DNA of 44,983 bases. Source: an uncultured Fibrobacter sp. GTDB lineage: Bacteria; Fibrobacterota; Fibrobacteria; Fibrobacterales; Fibrobacteraceae. Both the position numbers and the translations under genes were made by a program. The notes below the pieces were generated by a model, which saw only the letters and a list, made by a program, of their open reading frames with translations, was not told where the DNA came from and searched no databases. Of the stretch, positions 1 to 44,983 are shown in pieces; the first letter of the stretch is position 1, and each line of letters starts with the position of its first letter. The stretch spans positions 1 through 44,983 of the forward strand of contig NZ_CAMVDO010000024.1 in assembly GCF_947166265.1 (NCBI RefSeq). Direction: 5' to 3'.

Positions 1-38
1 CAAGGAGGCCCGTGCCGGATTTGGCAGGGCTTTCGCGA

Positions 39-54
39 GGGGGAGGCTTCCCCC
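39..54. terminator. GC hairpin at window start, possible terminator
   Basis: A run of five G plus A at 39-44 pairs with T plus five C at 49-54 around a four-base GGCT loop, giving a six-pair GC-rich stem. No T tract follows directly, so it is weak as an intrinsic terminator on its own. It sits between an unseen upstream gene and the M16-like gene at 113. It may end the previous transcript or only separate the two genes. Confidence 0.35.
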
Positions 55-112
55 CATGATAGGGCGTTTATATTTCAACGGATGCTCCTCTATTTTTCTA
101 TTTTTAACAACG

Positions 113-1687
113 ATGATTAACGTGAAAATTTGCAGGTTTTCTTTACCGTTGCTGCTTGCATCTCTGTTTTTGATGCTTGCGTGTGCCGGTGCGCCTGAAC
201 CAGAGACTGAGCCCGTGGCTGAACAGGCTATAGCCGCAGAACTTCCGAAGGATTCCGCGGCGGCTCCGGTTGCAAGTGCTGCGCAAACGCCTTCTATTCC
301 GGAGAGTTACAAGGATATTCAATTCCCTGAATACCGCTACGTGGCTCCGTATCCGAAAGACTATCGTGTTGAAATTGCTCCCGGCGTTGTGGGTTACATC
401 GTGAGTGACCGAAGCCTGCCTTTGGTGAATTTTACGGTTTACTTCGACGAGTCGAGTGTTCCGGCAGTCCTTAAGGACGAGGCTGCCTCTTCGATGGTCG
501 GGAGTATGCTTCGTCGCGGTGCCGGTGGCGGTATTTCCGCTCGCGCACTGGATGATTCGCTTGAGTTTATCAGTGCCGGCTTAAGCTCTTCGGTGGGTAC
601 GTTTGCGTCGATGTTCGATATCGACTGCCTGTCGAAGGATTTCCCGGGAATGCTGAATCTTGCAAAGCAGGTCCTGACGGCTCCTGCATTCGACAAGGAA
701 CAGTTTGAAATTTTACGTGCGAATTTCTTGACGGCATACGACCGTCGCTACGATACTCCCGCGAAGGTGCTTTCTGCGCTTCGCTCCAAGGTGAATTACG
801 CTCCGAATCCAAGACTCTGGGACGCCAATGCCGATGACTATAAGAAGGTCTCGGTTGCTGATGTGAAGCGTCTTGCACAAGGCGTCTACTCTTCGGATCA
901 CATTATTTTTGCACTTTCCGGTGATGTCGATCGGGATTCGGCGGTCGCGGTGCTCAAGGAGTTTTTCGAAGGCTGGAAAGCTGCGTTGAAGGCCCCTTCA
1001 AAACCGACGAAGACCGCCCAGACGAAAGCCCCTGCTCCAGAACAGCTGTCGTTTGTGCGCAAGCCGGGGATCTATGTGGTGGACAAGGATATTACGCAGG
1101 CGAATATCTCTATGAACCAACCGTTCGTTCGTAGACCTCACGAGGACTATTATCCTGCTGCAGTGGCGAACTTTATTCTGGGTGGCGGAAGCTTTACGAG
1201 CCGCCTGATGAACCGTGTGCGCAGTGACGAGGGTCTTGCCTATAGTGTCTACAGTTCGGTCGGGAACGACTACCGCGATACGGCCATGGTGACAATCGCC
1301 TTGCAGACCAAGGTAGAGTCGGTTGAATTTGCTCTGAAACTTATCCGCGAGGTGGTGGAGGAATTTGCGAAGAACGGTCCGACGGAAGATGAACTTGTTC
1401 AGGCGAAAAAGTCGCTGATCGAAAGCCTCCCGAGCCTGTTCGACAGCCCGTCTTCGACGGCAGAAATTTTTGCAAAAGGTGAACTGCTCGGAAAATCGTT
1501 TGACCATTATCTGGACTACGTGAAGGAAATCAATGCGGTGACGGCGGAGCAGGTGAAGGCGATGGTGAAGAAGTATTTCGACATGGACAAGATGACGGTC
1601 TCGATTGTCGCGCCGGTTGCAAAGCTTGAATCGCTGAAGCCTTTTACCGTTGTTTCTCAGGATAGCTTGGAATTTAGGGACAGGTGA
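113..1687 (+). CDS. M16 (pitrilysin-like) peptidase family lipoprotein, zinc motif absent
   Basis: A 524-residue M16B-type protein. The chosen start is the ATG at 113, because it gives a lysine/arginine n-region, a hydrophobic stretch and a lipobox ending in LMLAC; an upstream ATG at 56 would add 19 unsuitable residues. A Pro/Ala/Glu-rich linker follows, then two M16 halves. In the first half the place where HxxEH should lie (after the VNFTVYFDESS strand) reads AASSMVGSMLRRG, so the zinc ligands and catalytic Glu are missing. The second half keeps the SFTSRLMNRVRSDEGLAYS segment with the conserved Arg and Tyr typical of the non-catalytic partner subunit. Likely the substrate-binding partner of an active M16 peptidase encoded upstream, outside the window. 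No clear ribosome binding site is seen. The family is confident; lack of activity is inferred from the missing motif. Confidence 0.88.
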   Translation: MINVKICRFSLPLLLASLFLMLACAGAPEPETEPVAEQAIAAELPKDSAAAPVASAAQTPSIPESYKDIQFPEYRYVAPYPKDYRVEIAPGVVGYIVSDRSLPLVNFTVYFDESSVPAVLKDEAASSMVGSMLRRGAGGGISARALDDSLEFISAGLSSSVGTFASMFDIDCLSKDFPGMLNLAKQVLTAPAFDKEQFEILRANFLTAYDRRYDTPAKVLSALRSKVNYAPNPRLWDANADDYKKVSVADVKRLAQGVYSSDHIIFALSGDVDRDSAVAVLKEFFEGWKAALKAPSKPTKTAQTKAPAPEQLSFVRKPGIYVVDKDITQANISMNQPFVRRPHEDYYPAAVANFILGGGSFTSRLMNRVRSDEGLAYSVYSSVGNDYRDTAMVTIALQTKVESVEFALKLIREVVEEFAKNGPTEDELVQAKKSLIESLPSLFDSPSSTAEIFAKGELLGKSFDHYLDYVKEINAVTAEQVKAMVKKYFDMDKMTVSIVAPVAKLESLKPFTVVSQDSLEFRDR

Positions 1688-1689
1688 AT

Positions 1690-2751
1690 ATGTTGCGGAA
1701 CGTGATGGTTTCTTTAGTTCTTGCCTTGCTGGTCAGCGTTGTATGCCCTGTTTCTCTGTGGGCAGAAGATGCTGCTGTGGCCGCAAGTATCGACACGGTG
1801 GCAAGGGAAAAGTTGCATGATAATTTGCGCAAGAAACTTGGAAACAACGATGACTTGCGTTCTCTTTGTTCGGGTCTCAAAATCTGTCTGAATGTTGATT
1901 TCGAAGGTTGCTTCGAAGAAGACAAGAAGCCTTGGTCCAAGGTGAAGTATAACGACGAGTTCTGCGAACCCTACAAGGAAATAGGCCGCCGAGGATACCC
2001 GCCCGAACCGAAGTTCCCCATGGTTCCCGAAATTTATGCGAGGCTTGGACGACAGTACCGAGTTCAGTACGTTTATTCCGGTACGCTTCCGCTGAACGAA
2101 AATGTGATTAGCTACTTGTTCGACAATATGCCTTTCACGGCGGAACTCATCAACGCCTATCTCGAAGAAAACTATACGCTCGAATACACGCATCCGAGTA
2201 GACGTTTCTTTAACGGGAGCAACGGGCGTAGCCTTTCTGGGGAGTTCTACTGGGCCTTGCAGGATAGCGCTGGAAAAAAGCTTGGGATGCGCAATACGTT
2301 CTTTGGCTATGGACATGCCCAGGTTCTCAAGTGGTCCTTGCATGGAACCGCGATTGCCTACCTGGATATGGATCCCATTCCCGGCAACAGGATTAAGTAT
2401 AAGTTAACGGCGATTGTGTTCCCGGGTAATTCGGTGTTGAATTCCATTATGCAGATGAACGTGTTCCGGAGCGTGGTGAATTCAAAAATTGAACATATCG
2501 TAAACGATGTCAAGAAAGCTGCCAAGATGTATTTTGACGGCAACAAGGAACCGATGCTCAAGAGCGCATCGCTAAAGTCTACCGAGAATGTCCAGTATGT
2601 ACTGGATTTCGAGGAGGTGGTGAACGGTGCGCATTGGGAGCTGGGCGATTTTGAACGTCTGCAGAAGGCCCGCAAGCAAAAGCGTGAGCAGGACATGCAG
2701 GCGGTCCCCATCATGGTGAACGATATTCAGAAAATCAAGGAATCGAAATGA
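1690..2751 (+). CDS. Exported protein of unknown function
   Basis: A 353-residue protein I do not recognise. It begins with a clean signal peptide (MLRNVMVSLVLALLVSVV, cleavage probably after the LWA motif), so it should be periplasmic or attached outside. The mature part has several cysteines in its first 60 residues, many aromatic residues and a basic, Gln/Lys-rich C-terminus. No catalytic motif is obvious. The ATG at 1690 is preferred over GTG at 1684 because AGGGA at 1676-1680 is then nine bases away. It starts three bases after the M16-like gene and ends overlapping the trmH start (ATGA), so the three genes are probably co-transcribed. That the product is real is well supported; its function is open. 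Confidence 0.75.
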   Translation: MLRNVMVSLVLALLVSVVCPVSLWAEDAAVAASIDTVAREKLHDNLRKKLGNNDDLRSLCSGLKICLNVDFEGCFEEDKKPWSKVKYNDEFCEPYKEIGRRGYPPEPKFPMVPEIYARLGRQYRVQYVYSGTLPLNENVISYLFDNMPFTAELINAYLEENYTLEYTHPSRRFFNGSNGRSLSGEFYWALQDSAGKKLGMRNTFFGYGHAQVLKWSLHGTAIAYLDMDPIPGNRIKYKLTAIVFPGNSVLNSIMQMNVFRSVVNSKIEHIVNDVKKAAKMYFDGNKEPMLKSASLKSTENVQYVLDFEEVVNGAHWELGDFERLQKARKQKREQDMQAVPIMVNDIQKIKESK

Positions 2752-3407
2752 GTGCTGAAAGAGAATCTATGGAATCCCTGCTTGCGCGGGTGACGGAACG
2801 TCGTCGTGAGCTTTTGACGTCTGTGGTGGACCGCCGTACAAGACATTTCTGTATGGTGCTGGAAGATCTTTTTGATCCGCACAACATTTCTGCCGTGATC
2901 CGCACCGCAGAAGTCTTTGGGCTTCAGGATGTTCATATTATTGAAGAAGACAATGCCTACAGCGTGAACAAGTCCATTCTGAAGGGTTCTTACAAGTGGA
3001 TGAGTCTGTACCTTTACAAGAAGCGCATGCTCTGCATGGAAAAGCTGCGCGCGAAGGGTTACAAGATTGCGGTTGCAAGTACGAATACGACGAATTCTGT
3101 TCTGGATCTGGATCTGAGCCAGCCGACGGCATTCTACCTGGGAAGTGAATTCCACGGGAACCACCCCGATACGCTTGCCCATGCCGACTATGAATTCAAG
3201 CTTCCGCAGTACGGCATTACCGAATCGATGAACGTTTCTGTTGCCGGGGGCGTTCTGATGACCTACCTCGACGTGTTCATGCAGAAGGAAGGCCGCGAAA
3301 AGTTCCTGCTTAAAAAGGAAGAACGCGACGCCCTGCTCTGGGACTGGCTCGACCGCCACGTAAACGGCATCGAGAACAATAGCCCCATTACGCGAGTGGA
3401 AGAGTAA
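2748..3407 (+). CDS. trmH: tRNA (guanosine-2'-O-)-methyltransferase, TrmH/SpoU family
   Basis: A 219-residue SPOUT-class methyltransferase that would methylate the ribose of G18 in tRNA using S-adenosylmethionine. Motif 1 is DPHNISAVIRTAEVFG with the catalytic Arg at residue 52; motif 2 is YLGSEFHGN with Glu134; motif 3 is ESMNVSVAGGVLM with Asn162 and Ser164, forming the trefoil-knot cofactor site. Length fits TrmH (about 229 in E. coli), and a charged C-terminal tail (KEERDALLWDWLDRH) matches the TrmH-specific extension rather than RlmB, which carries an N-terminal extra domain. The start ATG overlaps the stop of the upstream gene by four bases. A terminator at 3449-3472 ends the transcript. 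Specificity for position 18 is inferred from family likeness. Confidence 0.9.
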   Translation: MSAERESMESLLARVTERRRELLTSVVDRRTRHFCMVLEDLFDPHNISAVIRTAEVFGLQDVHIIEEDNAYSVNKSILKGSYKWMSLYLYKKRMLCMEKLRAKGYKIAVASTNTTNSVLDLDLSQPTAFYLGSEFHGNHPDTLAHADYEFKLPQYGITESMNVSVAGGVLMTYLDVFMQKEGREKFLLKKEERDALLWDWLDRHVNGIENNSPITRVEE

Positions 3408-3448
3408 GCGGCGAAACCGCCCAATAAACTTTCGTTTAAAGATGCTTC

Positions 3449-3472
3449 AAAGCCCCCTTTTTAGGGGGCTTT
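3449..3472 (+). terminator. Intrinsic terminator after trmH
   Basis: AAAGCCCCCT at 3449-3458 pairs perfectly with AGGGGGCTTT at 3463-3472 around a TTTT loop, followed by a short pyrimidine run. The ten-pair stem lies 42 bases after the trmH stop and ahead of the MCE-domain gene, so it closes the first transcription unit. Confidence 0.85.
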
Positions 3473-3512
3473 CTCCTATGTTGCACGTAAAAAATGCTAG
3501 ATTAGCACTCAA

Positions 3513-4433
3513 ATGAAAAAGTATACGGCTCTTTATTTTTCAGTCGGCCTAGTGGTCATACTGGCCCTGATAATTCTTGTTTTCGGAGTATTCTTTTTGA
3601 ACGAGAAGGATCCCCGCGAAACATTTAACACGTTCCATTTGCGCTTTACCCAGGTGAGCACTCTGGTGTTGGACGACCCTGTAAAGGTAAACGGTGTAAA
3701 GCTCGGTAAGGTTGTGTCCATTGAACTGTCGGGACACCGCGTGGTGGTGACTATCCGCTTGCGGACCGACGTGAAGATTCCGAAGGATTCCGAAATCCGT
3801 GTACAGAACATCGGTATCATGGGTGAACGCCAGATCGGAATTATCCTGGGTGACGAGGAAAACTACTTCGCACCGGGCGATACCATCACGGGTCAGTTCG
3901 ATGCGGGTATTGCCGAAGCGATTGGCCTTGCGGGTGAACTGTGCGACAGTACCAAGATTCTTCTGGAATCGGTAAAGCACGCCCTGAACCAGACGATTGT
4001 GAATCCCGATTTCCAGGAACGCTTCAAGACGCTGCTTGTGAAGGCTGAAAAACTCGAAGACCGTGCCATAACCATGCTGAATACGACCGACCCGCAGTTA
4101 AAGAAGAGCCTGGAAGGACTGAACCAGGTGGTGGTGAAGGTGAACGAGCTGCTAGACGGAGTCAAGCCGCCTATCGACAATATGTTTGCGAATACGGACA
4201 AGGTGATGGGGAATGCCGACAAGCTGATTGGCGAACTTGAAGGCGTAACCAACCATCTGGACGAGCTGATTGTCAAGGTTCAGACGAAAATCGAATCCAA
4301 GGACAATACGGTGGGAATTTTGCTGAACGATCGAACCTTGCATGATGATTTGGTGAAGACGGTGCATTCGGCGGACAGCCTGGTGCGCGTTATTCTGCAT
4401 GATGGTCTTGATATCAACGTGGATTTTTTCTGA
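3513..4433 (+). CDS. MlaD/MCE-domain membrane-anchored protein
   Basis: A 306-residue protein with one N-terminal membrane helix (about residues 5-29, SVGLVVILALIILVFGVFF) and one MCE domain (about 37-120) with the hallmark DDPVKVNGVKLGKVVSIEL and the GIMGERQIGI stretch. A long helical, coiled-coil-like region follows (about 135-280). Proteins of this type bind lipids in the periplasm and work with an MlaE permease and MlaF ATPase to move phospholipids between membranes; neither is in the window. The gene follows a terminator, so it should have its own promoter; TTGCAC at 3481 and a TAGATT-like box near 3498 are too poorly spaced to call. The downstream HPr gene begins seven bases after its stop. 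Confidence 0.88.
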   Translation: MKKYTALYFSVGLVVILALIILVFGVFFLNEKDPRETFNTFHLRFTQVSTLVLDDPVKVNGVKLGKVVSIELSGHRVVVTIRLRTDVKIPKDSEIRVQNIGIMGERQIGIILGDEENYFAPGDTITGQFDAGIAEAIGLAGELCDSTKILLESVKHALNQTIVNPDFQERFKTLLVKAEKLEDRAITMLNTTDPQLKKSLEGLNQVVVKVNELLDGVKPPIDNMFANTDKVMGNADKLIGELEGVTNHLDELIVKVQTKIESKDNTVGILLNDRTLHDDLVKTVHSADSLVRVILHDGLDINVDFF

Positions 4434-4440
4434 GGAAAAA

Positions 4441-4713
4441 ATGATTGAAAAAACACTGGTGGTAACGAACAAGTTGGGTATTCACGCTCGACCGGCCGGT
4501 ATGATAGTTGATATTACCGGACAGGCGAAGAGCGACATCTCGATTGTTTTCGAGGGCTCGAAAGCGAATGCCAAGAGCATTTTGAACGTGATGATGCTTG
4601 CTATTCCGGCAGGCTCCGAGGTCAAGTTCGAAATTGACGGCGAAGACGAAGAAAGTGTAGCTTCACAGTTGGAAAGTCTGTTTAATGACCACTTCAACGA
4701 AGAACCCTGCTAG
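4441..4713 (+). CDS. ptsH: Phosphocarrier protein HPr
   Basis: A 90-residue HPr that receives phosphate from Enzyme I. The active-site motif GIHARPA places the phosphorylated histidine exactly at residue 15, and KSILNVM places a serine exactly at residue 46, the site used by HPr kinase in organisms that have one. The start at 4441 is chosen over an upstream ATG because it gives canonical numbering and has GAGGA at 4432-4436 just before it. It lies seven bases after the MCE-domain gene and 22 bases before the preferred Enzyme I start. No sugar-specific Enzyme II gene is in the window. Confidence 0.95.
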   Translation: MIEKTLVVTNKLGIHARPAGMIVDITGQAKSDISIVFEGSKANAKSILNVMMLAIPAGSEVKFEIDGEDEESVASQLESLFNDHFNEEPC

Positions 4714-4735
4714 TAAGAAAAAGGCTCCCGCCCGC

Positions 4736-6517
4736 ATGGCTTTGAAGGGCGTGCCTGCGTCTCCTGGCTTTGCCATGGGGCGCGTTTTCCCGGTGATTAA
4801 CCGAAAGATTTCGGTGGTCGAGGAAACACTTCCGGAAAGTCGACTTGCAGACGAGGAACAGCTTTTTCTGAAGGCTGTCCACAAGACGATTAAGGAAGTC
4901 ACGCAGATTAAGGAAATTTCAGAAAGTCGTACAGGGATGAAGGACAGCCTCATCTTTGCGACGCACTTGATGATTCTACAGGATCCCGAGCTTATAAATG
5001 GGGTCCTAGACAAGATTAAGAAAGATCATAAGAATGTTCGTTGGGCGGTTCATGTTGTCCTGGGGGCATACATCGATCGCTTTGAGCAGATTGATTCGCC
5101 GGCGATGCGTGACAAGGCGGCGGACCTGAGGGATGTCTACAACCGTCTGATGGCGGCAATGGAAGACTCCGGACCTGTATTGGAGGATGTGGCTCAGGAA
5201 GATGGCGTCATCCTTGTGGGTCACGAACTTTTGCCGAGTCTCTTGATGTCCATTAAGCCTGGCCAGGTGGCTGGTTTTGCGATGGATACCGGTGGCCGAA
5301 CAAGCCACGTGGCGATTCTTGCACGCTCGTTGCAGATTCCGCTCGTGTCGGGTCTCCGTAATTTTGCGGCCCTGGTGCAGTCGGGCGACACGATTATCGT
5401 GGACGGTTCCAGTGGACAGGTTGTCATCAATCCGACTCAGGACGATGTCAAGGAATTTTATGCCCGTCAGGATGTGTTCGAAAGGCAACGACGCGAACTG
5501 TTTACGATGCGTCAGCTGGAGCCGATGACCCGTGACGGTAAGTACATTACCCTACATGCAAACATCGAACTTCCGTCGGAATCGGAGAAGGTGACGGATT
5601 TTGGTGCTACCGGTATCGGTCTTTATCGTTCGGAATTCTTGTTCCTTCGTAACGAAGCTCCGACTCAGGATGAACAGCGCGATGCCTACCGCTACATTCT
5701 TGAAACGATGTCACCGTGCCCGGTGACGATCCGTACCTTGGATGCCGGTGGCGATAAGCTTGTAAGCGGCATTACCGCGGTGAACGAGTCAAACCCCTTT
5801 ATGGGCTGGCGCTCGATTCGCGTATGCCTGGACCGCGAAGATATTTTCTGTACCCAGTTGAAGGCCTTGTTGCTGGCGAACACCAAGGGCAACCTGCGCC
5901 TTTTGCTCCCGATGATTTCGGGAATGGCGGAACTTCGCCGTGCAAGGGCCTGCATTGAAAAGTGCCATAAGGAATTGGTGGCCGAAGGGCATAATGTAGC
6001 TAAGGTGAAAATGGGCGTGATGATAGAAGTGCCCGCCGCCGTGATGATTGTAGACAAACTAGCGAAAGAAGTCGATTTCTTTAGCATCGGCACCAACGAC
6101 TTGATTCAGTTTACCCTGGCTGTAGACCGCACGAACGAGTTGATTACCGATATGTTCCAGCCGCACCATCCGGCAGTGCTTAGCATGATTTACCAGACAG
6201 TCCAGGCGGCTCACCGCGAGGGGATTCCCGTGGCGGTCTGTGGCGAAATGAGTGCGGACCCGATGAGTGTGCTGCTCCTGGTGGGGCTTGGGGTCGATGA
6301 ACTTTCGATGACTCCCTGGAGCGTGATGTCTACAAAGAAGATTATTCGTTCGATCAACTTTGAAGATGTTCGTGATTCTGCCTTGACGGTACTCCAGATG
6401 GAAGATGCGGAAAGCGTGAATGCCTATATGCACGGAAAGTACGCTCAGACGATTAGGGATCTGGGAATATCGAGCTTTGTGGGTCAGGTGGACGGTAGCA
6501 AGAAGATTAAGAATTAA
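4736..6517 (+). CDS. ptsI: PTS Enzyme I (phosphoenolpyruvate-protein phosphotransferase)
   Basis: Enzyme I transfers phosphate from phosphoenolpyruvate to HPr. From the ATG at 4736 the protein has 593 residues beginning MALKGVPASPGFAMG, the usual N-terminal strand. The phosphohistidine motif GGRTSHVAILAR puts His at residue 191 (189 in E. coli); the PEP-binding barrel shows GIGLYRSEFLFL, RTLDAGGDK, NPFMGWRSIRV and FSIGTNDLIQF; the catalytic Cys in CGEMSAD falls at residue 502, the E. coli position. An upstream in-frame ATG at 4685 would add 17 Lys/Ala-rich residues and overlap ptsH by 29 bases; I prefer 4736 on numbering, but the longer form cannot be excluded. Pairs with the adjacent HPr. 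All catalytic residues are present. Confidence 0.95.
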   Translation: MALKGVPASPGFAMGRVFPVINRKISVVEETLPESRLADEEQLFLKAVHKTIKEVTQIKEISESRTGMKDSLIFATHLMILQDPELINGVLDKIKKDHKNVRWAVHVVLGAYIDRFEQIDSPAMRDKAADLRDVYNRLMAAMEDSGPVLEDVAQEDGVILVGHELLPSLLMSIKPGQVAGFAMDTGGRTSHVAILARSLQIPLVSGLRNFAALVQSGDTIIVDGSSGQVVINPTQDDVKEFYARQDVFERQRRELFTMRQLEPMTRDGKYITLHANIELPSESEKVTDFGATGIGLYRSEFLFLRNEAPTQDEQRDAYRYILETMSPCPVTIRTLDAGGDKLVSGITAVNESNPFMGWRSIRVCLDREDIFCTQLKALLLANTKGNLRLLLPMISGMAELRRARACIEKCHKELVAEGHNVAKVKMGVMIEVPAAVMIVDKLAKEVDFFSIGTNDLIQFTLAVDRTNELITDMFQPHHPAVLSMIYQTVQAAHREGIPVAVCGEMSADPMSVLLLVGLGVDELSMTPWSVMSTKKIIRSINFEDVRDSALTVLQMEDAESVNAYMHGKYAQTIRDLGISSFVGQVDGSKKIKN

Positions 6518-6550
6518 AAATGATGCCGAATAGATTCTTCATTTTTAATT
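6512..6550. terminator. AT-rich inverted repeat after ptsI, possible terminator
   Basis: AATTAAAAATGA at 6512-6523, overlapping the ptsI stop codon, pairs over 12 bases with TCATTTTTAATT at 6539-6550 around a 15-base loop, followed by T-rich sequence. The stem is almost all A-T, so it is weak as a terminator. Its right arm is part of a repeat also found at 41701-41718. Confidence 0.35.
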
Positions 6551-6564
6551 TTTCATTCTTCATT
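6534..6564. repeat. AT-rich intergenic repeat, copy 1
   Basis: The 18-base sequence ATTCTTCATTTTTAATTT at 6534-6551 occurs again exactly at 41701-41718. In both places it is joined to TTCATTCTT, after it here and before it in the other copy. Both copies are intergenic, at the 3' end of a gene. This looks like a dispersed short repeat rather than chance similarity. Confidence 0.55.
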
Positions 6565-6588
6565 GATATTTTCTAGGGGAAAGAGTAC

Positions 6589-8961
6589 ATGTGTAGAATT
6601 GTTTGTTTGGTGGTATTTCTGAGTGTCTTCGCCTTGGCGGATTCGCTTTCGACGGTACCTGCAGCACCAAAGGCCCCGCAGGGCGATTCTGTTGCGGCTC
6701 CCGAGAATCCGCGTCCGACCCTTTCGACGGACAGCCTGATTGCGACGATGCCCTTGACGCCTCCCGATCCGTATGCTGCTGACGAACAGATTCTTCCGGC
6801 TCACTTTCAGGATATGGTGGTGCGTTACAGTCGGTTGAAATCGCTGAGTGAAGATCAGTCCCAACCGAAGAATGTTCGCGAATTTGCACGTGCCGCCCAG
6901 TTTTTTTATAGGGAAGAGTGGGATAGCGCTTATGCCGCGTACGATATTTTGCGTGGACGCGATACCTTGTTGGACGGAGCCGTCATTCTCCGTATGGCAA
7001 CCGCCAAGTTCAAGCTCGGTGAATTCCCGCAGATGCGTTCTGCTCTTTCCGCCTATAAGAATTATGAAAATGACGCATCCTTCGATAGGGCTGCATCGCG
7101 GCTGAGAATCGAGGCCGCCATGGCGGATTCTACGCTAAGCGATCACGCCCATGCGGATTCGCTGAAGGCTTTCGTGGAAAAGTATCCGAAGTCTGACGAC
7201 GCTGCGGCTCTTCGGTTCCGTTATGCGCAGTACTTGGAACAGTTCAAGCAGATGAAGGATGCGAAGCGCATTTACCTGAAGCTGCTTACGAGTTCTTCGA
7301 ATTATAAGGATTCCGCTTTTGCCGCTATCCGGAGACTCCGCAAGGTGCGTGGAGCCCCCGAAACTCTGGAAGAAAAGGTGGCGTATGCCAAGATGGCCTG
7401 CGCAAAGGACAATGCCGGCGAATGCCTTGTCCTGCTGGATTCCATTCATGTCCTGGATTCGATGCTGGTGTCGCTTTCACCAGAAGCGGTTCTTCCCCCG
7501 CCCGAAGATTCCTTGCAGAAAAATTTGCCGCCTTCTTCGCTGGATATGGCGACCCGCATCAACCTGTGGGAAAAACGCGCCGTGACGCTCCGTACCTTGA
7601 AGCGCGAGGATGAATCGATTAAGCAGTTTAAGTTCCTTCTGGATTCCGTGGAAGCGCGTCCTTTGTGGATGCAGTCGATTCTGCGCTTGTACCGCAACAA
7701 TGCGCTGCGTTACGAAAAGGAAATCCGCAAGATGGATGCCGCCTTGCAGGATGCGAGCCAGTACAGCAAGGAAAATGCGAACAACCTTTGGGTGAAAGGC
7801 TTTGAGTACGAGCAGAAGGAAAACTACGACAGCGCCATCGTTTGTTACAGGACGCTTTCGCACAAGCGCTTCAAGAATAACGTCAAGAGACAGTGGGCGA
7901 AGTTCCGCATCGGTTTTGTTTTGTTTAAGCAGGAAAAGTGGAACGAGGCGGTAGATGCGTTTATCGATGCGTCCAAGGAACCGTTCCTGTGGAGTGGAAG
8001 TGGCGCTCGAATGTTCCTGGGCGATGCCTACATGAAGCTCGGCAAGGATTCGCTTGCCCGCGAAGCTTACCTTGACTGTATCCGCGATTTCCCGCTGGCC
8101 TACTATGCGCACCGCAGCCGCCTAAAGCTGGTGGAATACAAGTTGATGGCCGAAAAGGATGTTCCCTATGCGCATGGGGTGCTGATGGCGCCGGAGCAGA
8201 CGCTCGCTTGGGTGCGTGCCTCGCAGAAGGTGGGAAAGCCCGATACGAGCTACAATGCGGATCGTTACAAGAGAATCCGCACGTTGTTCCAGTACGGTTT
8301 CAGCGAACAGGCTTTTGCGCTTTACGACGAGGCTCGCAAGAAGAACGCGAAACGCCTAGATTTCTTGTATGAGTACGGCAAGTTGTTCTACGAAATGGGT
8401 GAGACCGCTGCGGGGTACCGCCTTGCTCGTCAGTTCCAGAACAATATCGATCGTCGCCGCCTGATGACTCCGCCCATTGACGTGCTGCATTACCTTTACC
8501 CGATCCCCTACAGGGACCAGGTCAAGTTCCATTCGGGTGAACGCATCGACCCGTTCTTCGTGTACAGCGTGATGCGCCAGGAGTCAATTTTCAACTTCGA
8601 AATCATGTCGCCGGCAGGTGCTTGCGGACTTTTGCAGATTATGCCCGCGACGGGCAAGATGCTCGCCGGCAAGGAAGGCCTCGAAAATTTCGAACCGATG
8701 CAACTCTTTAACGCCTACATGAACATCCGTCTGGGAATTCGCTACTTGGTTGACTTGAAGGCCGAATACAACGACGACTATATGTACGTTCTCGGAAACT
8801 ACAATGCCGGCCCCAAGCCTACTAAGCGCTGGCAGACTGCTGGCGAGGGCAAACCCTGGGATATCCGTGCCGAAGAAATCAGCTACTGGGAAACCCGTGA
8901 CTACGTGAAACGCGTCATGGGAAATTACTGGATTTACCAGGAAATCTACGACGGAATTTAG
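6589..8961 (+). CDS. slt: Soluble lytic murein transglycosylase with superhelical TPR-like domain
   Basis: A 790-residue periplasmic enzyme that cleaves peptidoglycan to 1,6-anhydromuropeptides. A signal peptide (VCLVVFLSVFALA) is followed by a Pro/Ser/Asp linker, then a long stretch of helical, TPR-like repeats (about 85-610) like the superhelix of Slt70, and a C-terminal family 1 transglycosylase domain. The catalytic Glu is residue 665 in YSVMRQESIFNFE; SPAGACGLLQIMPATG and VLGNYNAGPKPTKRW are the other hallmark motifs. Length is above E. coli Slt70 (645), mostly from the linker and extra repeats. The GAAAGAG sequence before the ATG may serve as the binding site. A three-base gap separates it from the permease gene downstream, so the two are probably co-transcribed. 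Confidence 0.9.
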   Translation: MCRIVCLVVFLSVFALADSLSTVPAAPKAPQGDSVAAPENPRPTLSTDSLIATMPLTPPDPYAADEQILPAHFQDMVVRYSRLKSLSEDQSQPKNVREFARAAQFFYREEWDSAYAAYDILRGRDTLLDGAVILRMATAKFKLGEFPQMRSALSAYKNYENDASFDRAASRLRIEAAMADSTLSDHAHADSLKAFVEKYPKSDDAAALRFRYAQYLEQFKQMKDAKRIYLKLLTSSSNYKDSAFAAIRRLRKVRGAPETLEEKVAYAKMACAKDNAGECLVLLDSIHVLDSMLVSLSPEAVLPPPEDSLQKNLPPSSLDMATRINLWEKRAVTLRTLKREDESIKQFKFLLDSVEARPLWMQSILRLYRNNALRYEKEIRKMDAALQDASQYSKENANNLWVKGFEYEQKENYDSAIVCYRTLSHKRFKNNVKRQWAKFRIGFVLFKQEKWNEAVDAFIDASKEPFLWSGSGARMFLGDAYMKLGKDSLAREAYLDCIRDFPLAYYAHRSRLKLVEYKLMAEKDVPYAHGVLMAPEQTLAWVRASQKVGKPDTSYNADRYKRIRTLFQYGFSEQAFALYDEARKKNAKRLDFLYEYGKLFYEMGETAAGYRLARQFQNNIDRRRLMTPPIDVLHYLYPIPYRDQVKFHSGERIDPFFVYSVMRQESIFNFEIMSPAGACGLLQIMPATGKMLAGKEGLENFEPMQLFNAYMNIRLGIRYLVDLKAEYNDDYMYVLGNYNAGPKPTKRWQTAGEGKPWDIRAEEISYWETRDYVKRVMGNYWIYQEIYDGI

Positions 8962-8964
8962 CGG

Positions 8965-9804
8965 ATGCTTTTCCTCCTCCTTACAATTGTTCCGGCGTTC
9001 CTTTTTGCTTGTGGGAACATTCTCGAAAAATCGGGTGTGTCCACGGTCGGCAAGCGCACGGGTGGAACTTCCAGACCTTGGGAATTTTTCAAGGGCGTGA
9101 TTACGAATAAGTTCTGGTGGCTGGGAATCGGTTGCTCGGGGCTTGCTACACTGGGCTACTATATTGCCATGGCTCGTTATGACCTTAGTCAGGTGCAGCC
9201 GATGATGGTGCTGAATCCGGTGCTTACCGCCTTGATGGGTTTCTGCATCTTGAAGGAGACCTTGACTAAGCGTATTGTTGTCGCCATTTGCTTTGTCGTG
9301 GCGGGCCTTCTTTATTCGGTGGAAAGCATGGGCCAATCGACGGCGGTGCAGAATATCGGAATGCTTTGGGCGTATGCGGGTGGACTCAGTGCGGTAACGC
9401 TTGTTGCGCACCTCTGGGTCAAGGATCGCGAAATGGTGGACTCCCTGATTATGGGCGTTGGCTTTGGACTTTCGGCGGCGTTCTACAAGAGCCTCGCGAT
9501 GGACTTTGACTTGGACCATATCGAGCTTTCGTCCATCGCGAGTTTGCTAATGGATTTCAGGACTCTCGGATACATTGCGACTTATGGAATTGCCTTCCTG
9601 TATTCGCAGGTGTCGTTCTCCCGTGGGCGCGCTCTGTTCATTGTTCCGTTTAGCGCTGCTGTCGGTGCCGCTGTGCCGACTTTGGCCGGTGTTCTCGTCT
9701 TTTCGGAAGCATTCCCTGTGGGCAAGGTGATTTCGGTGACCCTGGTGCTGGTTGGCGCCTGTCTGTTTATTGTACGTAGGTCGCGCCGAAAAAAACGTTC
9801 CTAG
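8965..9804 (+). CDS. DMT-superfamily (EamA-like) permease
   Basis: A 279-residue, very hydrophobic protein with about ten predicted membrane helices in two repeated halves. Each half ends in a helix bearing the EamA-type pattern (PMMVLNPVLTALMGFCILKE in the first; VPFSAAVGAAVPTLAGVLVF in the second), the signature of drug/metabolite transporters. A basic tail (RRSRRKKRS) marks a cytoplasmic C-terminus. It starts three bases after slt and ends ten bases before the lipoprotein start at 9814, so it lies mid-operon. The substrate cannot be read from the sequence. Confidence 0.8.
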   Translation: MLFLLLTIVPAFLFACGNILEKSGVSTVGKRTGGTSRPWEFFKGVITNKFWWLGIGCSGLATLGYYIAMARYDLSQVQPMMVLNPVLTALMGFCILKETLTKRIVVAICFVVAGLLYSVESMGQSTAVQNIGMLWAYAGGLSAVTLVAHLWVKDREMVDSLIMGVGFGLSAAFYKSLAMDFDLDHIELSSIASLLMDFRTLGYIATYGIAFLYSQVSFSRGRALFIVPFSAAVGAAVPTLAGVLVFSEAFPVGKVISVTLVLVGACLFIVRRSRRKKRS

Positions 9805-9813
9805 TTGCGTCTT

Positions 9814-12612
9814 ATGGTGTGCAGACGTATCATGTACTATTGTTTGTTGTTGCTGTTGGTTTTAGGACTTTCGGCTTGTTCCGATGATTCGTCCAGTTCA
9901 TCGAATGATGTTTCCGATATTACCGAAGTCAGTTCTGCTTCGGAAGATAGTGTGCCGGAAAATGAGCCGGGGCTTCCTTTTGTAGGGGGCAACGTGGTGA
10001 TTTCGGAAATTGATCCGATTAACATCGTTTACGAAGATCATGAAGGGGGTGATGCGGGGTGGATTGAACTCTATAACAAGTCTTCCGATACGGTAGACCT
10101 TTCGGGGATGGCGCTTACGGATTCGCTTGCACGCCCGTTCAAGTGGAAATTCGGCAATGTAAAGATTGCTCCGGATTCGTACTTGTTGGTCTTTATGTCG
10201 GGAAAAGATGTTCCTGATTATGTTTACCCGCACGATTCGCTTGACCTGATTGGTCCTGGCTGCTGGACTTGGACCGACGCGCAGAATGATCCACCAGGTT
10301 ATAGTTATGCGGACCCCTTGCCCGGTCAAAAGAAAAACTGTTTTAAGGATAAGGAACAACGTCAATTTGGTGCCGTCATGAAGTTGGGAGAAAATGAAGA
10401 CCTTGGCTGGTCTTCAATTGCCGTGTTTGTAGGAACAGGAAATAGCGATCCGAGTGACGTCCTCGATATGGCGGCGACTAACGAGCTCCTGGTTCACGCC
10501 TTCATTACTAAGGACCGCAAAGTTTCGCTTAGGCTTACGCAGCCTGATATCGATGACTGGAAAGGGTACGAGATGATTCTAACGGGGACGGGAGATTCTT
10601 CTACGGTGTACCGGTTGCCTCTTCCGATCGGGAAGACTTTTCCGGACCTTAAGAATATTTACGGAACGCGCATGAGTCCGGAAGCAAATGAGTCGCAGGA
10701 GGTGACGGTCAAGGTTTTCAGCTACATTGCTCGAAACCGGGGACATGAACCGCATGCGGGTTTCAGACTTTCGGAGAAGGGGGCTCGACTGTATCTGGTA
10801 AATGCCGATACGACTCTTGCGGATTCGGTGGAGTATCCCGAGATTCCAGTAGGAAAGACTTGGAATTTGGGATCCCTGGCCGATGGAACGACCGGATTTG
10901 GATTTGCCTTGCCGTCTCCTTACGGTCAGGTGAAATCGTCCGTGATGGAGAGCCGTTCCCCTGCGGTTGATACGTTGGCCGAATTCCCGCCGTCTGGTTT
11001 TTATGCGGCTCCTTTTGAAGTGAAAATTCCGCGGAATCATTCGGTTCGTTGTGTTGTTGGCGGAATTGCCCCTACGGAAGGTCCTACGGAAACGGCTCTT
11101 GTGCAGATAAAATCTTCTGCGACGATTCGCTGCGCCTCTTTCGTGCCGGGGGCACTTCCGGGTGAAGAGTTGGTTCGCACCTACATTATTGGTGAAAAGC
11201 CGAAATTGCCAGCTGTATTCCTGACGGCGGATCCGAATTCACTCTTTGACCCTGATTCGGGAATTTACATGGAAGGCCCTAACGCTCAGGAGAAGGAACC
11301 TCATTATGGAGCGAATTATTGGCAGGATAAGGAAATTCCCGTGTTTGTGGAATTGACGGAATCGGAGTCCGAATTGCCTGCATTTTCTAAGCGGGCGGGA
11401 CTCAAGATATTTGGAAATTACAGTCGTCAGAATGCCAAGAAGTCCGTCGCGGTTACTTTCCGCGAAAAGTATGGTGACAAGCGCCTGCACTACAGCCTTT
11501 TCCCCGAGTTTCCGGAACTGAACAAGTTCAAGGTGTTCCTGCTGCGCAACAATGGAAGCAACTTCGGACAGGACTACATTCGCGACCGCCTTGCCAGTTC
11601 TGTTAGCGAGGGGCTCGGTGTCGATTACCAACGCGGAAGGTTCGCGGTTGTGTATTACAACGGGGAGTATTATGGCATCCATAGCATTCGTGAACGTTCG
11701 ACGGAGTACTATTTCGAGACGCATTACGGGCTTGATCCTGACGAAATCGATTTGCTCAAGGCGGACAATTCCGTGTCGGCGGGGTCTGCGACTGACTATG
11801 TAGCCCTGATGGATTGGCTGGAAACGCATCACCTGAAGAGCGACAAGGACTACGATTACGTGAAGTCGCAAATCGATGTGGATAACTTGATGAACTATAT
11901 GCAGGTGGAACTTTATTCCAATAATCGTGACTGGCCGAGCAACAACCTAAAAAAATGGCGCGGCACAAATCCGAAAACATTGTGGAAGTGGTTCTTGTAC
12001 GATATGGATTTTGGAATGGGAAACAACTTTAGCCAGTATACGAACAACATATTTGAGTTCGCGTTGGCGGAAAATGGCGAAACTTGGCCTAACGGGCCTG
12101 AAAGCACTTTGTTGTTTAGGCGAATGTTCGAAAATGCCGATTTCAAGGCCACTTTTATCAATCGTATGACAGCGCTTCTCCAGATGAATTTCGAAAGTTC
12201 CCGAGTCCTTGCTCGAATTAAGAACATGATGGCTGAAATCGAATCCGAAATTCCCCGAGACCAGAAACGCTGGAAACTGAATGCGTCTAGGATGGAAAAT
12301 CAGCTGAAGTCGATCAAGGACTTCGCCCAAAAGCGTCCGGAGGTCTTGTATCAGGAACTTCGCGAGTATTTTGAACTAGGCGAGTCTGCTCCGTTGACCT
12401 TGACGGTTCAGGGATCGGGGACGATTCTTGTACACGGCTTGCCTCTAGATCGGTCTACGATGACAATCCCGTTCTTTGAAAATTTCCCGGTCACCTTGAC
12501 TGCATCGCCTTCGGCTGGGGGTGTGTGGAAGGGGTGGAGCGACGGGGTGAAGGAAGCCTCGCGGACTGTTGTGCCCGGTGAAATAAGCGAATTAAAAGCG
12601 ATTTTTAAGTAG
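9814..12612 (+). CDS. Large lipoprotein with lamin-tail, CotH kinase and C-terminal repeat domains
   Basis: A surface lipoprotein of about 932 residues. The start at ATG 9814 gives an Arg-Arg n-region and lipobox LGLSAC followed by an Asp/Ser linker; TTG at 9805 and ATG at 9832 are alternatives. Domains in order: a lamin-tail domain (about 60-130; [24 protein letters not shown]), a chitobiase C-terminal-like sandwich (about 390-465; [14 protein letters not shown]), a CotH domain (about 470-810; [43 protein letters not shown]), and a C-terminal InlB-like strand repeat (about 855-930; [18 protein letters not shown]). CotH proteins are atypical kinases; the second Asp of DMDFG fits the metal-binding residue. 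The target is unknown. It may be expressed with the DMT gene directly upstream. Confidence 0.85.
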
Positions 12613-12751
12613 TCTGTGTATACAGCGCTCTCTTGCGAACACCAAGGGAACAAAAAAATGTGATGTATATCTTACAGAACCGCTCTTTGACTTTTTTTTA
12701 GCTACTATAGTGTATATGGGAAATCCTGAATTTTCTAAATTTGGGCACACT
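12613..12751 (+). promoter_or_regulatory. Intergenic region with candidate promoter for the polysaccharide + half
   Basis: The 139-base gap holds TTGACT at 12687-12692, a T8 run, and TGTATA at 12711-12716 (18-base spacing), a plausible but unproven sigma-70-like pair. No terminator hairpin for the upstream CotH gene is apparent. The polysaccharide genes from 12752 need a promoter and this is the best candidate. Confidence 0.35.
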
Positions 12752-14122
12752 ATGAGTTACAATACTAAGATTCTTTGCATTGGCGCGGGCTATGTCGGTG
12801 GCCCCACTATGACCGTTATCGCCGACAAGTGCCCCGATGTAAAAGTGACTGTGGTTGATATCAACCAGTCCCGTATTGACGCTTGGAATAGCGACAACCT
12901 CCCGATTTTTGAACCCGGCCTCGATGACGTGGTGAAGCGCGCCCGTGGCCGTAACCTCTTCTTTAGCACGGATATCCCTGCTGCCATCAAGGAAGCGGAT
13001 ATCATCTTTGTTTCGGTGAATACGCCGACGAAAACTTTTGGTCATGGTGCCGGTAAGGCCTCCGACTTGCAGTACTGGGAAAAGACGGCCCGCAATATCC
13101 TCGAAATTGCCGACGAAGGCAAGATCATTGTGGAAAAGTCCACGCTTCCGGTGCGTACCGCCGCCGCCATGGAACGAATCTTGAACTCTAACGACAAGGG
13201 ACTGCACTTCGAAGTGCTTTCCAACCCGGAATTCCTCGCCGAAGGAACCGCCATTAACGACCTTTTTGAACCGGACCGCGTGCTCATCGGTAGCCACCAG
13301 ACGGAATCGGGCCTTGCCGCCTGCCAGAAGCTGGTCGACGTTTATGCACACTGGGTGCCGCGTGACCGCATCCTCACGACAAACCTCTGGAGTTCCGAAC
13401 TGACGAAGCTCACCGCGAACGCCTTCCTGGCCCAGCGCATCAGCTCTATTAACTCGATTAGCGCCCTTTGCGAAAAGACGGGTGCCGATGTGGACGAAGT
13501 TGCCTACGTGATGGGCAAGGACCGTCGTATCGGTTCCAAGTTCCTCAAGGCCTCTATCGGCTTTGGCGGTTCTTGCTTCAAGAAAGATATTTTGAACCTC
13601 GTGTACCTGTGTGGCTACTATGGTCTCCCTGAAGTGGCCGCCTACTGGGAATCGGTGGTGAAAATCAATGAATGGCAGACCCACCGTGTGGTGGACCGTA
13701 TGCTCGAGACCATGTTCAACACGATTGCAGGTAAGAAGATTGCCGTGTTCGGTTTCGCCTTCAAGGCCAATACCGGTGACACTCGCGAAAGCCCGGCAAA
13801 CCTGGTTGTGCGTGACTTGCTCGCCGAACATGCACTGCCGGTCGTAACCGATCCGAAGGCTATTCCTGATGCCAAGCGCGATTTGAAGGACGTGCTTGAC
13901 CAGGTTCAGTTCGAGGAGGATCCGTACAAGGCTGCCGAAGGAGCTCATGCAGTGGTAGTCTGCACGGAATGGAAGTGCTTTGCGGAACTCGATTGGAACC
14001 GTATTTACAAGGGCATGGCAAAGCCTGCCTTCGTATTCGACGGACGCAATATCCTGGATGCAGACGCTTTGAAGAAGATCGGTTTCGAAGTGTCTAGCAT
14101 AGGCAAGGGAAAAGCGGAGTAG
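12752..14122 (+). CDS. ugd: UDP-glucose 6-dehydrogenase, animal-like class
   Basis: A 456-residue NAD-dependent enzyme oxidising UDP-glucose to UDP-glucuronate. The ATG at 12752 is preferred over GTG at 12710 because the Rossmann strand [14 protein letters not shown] then starts near residue 5 and the catalytic Cys in [10 protein letters not shown] is residue 275, next to Cys276 of human UGDH. Many stretches read like the animal enzyme rather than the usual bacterial Ugd: [89 protein letters not shown]. All expected catalytic residues are present. It heads the + strand half of the polysaccharide locus and is three bases from the first LicD gene. It probably supplies UDP-glucuronate to the encoded glycan. 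Confidence 0.93.
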
Positions 14123-14124
14123 CC

Positions 14125-14997
14125 ATGGGGCTTGATTCAAAAACACGACAGCCGGTGCCTCTTTCGAAGGCACAGTTGTCTATTTTGAATATTTTCAAGG
14201 AAATTAAACCATTCCTGGAGAATAATTCAATACCTTATTTTTTGCTGGGAGGGTCCCTGTTGGGGGCTGTTCGGCATAAGGGTTTTATTCCCTGGGATGA
14301 CGATATTGATATCGGTATCGTTCGTGACGACTACGAACGTTTCCTGGATACGGTATCCAAGAATCTGCCGGATCATCTGGAACTTCGTTCGTATCGCGAC
14401 GAGTCCGACCATCATTACTATTTCTCCAGAATTGTAGACAAACGGTACGTGATGAGCCGAGAGGGAAGCCTCGTTTCCAGAAAGGAAAATCTCTGGGTGG
14501 ATATTTTCCCGCTAGATGGAATGCCTAACAATTGGCTTAAGCGTCGCATTCATATGCTCCGTCTTTTGTGGGTGCGTCTGTGCTATCATGTGGCGTGTTT
14601 CGACAAGGTGAACCTGAAACGCCCGAACAGACCGCTGTCGGAACGTATCATTATTTCCCTTGTTAAGAACATCCATCTGGGCGGCCATCGCGATTACAAG
14701 AAATGGCTCGTCAAGCTCGATAAGCTCCTGAGGGCCTACAAGGTTCAGGATTCAAACTGGGTCGTGAACTTTATGGGACAGTACAAGTTCAAGGAAATGT
14801 TCCCGAAGTCCTATTACGGAAAAGGCAAGCTCTACACCTTCGAGGACATGGAGCTGATGGGCCCGGAAGATTACGACCGAGTGCTTTCCCAGATGTACGG
14901 GGACTACATGAAGGAACCTGACGACTGCGACAAGAACGTGCACGATGCGTATCTTCAGGATCAGAAGGCTGAATTGATGCATGGCAAACTCGCTTAG
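14125..14997 (+). CDS. LicD-family phosphotransferase, copy 1
   Basis: A 290-residue LicD-type nucleotidyltransferase-fold protein. The family core is clear: LLGGSLLGAVRHKGFIPWDD followed by DIDIGIVRDDYERF (residues about 38-71), with the acidic residues that bind metal and nucleotide donor; DIFPLDGMP and the basic C-terminal half (YYGKGKLYTFEDMELMGPEDYD) are also typical. LicD proteins move a phosphorylated group from a CDP-activated donor to a glycan, classically phosphocholine; the related fukutin proteins use CDP-ribitol. It overlaps the second LicD gene by 17 bases. With a CDP-glycerol-forming enzyme in the same locus (30323-30721), glycerol phosphate is a sensible donor. That substrate is inference. 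Confidence 0.87.
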   Translation: MGLDSKTRQPVPLSKAQLSILNIFKEIKPFLENNSIPYFLLGGSLLGAVRHKGFIPWDDDIDIGIVRDDYERFLDTVSKNLPDHLELRSYRDESDHHYYFSRIVDKRYVMSREGSLVSRKENLWVDIFPLDGMPNNWLKRRIHMLRLLWVRLCYHVACFDKVNLKRPNRPLSERIIISLVKNIHLGGHRDYKKWLVKLDKLLRAYKVQDSNWVVNFMGQYKFKEMFPKSYYGKGKLYTFEDMELMGPEDYDRVLSQMYGDYMKEPDDCDKNVHDAYLQDQKAELMHGKLA

Positions 14998-15820
14998 ACA
15001 GCTGCAACTGAAAGAACTGGAACTCTTGAAGTTCTTTCAGCAAGTTTGTAAGGAACATGATATCGAGTACTACGCTCTAGGCGGTACTTTGCTTGGAGCA
15101 GTACGCCATAAGGGCTTTATTCCCTGGGACGATGATATCGATGTCGGAATCCCGCGTCCGGATTACGAACGCCTCTGCAAGATTCTAGAAGAAATGTCCG
15201 GAACAGGAAAAATCAAGTTCCGCTCGTACAAAAATTCTGAAGATTACATTCGCTATTTTGGTCATATTGAAGATACGACGTTCAAGGTCGTGCGTCACGA
15301 CAAGCTGAAAGCCGAAGAAACTTATGCGTGGATTGATCTTTTTCCGCTGGATGCGATGCCGAATAATGCTTTGCTTCGTAAGTTGAAGGTCTTTCAAGTG
15401 CTTGTGTTGCGCGCGCTTTTCCGTTTTTCTTGCTTTGATACTTTAGTAGATGTGCATAAAAAAGGGCGCCCTCTGCACGAAAAAATTTTGGTGTGGATCG
15501 GACTCCATACGCCAATCCAGAAACTCTTTAATACCAAAAGTTGCTTGCGCGCGCTTGAACGTGCGTTGACGTCTACTTCTTACGAAAAGTCGGATTACCT
15601 GGTGAATGCCATGGGCGCCTACAAGTTCCGTGAGATGTTCCATAAGAAATATTACGGTAAGGGACGCATGTATCCGTTCGAAGATACCGAAATTTGTGGC
15701 CCTGAAGATTACGACTTTGTCTGCAAGCAACTCTATGGCGATTACATGACTCCTCCGAAAATGGATGACCGCAACCATCATGGGCTCGAAACGGTCGAAG
15801 GCACCGAACAAAACAGCTAG
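14981..15820 (+). CDS. LicD-family phosphotransferase, copy 2
   Basis: A 279-residue paralogue of the preceding protein. It shares the same core (ALGGTLLGAVRHKGFIPWDD then DIDVGIPRPDYERL) and the same C-terminal block (YYGKGRMYPFEDTEICGPEDYD). DLFPLDAMPNN matches too, while the N-terminal third and the loop after RFSCFD differ, so the two probably act on different acceptors or positions. Its ATG lies within the end of copy 1, indicating translational coupling, and it ends eight bases before the glycosyltransferase start. The pair looks like a local duplication that has diverged. Donor and acceptor are not directly shown. Confidence 0.87.
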   Translation: MANSLRQLQLKELELLKFFQQVCKEHDIEYYALGGTLLGAVRHKGFIPWDDDIDVGIPRPDYERLCKILEEMSGTGKIKFRSYKNSEDYIRYFGHIEDTTFKVVRHDKLKAEETYAWIDLFPLDAMPNNALLRKLKVFQVLVLRALFRFSCFDTLVDVHKKGRPLHEKILVWIGLHTPIQKLFNTKSCLRALERALTSTSYEKSDYLVNAMGAYKFREMFHKKYYGKGRMYPFEDTEICGPEDYDFVCKQLYGDYMTPPKMDDRNHHGLETVEGTEQNS

Positions 15821-15828
15821 GTTTGTTT

Positions 15829-16866
15829 ATGCCTGCAGTAAGCGTCATTATTCCTGTTTATAATTCGGCGAAGTATTTGCGCGAATGCTTGGATAGCGTT
15901 GTTGCGCAAACGTTTTCTGACTGGGAAATGATCGCTGTCGATGACGGCAGCGTAGATGATTCGCCTGCCATTCTCGATGAATACGCCGCAAGAGATTTCC
16001 GCATCAAGGTTATCCATAAAGTGAACGGTGGCGTGTCGGCGGCCCGTAACGATGGCCTTGATGCTGCCAGTGGTGAATATGTACTGTTTGCGGATTCTGA
16101 CGACCTGCTTCTTGTAAATGCACTTGATGTCTTGTATAAAAAGATATCTGGAGAAAACGCTGATATCGTTTTTGGAGACCATTTATCATTCCAAGGAAAT
16201 GACGGCCCTGAGAAAGATCGTCGATACATTTTTTTTAACAAGCCTTTTGTTGCTTCTGATCGTGAAACGATTGTTCAAATTCAGCAGACGGTGCTGTATA
16301 GGGGCTTTTCTCCGTACTTTTCGGAACGCAGTGGATATCTTTTGGCGACCCCGTGGGCAAAACTCTTTCGCCGTCAATTGATTGTGGAATACGGAATTAA
16401 ATTCCCCCTGTCCATAAGCTTGTTTGAAGATGGCATTTTCGTGTTGCAGGTGTTGCAGCACTCTAATAGAGTTTGCTATGTGCAGGAGCCGATTTGCCGT
16501 TATCGAGTGCTGTCGACATCTCTGTGCCATGCACATGAAATATCTCCCATAGAGGTGTACAAGGCTATTTCGAAAGAAGTTCTTCTCTTTATTGAAACGA
16601 ATGGTGCGGATCAGCTGATGAATGCTTACCAGTCGCGTTTCCTTTATTATGCGAAGAAACAAGCCGGACAGCTTTTTTCGAGCTCCTTGTCTTTTTGGAA
16701 AAAATACAGAAACCTTAAACTTTTGCTGAACGATCCGTTCTATAAGCCCTTCGTTGCGAACGTCCCTTCGATGCGCTTGGTGGGAACGGAGAAGGTTTTT
16801 GGAATTTTAGCCTATCGAAGGCTTTATCTTATTCTTGCCGTTATTCTTTGGCGCCGTCGAGGCTAG
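15829..16866 (+). CDS. Family 2 glycosyltransferase
   Basis: A 345-residue inverting GT-A glycosyltransferase. The start is ATG 15829 (MPAVSVIIPVYNSAKYL); TTG at 15823 is a poorer alternative. The nucleotide-binding strand VSVIIPVYN, the acidic VDDGSVDDS, the NGGVSAARNDGLDAA segment and the metal-binding FADSDDLL are all in place in the first 100 residues. The C-terminal half is helix-rich and probably sets acceptor choice and membrane contact. Last gene of the + half of the polysaccharide locus; its final 26 bases overlap the 3' end of the opposing Wzy gene. Sugar specificity cannot be read from the sequence. Confidence 0.9.
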   Translation: MPAVSVIIPVYNSAKYLRECLDSVVAQTFSDWEMIAVDDGSVDDSPAILDEYAARDFRIKVIHKVNGGVSAARNDGLDAASGEYVLFADSDDLLLVNALDVLYKKISGENADIVFGDHLSFQGNDGPEKDRRYIFFNKPFVASDRETIVQIQQTVLYRGFSPYFSERSGYLLATPWAKLFRRQLIVEYGIKFPLSISLFEDGIFVLQVLQHSNRVCYVQEPICRYRVLSTSLCHAHEISPIEVYKAISKEVLLFIETNGADQLMNAYQSRFLYYAKKQAGQLFSSSLSFWKKYRNLKLLLNDPFYKPFVANVPSMRLVGTEKVFGILAYRRLYLILAVILWRRRG

Positions 16867-18178
16867 GATTTTCGTCGGCCTCTAATTCATCGTTCTTTTC
16901 TTTTGCGATTTGTCCGAGCTGGCAACCGGCAAGTAAGAAAAGAAATTGAGAGCAGTTTCCGATGGTTCCGGACAAGGTGACGAATACCGTGCCGGCGGCA
17001 ATCAAAGCAAATCCCCCGGAAATAAGGGGCGCCTTTCTATGCCTGAATAGGATGATAAACATCCAAAGCAAAAGAAGGTAATAGGAGAAAAGCCCAAAGA
17101 ATCCGCGGTCTATCAGGAGGGAAAATACAACGGATTCTAGCCCTCCCAAATCATCACCGTGGCTGTCTTGTGCACGGGTATCTTCTGCAAAAATAACATG
17201 GGAGGTAAACTTGTTTCCGTTCCCAAAAATGGGTGAATTACTGATGGAAACCAGCGTGAACAGAAGCTGTCTTTCTCTAAAATCGAGAGACGATCCTTTG
17301 CCCGCGTGACTGGTCTGGAAATTGTCCAACATGAAGGAGAATAATGCCGAAAAGGAAAAAACGACGATTCCTGCAATGAGGAACTTAATGAACGGCCCCA
17401 CTCTATCGAAAATTAAAAGCGCCACGCCCAATAAGGCACATACCAAAGCCGTTCTTGAACCGCAGAGAACGATGTTTAGGGTGAGAAGTAGCAGAACAAG
17501 TAGAATTTTCTTCCGGTCAAACGAGTCTTTCTTGAGATAGGGCAGGTAAAAAAGGAAAAGTGACATTAAAAGCATTCCAAAGGCCGTGGGATGCTTGGTG
17601 GTAAAGAAGGTTCGCAAGCGCCAGCTTTCGATAAGGCTGACTTTAGAATTCAAGTCGAAGGATCCGTTGTAATGTGGAAAGGCTGCACATACCATCCTGT
17701 AAGGGATGTTGTCGCTGAGCATGATTTCTACAATGCCGCAGAAGCATATGATGTAGACGAAGGGAACGAGCTTGATTGCAAAATTGTTGATCCCGACATG
17801 ACGTGCGTACAGATAGGCAGCGTAAATGTATCCCAGACAGTCTATGGCGTCGCGAACGCCGTAATACATGTCTTTGGAGGCGATTCCCGAGTTGTAAATG
17901 GCTGTAAAAAAGTAGCTGATAATATTGAGTAATATGGGAATGGTCAGGATGTTGAAAAATATGCTTCTGTTAAAGTTCTCGCGATCCTTGAAAAACTCAA
18001 CGATGAAATAAACGTACAGTATGATGTGCTGTGGCGATATAGAGGGATTGAGCGTGAACAGAGCTACATTGGGGAAAATAACCGTTCCTATAACGAGCGT
18101 AAGAAATCGCTTTTCAGAATTGGAGTAGATTATCGTAATGAGTAATCCAAAAAAGAATAGCAGGACAGCGATGCTCAT
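16841..18178 (-). CDS. Wzy-like polysaccharide polymerase / O-antigen ligase family membrane protein
   Basis: A 445-residue protein with about 11-12 membrane helices. It has the Wzy_C-type loop region: NIVLCGSRTALVCALLGVALL followed by a large periplasmic loop (RERQLLFTLVSISNSPIFGNGN) and then two more helices, as in O-antigen polymerases and ligases. A charged cytoplasmic tail ends the protein. It is the last gene of the minus-strand operon and overlaps the opposing glycosyltransferase by 26 bases. A TATATTTG box lies four bases before its start codon. With the Wzx flippase in the same operon, polymerase is the better guess than ligase, but sequence alone does not separate them. Confidence 0.8.
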   Translation of the reverse strand: MSIAVLLFFFGLLITIIYSNSEKRFLTLVIGTVIFPNVALFTLNPSISPQHIILYVYFIVEFFKDRENFNRSIFFNILTIPILLNIISYFFTAIYNSGIASKDMYYGVRDAIDCLGYIYAAYLYARHVGINNFAIKLVPFVYIICFCGIVEIMLSDNIPYRMVCAAFPHYNGSFDLNSKVSLIESWRLRTFFTTKHPTAFGMLLMSLFLFYLPYLKKDSFDRKKILLVLLLLTLNIVLCGSRTALVCALLGVALLIFDRVGPFIKFLIAGIVVFSFSALFSFMLDNFQTSHAGKGSSLDFRERQLLFTLVSISNSPIFGNGNKFTSHVIFAEDTRAQDSHGDDLGGLESVVFSLLIDRGFFGLFSYYLLLLWMFIILFRHRKAPLISGGFALIAAGTVFVTLSGTIGNCSQFLFLLAGCQLGQIAKEKNDELEADENPSLDGAKE

Positions 18179-18182
18179 TTTC

Positions 18183-18190
18183 CAAATATA
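18183..18190 (-). promoter_or_regulatory. Candidate Bacteroidota-type -7 box before the Wzy gene
   Basis: On the minus strand the sequence reads TATATTTG, then GAAA, then the ATG of the Wzy-like gene. It matches TAnnTTTG exactly and would start the mRNA at or next to the start codon. No TTTG lies 19-20 bases upstream (the nearest, at 18214-18217, is 23 away), so this is weaker than the tagD promoter. Confidence 0.3.
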
Positions 18191-19033
18191 CTAATATTTT
18201 TCCCCGCTTAGTTCAAAGCGGATTGTAACGGGGGAATGATCGGAGGGGTAGCGAAACTTTTCTCCGTCGTAATAGGTCTCGTTGAGTATTCCGAAACGCT
18301 TGACCTTTGTACCTGGGGCGACGAATATGTGGTCGAGCTGCCAAATGCCGAAACGTGATGGGTCGAAGTGGTTGTAACTGCCGTTGGGTGTGCTTGTAAA
18401 TTCGGCGATCTTTTGTGCGTCGACCATGACAGAGGTTTCCAGGTTTTTGTACGATTTTGATGTTGAAGTGAAATTCAAGTCTCCGGCAAAGATGAATGGC
18501 GTGTTTCCTGCCATGGAGTAGATTTTCCGACTCATCAACTTTGCGCTTTCGGCTTGAGCATCTTTGCCATGGTAGTCAAAGTGAACATTGAAAATGTACA
18601 GAAAATCCTGTTGAAATTTAAGTTTCGCCCAGGTGCAGTAGCGGGCATGTTTGGAATCCCAACTCTTGCTTTTTTTTTCGGGTGTTTTCGACAGATAGAA
18701 CCTTCCGTAGTCGACAACGGTGAATAATCCTTTCTTTATAATAATGGGGTTGTATTCCATGGTGTCGGAAAGGATGATGTCATACTCAGGAAGAAGTTCC
18801 ATTAACTGTTTTAAGCGGTAGGGACTGCCCTCCTGAAGGCCGACAATGTCAAAGTCGTGATATTTGATGACGTTCGCGATGGGTTCTTTCCGCTTTTCCC
18901 ATGCATCGCCGTTTTCGACATCCCTGGGGTCTTCCCAGCGGATGTTCCAAGAGGCGTAACGAAGCTCCACTCCGTAAGAAACAAACGGAATGCATAAAAG
19001 GAGAACGAAAAAAATGGCGATTTGCTTAATCAT
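18191..19033 (-). CDS. Exported endonuclease/exonuclease/phosphatase-family hydrolase
   Basis: A 280-residue EEP-fold protein with a signal peptide (IAIFFVLLLCIPFVSYG), so it acts outside the cytoplasm. Metal and catalytic motifs are in order: ASWNIRW (Asn), IVGLQEG (Glu), NVHFDYHG (His), FAGDLNFTS (Asp, Asn), QLDHIF (Asp, His) and YPSDHSPVTI (Asp, His). The fold serves DNases, phosphoinositide phosphatases and sphingomyelinase-type phosphodiesterases. The start overlaps the stop of the GT8 gene by four bases, tying it to the polysaccharide operon; an exported phosphodiesterase there could trim phosphodiester-linked decorations of the glycan. That role is inference. A plain secreted nuclease is the alternative. 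Confidence 0.85.
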   Translation of the reverse strand: MIKQIAIFFVLLLCIPFVSYGVELRYASWNIRWEDPRDVENGDAWEKRKEPIANVIKYHDFDIVGLQEGSPYRLKQLMELLPEYDIILSDTMEYNPIIIKKGLFTVVDYGRFYLSKTPEKKSKSWDSKHARYCTWAKLKFQQDFLYIFNVHFDYHGKDAQAESAKLMSRKIYSMAGNTPFIFAGDLNFTSTSKSYKNLETSVMVDAQKIAEFTSTPNGSYNHFDPSRFGIWQLDHIFVAPGTKVKRFGILNETYYDGEKFRYPSDHSPVTIRFELSGEKY

Positions 19034-19986
19034 TTACGAATAATCAGCCCGCAAATTTTGTCGATGGTTCGGTAAATCGGTTTCAGACGCTTGTACATGA
19101 ATACGATCGTCCTGTAGAAAGCTGTCCTTTGGACTTTGACCGAAATCAGGTCTGCGTTTACGTCTTGTACGGAGCTGAATGCGATTTTGGGGTTTGCCAA
19201 GATGGCATCCAGTTTTTCGTGAGTCTTTTCGAGAATGCTTTTTTGAATGTTTTTGTCCGCAAGGTCAAAGCAGGTGAGGCCAAAGCTTGCATAGTAATGC
19301 ATGATCTTTGCGCAGTTTAGATGTTTGAGGAATGAAGACCTGCGCGTCACCTGGCAATTCCAGGTGCCGTCTATTTCTTTCACGATGCCACCTTGGCGGA
19401 CGTTGACCTCGTTGAGTGCGGTCTGGTCATAAACGACAGAATACTTTTCAAGCGTTTCTTTCCACAGCTTGTGCCATTCGTCAAAGAACTTTTGGGCAGC
19501 GGGAGATTTTTTGACCCAGATGACGCCACTGTTGAAATGTAAGTCCTGGTATCCGGCACTCCAGTGCAAAGGCTTGGAACGTTCTTCGTAGAAATTCTGA
19601 TAGCTGCCTTCAGAAATTTTCTGGTGACGGTCAAGTACCATTCCGATAGATATATCTTCGCTAAAGTCGGACTTCAGTTCTTCGCATACAAGCGTGTCCC
19701 CGTCGATAAAGAGAAAGTCTTCGTCGATGTAATGGTACATCGTGGTCTTTAAAAAACGGGAACGGTCGCGGTTGTTGTACTCTTCGGGAACCTGGATTTC
19801 GCAGATTTGTATGTCAATTTTATTGTGATAGGTTCTTTTTCCCGTGAATGTTGCCGCAGTACCTTGGTCAACGAGAATCACGACCTGGGCTCCTTTATTG
19901 TGCGCAAGCAGGCTAGACGCACTTATCATGGTCTGTTCATAATAAGTGTCTTTTTCATTGCTGACGAGTACGTAGACGAAAGTCAT
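19030..19986 (-). CDS. Family 8-like glycosyltransferase
   Basis: A 318-residue retaining glycosyltransferase of GT-A fold. The start is placed at 19986 (MTFVYVLVSNEKDTYYEQTM) because AAGAGG lies just upstream; an upstream in-frame ATG at 20064 would run into the previous gene. The DxD metal site is FLFIDGDTLV (Asp95-Gly-Asp97), and LHFNSGVIWVKKS plus ALNEVNVRQGG are typical GT8 acceptor-side segments. The C-terminus is basic and amphipathic (TAFYRTIVFMYKRLKPIYR), consistent with membrane attachment. Sits between the two-domain glycosyltransferase (11 bases) and the exported phosphodiesterase. The sugar transferred is not known. Confidence 0.85.
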   Translation of the reverse strand: MTFVYVLVSNEKDTYYEQTMISASSLLAHNKGAQVVILVDQGTAATFTGKRTYHNKIDIQICEIQVPEEYNNRDRSRFLKTTMYHYIDEDFLFIDGDTLVCEELKSDFSEDISIGMVLDRHQKISEGSYQNFYEERSKPLHWSAGYQDLHFNSGVIWVKKSPAAQKFFDEWHKLWKETLEKYSVVYDQTALNEVNVRQGGIVKEIDGTWNCQVTRRSSFLKHLNCAKIMHYYASFGLTCFDLADKNIQKSILEKTHEKLDAILANPKIAFSSVQDVNADLISVKVQRTAFYRTIVFMYKRLKPIYRTIDKICGLIIRK

Positions 19987-19996
19987 GGAAAACCTC

Positions 19997-21721
19997 TTAT
20001 AGGCCTTTGCCGAAAAATTGTTCGCACTTTTCGATGGCGACATCGTTACGGTTGTTGTGCACATTGGCTATGTATAAGGATGTTTTTGCGAGTTCCTTAT
20101 TTGTGATGTAGAAGGGGTGCGTTTGTTTATTGGGAACCCAAGCGACAGGGATGTTGAGGCTGTTTTCTATAAATTTTAGCCAAACGTCATCGACGGACCA
20201 TGCGTTGTCCATTATATTCTTCGGGTTGAAAAATTCTGAATCCATATCGAAAATATGGGGGGGGTAGAGAACGCCTCCGACTCCTGTAGCGAAGAGCTGC
20301 TGGGAAGGCCCTGGGTCTTTTTTGCAATCGTAATCCCAGGAATTATAGTCGACAGCGTGCTTGTTCATGTCATACAGGATTTTATGGACGCGTCTTGCCG
20401 AAATACAGTTGGGATGCTTTTTGTAGCTTGCGTACAGAGAGGCTAACATATCCCGTGTGTAGATGACATCGTCGTCTACGGTCACGATGCATGCGTCTCG
20501 GTATTCCTTCATGGCGTGAATGTATTTCTTGTGAGGCTTTAGGGGTTCACCTCCGCAACGGATTTCTAGGCCCTTCTTTTGCAATTTGAGAATTTCTTGG
20601 GGAATGTTTTCCAAGGAAACGTCTTTGTCTAGCCAAAGGATGACCTTGGTGGGCTTCAAAGTCTGATTGAGAATGCTCTTCAGGCATATAGGAAGCGTCG
20701 GGAATCGCGCTGGATAACTTGTTAACGAGACAATTATCGGAGTCTCGAATCTTTGTTTTGCAATGCCATAAGAGATGGGTAGGTAATTGTACCTGAAATT
20801 GTTCCAACTCGTTTTTGCTTTTTCAAGGGCGATTTTGATGGTAGTTTTTGCCGCAAGGCTTGGGCTAAGGCGAATCATTTTGTATAGAAAATGGATTGCT
20901 TCTTTCTTGTCATGTGCCTTTTTGGCTGCCCTGAAAGCGTTGCGAAAATCGGTAAATAAAATTTTGTTGCGTGCGTCGCGAACTTTCTTGCTCAGCTTGT
21001 AAAATTGGCTGAGACCTTTGTTGAAGCGCTCGCTTGTGTAGGCCCATTTGATTTTATTGCTTTCCGTAATTCCACAGCCACGGCGATATACAGATGAAAT
21101 CACTGGATTAAAGTGAATTTTGCCCTTGGTGGAGAGGTAGGCCCACATTGCGGTATCGAAACCGGGCTGTTTTGATTGCAGAAACTCGGGAAGAAATTCG
21201 CTGCGGTAAACAGCGGACGCCGTAGGAAATCTTCTTCGAATGAGAAGATCTTCCAAAGATACATCGTGTTCCGGTTCATCCGAAAAAGGACGGGCTACAT
21301 TTGTGTTGGTGTATAATACGGTCCCGTTTTCGGTAGAAAGCGAATAATCTAAATGGCTTTCAAGAAAGTCAACTTGTCGCTGCAACTTGTTAGGATCGGT
21401 CCAGTAATCATCTCCTTCGCAATCGGCATAGTACTTCCCTTTGGCGGCAGGATAAATGAAATTCTTCCAGATGGGGTTGCGCTTAGAATGCTGGTTTTCA
21501 GTTTGAAGGATTGGCTTGATTATATCAGGATGCTTTGCGGCGTACTCTTTTACAATTTCGGCTGTTCCATCGGTTGAAGCGTCGTCGTGAATAATGATTT
21601 CGATGGGAAAACTCACCTTCTGCATCAAAAAGCCTTCAATTGTTTGCGCAATGAAGTCTTTCTGGTTGTAGGTGGCGCAGAGAATGGATACAAGAGGAGC
21701 CTGATTCATATTTGAGAGCAT
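19997..21721 (-). CDS. Two-domain glycosyltransferase (GT2 plus a second GT-A-like domain)
   Basis: A 574-residue protein that appears to be two glycosyltransferases fused. The first domain (about 5-230) is family 2: VSILCATYNQKDFIAQTIEG, IIIHDDASTDGTAEIV and DCEGDDYWTD as the metal site. A helical linker follows (about 235-315). The second domain (about 325-550) begins PIIVSLTSYPARFPTLPICL and has ACIVTVDDDVIYTRDML as its metal site plus an ATGVGGVLYPP acceptor loop, a type often found alone in polysaccharide clusters. Starts at 21721 and 21709 are both possible, with no strong binding site. The enzyme could add two sugars in sequence, or one domain could be structural; both keep their acidic metal-binding residues. 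Confidence 0.85.
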   Translation of the reverse strand: MLSNMNQAPLVSILCATYNQKDFIAQTIEGFLMQKVSFPIEIIIHDDASTDGTAEIVKEYAAKHPDIIKPILQTENQHSKRNPIWKNFIYPAAKGKYYADCEGDDYWTDPNKLQRQVDFLESHLDYSLSTENGTVLYTNTNVARPFSDEPEHDVSLEDLLIRRRFPTASAVYRSEFLPEFLQSKQPGFDTAMWAYLSTKGKIHFNPVISSVYRRGCGITESNKIKWAYTSERFNKGLSQFYKLSKKVRDARNKILFTDFRNAFRAAKKAHDKKEAIHFLYKMIRLSPSLAAKTTIKIALEKAKTSWNNFRYNYLPISYGIAKQRFETPIIVSLTSYPARFPTLPICLKSILNQTLKPTKVILWLDKDVSLENIPQEILKLQKKGLEIRCGGEPLKPHKKYIHAMKEYRDACIVTVDDDVIYTRDMLASLYASYKKHPNCISARRVHKILYDMNKHAVDYNSWDYDCKKDPGPSQQLFATGVGGVLYPPHIFDMDSEFFNPKNIMDNAWSVDDVWLKFIENSLNIPVAWVPNKQTHPFYITNKELAKTSLYIANVHNNRNDVAIEKCEQFFGKGL

Positions 21722-21731
21722 AGAAAAATTG

Positions 21732-22958
21732 TTATTGCAACATGTCCAGTAGGTGCTTGGCGTCCTGTCTTTTGCGGAGAACCTCGTACCCGTCTTCCGT
21801 CATTTTAACAATGGCACAGCGTGGGTTGATAAAGAATGGGGTGAGGTTGTGCCTGTAGGCTCCAGATCCCTTGAAAACCAAAAAATCTCCATAGTGGTAG
21901 TGCTTCAATGTTACTTGATTTGCTATAACATCTGTTTCCATACAGGTCGCGCCTACGATGTCAGCGGTAATGGGCTGTTCCTCTTCTCTTTCGCTGTATT
22001 CATCATAGGGATAATTTACTTTACTTGTTTGAGCCCGTACCTGATAGATGCTTGCGTCTACAATGACGAAATCCTTTTGGTTTATAGTTTTGTGTTGATG
22101 AATTCTTGTAACCAATTCAAAGACGTTTGTTACAACGGATGCCCCTGGTTCTATTACAATATGGGGCTTGTGAATTTGAAACCATTCATTGTTGAGTAAA
22201 ACGTCACAAATTCCGTTGGCGTAATCTTGGTAGGAGGGCCGCTTTGAAATATCGACTTCCTTGGGGGCTGCTCCAAAAAATCCACCGCCTAAATCAAAAT
22301 ATTTGATTTCATCTAGGGCGTGCACTTGAGCTATTTCTAAAAGGCGCGAAGAGATAATTTTGTAGTTTTCGACAACGCGGTTAGTCGATGATGTGTGCCC
22401 ATGTAACGATACGACACTGATCTTATTCTCTTTTAATTTGGGAATGATTTCGTCAAGAATTTTTTGCGTAAATCCGAAACGGCTTTCTTTTAATCCACCT
22501 TGTATGGCGGATGATCCGTTGTCGGTCTTTATTTCCATGTTTACGCGAAGGCCAATATTGATCGGTAAAACTGGATGTTTTTTTCGAATGTTGATGATGA
22601 AATCAATTTCGTAGAGACAGTCTAAGTTTACAATAGATCCATTGAGGATTGCTTTTTCGATTAGAGCTTCACTTTTGATGGGACCGTTTAAAATAATGCG
22701 ATCCCCTTTAAATCCGACTTGCTGGGCCAAATCGTATTCTATTTCGGAAACAACTTCTGCAATAAAACCATTACTTTTGACGATGTCTAGTAAAAAAGGA
22801 GTGTAATTTGTTTTGAATGAATACGAAAGAAGAAATCGATTGTATCGATTTTTGAAGGCGTTGTTAAAGTCGGTCAAGTTCTTTTGAAATCTATCGGGGT
22901 ATGCCAAATAGAATGGGGTTCCGACTTCATTTGCAATTTCTTTTAATCTAGATATCAT
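21732..22958 (-). CDS. Type III PLP-dependent decarboxylase-like enzyme (diaminopimelate/ornithine decarboxylase family)
   Basis: A 408-residue fold-type III PLP enzyme. The PLP lysine is Lys49 in LLSYSFKTN; HGHTSS corresponds to the His stacking on PLP; FDLGGGFFG and IVIEPGASVV bind the phosphate; GATCMETDVI carries the active-site Cys-x-x-x-Asp of decarboxylases; GSGAYRHNL supplies the closing Tyr. All catalytic positions are kept. Its start overlaps the end of the ATP-grasp gene by 11 bases and the two ATP-grasp genes lie directly upstream, so the three probably form one chemical module in the glycan operon. Substrate is unknown: an amino acid made into an amine, or a related reaction. Housekeeping LysA is unlikely given the context. 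Confidence 0.85.
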   Translation of the reverse strand: MISRLKEIANEVGTPFYLAYPDRFQKNLTDFNNAFKNRYNRFLLSYSFKTNYTPFLLDIVKSNGFIAEVVSEIEYDLAQQVGFKGDRIILNGPIKSEALIEKAILNGSIVNLDCLYEIDFIINIRKKHPVLPINIGLRVNMEIKTDNGSSAIQGGLKESRFGFTQKILDEIIPKLKENKISVVSLHGHTSSTNRVVENYKIISSRLLEIAQVHALDEIKYFDLGGGFFGAAPKEVDISKRPSYQDYANGICDVLLNNEWFQIHKPHIVIEPGASVVTNVFELVTRIHQHKTINQKDFVIVDASIYQVRAQTSKVNYPYDEYSEREEEQPITADIVGATCMETDVIANQVTLKHYHYGDFLVFKGSGAYRHNLTPFFINPRCAIVKMTEDGYEVLRKRQDAKHLLDMLQ

Positions 22959-24150
22959 GATCTTGTAACGTTATATGGAAATAGTTCTTGAAATTATGTG
23001 TAACCGAAATGAGTTCGTCGTAGCTTGGGAACTCCAGAAGACATAAGCCGACTCGGTCTGTCAAAAATTTAAACTTGTTGATAGCGTCGCCTTTCTGTTT
23101 GAAATAAAGCTCCTTGACGATATATTTTTTGATGTAATCGTCGATTTTAATGTCTTCAAGGATTCCGTCTTTTTCTGAATATAGCAAACAGTAGGCAAAA
23201 TAACCATTGGCTTCTGCTTTATCTATGTCAAGAGGCTCGTTAAGAGCCATTTTTACAGCAAGTTCTTCGGTACTTATTTTATAGGCCCTGTTCATGAGGC
23301 TGTAGATGAAATTCCCACTATGCCTTGAGTTGACTTCTATAAAATAAATTTTTCCTGAAGAGGATACCCTAAATTCAACATTGATGGCTCCAGATTGAAT
23401 TTTAAGAGCCGATACAAGTTTTTGGATTTCATCCTTGACCTTGTTGTAAAGATCTTCTGGAATGATTCCTTTCCCAAAAATCGTTGCGCAAGGCAGAATT
23501 TCGTTGACTGCTGGATATAAATATCGTCCAAGGAAAGCAATCTTTAGAATTCCGTCTTCGATGATGCAATCACCGTTTATTTGAATGTTTCCATCCACGA
23601 ATTCTTCGATAACAACATTTCCGCTATTAGACTCCTCGTGAGCCTTGTCGACAGCGCTTTGAAGTTCGCTTTCTTGGAAAACTTTCGTTATTCCCTTGTT
23701 TCCGCCGCGGTCCGTTGGTTTCACGATTACAGGGAATGTCAGACTATCAATCGATTCCGGAATGGACGTTCCGTTAAAGAGGATGAATTTTGGAAAAGAG
23801 GTGAAACCATTGCGTTGAAGGAACTGTCTAAAATTGTTTTTGTAAGACAGTGTTTCTTTCGTGGTTTCGGAAATACCCGGCAGATGAAACTTTTCTATAA
23901 CGTGGCATCCTGCGAAGTATCCGTGTGAAGAAGCGAAAAAGACTACGCCATCAACGGGATTCTTTTCGATGTAGGCATCAATAAGATCAGTGTCGTAGGT
24001 ACTGATCATGAGCGCTTCGTCCGATTCCTTGTGGCCGGGATTTTGGGGCTTGTTGTCGCATGTGATAACATGCAAGCCACGAGATTTGGCGTACTTAATG
24101 GCTGGTACAACAGACAGATTTGCATCAAAAAAGATAATCCGTTTATTCAT
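22948..24150 (-). CDS. ATP-grasp ligase, copy 2
   Basis: A 400-residue ATP-grasp enzyme joining a carboxylate to an amine or similar nucleophile through an acyl phosphate. The N-terminal third is a Rossmann-like pre-ATP-grasp domain (IIFFDANLSVVPAIKYAKSR). The ATP-grasp core shows FPVIVKPTDRGGNKGITKV (Lys and glycine loop), VVIEEFVDG and IYFIEVNSRHSGNF, with Glu and Asn as magnesium ligands. It is four bases after copy 1 and overlaps the decarboxylase-like gene. It is visibly more AT-rich than the aminotransferase region upstream. The substrate is not known; amidation of a uronic acid or addition of an amino acid to a sugar is plausible. Confidence 0.85.
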   Translation of the reverse strand: MNKRIIFFDANLSVVPAIKYAKSRGLHVITCDNKPQNPGHKESDEALMISTYDTDLIDAYIEKNPVDGVVFFASSHGYFAGCHVIEKFHLPGISETTKETLSYKNNFRQFLQRNGFTSFPKFILFNGTSIPESIDSLTFPVIVKPTDRGGNKGITKVFQESELQSAVDKAHEESNSGNVVIEEFVDGNIQINGDCIIEDGILKIAFLGRYLYPAVNEILPCATIFGKGIIPEDLYNKVKDEIQKLVSALKIQSGAINVEFRVSSSGKIYFIEVNSRHSGNFIYSLMNRAYKISTEELAVKMALNEPLDIDKAEANGYFAYCLLYSEKDGILEDIKIDDYIKKYIVKELYFKQKGDAINKFKFLTDRVGLCLLEFPSYDELISVTHNFKNYFHITLQDHDI

Positions 24151-24154
24151 AATC

Positions 24155-25357
24155 CTATTCCACGTTTATTTTTAACCAATCACGGTCATGGCTCAGAGCA
24201 TTAGTCATTTCTTCTCTGGTGTCGAACCTGAGAAATAGCGTTCCCAAGGAAGTATTTGCACCGGTAAAGGGGACGATATGGTCGCTAGGACTTACAATAA
24301 GGCCCACGTCGCGGACATACTTGCGTTTGAATTCTGGGTTGATGTCGATAGAAACGAAAGTCCCTTCTTTGGATGAGTGCAGAATGTAGTTGCACCAAAC
24401 TCCATCGTATTCTGGGACTGTTATGTTGTCTAGTGGCATTCCGAGCGCTTTCTTGATTTCGTTGACAATGAGGTCCTGACCGGTCGCCATGTCCTGCAGT
24501 TCGGCGATACGGTTTCCGCCACCGCGGGGACTCACTTCCATAATGTAGGCCTTGCCATCGGAACACACACGACTTTCCACATTGTAGATACCGGATTTCA
24601 CGCCGAGAAGCGTGAACAGGCGCTGCAGTTGCGCTGTCAGGTCGTCTTGGAACTTCTGCTCCATGGAGGCGGGCCAAATTTCGATTGCGGGCGTGTATGG
24701 GTTTGCTGCGTTCTTGTCGAATAGCTGGTCGGAATACGCCGGGTAGACGAGCTTGCCGTCTACCGTAAAGATATCTGCGCTGGACTGAGCACCGACTTTG
24801 TCGAGAAAGTCCTCGATTATGAAATGTTTTGAAAGCGACGACGAGAGAGCGGTCTCAATGGCGTTACGTAAATTTTCCTTGTTCTCAACTTTCGTGACGC
24901 CCTTACTGCCTGCTGAATCGACAGGCTTTACAATCACGGGCCAGTTGAAGTAGGCGGTATCTTTTAGGGCGTCTTCGATGTTGTTGTAGCCCTTTGCCTT
25001 GGGACAGTTGAATCCATGCTCGGTAAGAAACTTGCGGAACAGCGACTTGTCCTGCAGAATGCGGGCGGCCTCGTAGCTGCACTGGAACGGCAGTCCCATT
25101 TTCTCGGCGACATAGGCTGCGGAAACGACTCCCGGGTCTACGGCATGTGAAAGTATTCCGTCAATTTGCAGTTCTTGTGCGGCCTTCAAGACGGCGTCCT
25201 TTTCAATGATACTCACGTTGCAGTATTCATCGGAATACTTGTGTGCAATGTTGTTGGGGAGGTAATCCGCCGTAATCACATAGACTCCTAGCTTATGAGC
25301 CTCTTCGATTACGGGGAGCAAGTAGCGGAGTCCGCCAAGGAGCATCAACTTTTTCAT
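24155..25357 (-). CDS. ATP-grasp ligase, copy 1
   Basis: A 400-residue ATP-grasp enzyme of the same length and layout as its neighbour but only distantly similar. The pre-ATP-grasp domain starts KLMLLGGLRYLLPVIEEAHK; the core has WPVIVKPVDSAGSKGVTKVE, FIIEDFLDKVGAQSS and AYIMEVSPRGGGNRIAEL. In the last motif the usual EvNpR reads EVSPR, so Ser takes the place of the Asn magnesium ligand, and a following Asn may substitute. Its start codon shares one base with the acyltransferase stop. Two different ligases beside a PLP enzyme suggest two successive amide or ester bonds on the sugar or a small peptide-like side group. Confidence 0.85.
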   Translation of the reverse strand: MKKLMLLGGLRYLLPVIEEAHKLGVYVITADYLPNNIAHKYSDEYCNVSIIEKDAVLKAAQELQIDGILSHAVDPGVVSAAYVAEKMGLPFQCSYEAARILQDKSLFRKFLTEHGFNCPKAKGYNNIEDALKDTAYFNWPVIVKPVDSAGSKGVTKVENKENLRNAIETALSSSLSKHFIIEDFLDKVGAQSSADIFTVDGKLVYPAYSDQLFDKNAANPYTPAIEIWPASMEQKFQDDLTAQLQRLFTLLGVKSGIYNVESRVCSDGKAYIMEVSPRGGGNRIAELQDMATGQDLIVNEIKKALGMPLDNITVPEYDGVWCNYILHSSKEGTFVSIDINPEFKRKYVRDVGLIVSPSDHIVPFTGANTSLGTLFLRFDTREEMTNALSHDRDWLKINVE

Positions 25358-26445
25358 TAGCGTCTCTCTTTTACATGCATTTTATTTTTTTTAGAATCAA
25401 ACCAATGAAAGAAAGGTACTTCTAAAAGGTGTATTCGCATAAAATCAATAAGGGTACATATAATATAGATTCCTAATACAGACACTATTGCGTGTATTGC
25501 GAGATAATCGGAGTTAAAGAATAATGTGTTTTGCAAGGTGTCTGTCCACAACCATTGCCGCATTGTATCGCTAGCTGCATGAATGAGTAGGACTCCAAAT
25601 GCAGATGCGCTGATGGTGTTTATAATCTTTGAATGCTTGATTTTCAAATTTTTAAAGAAAAGAAATGCAAAAATTGCTGTTGTTAGGGCGAAAATGGCGT
25701 TGGAATCCGCTACATATTTGTACCAAGTGACTTTACCGGAAATGTCATATCTCCATGCTCCCCATATAACGGTTGCCCAAGAGCAAACAAAAGAAATCAA
25801 TAAAGCCAACCCGCAAAATTTGTTGCTTTGGAATTTTTTTATAGGGTGAAGTCTTAGGTATGCTGCAATGATGTACAAGATAATAAACCACTGCACGTAG
25901 TTGAATGATATCTTTATGTGAATTAGAGGCAAAATTGTGAACATGAGGACGCATAATGCAATTAAATAGCGATGTTGTCGCTCGCTAGTTTTGTTTAATA
26001 GGATGTTTAGATACGGAATAAATAGAAAGAATAGCAAATAGCAACTTGTAAAGCTGTTTGTGATACTAGAGATGGGCAAAATATCTTTAATAAGAAATTG
26101 GATTGAATAGTTGTTGTATTTCGTTATGAAGAAAATGATTGCGATAATGATGCTATAAAACTCAATTTCTAGGAAAAGCTTTAAAAATTTATTTAGGGTT
26201 ATTTGTGACTTGACCATAAAATAACCGGTTATCAAGACGAAACAATTGATACCGGTTTTGCCACCCCAACCAAATAGCAGTAAAAAAAGTGAATTTGATG
26301 ATGTTGCTCCAAATTCTTTTATAAGCTCGAGGTATCCGGAGTTGACAACATAATGGTGTGCGACAATGATAAGCATCGTCACTATGCGGAACAACTCTAG
26401 ATTAGAGTCTCGGACTTTCTTTGGTTGAGTTTCTATTTGGGGCAT
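25357..26445 (-). CDS. Acyltransferase family 3 membrane protein
   Basis: A 362-residue integral membrane protein with about ten helices. The N-terminal motif SNLELFRIVTMLIIVAHHYVV has the Arg and His typical of the family 3 membrane acyltransferases that O-acetylate or otherwise acylate surface glycans from the cytoplasmic side. GWGGKTGINCFVLITGYFM is the second recognisable segment. The gene is strikingly AT-rich against its neighbours, which suggests separate acquisition. It follows the aminotransferase by 18 bases and shares one base with the ATP-grasp gene. Probable role is O-acylation of the glycan made by this operon. Confidence 0.85.
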   Translation of the reverse strand: MPQIETQPKKVRDSNLELFRIVTMLIIVAHHYVVNSGYLELIKEFGATSSNSLFLLLFGWGGKTGINCFVLITGYFMVKSQITLNKFLKLFLEIEFYSIIIAIIFFITKYNNYSIQFLIKDILPISSITNSFTSCYLLFFLFIPYLNILLNKTSERQHRYLIALCVLMFTILPLIHIKISFNYVQWFIILYIIAAYLRLHPIKKFQSNKFCGLALLISFVCSWATVIWGAWRYDISGKVTWYKYVADSNAIFALTTAIFAFLFFKNLKIKHSKIINTISASAFGVLLIHAASDTMRQWLWTDTLQNTLFFNSDYLAIHAIVSVLGIYIICTLIDFMRIHLLEVPFFHWFDSKKNKMHVKERR

Positions 26446-26463
26446 TCGAAATATTCTGCTATT

Positions 26464-27573
26464 CTATTTTCGAATAATGTCTATAATCCTGTCGGTGCCT
26501 TCGTTATCGAGACCTGCGAACATCGGCAAACAAAGCACCTGGTCGGCAAGTTTGTGTGCTACAGGCAAGTTCTTCGGGTCGGCAGATTCCAGTCCCTTGT
26601 AGGCGCTGAACGTGCTGATGAGGGGGTAGAAGTAGCGGCGACCGTAAATGTTGTGCTCCCGCAGTTTGGCGTAAAGGGCGTCGCGGCTGATGCCGTATTC
26701 TTCGCTGATGAAAATCGGGAAGTAGGCGTAGTTGTGACGCACGCCTTCGATGTCCTTGAGGAAACGGATTCCAGGAATGTCCTTGAGGGCTGCGCGGTAC
26801 TTTTCGGCTATAGCCTTGCGTTTTGCGATGGCGTCATCGACCTGCTTTAGGTTCAGGAGCCCGTATGCGGCGCGGATTTCGTCCATCTTGCTGTTGATAC
26901 CCGGGGCAACGACGGTCGTTTCGCCGGCGAAACCGAAGTTCTTAAGGAAATCGATGCGCTTCTTGGTTGCTTCGTCATGACAGATGAGGGCTCCACCTTC
27001 AACGGTGTTGTAGACCTTGGTGGCGTGGAAACTGAGCGTACTCATGTCGCCGGCTTTCAAAACTGATTCGCCATCCTTCTTGACGCCGAAAGCGTGGGCT
27101 GCATCGTAGATAATTTTCAAACCGTAGATGTCTGCGATTTCCTGAATACGTTTCATGTTACAGGGGGTGCCATAGACATGTACGGGCATGATCGCCGTGG
27201 TGTGCGGCGTGATGGCGGCCTCGATCTTCTCGGGGTCGATGTTGCCGGTTTCTTCGTCTACATCCACGAAGACGGGCTTTAGACCGTTCCACCAAATAGA
27301 GTGCGTTGTCGCTACAAAGCTATAGGGAGTCGTAATGACTTCTCCGGTAATTCTCATTGCCTGCAAAGCGGTAATGAGGGGGAGAGTCCCGTTGGTGAAT
27401 AAACTGATATATTTAACACCGAGATAGTCAGCAAGTGCTTTTTCAAGTTCCTCATGGTAGTGACCATTGTTGGTCAACCATTTTCTATCCCAAATATCCT
27501 GAAGCATGGGGATAAAGTCTTCCAGTTTTGGAAGAAGGGGGGAAGTGACTGTAATTGTTTTATTCTCGCTCAT
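26464..27573 (-). CDS. DegT/DnrJ/EryC1/StrS-family sugar aminotransferase
   Basis: A 369-residue PLP enzyme that adds an amino group to a keto-sugar nucleotide. The PLP lysine is Lys186 in SFHATKVYNTVEGGAL; NGTLPLITAL, TTPYSFVATTHSIWWNG, IYDAAHAFGV and GINSKMDEIRAAYG are the other family blocks. From memory the N-terminus (TVTSPLLPKLEDFIPML) resembles VioA-type dTDP-4-keto-6-deoxyglucose aminotransferases, but exact assignment needs phylogeny. It sits between the flippase (six bases) and the acyltransferase. No dTDP-sugar synthesis genes (rmlA, rmlB) are in the window, so the substrate must be made elsewhere. Confidence 0.9.
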   Translation of the reverse strand: MSENKTITVTSPLLPKLEDFIPMLQDIWDRKWLTNNGHYHEELEKALADYLGVKYISLFTNGTLPLITALQAMRITGEVITTPYSFVATTHSIWWNGLKPVFVDVDEETGNIDPEKIEAAITPHTTAIMPVHVYGTPCNMKRIQEIADIYGLKIIYDAAHAFGVKKDGESVLKAGDMSTLSFHATKVYNTVEGGALICHDEATKKRIDFLKNFGFAGETTVVAPGINSKMDEIRAAYGLLNLKQVDDAIAKRKAIAEKYRAALKDIPGIRFLKDIEGVRHNYAYFPIFISEEYGISRDALYAKLREHNIYGRRYFYPLISTFSAYKGLESADPKNLPVAHKLADQVLCLPMFAGLDNEGTDRIIDIIRK

Positions 27574-27579
27574 AATAAT

Positions 27580-29037
27580 CTACGACTTGTTTTTCTTTTT
27601 ACTCAAAAGTTCCAGCAGTTCCTTGACTGTTTTCCTGTTAAATATACAATTGCTTGCGATGTAGTAAATGGCTCCTGCGGCAATTCCGAGTACGAGTTGT
27701 AGGGTGTATTCCTGTTCGGGGAGAATTCTTGTGGCACCCATGCAAATAGCGCCCATGACCAGGGAATTCAAAAGGGTCGGAATGTACATCTTGAGCTGGA
27801 TCCAAAGGCCGGCATTTAGCAATTTTCCGGAATAATAGGTGTTTATCACAAGTCCAAAACAGGTGCCGACCCATTGGCTAAAGCAGATGGCGATAATCCC
27901 ATGAGGAATGGCGATGCAAAGAATGATTATTCCTACAATTTTCTTGATAACTTCTAGTTTCAGAAATAAATCGGACCGTCCCATAACTTGCAGAATATTT
28001 AAGTTGATCGCATGTACGGGATACCACATTTGGGCAAGGCAGATGATTTGTAGAATGAGAATGGCGTTGACCCATTTATCCGTAAGGACCAAGAGAATGA
28101 ACGGCTTTGCAACAGCACTAAGGCCAATCATTAGGGGAAATATGACTAGGGTTGCCATATTCAAAAACTTTAAATATCCTGTCCGCAACTTGTCAGGGTC
28201 GTTTTGAATTTTACTCAAGACGGGGTAGGTGACTCTCTGGAAAATGCCCGTGATATTGGAAGACGGGAAGTTCGCAAAATGATTTGCCCTGCTGTAGTTT
28301 CCTAATGTGCCCGCAGAGAAGACCTTGCCGATAATTAAGTCGTAGATGTTTTCGTACAGGGTGTTCAGTAAACCCGAAACCAAAAGTTTAGAGCCGAAAC
28401 CGAACATATTCTTGAAAGAGGACTTGTTGAAAAAGGTCTTGGGTCGCCAATGAACCAAAGTCCAGAATAGCACCACTCTCGAGGATGTTGTCGTTATTTG
28501 TTGGACGACGAGTGACCATACGCCTAGCCCATTGTATGCGCAGACAAGGCCGGCCGTTCCACCTATAATGGCTCCGATGAGGGAAACCTTGGCAAGTGTT
28601 TTGAAATTCAGATCAATCGTCAGGTTAAGGCGCTGGATTGACCCGAAGGCCTGTATAATTAAGTTGATGGCGAGAATTCTCAGAATGTCTGAGAGCTGAG
28701 GCATTCCGTAGAATTGGGCGATGAAGGGGGCCGCTAGGAATATTATTCCGTAGCATGCGCCTGCCATAAAAATATTGAAGAAAAATACGGTCGCTTTGTC
28801 GGCTTCGTTGCGGTCTGGCTTGCGTATGAGGGCGTTGCCGAAACCACTGTCGATGAAGGTCTGACTTACTGCCATGAAAATGGCGAGCATGGCGATCATG
28901 CCGTAGTCGTTTGGCGTCAACAGTCTTGCGAGGAGTATGCCGAAAAGAAATTGTACGCCTTGCGTAGAGAATCTTTCTATGGCGCTCCAGATGACACCTT
29001 TGAATGTTTTTTGCTTCAAAGACATAAGCGTCTTCAA
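27580..29037 (-). CDS. Wzx/WzxC-family polysaccharide flippase
   Basis: A 485-residue protein with about 14 membrane helices in the PST/MATE arrangement. The opening TFKGVIWSAIERFSTQGVQF then LLARLLTPNDYGMIAM is typical of WzxC/TuaB-like exporters that flip lipid-linked oligosaccharides across the inner membrane. IDSGFGNALIRK and a conserved region around FSAGTLGNYSRANHFANFP also fit. The tail is lysine-rich (SKKKNKS). ATG at 29037 is used; an internal ATG at 29025 (MSLKQKTFKG) would also work. Lies between the CotH lipoprotein and the aminotransferase. With the Wzy-like protein at the operon end it forms the export and polymerisation pair. Confidence 0.92.
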   Translation of the reverse strand: MKTLMSLKQKTFKGVIWSAIERFSTQGVQFLFGILLARLLTPNDYGMIAMLAIFMAVSQTFIDSGFGNALIRKPDRNEADKATVFFFNIFMAGACYGIIFLAAPFIAQFYGMPQLSDILRILAINLIIQAFGSIQRLNLTIDLNFKTLAKVSLIGAIIGGTAGLVCAYNGLGVWSLVVQQITTTSSRVVLFWTLVHWRPKTFFNKSSFKNMFGFGSKLLVSGLLNTLYENIYDLIIGKVFSAGTLGNYSRANHFANFPSSNITGIFQRVTYPVLSKIQNDPDKLRTGYLKFLNMATLVIFPLMIGLSAVAKPFILLVLTDKWVNAILILQIICLAQMWYPVHAINLNILQVMGRSDLFLKLEVIKKIVGIIILCIAIPHGIIAICFSQWVGTCFGLVINTYYSGKLLNAGLWIQLKMYIPTLLNSLVMGAICMGATRILPEQEYTLQLVLGIAAGAIYYIASNCIFNRKTVKELLELLSKKKNKS

Positions 29038-29046
29038 AATATAGAA

Positions 29047-30312
29047 TTATATGTTCTCGTCAATCCACTGGATTCGTTGTTCTATCCAGTATTTTAGAGT
29101 GTCTACGGCTTCCTGGTAATTACTGAACTTTCTAAAAAAGGGAAAGCCGCTGTCGGTTTCGAGAACAGGCCATCTTTTGAACTCGTTTTGCGATGCTTTT
29201 GATAGCTTTTTCGATATGGAATCAATGGAATCCAGGGTGGCTGCAAACGCTGCTCGATTCTTTTTCCAAAAGTTCTTTACTTGCGCTTCGTAAGCCTTGT
29301 TCTTGAAAAGGAATCGGTCCCAACCGTATTTACGAATGAACCATTGGTCAGGTCCGCTTTTTTCATCTCTCGAATTTCCGTAGCCTAGGTCGAAATCCCA
29401 TACCGGTCCCATTTTTAGGGGGGAGTCTTTTTCCCAGGTAATAAAAATGCTTCGTCGATGTCCGTCGATATTCTTTGTAAATTCCTGTATCCAGTAGTAT
29501 CTTACAAAATCTTCGATGTCGATCCAGTGGGCGATGCTGTCTATGTCGTAAATATCCTTGGATTGTAGAAAATGCTCGAAATGATTGATGTGGTCTTCGA
29601 GAAGTTTTTGGGAATATGTACTGGGTTCCTTGGGCTGGTTGAATTTGAAAATATAATTTAGACTAGAGGTGAAGAGGATTCCGTCAGTAGTTGTTTCGGA
29701 AGTCTTTTCAAAGAGAAAACTCGAGTCGTCTTTAGGGATGTTGACTCGGCTTTCGGAAACCTTGACATGCTCGACTAGAAGGTATATTCCTAGGTATTGT
29801 CGATTGAGGTACAGTTCAATGAAACGGCATTTGGGATAGTATTCATCACCGAGAATTCCTGCAAGCTGATAGGTGATGTAGTTTTGCAACATGGACTTGT
29901 CGCGAAAGTTGGAGATCAGGTCCCACTCCTTGTCCTTGGGCATCCCGAGCAGGGAATCCTTTTCGGCAAGTTTGATTTTGTATCCATATTTCGTCATGAC
30001 GAAACTGGAATTACCGCGTCCTCTGATTGTGTGGCTCAAAATAGGTCCGGAAGGCTTATCTTTGTCGTAGAATTGCAGGTATGCTGGAATTTTTGTTTCC
30101 TTGTCGTTAATTTGCTTGAAATTCTCGGTCTCGATGACTAGACGAGGTAACCCTGCGTAGGGGTATTCCGAATCATCTAAAGGCAGGTAAGATTCCTCTG
30201 AAGCAGTAGACGAATAATTGTCCCAGGTCCCACAGGAACTAAGGGTATATACGGTAAAAATGAAGAATAGGGGAGAAAGAACAAACAGAAGCTTCTGAAA
30301 CAGGCGCTTCAT
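29047..30312 (-). CDS. CotH-kinase family lipoprotein
   Basis: A 421-residue lipoprotein (lipobox TLSSC, Cys27) made up mostly of one CotH domain. HTIRGRGNSSF is the ATP-binding loop, LGIYLLVEHVKVS carries a conserved Glu-His pair, NIDGHRRSIFI is the catalytic-loop region and GPVWDFDLGYGN the metal-binding Asp motif, so it looks like an active atypical kinase. Spore CotH proteins phosphorylate serines on secreted proteins. Here the gene is second in the glycan operon, ten bases after tagD and ten before wzx, so it may modify an envelope protein or the glycan. It is not a close copy of the lamin-tail CotH protein at 9814. Confidence 0.87.
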   Translation of the reverse strand: MKRLFQKLLFVLSPLFFIFTVYTLSSCGTWDNYSSTASEESYLPLDDSEYPYAGLPRLVIETENFKQINDKETKIPAYLQFYDKDKPSGPILSHTIRGRGNSSFVMTKYGYKIKLAEKDSLLGMPKDKEWDLISNFRDKSMLQNYITYQLAGILGDEYYPKCRFIELYLNRQYLGIYLLVEHVKVSESRVNIPKDDSSFLFEKTSETTTDGILFTSSLNYIFKFNQPKEPSTYSQKLLEDHINHFEHFLQSKDIYDIDSIAHWIDIEDFVRYYWIQEFTKNIDGHRRSIFITWEKDSPLKMGPVWDFDLGYGNSRDEKSGPDQWFIRKYGWDRFLFKNKAYEAQVKNFWKKNRAAFAATLDSIDSISKKLSKASQNEFKRWPVLETDSGFPFFRKFSNYQEAVDTLKYWIEQRIQWIDENI

Positions 30313-30322
30313 TGTTTATCTG

Positions 30323-30721
30323 CTATTTCTTTAAAGATTCCAGATCTTTTTTGATTTGGGTGGTGCTAATTTCGGGGGTCCGTTCCAAATAGACGACTTC
30401 GCAGTAGTCCTTGAGAAAATCGAATTTGCCCTTCCAGTCATCGCCCATTACAAAAGTGTCTACGTGATATTCCTTGACGTCCGTCTTCTTTTGATCCCAG
30501 TTTTCTTCGGGGATGACGAGGTCTACATATCGGACCGCTTCCAGGAGTTGTTTGCGCTTTTCGTAGCTGAAATAGCACTTTTTCTTTTTCTGGTTCCAGT
30601 TGAATTCGTCGGTCGACAGTGCTACAATAAGATAATCACCCAAAGCCTTGGCTCGTTTCAGCAGGTTGATGTGGCCGTAATGCAACAAATCAAATGTTCC
30701 ATAAGTGATTATCTTTTTCAT
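30323..30721 (-). CDS. tagD: Glycerol-3-phosphate cytidylyltransferase (TagD-like)
   Basis: A 132-residue enzyme making CDP-glycerol from CTP and glycerol 3-phosphate. It matches B. subtilis TagD over almost its whole length as I recall it: TYGTFDLLHYGHINLL with the HxGH nucleotide site (His14, His17), DYLIVALSTDEFN, VMGDDWKGKFDFLKD, CEVVYLERTPEISTT with Arg114 and the RTxxISTT loop. Length is the same as in Gram-positive teichoic acid loci. First gene of the minus operon, with a good promoter match directly upstream. No TagB/TagF-type glycerophosphotransferase is nearby; the two LicD proteins are the obvious users of CDP-glycerol. Specificity for glycerol over ribitol rests on similarity. 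Confidence 0.92.
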   Translation of the reverse strand: MKKIITYGTFDLLHYGHINLLKRAKALGDYLIVALSTDEFNWNQKKKKCYFSYEKRKQLLEAVRYVDLVIPEENWDQKKTDVKEYHVDTFVMGDDWKGKFDFLKDYCEVVYLERTPEISTTQIKKDLESLKK

Positions 30722-30729
30722 GATGTGTA

Positions 30730-30760
30730 CAAATATAGATAATCGTTATGGATTTTCCAA
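30730..30760 (-). promoter_or_regulatory. Promoter of the minus-strand polysaccharide operon
   Basis: Read on the minus strand: TTGG (30760-30757), a 19-base spacer, then TATATTTG (30737-30730), then eight bases to the tagD ATG. This matches the Bacteroidota consensus TTTG-N19/20-TAnnTTTG closely. Transcription would start within a few bases of the start codon, so the mRNA would have almost no leader. Confidence 0.55.
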
Positions 30761-30811
30761 CCAACTGAACCTGTAGGATAGCCCTTTTTATTAAATTGTA
30801 GCTATATTACT

Positions 30812-31642
30812 GTGAATCGATACCTTTTTTTAAGAATATTTTTCGCTTGTGCCCTTGCCTTGGGGCATTTTGTCCACGCCCGCGAGACTGTTACCCCTGT
30901 TCATGCTCCCGAAAGCTACGCCCTATTGGGGGGAGTGGGTGAACTTCGCGACGATGTTTACAGTGCGGATTTGAATATGGCGGGTGAGTTTGCCCCTTGT
31001 AACTGCTTTAGCGTGTACGGCGATTTTTCTTACCGTCTTGTAAGTTACCTGTGGGATACGGAATTTCATGATCAACGTCATGAGGCTTTGAATCTGCATG
31101 TCAATGGACTGAATGAATCTTACTTGGGAGTCAAAATGATGCCGTTCCCTTTTTGGGGCGTCGATGTCAGTTGGAGACTTCCTCCCCGTGAAGGCTCGCG
31201 GGAAAATCGATTTCACCGGTTCGGAATATCGCCTTTCGGACTTTATGAAGTTTCGCGAAATATGGAACTTGGCGCGGCTCTTGAATACTATACGTTTCTT
31301 GAAAAGCAGAATTTCCAGTCGGGTGATGAACTCGGTGCGAAGGCCTCCATTTCCTGGAAATTGCTCTGGGACCGTGCAGACCGTTCAGGATTCCGGCTAG
31401 ATTATGTGTTTCTATATCGCTTGCGTATCCAGGAATCGGAAAACTTGAATATGGATCGGCCGTATCGAAAAATGGATGACCTGTATCGTGGTTTCAAGAT
31501 GCGGCTGGATGCCGGACGCTATTTTTCGTTGCGAGGTAATTCTCTCGGAGTGGCCTTGTTTTATGAAATGGCTCGCGGCTACTTGTTTGGAATGGAAACG
31601 GGGCATACGTTGGGACTTTATGCAAAATTCTTGTTCTTATAA
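30812..31642 (+). CDS. Putative outer-membrane beta-barrel protein, function unknown
   Basis: A 276-residue exported protein starting at GTG 30812 with a signal peptide (FLRIFFACALALGHFVHA). The mature part alternates polar and hydrophobic residues in short strands separated by charged turns (FSVYGDFSYRLVSYLWDT, MELGAALEYYTFLEK, SLGVALFYEMARGYLF) and ends in a hydrophobic strand with terminal FLFL, all typical of small outer-membrane barrels. I recognise no specific family. It is divergent from tagD across a 90-base gap, and its 3' end overlaps the oxidoreductase by 23 bases, implying coupled translation. The barrel call is from pattern only. Confidence 0.65.
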   Translation: MNRYLFLRIFFACALALGHFVHARETVTPVHAPESYALLGGVGELRDDVYSADLNMAGEFAPCNCFSVYGDFSYRLVSYLWDTEFHDQRHEALNLHVNGLNESYLGVKMMPFPFWGVDVSWRLPPREGSRENRFHRFGISPFGLYEVSRNMELGAALEYYTFLEKQNFQSGDELGAKASISWKLLWDRADRSGFRLDYVFLYRLRIQESENLNMDRPYRKMDDLYRGFKMRLDAGRYFSLRGNSLGVALFYEMARGYLFGMETGHTLGLYAKFLFL

Positions 31643-32567
31643 GGCAATCCTGATTGGTAATGGAACTATGGGACAGCGGCATAGGCGGCTGTTCGAAGAA
31701 GATGGAGTCGAATTCATCGGAGTCGCGGACACTACAGTCGAAGCGGCGACTCTGTTCGAACAAGTCGTTGCAGGAAAAATTTCGCCTGACTTCGCCGTAA
31801 TTGCATCGCCTGCCGAAACGCACGACGAATACGTCAAGAAATGCATTGAAATCATGCTCCCGGTGCTTGTGGAAAAGCCGGTGTCGATCTCGGCAATGGC
31901 AGCCATGGAATACCAGAAACTTGCCTTGGAACGTAACGCCTTTGTATTTGTCGGTCATTCGGAACGCTACAACCCTGCAATTGAAGAATTTGTAAAGACC
32001 GACTTTTGCAAGGAAATGCAGAATCGCTTGAAATTCTGGTACCTTCAGAAACAAGATGCCTTTCCGGTCTGCTTTAAGTTTACGCGAACGCATGGATTTT
32101 CGCCGCGTAACCGCGATGTCCCCGTGGAACTGGACCTGATGATCCACGACATGGACTTGCTCTGTTACTTTGTGGACAAGAACGCCATGATGTACCAGTC
32201 ATTTCACTGCGAAGAATTGTCTGAGGACCGTGTGCATGCTTTCTATGACTTGAGAACGTTGACTGCTGAATTTATAGCAGACCGAAACTCCGCCTCTGAT
32301 TCCCGCACGGTTGAAATTTCGATGAACGGTCGCTCCGTAATATTGGATTTGGGGGCCTATCGCAATGGCAATCCGGCGTATGCGCTACAAAAGGAGCACC
32401 TGGCTTTTCTAAATTATTTGAACTCTTATAAGAATACTGCGGAAGATGAAGATCCCGAATACGATTGGTATGGTAGCATTTACGATGCCTGCCATGCGGT
32501 CATAATGGTCTCTTTGATTGATGAAGTGTACAAAAATGGGAGAGCGAATGAAATTGATGCAAAATAA
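31620..32567 (+). CDS. Gfo/Idh/MocA-family NAD(P)-dependent oxidoreductase
   Basis: A 315-residue sugar or sugar-nucleotide oxidoreductase. The start is placed at ATG 31620 so the Rossmann strand KAILIGNGTMGQRHRRLF is near the N-terminus; longer reading would intrude far into the upstream gene. VIASPAETHDEYV, the LVEKPVS motif whose Lys is catalytic, GHSERYNPAI and LDLMIHDMDLL (His in the active site) follow in order. The last two recall UDP-N-acetylglucosamine 3-dehydrogenases such as GnnA, but no partner aminotransferase is next to it here. It overlaps the SppA-like gene by 20 bases. Function in envelope sugar synthesis is likely; the exact substrate is uncertain. Confidence 0.83.
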   Translation: MQNSCSYKAILIGNGTMGQRHRRLFEEDGVEFIGVADTTVEAATLFEQVVAGKISPDFAVIASPAETHDEYVKKCIEIMLPVLVEKPVSISAMAAMEYQKLALERNAFVFVGHSERYNPAIEEFVKTDFCKEMQNRLKFWYLQKQDAFPVCFKFTRTHGFSPRNRDVPVELDLMIHDMDLLCYFVDKNAMMYQSFHCEELSEDRVHAFYDLRTLTAEFIADRNSASDSRTVEISMNGRSVILDLGAYRNGNPAYALQKEHLAFLNYLNSYKNTAEDEDPEYDWYGSIYDACHAVIMVSLIDEVYKNGRANEIDAK

Positions 32568-34893
32568 GGTTGTGCCTGCGTTTGTCCTGTTCTGTGCAGC
32601 GCTTGCCTTCGCCTATATTCCCGGAGAATCGGGGTTTGTCTCGCTCGATAATGAACACGGTATTTGGGGAAACCCAGCGGGGCTCACGGCATTTGATTCC
32701 AAGGGAGCACTTGTTGGCTACGACTATGATAACGAAGTCAAGAATTTTCGTATTGGCGGAAACCTGGAACATTGGGCGGCCGCGTTCGACTACGTGCAAG
32801 GCCCGAATCGTCTTGACGTTTCCCATTGGAGCTTGACTCATGGGAACGATTTGTGGAACCGGATGATTTTTGTCGGAGAACGTGTTAATGCCGTACGCAG
32901 CGCCGCTTTCACGGGAACGGAATGGAGCCTGGATCTTGGTGTTCTCTTGCGTCCGTTTCAGTTCCTTTCGTTGGGGTATTCTTGCGACAATGTGCTTTAT
33001 GGGGGACCTAAGGCTCCAAGCCGCATACAGAACCTAGGGGCGACTCTTCGTTTTGGCCCGCTGATGAGCGTAAGCTACGATGTGGAGGATTTTGAAAACC
33101 ATCGGCTGCTTGTGGAATTGGGCTTGTATGGCGCCCGTTGGGGGCTCCGCATTCCTCTTTACGGTGATGACGAGTACCGGTTGACTTTGTCGCTATCCCT
33201 GGGGGGCTACAATAACGTAGCGGTACATGTATACGATGACTTGCTGCCAAAGGGCGGGGCTTGGGGGTATCACAGCGCTCGTAATCCCAATGCCTCCATG
33301 GCCGCGCAGATTATTCGCGTTCCGCTCGATATGGATGTTTCCGAAACCGAAGATGAATTTGCATTCTTTAGAAAGAGTTCCATTTGCATTTGGCACGTTC
33401 GCAACCTGTTCGAACACATGCTGCGTGACCCTGCCTGTGGCCTCGTGATTCTCGATTTTTCGGGATACAAGGGAAATATTGGAATCTCTAGCGAAATTGA
33501 CCGTTACGTGAAAAAGCTCAAGGCTCGCGGAAGCAAGATCGTTGCCTATATGGATGATATCCGCCCTGCGGTGTTGCTCGCTTCTGCCCACGTGGACCGT
33601 ATCGTGGTTGAGCCTTCGGCGCACATGAATTGGCGTGGCCTTGGGGGTAACGTTCTTTTTTACAAGGGATTTTTCGACAAGCTCGGCGTGAAGGTGGAAT
33701 TCTTGCGCCATGGCAAGTACAAGTCGGCGGTTGAACCGTACATTGCCGATTCTATGTCGGCGGAGTCCCGGGCAAATATGGATACCTTGTATAGCGACTT
33801 GTGGACTGCGTTGCAAAGTTACATATCGATGCGCCATGTCAACGCTACGGTGAGTGCAGGGAAGGCTTTTGCCCATTTGGATTCGCTTGCAAGCGAACCT
33901 TTGGTGACGGCGTCTGCTGCAAAGCGTGCGGGGCTTGTCGACACGTTGCTCTATATAGATCAGGTGCCCTCGTATGCGTTAAAGACGTTCTTTGGAATTG
34001 ACTACCCGAATGCGGCGTATCGCACGTGGGCTCCAAACGACAAGAAGATTTTCGATGAAAGCTGGGCGCACCGGACATCGATTGCTCTCCTCAATATCGA
34101 CGGAACGATTGATTCCAAAATGGAACGCTCCGTGCTGGAATCGTTGCGTAAGTTGCCTTCGACTGGCGCCGAGGCCTTGATTGTACGCATTTCTTCTCCG
34201 GGTGGATCTGCTATCGCCTCCGATAAAATTTGGGCGGCCCTTCGTCATGTCAGTGAACTTGGAATTCCCGTAGTTTCCAGTATCGGTTATATGGGCGCAT
34301 CCGGCGGGTACTATATCGCTTGCGCGGGGGATGTTATATTGGCAGAGCCGATGGCGATTGTCGGAAGTATCGGAATTTATGGCGGAAAGATTGATGTTTC
34401 GGGACTGATGTCGAAATTAGGACTCAAGGCGGAACCGGTCAAGACGCATGAATATGCGGATGCCACTACGTTTACCCGTCCCTGGACTGATCGTGAAAAG
34501 GCCGCCTTGCAGGAATATATGGATGAGTTCTACGATCGCTTTACGGGAGTCGTGGCGAATGCGACTGGAATTCCTAAGGCGACGGTAGATACCGCGTACG
34601 GCGGAGGTCGCGTGATGATTGGTATCAAGGCTTTGCAGGCGGGGCTGGTGCATGGCCTTGGCGGAATCGACGATGCAATTGCTGCGGCTAAGAAACTTGC
34701 GAATATCGATGAATCGACCGATATTGATCTTGAAATTCTGGGCTCGGGCAGTTCGATTTCTATTCCCGCTTTGAATTCTAAGTTGAACATGGATTTTTCT
34801 GACTGGAAGGATTTTATTTACGACCTGAGTCGCCCGCAGCTTTGGGCAATCGAGCCGGTCTTTTTGGAATCTTCCTTACTGGGTGTTGAGTAA
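32548..34893 (+). CDS. sppA: SppA-type signal peptide peptidase fused to an N-terminal barrel-like domain
   Basis: A protein of about 781 residues. The start at 32548 is preferred since GGGAG precedes it and a signal peptide follows (VVPAFVLFCAALAFA); upstream ATGs at 32521 and 32536 are possible. Residues about 25-265 look like a beta-barrel segment (GESGFVSLDNEHGIWGNPAG, LLRPFQFLSLGYSCDNVLYG, LTLSLSLGGYNNVAVHVY), not part of ordinary SppA. The tandem SppA domains follow: Lys392 in HGKYKSAVEPY is the general base and Ser585 in YMGASGGYYIA the nucleophile, as in E. coli SppA. Both catalytic residues are present. A signal peptide plus barrel suggests the protease faces the periplasm at the outer membrane. 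Shares one base with the CNNM gene. Confidence 0.85.
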   Translation: MKLMQNKVVPAFVLFCAALAFAYIPGESGFVSLDNEHGIWGNPAGLTAFDSKGALVGYDYDNEVKNFRIGGNLEHWAAAFDYVQGPNRLDVSHWSLTHGNDLWNRMIFVGERVNAVRSAAFTGTEWSLDLGVLLRPFQFLSLGYSCDNVLYGGPKAPSRIQNLGATLRFGPLMSVSYDVEDFENHRLLVELGLYGARWGLRIPLYGDDEYRLTLSLSLGGYNNVAVHVYDDLLPKGGAWGYHSARNPNASMAAQIIRVPLDMDVSETEDEFAFFRKSSICIWHVRNLFEHMLRDPACGLVILDFSGYKGNIGISSEIDRYVKKLKARGSKIVAYMDDIRPAVLLASAHVDRIVVEPSAHMNWRGLGGNVLFYKGFFDKLGVKVEFLRHGKYKSAVEPYIADSMSAESRANMDTLYSDLWTALQSYISMRHVNATVSAGKAFAHLDSLASEPLVTASAAKRAGLVDTLLYIDQVPSYALKTFFGIDYPNAAYRTWAPNDKKIFDESWAHRTSIALLNIDGTIDSKMERSVLESLRKLPSTGAEALIVRISSPGGSAIASDKIWAALRHVSELGIPVVSSIGYMGASGGYYIACAGDVILAEPMAIVGSIGIYGGKIDVSGLMSKLGLKAEPVKTHEYADATTFTRPWTDREKAALQEYMDEFYDRFTGVVANATGIPKATVDTAYGGGRVMIGIKALQAGLVHGLGGIDDAIAAAKKLANIDESTDIDLEILGSGSSISIPALNSKLNMDFSDWKDFIYDLSRPQLWAIEPVFLESSLLGVE

Positions 34894-35969
34894 TGCTTTA
34901 TATAGTCCTTACGGTTTTGGGGTGTCTAGCCATTTCGGCATTCTGTTCCGTGACAGAGGCTTCGTTTTATAGCGTGCCGCCGGCAATCATTGAGTCGCTT
35001 CAGAGACATAAGAAATTTACGGCTCGTTACATGGTGCATGTCAAGGAAAATATTGACCGATATATCGCATCGGTGCTAGTCGTGAATACGATAGCTAATA
35101 CGGTGGGGGCATCCCTTGCAACGGCGCTTGCCGTAAAGAACTTGCCTCCGATTGGACAAGTATCGCTTCCGATTATTCTTACGATCTTGATCCTGTTGTT
35201 TGGCGAAATCACTCCGAAGACTTTGGGCGTGAAGCAGGCAAAAATTGTGGCGCCCTTAGTGGCGGTACCTTTCTACTATATTACAATCGTTCTTTCCTGG
35301 ACGGGGGTCATTTGGCTTTGCCTGACGTTGACGAAACACTGGACTCGTGAAAAGGAAGACAAGAAGGATGTGAGCATCGATGACATTAACAGCCTTGTGA
35401 GCCTCGGGCTTCGCGAAGATGTCATTGACCGTCAGCAGTCTTTAGTCATCAAGAATATTCTTGCGCTAAAGTCTGTGCCGGTACGCAAGGTGATGACTCC
35501 GCGTCAGGTGGTATTTTCGCTCAAGGCAGATTCTACAATCGGTGAAACCTTGGATGAACGCGGTAACTGGCCGTTTTCGCGTGTTCCGCTTTATGAAAAG
35601 GAAAAGGACAACTGGATTGGAATTGTGCTACGCCGTGACGCCTATAACAAGCTTGCCGAAGGGTTGCGCGACGTGAAACTTCGGCAGATGATGCGCCCGC
35701 TGCAGCTGATTCCCGATAGCCTTACCTTGGACAAACTTCTGCTCCGCTTTTTAAAGCAACGTGGCCATATCGTGGGGGTTGTCGATGAATGGGGGGCGAT
35801 TGCCGGTATCGTAAGCCTAGAAGATGTGCTCGAAGAAATCCTCGGCCGTGAAATCGTCGATGAATATGACGAAGCGATTGACCTTCAGGAAACCGCCCGC
35901 CGCCGCTCCAAAGCCCTTGCCCGCATTCGCCAACAGAATAAGAAACAGAACATAGAACAGATACGTTGA
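34893..35969 (+). CDS. CNNM/HlyC-CorC-type transporter with DUF21 and CBS domains
   Basis: A 358-residue inner-membrane protein. The N-terminal DUF21/CNNM domain (about 1-150) has three or four helices with the signature VTEASFYSVPPA, VLVVNTIANTVGAS and LFGEITPKTLG. A CBS pair follows (about 190-320; VRKVMTPRQVVFSL and HIVGVVDEWGAIAGIVSLED). The C-terminal CorC_HlyC domain common in relatives is missing; the chain ends in a basic Gln/Arg-rich tail. Relatives handle magnesium or other divalent cations, and CBS domains sense nucleotides. The ATG overlaps the upstream stop by one base. Name and fold are firm; the ion is inferred from family. Confidence 0.9.
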   Translation: MLYIVLTVLGCLAISAFCSVTEASFYSVPPAIIESLQRHKKFTARYMVHVKENIDRYIASVLVVNTIANTVGASLATALAVKNLPPIGQVSLPIILTILILLFGEITPKTLGVKQAKIVAPLVAVPFYYITIVLSWTGVIWLCLTLTKHWTREKEDKKDVSIDDINSLVSLGLREDVIDRQQSLVIKNILALKSVPVRKVMTPRQVVFSLKADSTIGETLDERGNWPFSRVPLYEKEKDNWIGIVLRRDAYNKLAEGLRDVKLRQMMRPLQLIPDSLTLDKLLLRFLKQRGHIVGVVDEWGAIAGIVSLEDVLEEILGREIVDEYDEAIDLQETARRRSKALARIRQQNKKQNIEQIR

Positions 35970-35994
35970 GTCTTCCTGGACTCTCGAATAAAAT

Positions 35995-37143
35995 ATGACT
36001 TCTACAAAACCAAACTATTTCCCTGCGCTTGACGGTCTTCGTCTTCTCGCTAGCATAAACATTGTGATGCTTCACTTGGGTTCGTCGTCTGCCCTCAACT
36101 ACATGGCAGACTACAAGTGGATTATCCCCATTATCAATGCTCCCGCCTTTGCGGCAGGTATCTTCTATGTGCTTGCGGGTTTCCTTTTTGCAAGTAAATT
36201 CAGCGACCCGGAGCGCCGAATCCCGGTGGTCCCCTTCATGTTTTCCCGCATCGCGAAACTTTACCGTCTGCATTTTTTCATGACGCTTCTGATGTTCGTG
36301 GTACTGGTGTTCAAATTCAGCGGTTACACGCACTTGCCCGCCTTGAACGAAATTGGGGACTGCGCCGCGGCGGGCCTTGCCAAGATGACTCACCCGTGGC
36401 GAAGCCTTCTCTTGCACCTTTCGCTCACCTGGTCCATCGTTCCTGATTTGGGAATGAAACTGAATGAACCCTCGTGGTCGCTCACCAGTTTCTTTGTGTG
36501 CTATGCAGTGACTCCCTGGTTTAGCCGTTGGCTTTTCAAGCAGAGTAACCGTACACTTTGGGTATTGTTCGGGACGCTCTTTATTCCAGGAATTCTTTGG
36601 GCTACATTATTTGGTCTTTCCGATAACCTCTGGTTCGACAGTTACGATGCCAAGTACCGTTTCTTCCATATCTTTGCACCGGTTCGCATCTTTGAATACC
36701 TGTTCGGTATGGTGCTTTTTAGACTTTTCAAGGAAGGTCATTTCGATTTTCTGAAACGGAATTTTGCAAGCGGCGTTGCTCAGTTTGTGATGCTTGCCAC
36801 TTTGTACGGAAGCCTTTTTCTGATGCGTCCGGAACTTAATCCCGGCATCAATTATTTCTTCCATCATTCGCTTCCGATTATGCTGTACGGACTTTTTCTG
36901 GTTTCGCTCCTTACGGGAAAAGGTTTCATGGCTCGATTCTTCTGCATTGGCATTGTCCGTAAGATTGGCCGTGCGTCCTTCTATCCGTATCTGATTCACT
37001 TGCCGATCATCACGATCGCCTGGGGAATTTGTAACTTGAACCAACCCAAGAATACGGTCCTAATTCTTATTTTTATTTACACAGTGAGTACTCTTTACAG
37101 CGAATTTAAGGTTTGGCGGCGTAAAAAGGCGAAGGCAAAATGA
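35995..37143 (+). CDS. Acyltransferase family 3 membrane protein
   Basis: A 382-residue protein with about ten membrane helices. The start NYFPALDGLRLLASINIVMLHLG holds the family's Asp-Gly-Leu-Arg and His motif, and VLAGFLFASKF matches the GFL segment; SRIAKLYRLHFF supplies a conserved Arg. Relatives O-acetylate peptidoglycan or polysaccharides. It is much less AT-rich than the acyltransferase at 25357 and not a close copy. It follows the CNNM gene by 25 bases, probably in one transcript. The acyl acceptor is unknown. Confidence 0.88.
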   Translation: MTSTKPNYFPALDGLRLLASINIVMLHLGSSSALNYMADYKWIIPIINAPAFAAGIFYVLAGFLFASKFSDPERRIPVVPFMFSRIAKLYRLHFFMTLLMFVVLVFKFSGYTHLPALNEIGDCAAAGLAKMTHPWRSLLLHLSLTWSIVPDLGMKLNEPSWSLTSFFVCYAVTPWFSRWLFKQSNRTLWVLFGTLFIPGILWATLFGLSDNLWFDSYDAKYRFFHIFAPVRIFEYLFGMVLFRLFKEGHFDFLKRNFASGVAQFVMLATLYGSLFLMRPELNPGINYFFHHSLPIMLYGLFLVSLLTGKGFMARFFCIGIVRKIGRASFYPYLIHLPIITIAWGICNLNQPKNTVLILIFIYTVSTLYSEFKVWRRKKAKAK

Positions 37144-37207
37144 TTTTTACTTGCCATTACGGAATAAATAGTTAAACTTGAAAGGATTATTATTTCAAGA
37201 GGTTCGT

Positions 37208-38326
37208 ATGAAATTACTCTACCTGGCAGCTCCGGTGTGTTTTGCGATTGCCCTTACGGCATGCGGCGATGACTCGTCGAGCGCATCGAATGTGAATTCC
37301 GACAATCTGCCGGCACAGGATTCTTCTGTGACCGATACGCCTACGGTCAATCCCGATAGTGCTTCTGTTCCTGCGGATTCCGTGTCTAAGGATTCCCTTC
37401 AGCAGGATACGACTACGTCTAATCCCACGGATAGCCTTCCGCCGACTCCGCAGGATTCCGTACCGTCGGATCCTCAAAATCAGGAACCGTCGGATCCTTA
37501 TGCGGTCGGAACGGATATCGATGAACCGTCGTACACGTCCACCTGCCAGGTGACTCCGTTAGAAAACGGTAAGGGTGACGGCGTGTGGTGCGACACTACC
37601 TATGCGGGGCCGATTTTCTATGATACGGATGAATCCGTCTATGACCCGACCGCCGACAATGGGGCCAATTTCGTCAGCATCAACAAGGTTTTTGAAGCAT
37701 TGAAACCGAACGACAGGGTTGTATTTGTCTTGCGTCATGCCGATAGGCAGGAAAGTGCCGGAAAAACCTCCCACTTGACAGATGTCGGTATCTTCCAGGC
37801 GCAGAGTGTCGGAAAAAAGATTGCGTCTACGGAGCCGGCGTATTACGCTCATTCCGAATATGTCCGTACACGCGAAACGCTTGAAAATATTGCCGTAGGT
37901 CGTGGTGAAACAGAGTTTACGCATGATGCGTATCCGATTCTGAATGGCAGCTGGTATATCAAGGATAATGACAAGTATAACGAATACAAGTCGACCGGCA
38001 CGGATATGAATTTCACGGTGACTACGGAGTGGGCCTACGAAGGAAATTATGCGGATGCGTTCTATGATCTGGATGAACGCACCAAGCAGTTCGTGGACGA
38101 TTTTCTGGTGGATGTCATTTCAAAGAAAGCCCGTATAAGCGTGGTTTGCTCGCATGACCAGTTCATCGTTCCGCTGGTAGTTTCTATTTCGAATCGCCAG
38201 ATTGGCTTGCGCTTTTATGACAATCGCTCCTGGATTTATTACCTAGCGGGTATGGCGGTTATCATCGGTGAAAATGGCGAAAAGACGCTTGTTCCGGTGA
38301 AGGGACTTCATTCGGGAACGAACTGA
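37208..38326 (+). CDS. Histidine-phosphatase-family lipoprotein
   Basis: A 372-residue lipoprotein. The ATG at 37208 follows AAGAGG at 37197-37202 and gives a lipobox ending ALTAC with an Asp/Ser tail; the longer in-frame start at 37178 is unlikely. A low-complexity Pro/Asp/Ser/Thr linker of about 90 residues leads to a phosphoglycerate-mutase-like domain (about 160-370): VVFVLRHADRQE with Arg176 and phospho-acceptor His177, HSEYVRTRETLENI with the conserved Arg, and VVCSHDQFIV with His316. Active-site residues are all kept. The enzyme should hydrolyse a phosphate ester at the cell surface or in the periplasm. Followed by a strong terminator. Confidence 0.87.
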   Translation: MKLLYLAAPVCFAIALTACGDDSSSASNVNSDNLPAQDSSVTDTPTVNPDSASVPADSVSKDSLQQDTTTSNPTDSLPPTPQDSVPSDPQNQEPSDPYAVGTDIDEPSYTSTCQVTPLENGKGDGVWCDTTYAGPIFYDTDESVYDPTADNGANFVSINKVFEALKPNDRVVFVLRHADRQESAGKTSHLTDVGIFQAQSVGKKIASTEPAYYAHSEYVRTRETLENIAVGRGETEFTHDAYPILNGSWYIKDNDKYNEYKSTGTDMNFTVTTEWAYEGNYADAFYDLDERTKQFVDDFLVDVISKKARISVVCSHDQFIVPLVVSISNRQIGLRFYDNRSWIYYLAGMAVIIGENGEKTLVPVKGLHSGTN

Positions 38327-38356
38327 TTTAAAAGTCGTTCGAAATGGTGGATTAAG

Positions 38357-38387
38357 AAAAAGGATGCGTTTTATACGCATCCTTTTC
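38357..38387. terminator. Bidirectional intrinsic terminator between convergent genes
   Basis: AAAAGGATGCGT at 38358-38369 pairs over 12 bases with ACGCATCCTTTT at 38375-38386 around a five-base loop. A and T runs flank it, so it can act on both the phosphatase gene (+) and the MFS transporter gene (-). Confidence 0.85.
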
Positions 38388-38418
38388 TAAGTTCTGCCAA
38401 TTTGCGACTATGTCGCTT

Positions 38419-39810
38419 TTACATTTCTTCGAGTTCCTTGCCCTTCGTCTCCTTGATGAACCTTGCTACGAAGAAGATACTGAAGATGGCACAGAGCGAG
38501 TAGATGCCGTAGGTGGGGCCGACACCGATGCCGTCCTTGCCGGTAAGCACCGGGAATGTCCAGGTGACAATGAAGTTTGCGAACCACTGGGCCAGTCCGC
38601 AAATGGCGATTGCCATGGTGCGGATGCGGTTGTTGAACATTTCGCCAAGCATCACCCACATGACCGGTCCCCACGTTGCAGCGAAGAAGGTGATGTAGAG
38701 GTTTGCGGCAATCAGTGCGACGATGGCTGCGTGTCCAGGAATGGTTCCGTCGGCGCCAGCGCTCATGAAGCAGATGGTGAGTGTACTCAGGGTGATCGCC
38801 ATGCCGATACTACCGATCAACAGGAGCGGTTTACGACCAATCTTGTCAATCAGCAATATGGCGACAACCGTCATTACCATGTTCACAACACTCGAAATCA
38901 CGCTCGTGAGGAAGGCGTCACTTTCACCAAATCCTACACTTTGCCATAGCATGGTTCCGTAGTAGAAAATCACGTTGATGCCTACGAACTGTTGCAAGAT
39001 GGCGAGCCCGAAGCCTGCCCACATGACGGGGGCGATACGTTCCTTGCCGTTGATAATGACAATCAGGTCTGTGAATTTGGCACGCTTCTTGTTCGTGAAA
39101 GTAGACTGAATTGCTTCGACTTCCTCGTTGACGGTATCCGCGTTAATCTGGGCGAGGACTTTCTTGGCTTCGTCAAGAAGGCCCTTGCGAATAAGGTATC
39201 GGGGCGATTCGGGGAGTTTCCAGGCGGCATAGCCGTAAAGAACGGATGGAATGATTTCGACCCAGAACATAATCTGCCAAGCCTTGATGTTTCCAATCAT
39301 GGGGGCGTTTGCGGAACCTGCAATGCGCACAATCAAGTAGTTTGAAAGGAGCGCTACGAAAATACCGATCACAATTGCGAACTGTTGCATCGATCCCAGT
39401 CGTCCGCGTAGATGGGCGGGGGCCGTTTCTGCAATGTAAATCGGGGCGACAATACTGGCCATGCCGATGCCTAGGCCTCCGATCACGCGCCACATGATAA
39501 AGTCTGGAATGCCGAATGGAATGCCCGAGCCGATGGCGCTCAGCAGGAACAGGTCAGATGCAAACAGCATGCACTTTACGCGACCGAATGCGTCGGCGAT
39601 TCGCCCTGCAAAAAAAGCACCGATGGCAGCGCCAATCAGTGCTAGCGAAACAGACCACGCGAGTTCATAGTCCGTCGCGTTAAAGTGGGCTTTAAGGGCT
39701 CCGTTTGCACCGTTAATCACGGATGAGTCGAAACCGAAGAGGAATCCGCCGATAGCTGCGGATAGGGTAATCAGCACGATGTGCTTGAAATTGGAGTTTG
39801 CATTAGTCAT
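38419..39810 (-). CDS. Sugar-porter family MFS transporter
   Basis: A 463-residue, 12-helix transporter of the GLUT/XylE type that brings in a monosaccharide with a proton or other ion. The sugar-porter signatures are present: GRIADAFGR between helices 2 and 3, KLPESPRYLIRKG after helix 6, LQQFVGINVIFYYG in helix 7, DKIGRKPLL between helices 8 and 9, and KETKGKELEEM at the end, where the usual PETKG has lost its Pro. A palindromic operator-like site lies 106-124 bases upstream of its ATG. It is the only sugar importer in the window. The sugar cannot be named from sequence. Confidence 0.92.
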   Translation of the reverse strand: MTNANSNFKHIVLITLSAAIGGFLFGFDSSVINGANGALKAHFNATDYELAWSVSLALIGAAIGAFFAGRIADAFGRVKCMLFASDLFLLSAIGSGIPFGIPDFIMWRVIGGLGIGMASIVAPIYIAETAPAHLRGRLGSMQQFAIVIGIFVALLSNYLIVRIAGSANAPMIGNIKAWQIMFWVEIIPSVLYGYAAWKLPESPRYLIRKGLLDEAKKVLAQINADTVNEEVEAIQSTFTNKKRAKFTDLIVIINGKERIAPVMWAGFGLAILQQFVGINVIFYYGTMLWQSVGFGESDAFLTSVISSVVNMVMTVVAILLIDKIGRKPLLLIGSIGMAITLSTLTICFMSAGADGTIPGHAAIVALIAANLYITFFAATWGPVMWVMLGEMFNNRIRTMAIAICGLAQWFANFIVTWTFPVLTGKDGIGVGPTYGIYSLCAIFSIFFVARFIKETKGKELEEM

Positions 39811-39860
39811 ATATATCTCATATTGCTAAGGTAATCCCTTATAATATATTCGAATAATGC

Positions 39861-39901
39861 AAAAAATCCTAGAATAAATAATCAAAATAGAAGGATTTTT
39901 T
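39861..39901 (-). terminator. AT-rich hairpin after the LamG-like lipoprotein gene
   Basis: AAAAAATCCT at 39861-39870 and AGGATTTTTT at 39892-39901 form a ten-pair stem with a 21-base loop. On the minus strand it follows the lipoprotein gene and ends in a T run. The long loop and AT-rich stem make it a moderate candidate. Confidence 0.4.
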
Positions 39902-39915
39902 TATTCCAAACTGGA

Positions 39916-39934
39916 CTATTCCAAATTGGAATAG
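39916..39934. promoter_or_regulatory. Operator-like palindrome upstream of the sugar transporter
   Basis: CTATTCCAAATTGGAATAG is a palindrome with nine-base arms around one central base. A partial second copy (TTCCA-N3-TGGA) lies next to it at 39904-39915. A near-identical palindrome stands before the protease gene at 42695-42711. It sits 106 bases before the transporter start and just past the end of the lipoprotein gene. Confidence 0.55.
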
Positions 39935-39939
39935 TGCCC

Positions 39940-41580
39940 TTAGAACTTCTGGTAGTGCTCAAAGGTGGTCTCTTTCGCTTTCTTCTGCAACTCGTAGAAA
40001 GCGCGTTGCCATGCCTTGAGGCGCATCCAGTTCTTTTCATTTTCCTTGCGGATGAAATTTCCGAAGGAATAGATGATGAGTTGATCCAGGTCGTGATTTC
40101 CGAGTTCGAAACCATTCAATCCGTAGAACTTATTTGAAAGCTTGAGGTCTGTGGAGCGGATGCTCTTTCCGTCGACGCTAATGTCCAGGTGCTTCTTGTG
40201 GATGACGAGTGAATAATAATGCTGCTTTCCGTCCAGAATTTTCGCCTTGCCGAATTCTGTTTCTGCGGTGGATGCGGAATCGATGCCATTGTAAATCTTG
40301 GTGCATAGCGACTTTTTATCGCTTTCGCATTGGCGGATTTCAAAGCCCAGCTTGCCGTTGCTTGAAAGGGATGATGCGAGTACGCTATTATCTGCTGTAA
40401 GATCATTTCCGTTCAGGGTAATCCAGAAACCGATAGCGAAGCTGCTGTCGTCCGAGAATACGTTCAGTTCCTTGAACCTGTCACGTATGGTCGAAGCCCT
40501 GACGTTAAGGGAGTCGCTCCCGTTAAAGTTCCTGACGAAGCGGATCCTGTCTTCGGGGTAAATGTCGATGGAGCCCGGTGCGCCGTACAGCTTCTTGATG
40601 GTGATGGACTTGCTGATGCTGGGGACTGTCACGAAGAACACACTCTTGATGTTGTCCAAGACCCATGTCGATGAGGTGTCAATGGAGTGCTCGTATGCGT
40701 TTGCCCATGGCAACAGGGATCCGTCCGGACCCATGAATCCGTCGTCGTGAGTGTAGCTTACGGTGCGGTCGGTGTTGAAGAATACGGGAACAATCAGGGA
40801 ATCGAGAGTCTTGTCGTCAAGGGAATCCATCTCGCTTATCTTGGGAAGCGAAATGACTTCTTCGCCGATGACTTTTGCAAGAACGCTGTCTTTTACGACG
40901 AGTGTTCCGTCGGAGTACAGGTCCCATTCGACGGGAATGCTCTTTACTCCGCTTTCGTTGGCAATTTCAATTTGTGTAATCGTGGTGTAGGTGTATCCGT
41001 CGTGATTGGCGGGAATTCCGGTGATGGTGATGTATTCCTCGTCTTTGTTTTCTTCGGTGATGGCGGCGCACGAAAGTGTTCCGGTGATGCAGAGCGTGTC
41101 ACCGACGGAAAGTCCGTTGTAACGGGGCGATAGCAGAATGGTCCCTGCCGGACCGATGGCGATGGAATTGTATTTGTTTTCCGGCGTCAGGCGCGTCATG
41201 CCTGCCCAGGTGGTGTCGTGACGTTCAAAGGTCGCTACAACGCTGTAGGCATCGGTGGGGGCTGCCACAAAGGTAAAATCTCCGTTGTCATCCGAGGTAG
41301 TGGAGTCGACGATGATAGTGCGGCCGTTGACGACCTTGGTGAGGGCGACAATAGCGTGGGGGTATTTCTTGGCTTCGATAGAATAGTCGAAGTTGTTGTA
41401 AATGTGCCCGCTAAGGGTGTCTGTCGAGGCCGTCTGCCCCGATTCGGTTTCGGATATTACGCCCGCGGTACTCGTGCTGTCGCTACAGGCCGCAAGGAAT
41501 ACCAGGAATGTAGCCGCGATAAAGAGGATAATTCCTGATGTATTCTCTCGTCTTTCGTCTCTCGTCTTTCGTCTAAACAT
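39940..41580 (-). CDS. LamG-like lipoprotein with N-terminal carboxypeptidase-regulatory-like domain
   Basis: A 546-residue lipoprotein (lipobox FLAAC, Cys32) preceded by AAGAGG five bases before its ATG. After a Ser/Thr/Glu linker comes a small beta domain (about 55-150; LSGHIYNNFDYSIEAKKYPH, DNGDFTFVAAPTDAYSVVAT) like the carboxypeptidase regulatory fold. The C-terminal 200 residues (SFAIGFWITLNGND, GKLGFEIRQC, KQHYYSLVIHKKHLDISVDG) form a concanavalin/LamG-like jelly roll that could bind carbohydrate. The middle is unassigned. The first 14 residues, all charged (RRKTRDERRE), are encoded by a tandem 14-base repeat. The TIGR02147 regulator lies upstream on the same strand, 138 bases away. 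A surface carbohydrate-binding role is inferred from the fold. Confidence 0.75.
   Translation of the reverse strand: MFRRKTRDERRENTSGIILFIAATFLVFLAACSDSTSTAGVISETESGQTASTDTLSGHIYNNFDYSIEAKKYPHAIVALTKVVNGRTIIVDSTTSDDNGDFTFVAAPTDAYSVVATFERHDTTWAGMTRLTPENKYNSIAIGPAGTILLSPRYNGLSVGDTLCITGTLSCAAITEENKDEEYITITGIPANHDGYTYTTITQIEIANESGVKSIPVEWDLYSDGTLVVKDSVLAKVIGEEVISLPKISEMDSLDDKTLDSLIVPVFFNTDRTVSYTHDDGFMGPDGSLLPWANAYEHSIDTSSTWVLDNIKSVFFVTVPSISKSITIKKLYGAPGSIDIYPEDRIRFVRNFNGSDSLNVRASTIRDRFKELNVFSDDSSFAIGFWITLNGNDLTADNSVLASSLSSNGKLGFEIRQCESDKKSLCTKIYNGIDSASTAETEFGKAKILDGKQHYYSLVIHKKHLDISVDGKSIRSTDLKLSNKFYGLNGFELGNHDLDQLIIYSFGNFIRKENEKNWMRLKAWQRAFYELQKKAKETTFEHYQKF
41547..41574 (-). repeat. Tandem 14-base repeat inside a lipoprotein start
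   Basis: AGACGAAAGACGAG occurs twice head to tail without mismatch on the minus strand. It encodes residues 3 to about 11 of the lipoprotein, its positively charged n-region, shifting frame between copies because 14 is not a multiple of three. Confidence 0.85.
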
Positions 41581-41591
41581 AAAAACCTCTT

Positions 41592-41670
41592 GGATCCTTC
41601 GACTTCGCCCTTCGACGCGCTTCGCTTGCTCAGGGACCTTAATAAGGTTGGGGAGCTTGTCGAACCTTGC
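41592..41670. repeat. REP-like intergenic element
   Basis: The stretch holds CCTTCGAC at 41597 and CCCTTCGAC at 41608, GCTCAGGGACCTT at 41628-41640, an ACCTT-AAT-AAGGT mini-palindrome at 41637-41649, and AGCTTGTCGAA at 41654-41664. Left and right arms form an imperfect inverted repeat. It resembles the widespread REP-type sequences containing TTCGAC and CTCAGGGACC, as I recall them. It lies in the leader region of the lipoprotein gene. Confidence 0.6.
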
Positions 41671-41690
41671 TTAGGATGCTCTAGCTTCTG

Positions 41691-41718
41691 TTCATTCTTA
41701 ATTCTTCATTTTTAATTT
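41691..41718. repeat. AT-rich intergenic repeat, copy 2
   Basis: TTCATTCTTA followed by ATTCTTCATTTTTAATTT at 41701-41718. The latter 18 bases are identical to 6534-6551. It abuts the stop codon of the TIGR02147 gene, as copy 1 abuts the end of ptsI. Confidence 0.55.
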
Positions 41719-42558
41719 CTATTCAAGATTTGAGAACAGGTGGATGTTCATCTGGTAAACTCCGTCGGCTTTTTCCTTGTCGCCAGCGATAATCTGTCTT
41801 GCCTTCTTCTTGAATTCCTGTAATTCCTCTTCGAGTTTCTTGTACGCTTCGCTTGAAATGCTGAAGGTGAGTGTGCTCATGACAGTTGGTCTTTTCGGAG
41901 GCGTCATCAGGGCCTGTTTCGAAAGCTCGAAACACTGTAGCTGGTATTGCTTGATGAGTTCCGCATTGTTGTAAGGTCCGCTGCTAATGCTTTCCTGTGT
42001 AGGTTTCCAGAAACCCGCTTCGTTTTTGCGGATAAGTCCGAGCCTCTCTAGCAGGGAGAGCGATTCCTTAAGCTTGCCGAGCGGGACTTTCGGAAAGATT
42101 CTCTTTTGCACGGGAGTCATGTCGTCATCTACGTCCATCGCGTCGAGTATTGCGAATAGGGCGCTGTTGTACCAGTGGCTGTAGTATTCGTAGGCGTCTT
42201 CGTTGACGATGTGCTGCGGGTTCGGGTGCTGTTTCAGTATTTCTTGCATCGCCGTCTGGCGTGCCGAATCGCTTTTAGCTTGGTCGAATTCCACCAGAGT
42301 TTCAAAATATTTGGCTTCTTTCTTGTCGAGTTCAAGAATCTCGATAAACTTTTGCGCCATGCGGGGGCTGACCTTTTTCCCTCTGAGAACATCGGCGAAG
42401 TAACTGCGGCTTTTTTCGAGGCCGAGCAAGTTGCAGATTTCGGTACGTGTAAAACTAGGCTCCGCCTTTACGCGAACGGCCTGGTATTCTTCCAGAAACT
42501 TGCGAAAGTGTGTAAACTGGTATATGTCTAAAAAGCGATTCACGTTCTTAATATACAT
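41719..42558 (-). CDS. TIGR02147/DUF4423-family putative transcriptional regulator
   Basis: A 279-residue protein of a family expanded in Fibrobacter. The N-terminus has a helix-turn-helix-like region (about 15-85; FTRTEICNLLGLEKSRSYFADVL, then GKKVSPRMAQKFIEIL) that reads like a Cro-type DNA-binding fold. The C-terminal DUF4423 portion has the usual WYNSALFAILD and LGKLKESLSLLERLGLIRKN (a winged-helix-like segment) and a final coiled-coil-like stretch. The start is ATG 42558. A TGAGAACAT direct repeat lies in its promoter region, the nearer copy eight bases before the ATG, suggesting self-regulation. Targets are unknown; adjacent surface-protein genes are candidates. Confidence 0.88.
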   Translation of the reverse strand: MYIKNVNRFLDIYQFTHFRKFLEEYQAVRVKAEPSFTRTEICNLLGLEKSRSYFADVLRGKKVSPRMAQKFIEILELDKKEAKYFETLVEFDQAKSDSARQTAMQEILKQHPNPQHIVNEDAYEYYSHWYNSALFAILDAMDVDDDMTPVQKRIFPKVPLGKLKESLSLLERLGLIRKNEAGFWKPTQESISSGPYNNAELIKQYQLQCFELSKQALMTPPKRPTVMSTLTFSISSEAYKKLEEELQEFKKKARQIIAGDKEKADGVYQMNIHLFSNLE

Positions 42559-42565
42559 AAATTTT

Positions 42566-42633
42566 TGAGAACATGAAAGGGGAGGTTATTGAAAATTTAA
42601 GAGTAAATGTTGAAAATGTGAGAACATTTGTTC
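42566..42633. promoter_or_regulatory. Direct-repeat operator candidate for the TIGR02147 gene
   Basis: TGAGAACAT occurs at 42566-42574 and 42619-42627, 53 bases apart, about five helical turns, so on the same face of DNA. The farther copy continues into a palindrome, GAACA-TT-TGTTC at 42622-42633. The nearer one is eight bases upstream of the regulator's ATG. The placement suits a repressor binding its own promoter. Confidence 0.45.
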
Positions 42634-42694
42634 CGCGGCTAGTCCATTTACTGGTTGAAGCCCGCTTTTTTGCACGATGATAACGCTTTTTTAC

Positions 42695-42711
42695 TATTCC
42701 AATTTGGAATA
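42695..42711. promoter_or_regulatory. Operator-like palindrome upstream of the M6-type protease
   Basis: TATTCCAATTTGGAATA has eight-base arms around one central base. It differs from the site at 39916-39934 only at the centre and the outermost positions. It ends 35 bases before the protease ATG at 42747, close to a candidate -7 box, TATTTTTG at 42729-42736. Confidence 0.55.
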
Positions 42712-42746
42712 TTTGCTTGAAAAAGGGCTATTTTTGTAACAGTAAT

Positions 42747-44738
42747 ATGGGGGCTCCGTTGAAACTTAAATTTATTCTGGCCCTGATCGGCTTTTGCGCT
42801 TCGCTTATTGTGGCGGCTCCGGCTGAGCCGGGTTTTCAGTCGGTAACTAGTCGCGACGGAAGCTCCGTTTCTATTCGTTATTTTGGTGACGAACACTATC
42901 ATTATGCCGAAACTTCCGACGGAATTCTTGTAACATTGGATAGCCTTGGAAACTATGTTTACGTCGGTGAAGATGGTCTTGCGAGCGGGGTTATTGCAAA
43001 AAATGTCGCTGATCGCAGTCCCGAAGAAAAGTCTTTCTTGAAACAGTTAAATCAGGAGGCGGTTCATCAGAAGTACCAAGAACTGAAAGGGGAACGATTT
43101 CCCGATGAAGCTGGATTGAACGGTGACCTGGAATTCAATCATGTGCCCCTGATATCGTACAATCAGGAGGGATCCTCGATGTTGATGCGTCCGACTCCCG
43201 CAAGTTGGACAAAGGGGGAGCGTTGGTTCCCCGTGCTGCTGGTCGGAACGTCGGACATGGATTATGGAGATTCGGCTGCGTTTTATGACTATTTCAACAA
43301 GCCGGGCTACAACGTAAATCGAAATATCGGAAGCGTACGGGATTACTTTGTTTACCAGTCGGATAGCCAATTTATACCGCATTTTGACGTGTATCCTATA
43401 AAGATCGATGCGACTCTTGAAAGCTTTGGTTCTGGCGATAATTATGACGAGGGAAAATTCACCTCGATGGTTCTCGATGAACTTGCGAAGCGCGAGGATT
43501 TTTTGAAGAACGCCTCGAAGTACTGTTACAATCGAAGACAAGTGGATGGGTTTGTTTTCCTCTACCCCGGCATGGAAGAGGATGCAATGAAGCAGAGCTC
43601 TGATTTTTGGAGCCATCAGTACTATATGCAGACAAACGGTTCTTCGGAGAGCGGTATGCCGTACAATGTGGGGGGCTACTATTTTGACAAGTACCTTTTT
43701 ACATCGCAGTTTGCAAACAAGTCCAACAACAAGAAAATTTGCAGGATGGGGACTGTCATACACGAGTTTAGTCACATTATGGGGTTGATGGACCATTACA
43801 GCAAGGATAAGAATAAAAATCAGATCGACGGTCCTGCCGAATACGACATCATGTCGCTTGGAATGTACAATGGAACGACCCTGAATGAAGGAAATGTTCC
43901 CATGGGATATTCTGCCTTCGAAAAAGAGGCTCTTGGGTGGATGACGCTAAGGGAGCTTGCTCCCGATAGCGTTTATTCGCTTCGTAAGCTCAGTAAGATG
44001 GAGGCCTATTCTGTCACGAATCCGAATAAAACGGATGAATACTATATCATTGAATATCGTCCTGCCGAAAAGTACGAATCCTGTGTAAATGTCGATGCCG
44101 GGAAAACTGCGAACGGGGTATACATCTGGTATATCGATTACGACAGAACGGTCTTTATGATGAATGAGGCGAATCGTGATACCACTCATCAGCGTGTGGC
44201 GGTCAATGCGGCTCTTTCTGAGGGCTATTATGCGGACTTTTCCTACGTGAATCGTAGAGGAGTCCCGAAAGTGTCTGGGATTTACAATGTGGTGCTCGAC
44301 GGACACCGGCGGGCGTGCTTTACGACTTCAAGCGATATTCCCCTGAGTGAGTGCCCGTTCGATTCCACTCTAGAAGAGGAAAGCTCGAGTAGTGAGGAAT
44401 CAAGTTCGAGTGAGTTCGTGCCGGAATCTTCTTCGAGTGTTGATGATGATGGCCCGAATTCTTCGGATAGTCTGCAATTTGTACGGGGAACCATGCGGCA
44501 TACTCTGTCCTATGTGCAAATAGCCTTGGATGGACATAGGCTCAACGTCTCGACACCATTGGCGGGGTGCAAGGAACTGAAGCTCTTCGATCTTCAGGGG
44601 AACCTTGTCTATACGAACGCCTTCTCAGACGCGCAGATGTCGTTTGATTTGAGCTTTATTCCCAGTGGAATTTATGTCGTCCGCGTTATGGCGGATAATC
44701 GTCTTCTGGAAAGCTCTAAAATACGCCTACATCGGTGA
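42747..44738 (+). CDS. M6-type secreted metalloprotease with a type IX-like C-terminal sorting domain
   Basis: A 663-residue zinc protease. The start is ATG 42747, giving a signal peptide (LKFILALIGFCASLIVAAPA); TTG at 42717 would add ten unlikely residues. HEFSHIMGLMD (His339, Glu340, His343, Asp349) is the metzincin-like zinc motif of M6 enzymes, and DIMSLGMYNG resembles the Met-turn. A Ser/Glu-rich linker (about 540-570) leads to a last domain of about 75 residues (LKLFDLQGNLVYTNAF, FIPSGIYVVRVMADNRLLES) like the type A sorting domain of type IX secretion, which Fibrobacter is thought to use. Transcription may be controlled by the palindrome 36 bases upstream. The gene overlaps panB tail to tail by 12 bases. 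Confidence 0.87.
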   Translation: MGAPLKLKFILALIGFCASLIVAAPAEPGFQSVTSRDGSSVSIRYFGDEHYHYAETSDGILVTLDSLGNYVYVGEDGLASGVIAKNVADRSPEEKSFLKQLNQEAVHQKYQELKGERFPDEAGLNGDLEFNHVPLISYNQEGSSMLMRPTPASWTKGERWFPVLLVGTSDMDYGDSAAFYDYFNKPGYNVNRNIGSVRDYFVYQSDSQFIPHFDVYPIKIDATLESFGSGDNYDEGKFTSMVLDELAKREDFLKNASKYCYNRRQVDGFVFLYPGMEEDAMKQSSDFWSHQYYMQTNGSSESGMPYNVGGYYFDKYLFTSQFANKSNNKKICRMGTVIHEFSHIMGLMDHYSKDKNKNQIDGPAEYDIMSLGMYNGTTLNEGNVPMGYSAFEKEALGWMTLRELAPDSVYSLRKLSKMEAYSVTNPNKTDEYYIIEYRPAEKYESCVNVDAGKTANGVYIWYIDYDRTVFMMNEANRDTTHQRVAVNAALSEGYYADFSYVNRRGVPKVSGIYNVVLDGHRRACFTTSSDIPLSECPFDSTLEEESSSSEESSSSEFVPESSSSVDDDGPNSSDSLQFVRGTMRHTLSYVQIALDGHRLNVSTPLAGCKELKLFDLQGNLVYTNAFSDAQMSFDLSFIPSGIYVVRVMADNRLLESSKIRLHR

Positions 44739-44983
44739 TTTAACGCTTTCGATGTACTTCTTGAAGCCTTCGACACCTAGGCTGTACATGTCGACGAACT
44801 TCGTTGCGAACGGTGGCAGCTTGCGCGGGTGCATGCCCAAAGCGTCGTGCATCACCAACACCTGGCCGTCGGTGAACTTTCCGCCGCCAATACCGATCGT
44901 CACCGCGTTCACCATGCCGGTAATCTTGGTGCCGAGCTCTTCGGGAATGTGTTCCAGCACCATCTCGAAGCATCCCAGGCTGT
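44727..44983 (-). CDS. panB: 3-methyl-2-oxobutanoate hydroxymethyltransferase, C-terminal part (cut by window edge)
   Basis: The last 84 or so residues of PanB, which makes ketopantoate for pantothenate and coenzyme A. The sequence SLGCFEMVLEHIPEELGTKI, then VTIGIGGGKFTDGQVLVMHD with the conserved Asp/Gly loop, ALGMHPRKLPPFATKF and a short tail all match the PanB C-terminus. The frame is open to the window edge, so the gene continues past 44983. It overlaps the protease gene by 12 bases. The active-site loop beyond the edge is not visible. Confidence 0.9.
   Translation of the reverse strand, partial: SLGCFEMVLEHIPEELGTKITGMVNAVTIGIGGGKFTDGQVLVMHDALGMHPRKLPPFATKFVDMYSLGVEGFKKYIESVKSPM

Follow-up and report, generated by a model that had tools for sequence, protein, structure and literature searches.

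Pairing of a fold-III decarboxylase clade with ATP-grasp ligases in a Fibrobacter glycan cluster: a possible cassette for amino-sugar decoration

What do two ATP-grasp ligases and a decarboxylase-like PLP enzyme make together in a bacterial glycan operon? The question arises from a 44,983-nucleotide stretch of DNA from an uncultured Fibrobacter sp. (hereafter, the window), for which the initial annotation had suggested that the PLP enzyme forms a free amine and that the ligases join this amine to a carboxylate, such as the glucuronate produced via a UGDH gene. The ORF table confirms all three ORFs, which are undamaged and lie next to one another on the minus strand: ligase A (24155..25357, 400 aa), ligase B (22948..24150, 400 aa) and the PLP enzyme (21732..22958, 408 aa). 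The genes overlap or nearly touch, as had been noted: ligase A is separated from ligase B by 4 bp, ligase B and the PLP gene share 11 bp, and ligase A overlaps by 1 bp the upstream gene for a membrane acyltransferase (Acyl_transf_3; 25357..26445, minus strand), which possibly acylates the same sugar as the module. The full unit is larger than the trio and, entirely on the minus strand, runs from a Wzx flippase (27580..29037), kept just upstream of a DegT sugar aminotransferase (26464..27573), through the acyltransferase, ligase A, ligase B and the PLP enzyme to a GT2 glycosyltransferase (19997..21721). The GT2 gene directly follows the PLP gene, its product is a candidate for the enzyme that transfers the decorated sugar, and its relatives are located near the PLP gene in two related genomes (G046 and G090). 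The enclosing cluster is of the Wzx/Wzy glycan type and also contains CotH, TagD and LicD genes. A match to TIGR02147 (Fsuc) and the closest relatives mark the 3.77-Mb genome as Fibrobacter-like.

The PLP enzyme combines the features of fold-III PLP decarboxylases, namely, both Pfam domains (Orn_Arg_deC_N and Orn_DAP_Arg_deC), the Schiff-base lysine (Lys49) and the catalytic cysteine (Cys339); in a 23-member alignment, Lys49 is invariant and Cys339 is present in at least 90% of the sequences. The best NCBIfam match of this protein is lysA (TIGR01048), as would be expected of a second diaminopimelate decarboxylase that came to lie in a glycan cluster by chance, but the score of 202-203 bits is below the curated cut-off of 297.9 bits. 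The initial annotation had named, as a finding that would count against its reading, grouping of the PLP enzyme with housekeeping LysA in a genome without another LysA; a true LysA that scores 364 bits with the same profile is encoded elsewhere in this genome. The NF041039 profile (FigC/FslC) yielded 133 bits against a cut-off of 500. In the maximum-likelihood tree, in which the deep branching is uncertain owing to several long-branched rows, the PLP enzyme belongs to a 37-row clade (100/99) that is separate from the FslC branch and from the LysA rows (97/93), the latter including the genome's own LysA. The clade spans Fibrobacter/Fibrobacterota, Actinomycetota, Clostridia and Bacteroidales.

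The clade is also distinguished by its motifs, which were tabulated after omission of three rows (L081, L084 and L091) that represent wrong reading frames or form long branches. Its signature consists of YS[FY]KTN, EPG[ATSGM] and C[MLI]ExD. At the EPGR position, the Arg is absent, the aligned members having EPG[ATSGM] and one locus (L071) ENG; the residue after the catalytic Cys is Met, Leu or Ile, versus Glu in LysA; and the LysA motif LIRPxxY is missing. The enzyme from the window has EPGA and Cys-Met where LysA has EPGR and an acidic residue after the Cys. Among the groups compared, loss of the Arg is limited to this clade, and FigC keeps an EPGR-type Arg. Judging by score, tree and motifs, the PLP enzyme is distinct from LysA, and a LysA duplicate was ruled out on these grounds. 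The AlphaFold model of the enzyme (pLDDT 89.5) fits LysA, FigC and BtrK about equally well, so that the fold alone is not decisive. A plasmid search for close relatives of the PLP enzyme returned only ~26% identical matches, many of them annotated as lysA.

Several fold-III decarboxylases with conjugated amino acids as substrates, FigC, SbnH, AcsE, MccE and BtrK, have been grouped with DAPDC and D-ODC (PMC7857480). FigC/FslC, an N-citrylornithine decarboxylase that acts on a conjugated amino acid, has Met after the catalytic Cys (PMC7857480). The active-site pattern of the PLP enzyme (Met after Cys, no EPGR) resembles that of decarboxylases acting on already conjugated amino acids, and the Met shared with FigC is our main ground for proposing a conjugated amino acid as its substrate. 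The same pattern makes prior formation of a free amine, as initially envisaged, less likely.

The association of this clade with ATP-grasp ligases extends across phyla. Of the 36 clade loci, which are not independent, several coming from one genus, 31 carry an ATP-grasp gene no more than 5 kb from the PLP gene, versus none of the 14 LysA loci, which are partly from the same genomes; in 26 of those 31 loci, the distance is within 300 bp. Of the five loci lacking such a gene in this interval, one (L035) is cut off by the end of its contig. The PLP/ATP-grasp pairing is not due to chance. Rare clustering of these genes in other genomes, the other finding that would have weakened the original proposal, was not observed. 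The neighborhood search recommended there recovered the pairing, including two ATP-grasp genes within 5 kb in 10 of the 36 loci; the contiguous A-B-PLP order was found in the window only. Considering this linkage (31/36 versus 0/14), the separate clade, the low profile score, the true LysA elsewhere in the genome, and the missing EPGR, LIRPxxY and CE motifs, a stray second diaminopimelate decarboxylase is extremely improbable. The view of the initial annotation that a non-LysA decarboxylase and ATP-grasp ligases belong to one glycan pathway is borne out. The ATP-grasp subfamily differs among the PLP loci (PylC-like, A-like or B-like), a variety that speaks against their having simply descended as a single block. 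In the FslC-sister group from the same phylum, an ATP-grasp gene is also present within 5 kb in five of six loci. No named glycan system combining an ATP-grasp ligase with a fold-III decarboxylase was found in databases or the open-access literature; it may have been described elsewhere.

The two ligases, both of which match ATP-grasp families in Pfam, are distinct (~30% identity); as suggested earlier, the presence of two ligases hints at two couplings. Both keep the two ATP-binding Lys residues (K104 and K144 in ligase A) as well as the final E-x-x-x-R motif of the metal site, so that, together with Lys49 and Cys339, catalytic motifs are retained throughout the trio. At the sequence level, both ligases are related to BL00235, and the solved structures nearest to the ligase B model are the L-amino-acid ligases BL00235, RizA and BacD/YwfE (14-21% identity over the structural match). 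By its model, ligase B is likely an enzyme of the L-amino-acid-ligase type.

The gene neighborhoods also bear on the acceptor. The protein DegT, for which the best solved relative is 2po3 and the NCBIfam match is DesI, probably makes a 4-amino-4,6-dideoxyhexose; RmlB is encoded elsewhere in the same genome. A DegT gene is located within 8 kb of the PLP gene in 17 of the 36 clade loci and is absent from this interval in 19. In 42 of 44 Fibrobacter loci, an ATP-grasp gene, of varying subfamily, lies downstream of DegT and three genes away at most (counted by eye, with eight distant ATP-grasps confirmed by Pfam), and orthologues of ligase A (at least 51% identity) are close to DegT, mostly without a PLP gene. 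The conserved partner of the module is DegT, not UGDH, and the ATP-grasp slot behind the conserved DegT is exchangeable among the Fibrobacter loci. In two clostridial loci, a PIG-L deacetylase gene is found close upstream of the PLP gene, and in a Lachnospiraceae locus, the PLP and ATP-grasp genes are part of an operon that also encodes DegT, NeuB, a nucleotidyl transferase, a methyltransferase and a member of the UDP-GlcNAc 2-epimerase family. Because these neighbors are DegT, PIG-L or a NeuB operon rather than UGDH, a sugar amine is a more probable acceptor than glucuronate.

The UGDH gene (12710..14122, plus strand), which the initial annotation had linked to the module, does lie in the same cluster, and a glucuronamide pathway has a model in the capsule of Campylobacter jejuni HS:2, where the ATP-grasp enzyme Cj1438C amidates glucuronate with serinol-phosphate or ethanolamine-phosphate (PMC11800379). 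By analogy, the PLP enzyme would make a free amine or diamine, and an ATP-grasp enzyme would couple it to the glucuronate carboxylate. However, of the 36 loci, only the one in the window has UGDH close to the PLP gene, at a distance of 7.6 kb and in divergent orientation. By its published description, Cj1438C is TupA-like rather than of the L-amino-acid-ligase type seen here; the Pfam matches of the two ligases include no TupA family. Furthermore, Met after the catalytic Cys is at odds with free basic amino acids as substrates. We regard this pathway as improbable, and glucuronate coupling was dropped as the main reading because UGDH is not a conserved neighbor of the clade.

The trio itself appears to be composite. 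The GC content of DegT (50.8) and ligase A (50.4) contrasts with that of ligase B (40.1), the PLP gene (39.7) and the acyltransferase (35.1), and third-position GC shows the same split. Given this split and the DegT-ligase A linkage in relatives, the trio is best seen as parts of two pairs: DegT with ligase A, which is older and native, and ligase B with the PLP enzyme, which differs in origin and was probably acquired. A related genome (G046, locus L028) has the order DegT-B-PLP-GT2b; there, ligase A is encoded on the other strand. Another (G022, locus L180) has the order acyltransferase-DegT-A-B-GT2b, without PLP; its ligase B and acyltransferase are 63% and 49% identical, respectively, to those of the window. 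With G022 lacking and G046 possessing the PLP gene, the PLP enzyme looks like an optional, added step.

Combining precedents from a Clostridium difficile glycan, BtrK and vicenistatin with the ligase B model, we propose, at a level of confidence only slightly above even, that the module is an amino-sugar decoration cassette in which a nucleotide amino sugar is N-aminoacylated and the attached amino acid is then decarboxylated; the substrates are those that we infer. DegT would make the nucleotide-linked amino sugar, probably a dTDP-4-amino-4,6-dideoxyhexose, and ligases A and B would equip the newly made sugar amine with an amide-linked amino-acid group, with ligase A acting as the older partner of DegT and ligase B working with the PLP enzyme. 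One ligase would attach the amino acid via its side-chain carboxyl, and the other would make a further coupling. The PLP enzyme would then strip the alpha-carboxylate from the amino acid held by its side chain, converting, for example, gamma-Glu to 4-aminobutanoyl or beta-Asp to beta-alanyl. A free amine would thus be left on the sugar prior to transfer by GT2 and export of the unit by Wzx. As for a carrier-protein mechanism, no gene for such a protein fits between the packed genes at 19030-30312 in the ORF table.

The weakest point of this scheme is the side-chain linkage, because known L-amino-acid ligases activate the alpha-carboxyl. Ligation through that group would leave the PLP enzyme nothing to remove, so that the side-chain linkage must be assumed. 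The difficulty would not arise if decarboxylation came first, with the PLP enzyme making a free omega-amino acid (GABA from Glu or beta-alanine from Asp) and an ATP-grasp enzyme joining the remaining carboxyl to the sugar amine: the product would be the same, and the ligase would use the normal carboxyl, as L-amino-acid ligases do. This order of events is a serious rival, but we consider it unlikely in view of the active-site pattern of the PLP enzyme, which is like that of conjugate decarboxylases, and of the related enzymes of ligation pathways, BtrK, FigC and VinO among them, which act after conjugation.

Extended to the whole fold-III clade, the decoration scheme implies that enzymes with the YS[FY]KTN, EPG[ATSGM] and C[MLI]ExD signature act on sugar-bound amino acids and, with interchangeable ATP-grasps, give glycans basic omega-aminoacyl groups, a generalization that we advance tentatively, as somewhat less probable than its opposite. 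The enzyme superfamilies and aminoacylated amino sugars are already known; the decarboxylase clade with its signature, its coupling across phyla to ATP-grasp ligases and the exchangeable slot that follows DegT did not appear under a name in the databases and literature consulted. The ligase-plus-decarboxylase pairing recurs in glycan clusters of three phyla besides Fibrobacterota. If correct, the proposal would add a decarboxylation step to bacterial surface-sugar chemistry, explain amine-ended (GABA- or beta-alanine-like) side chains on amino sugars and provide a sequence signature for recognizing such loci in four phyla. An exchangeable acylation slot behind one DegT would, in addition, allow the relation of gene content to glycan structure to be tested across species with and without the PLP gene. 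The open-access literature yielded nothing usable on Qui4N with aminobutanoyl or beta-alanyl groups or on the structure of Fibrobacter surface glycans.

Among known systems, the nearest precedent for the proposed sugar chemistry is the peptidylamido type B flagellin glycan of C. difficile, where a chain composed of alanine, glycine and taurine is attached to Fuc3N (PMC5207245). The respective locus (CDR20291_0244-0247) encodes a DegT-like FdtB, an acyltransferase, a D-alanine-ligase-like protein and an alanine dehydrogenase (PMC5207245), so that, as at 24155-27573 of the window, an aminotransferase, an acyltransferase and a ligase are side by side; the locus differs from the window in its alanine dehydrogenase and in having, according to the paper, no decarboxylase, and the two loci are likened by description, not by protein sequence. 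The N-methyl-glutamyl legionaminic acid of C. botulinum is cited in the same work (PMC5207245). The C. jejuni HS:2 system (Cj1435-Cj1438) likewise has an ATP-grasp domain that amidates a surface-glycan sugar with an amine, but this domain is TupA-like and fused to a glycosyltransferase, the acceptor is a uronic acid, and no fold-III decarboxylase is mentioned (PMC11800379). FigC/FslC from rhizoferrin biosynthesis matches the PLP enzyme in profile and fold as well as LysA does and has the Cys-Met active-site loop; it differs in keeping the EPGR Arg, in having an NIS synthetase rather than an ATP-grasp partner and in its separate branch. Ligase B shares the ATP-grasp fold and metal-site residues with BL00235, RizA and BacD/YwfE but sits in a glycan operon. 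The ATP-grasp ligase of the butirosin side-chain pathway is BtrJ, which, with the decarboxylase BtrK, gives butirosin the same combination of an ATP-grasp ligase and a fold-III decarboxylase of the same superfamily as the module. BtrK acts on glutamyl-BtrI, that is, on an amino acid already attached (PMC7857480), and is the closest parallel to a ligation step with subsequent fold-III decarboxylation; butirosin differs from the module in its carrier protein, BtrI, and in belonging to secondary metabolism rather than to a surface glycan, and BtrJ is likened to the ligases by role, not by sequence. In vicenistatin biosynthesis, VinN, VinO and VinM follow the same ligate-decarboxylate-ligate order (PMC11284099).

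Among the Fibrobacter loci that encode the sugar aminotransferase DegT (L165-L201), at least four ATP-grasp cassettes alternate directly behind the conserved pair of genes for the flippase Wzx and DegT. These cassettes combine ATP-grasp with, respectively, LicD genes, an SDR-like protein of 255 aa, the U326 protein, or the fold-III PLP decarboxylase of the non-LysA clade (PLP). The position behind Wzx-DegT is thus occupied by different cassettes in different loci, an exchangeable, putative acylation slot. The U326 protein (~325 aa; no Pfam match) is a repeated neighbor of ligase A, one of the two ATP-grasp ligases encoded with PLP in the window, in many Fibrobacter genomes; its gene occupies positions 11761-12741 (- strand) in locus L029 and 4403-5374 (+ strand) in locus L166.

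In the window, two CotH kinase genes lie one on each side of the glycan cluster (9805-12612, + strand, and 29047-30312, - strand), one of them containing a lamin-tail domain, and are accompanied by a TagD gene and two LicD genes, a gene content that likely reflects phosphate-linked glycan decorations. An ORF of 673 aa with a TTG start (42717-44738, + strand) weakly matched an M6 peptidase and, also weakly, the type IX secretion tail (Por_Secre_tail).

Fibrobacterota also encode decarboxylases of the FslC-sister group, a branch separate from the PLP clade, in six loci outside DegT clusters (L039-L044), five with an ATP-grasp gene within 5 kb; the two enzymes possibly represent another ligase-decarboxylase pathway.

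Beyond Fibrobacter, four Brevibacterium loci (L058, L060, L073, and L076) carry ATP-grasp genes on either side of the PLP gene, on the opposite strand. In L058, the Brevibacterium locus scanned, these are PylC-like, and a FemAB-family gene is located near the PLP gene. A Lachnospiraceae operon (L072, 5752-13020) comprises DegT, nucleotidyl transferase, PLP, ATP-grasp, methyltransferase, NeuB, and UDP-GlcNAc 2-epimerase genes, a content suggesting that its product is a nonulosonic acid bearing a methylated aminoacyl group.
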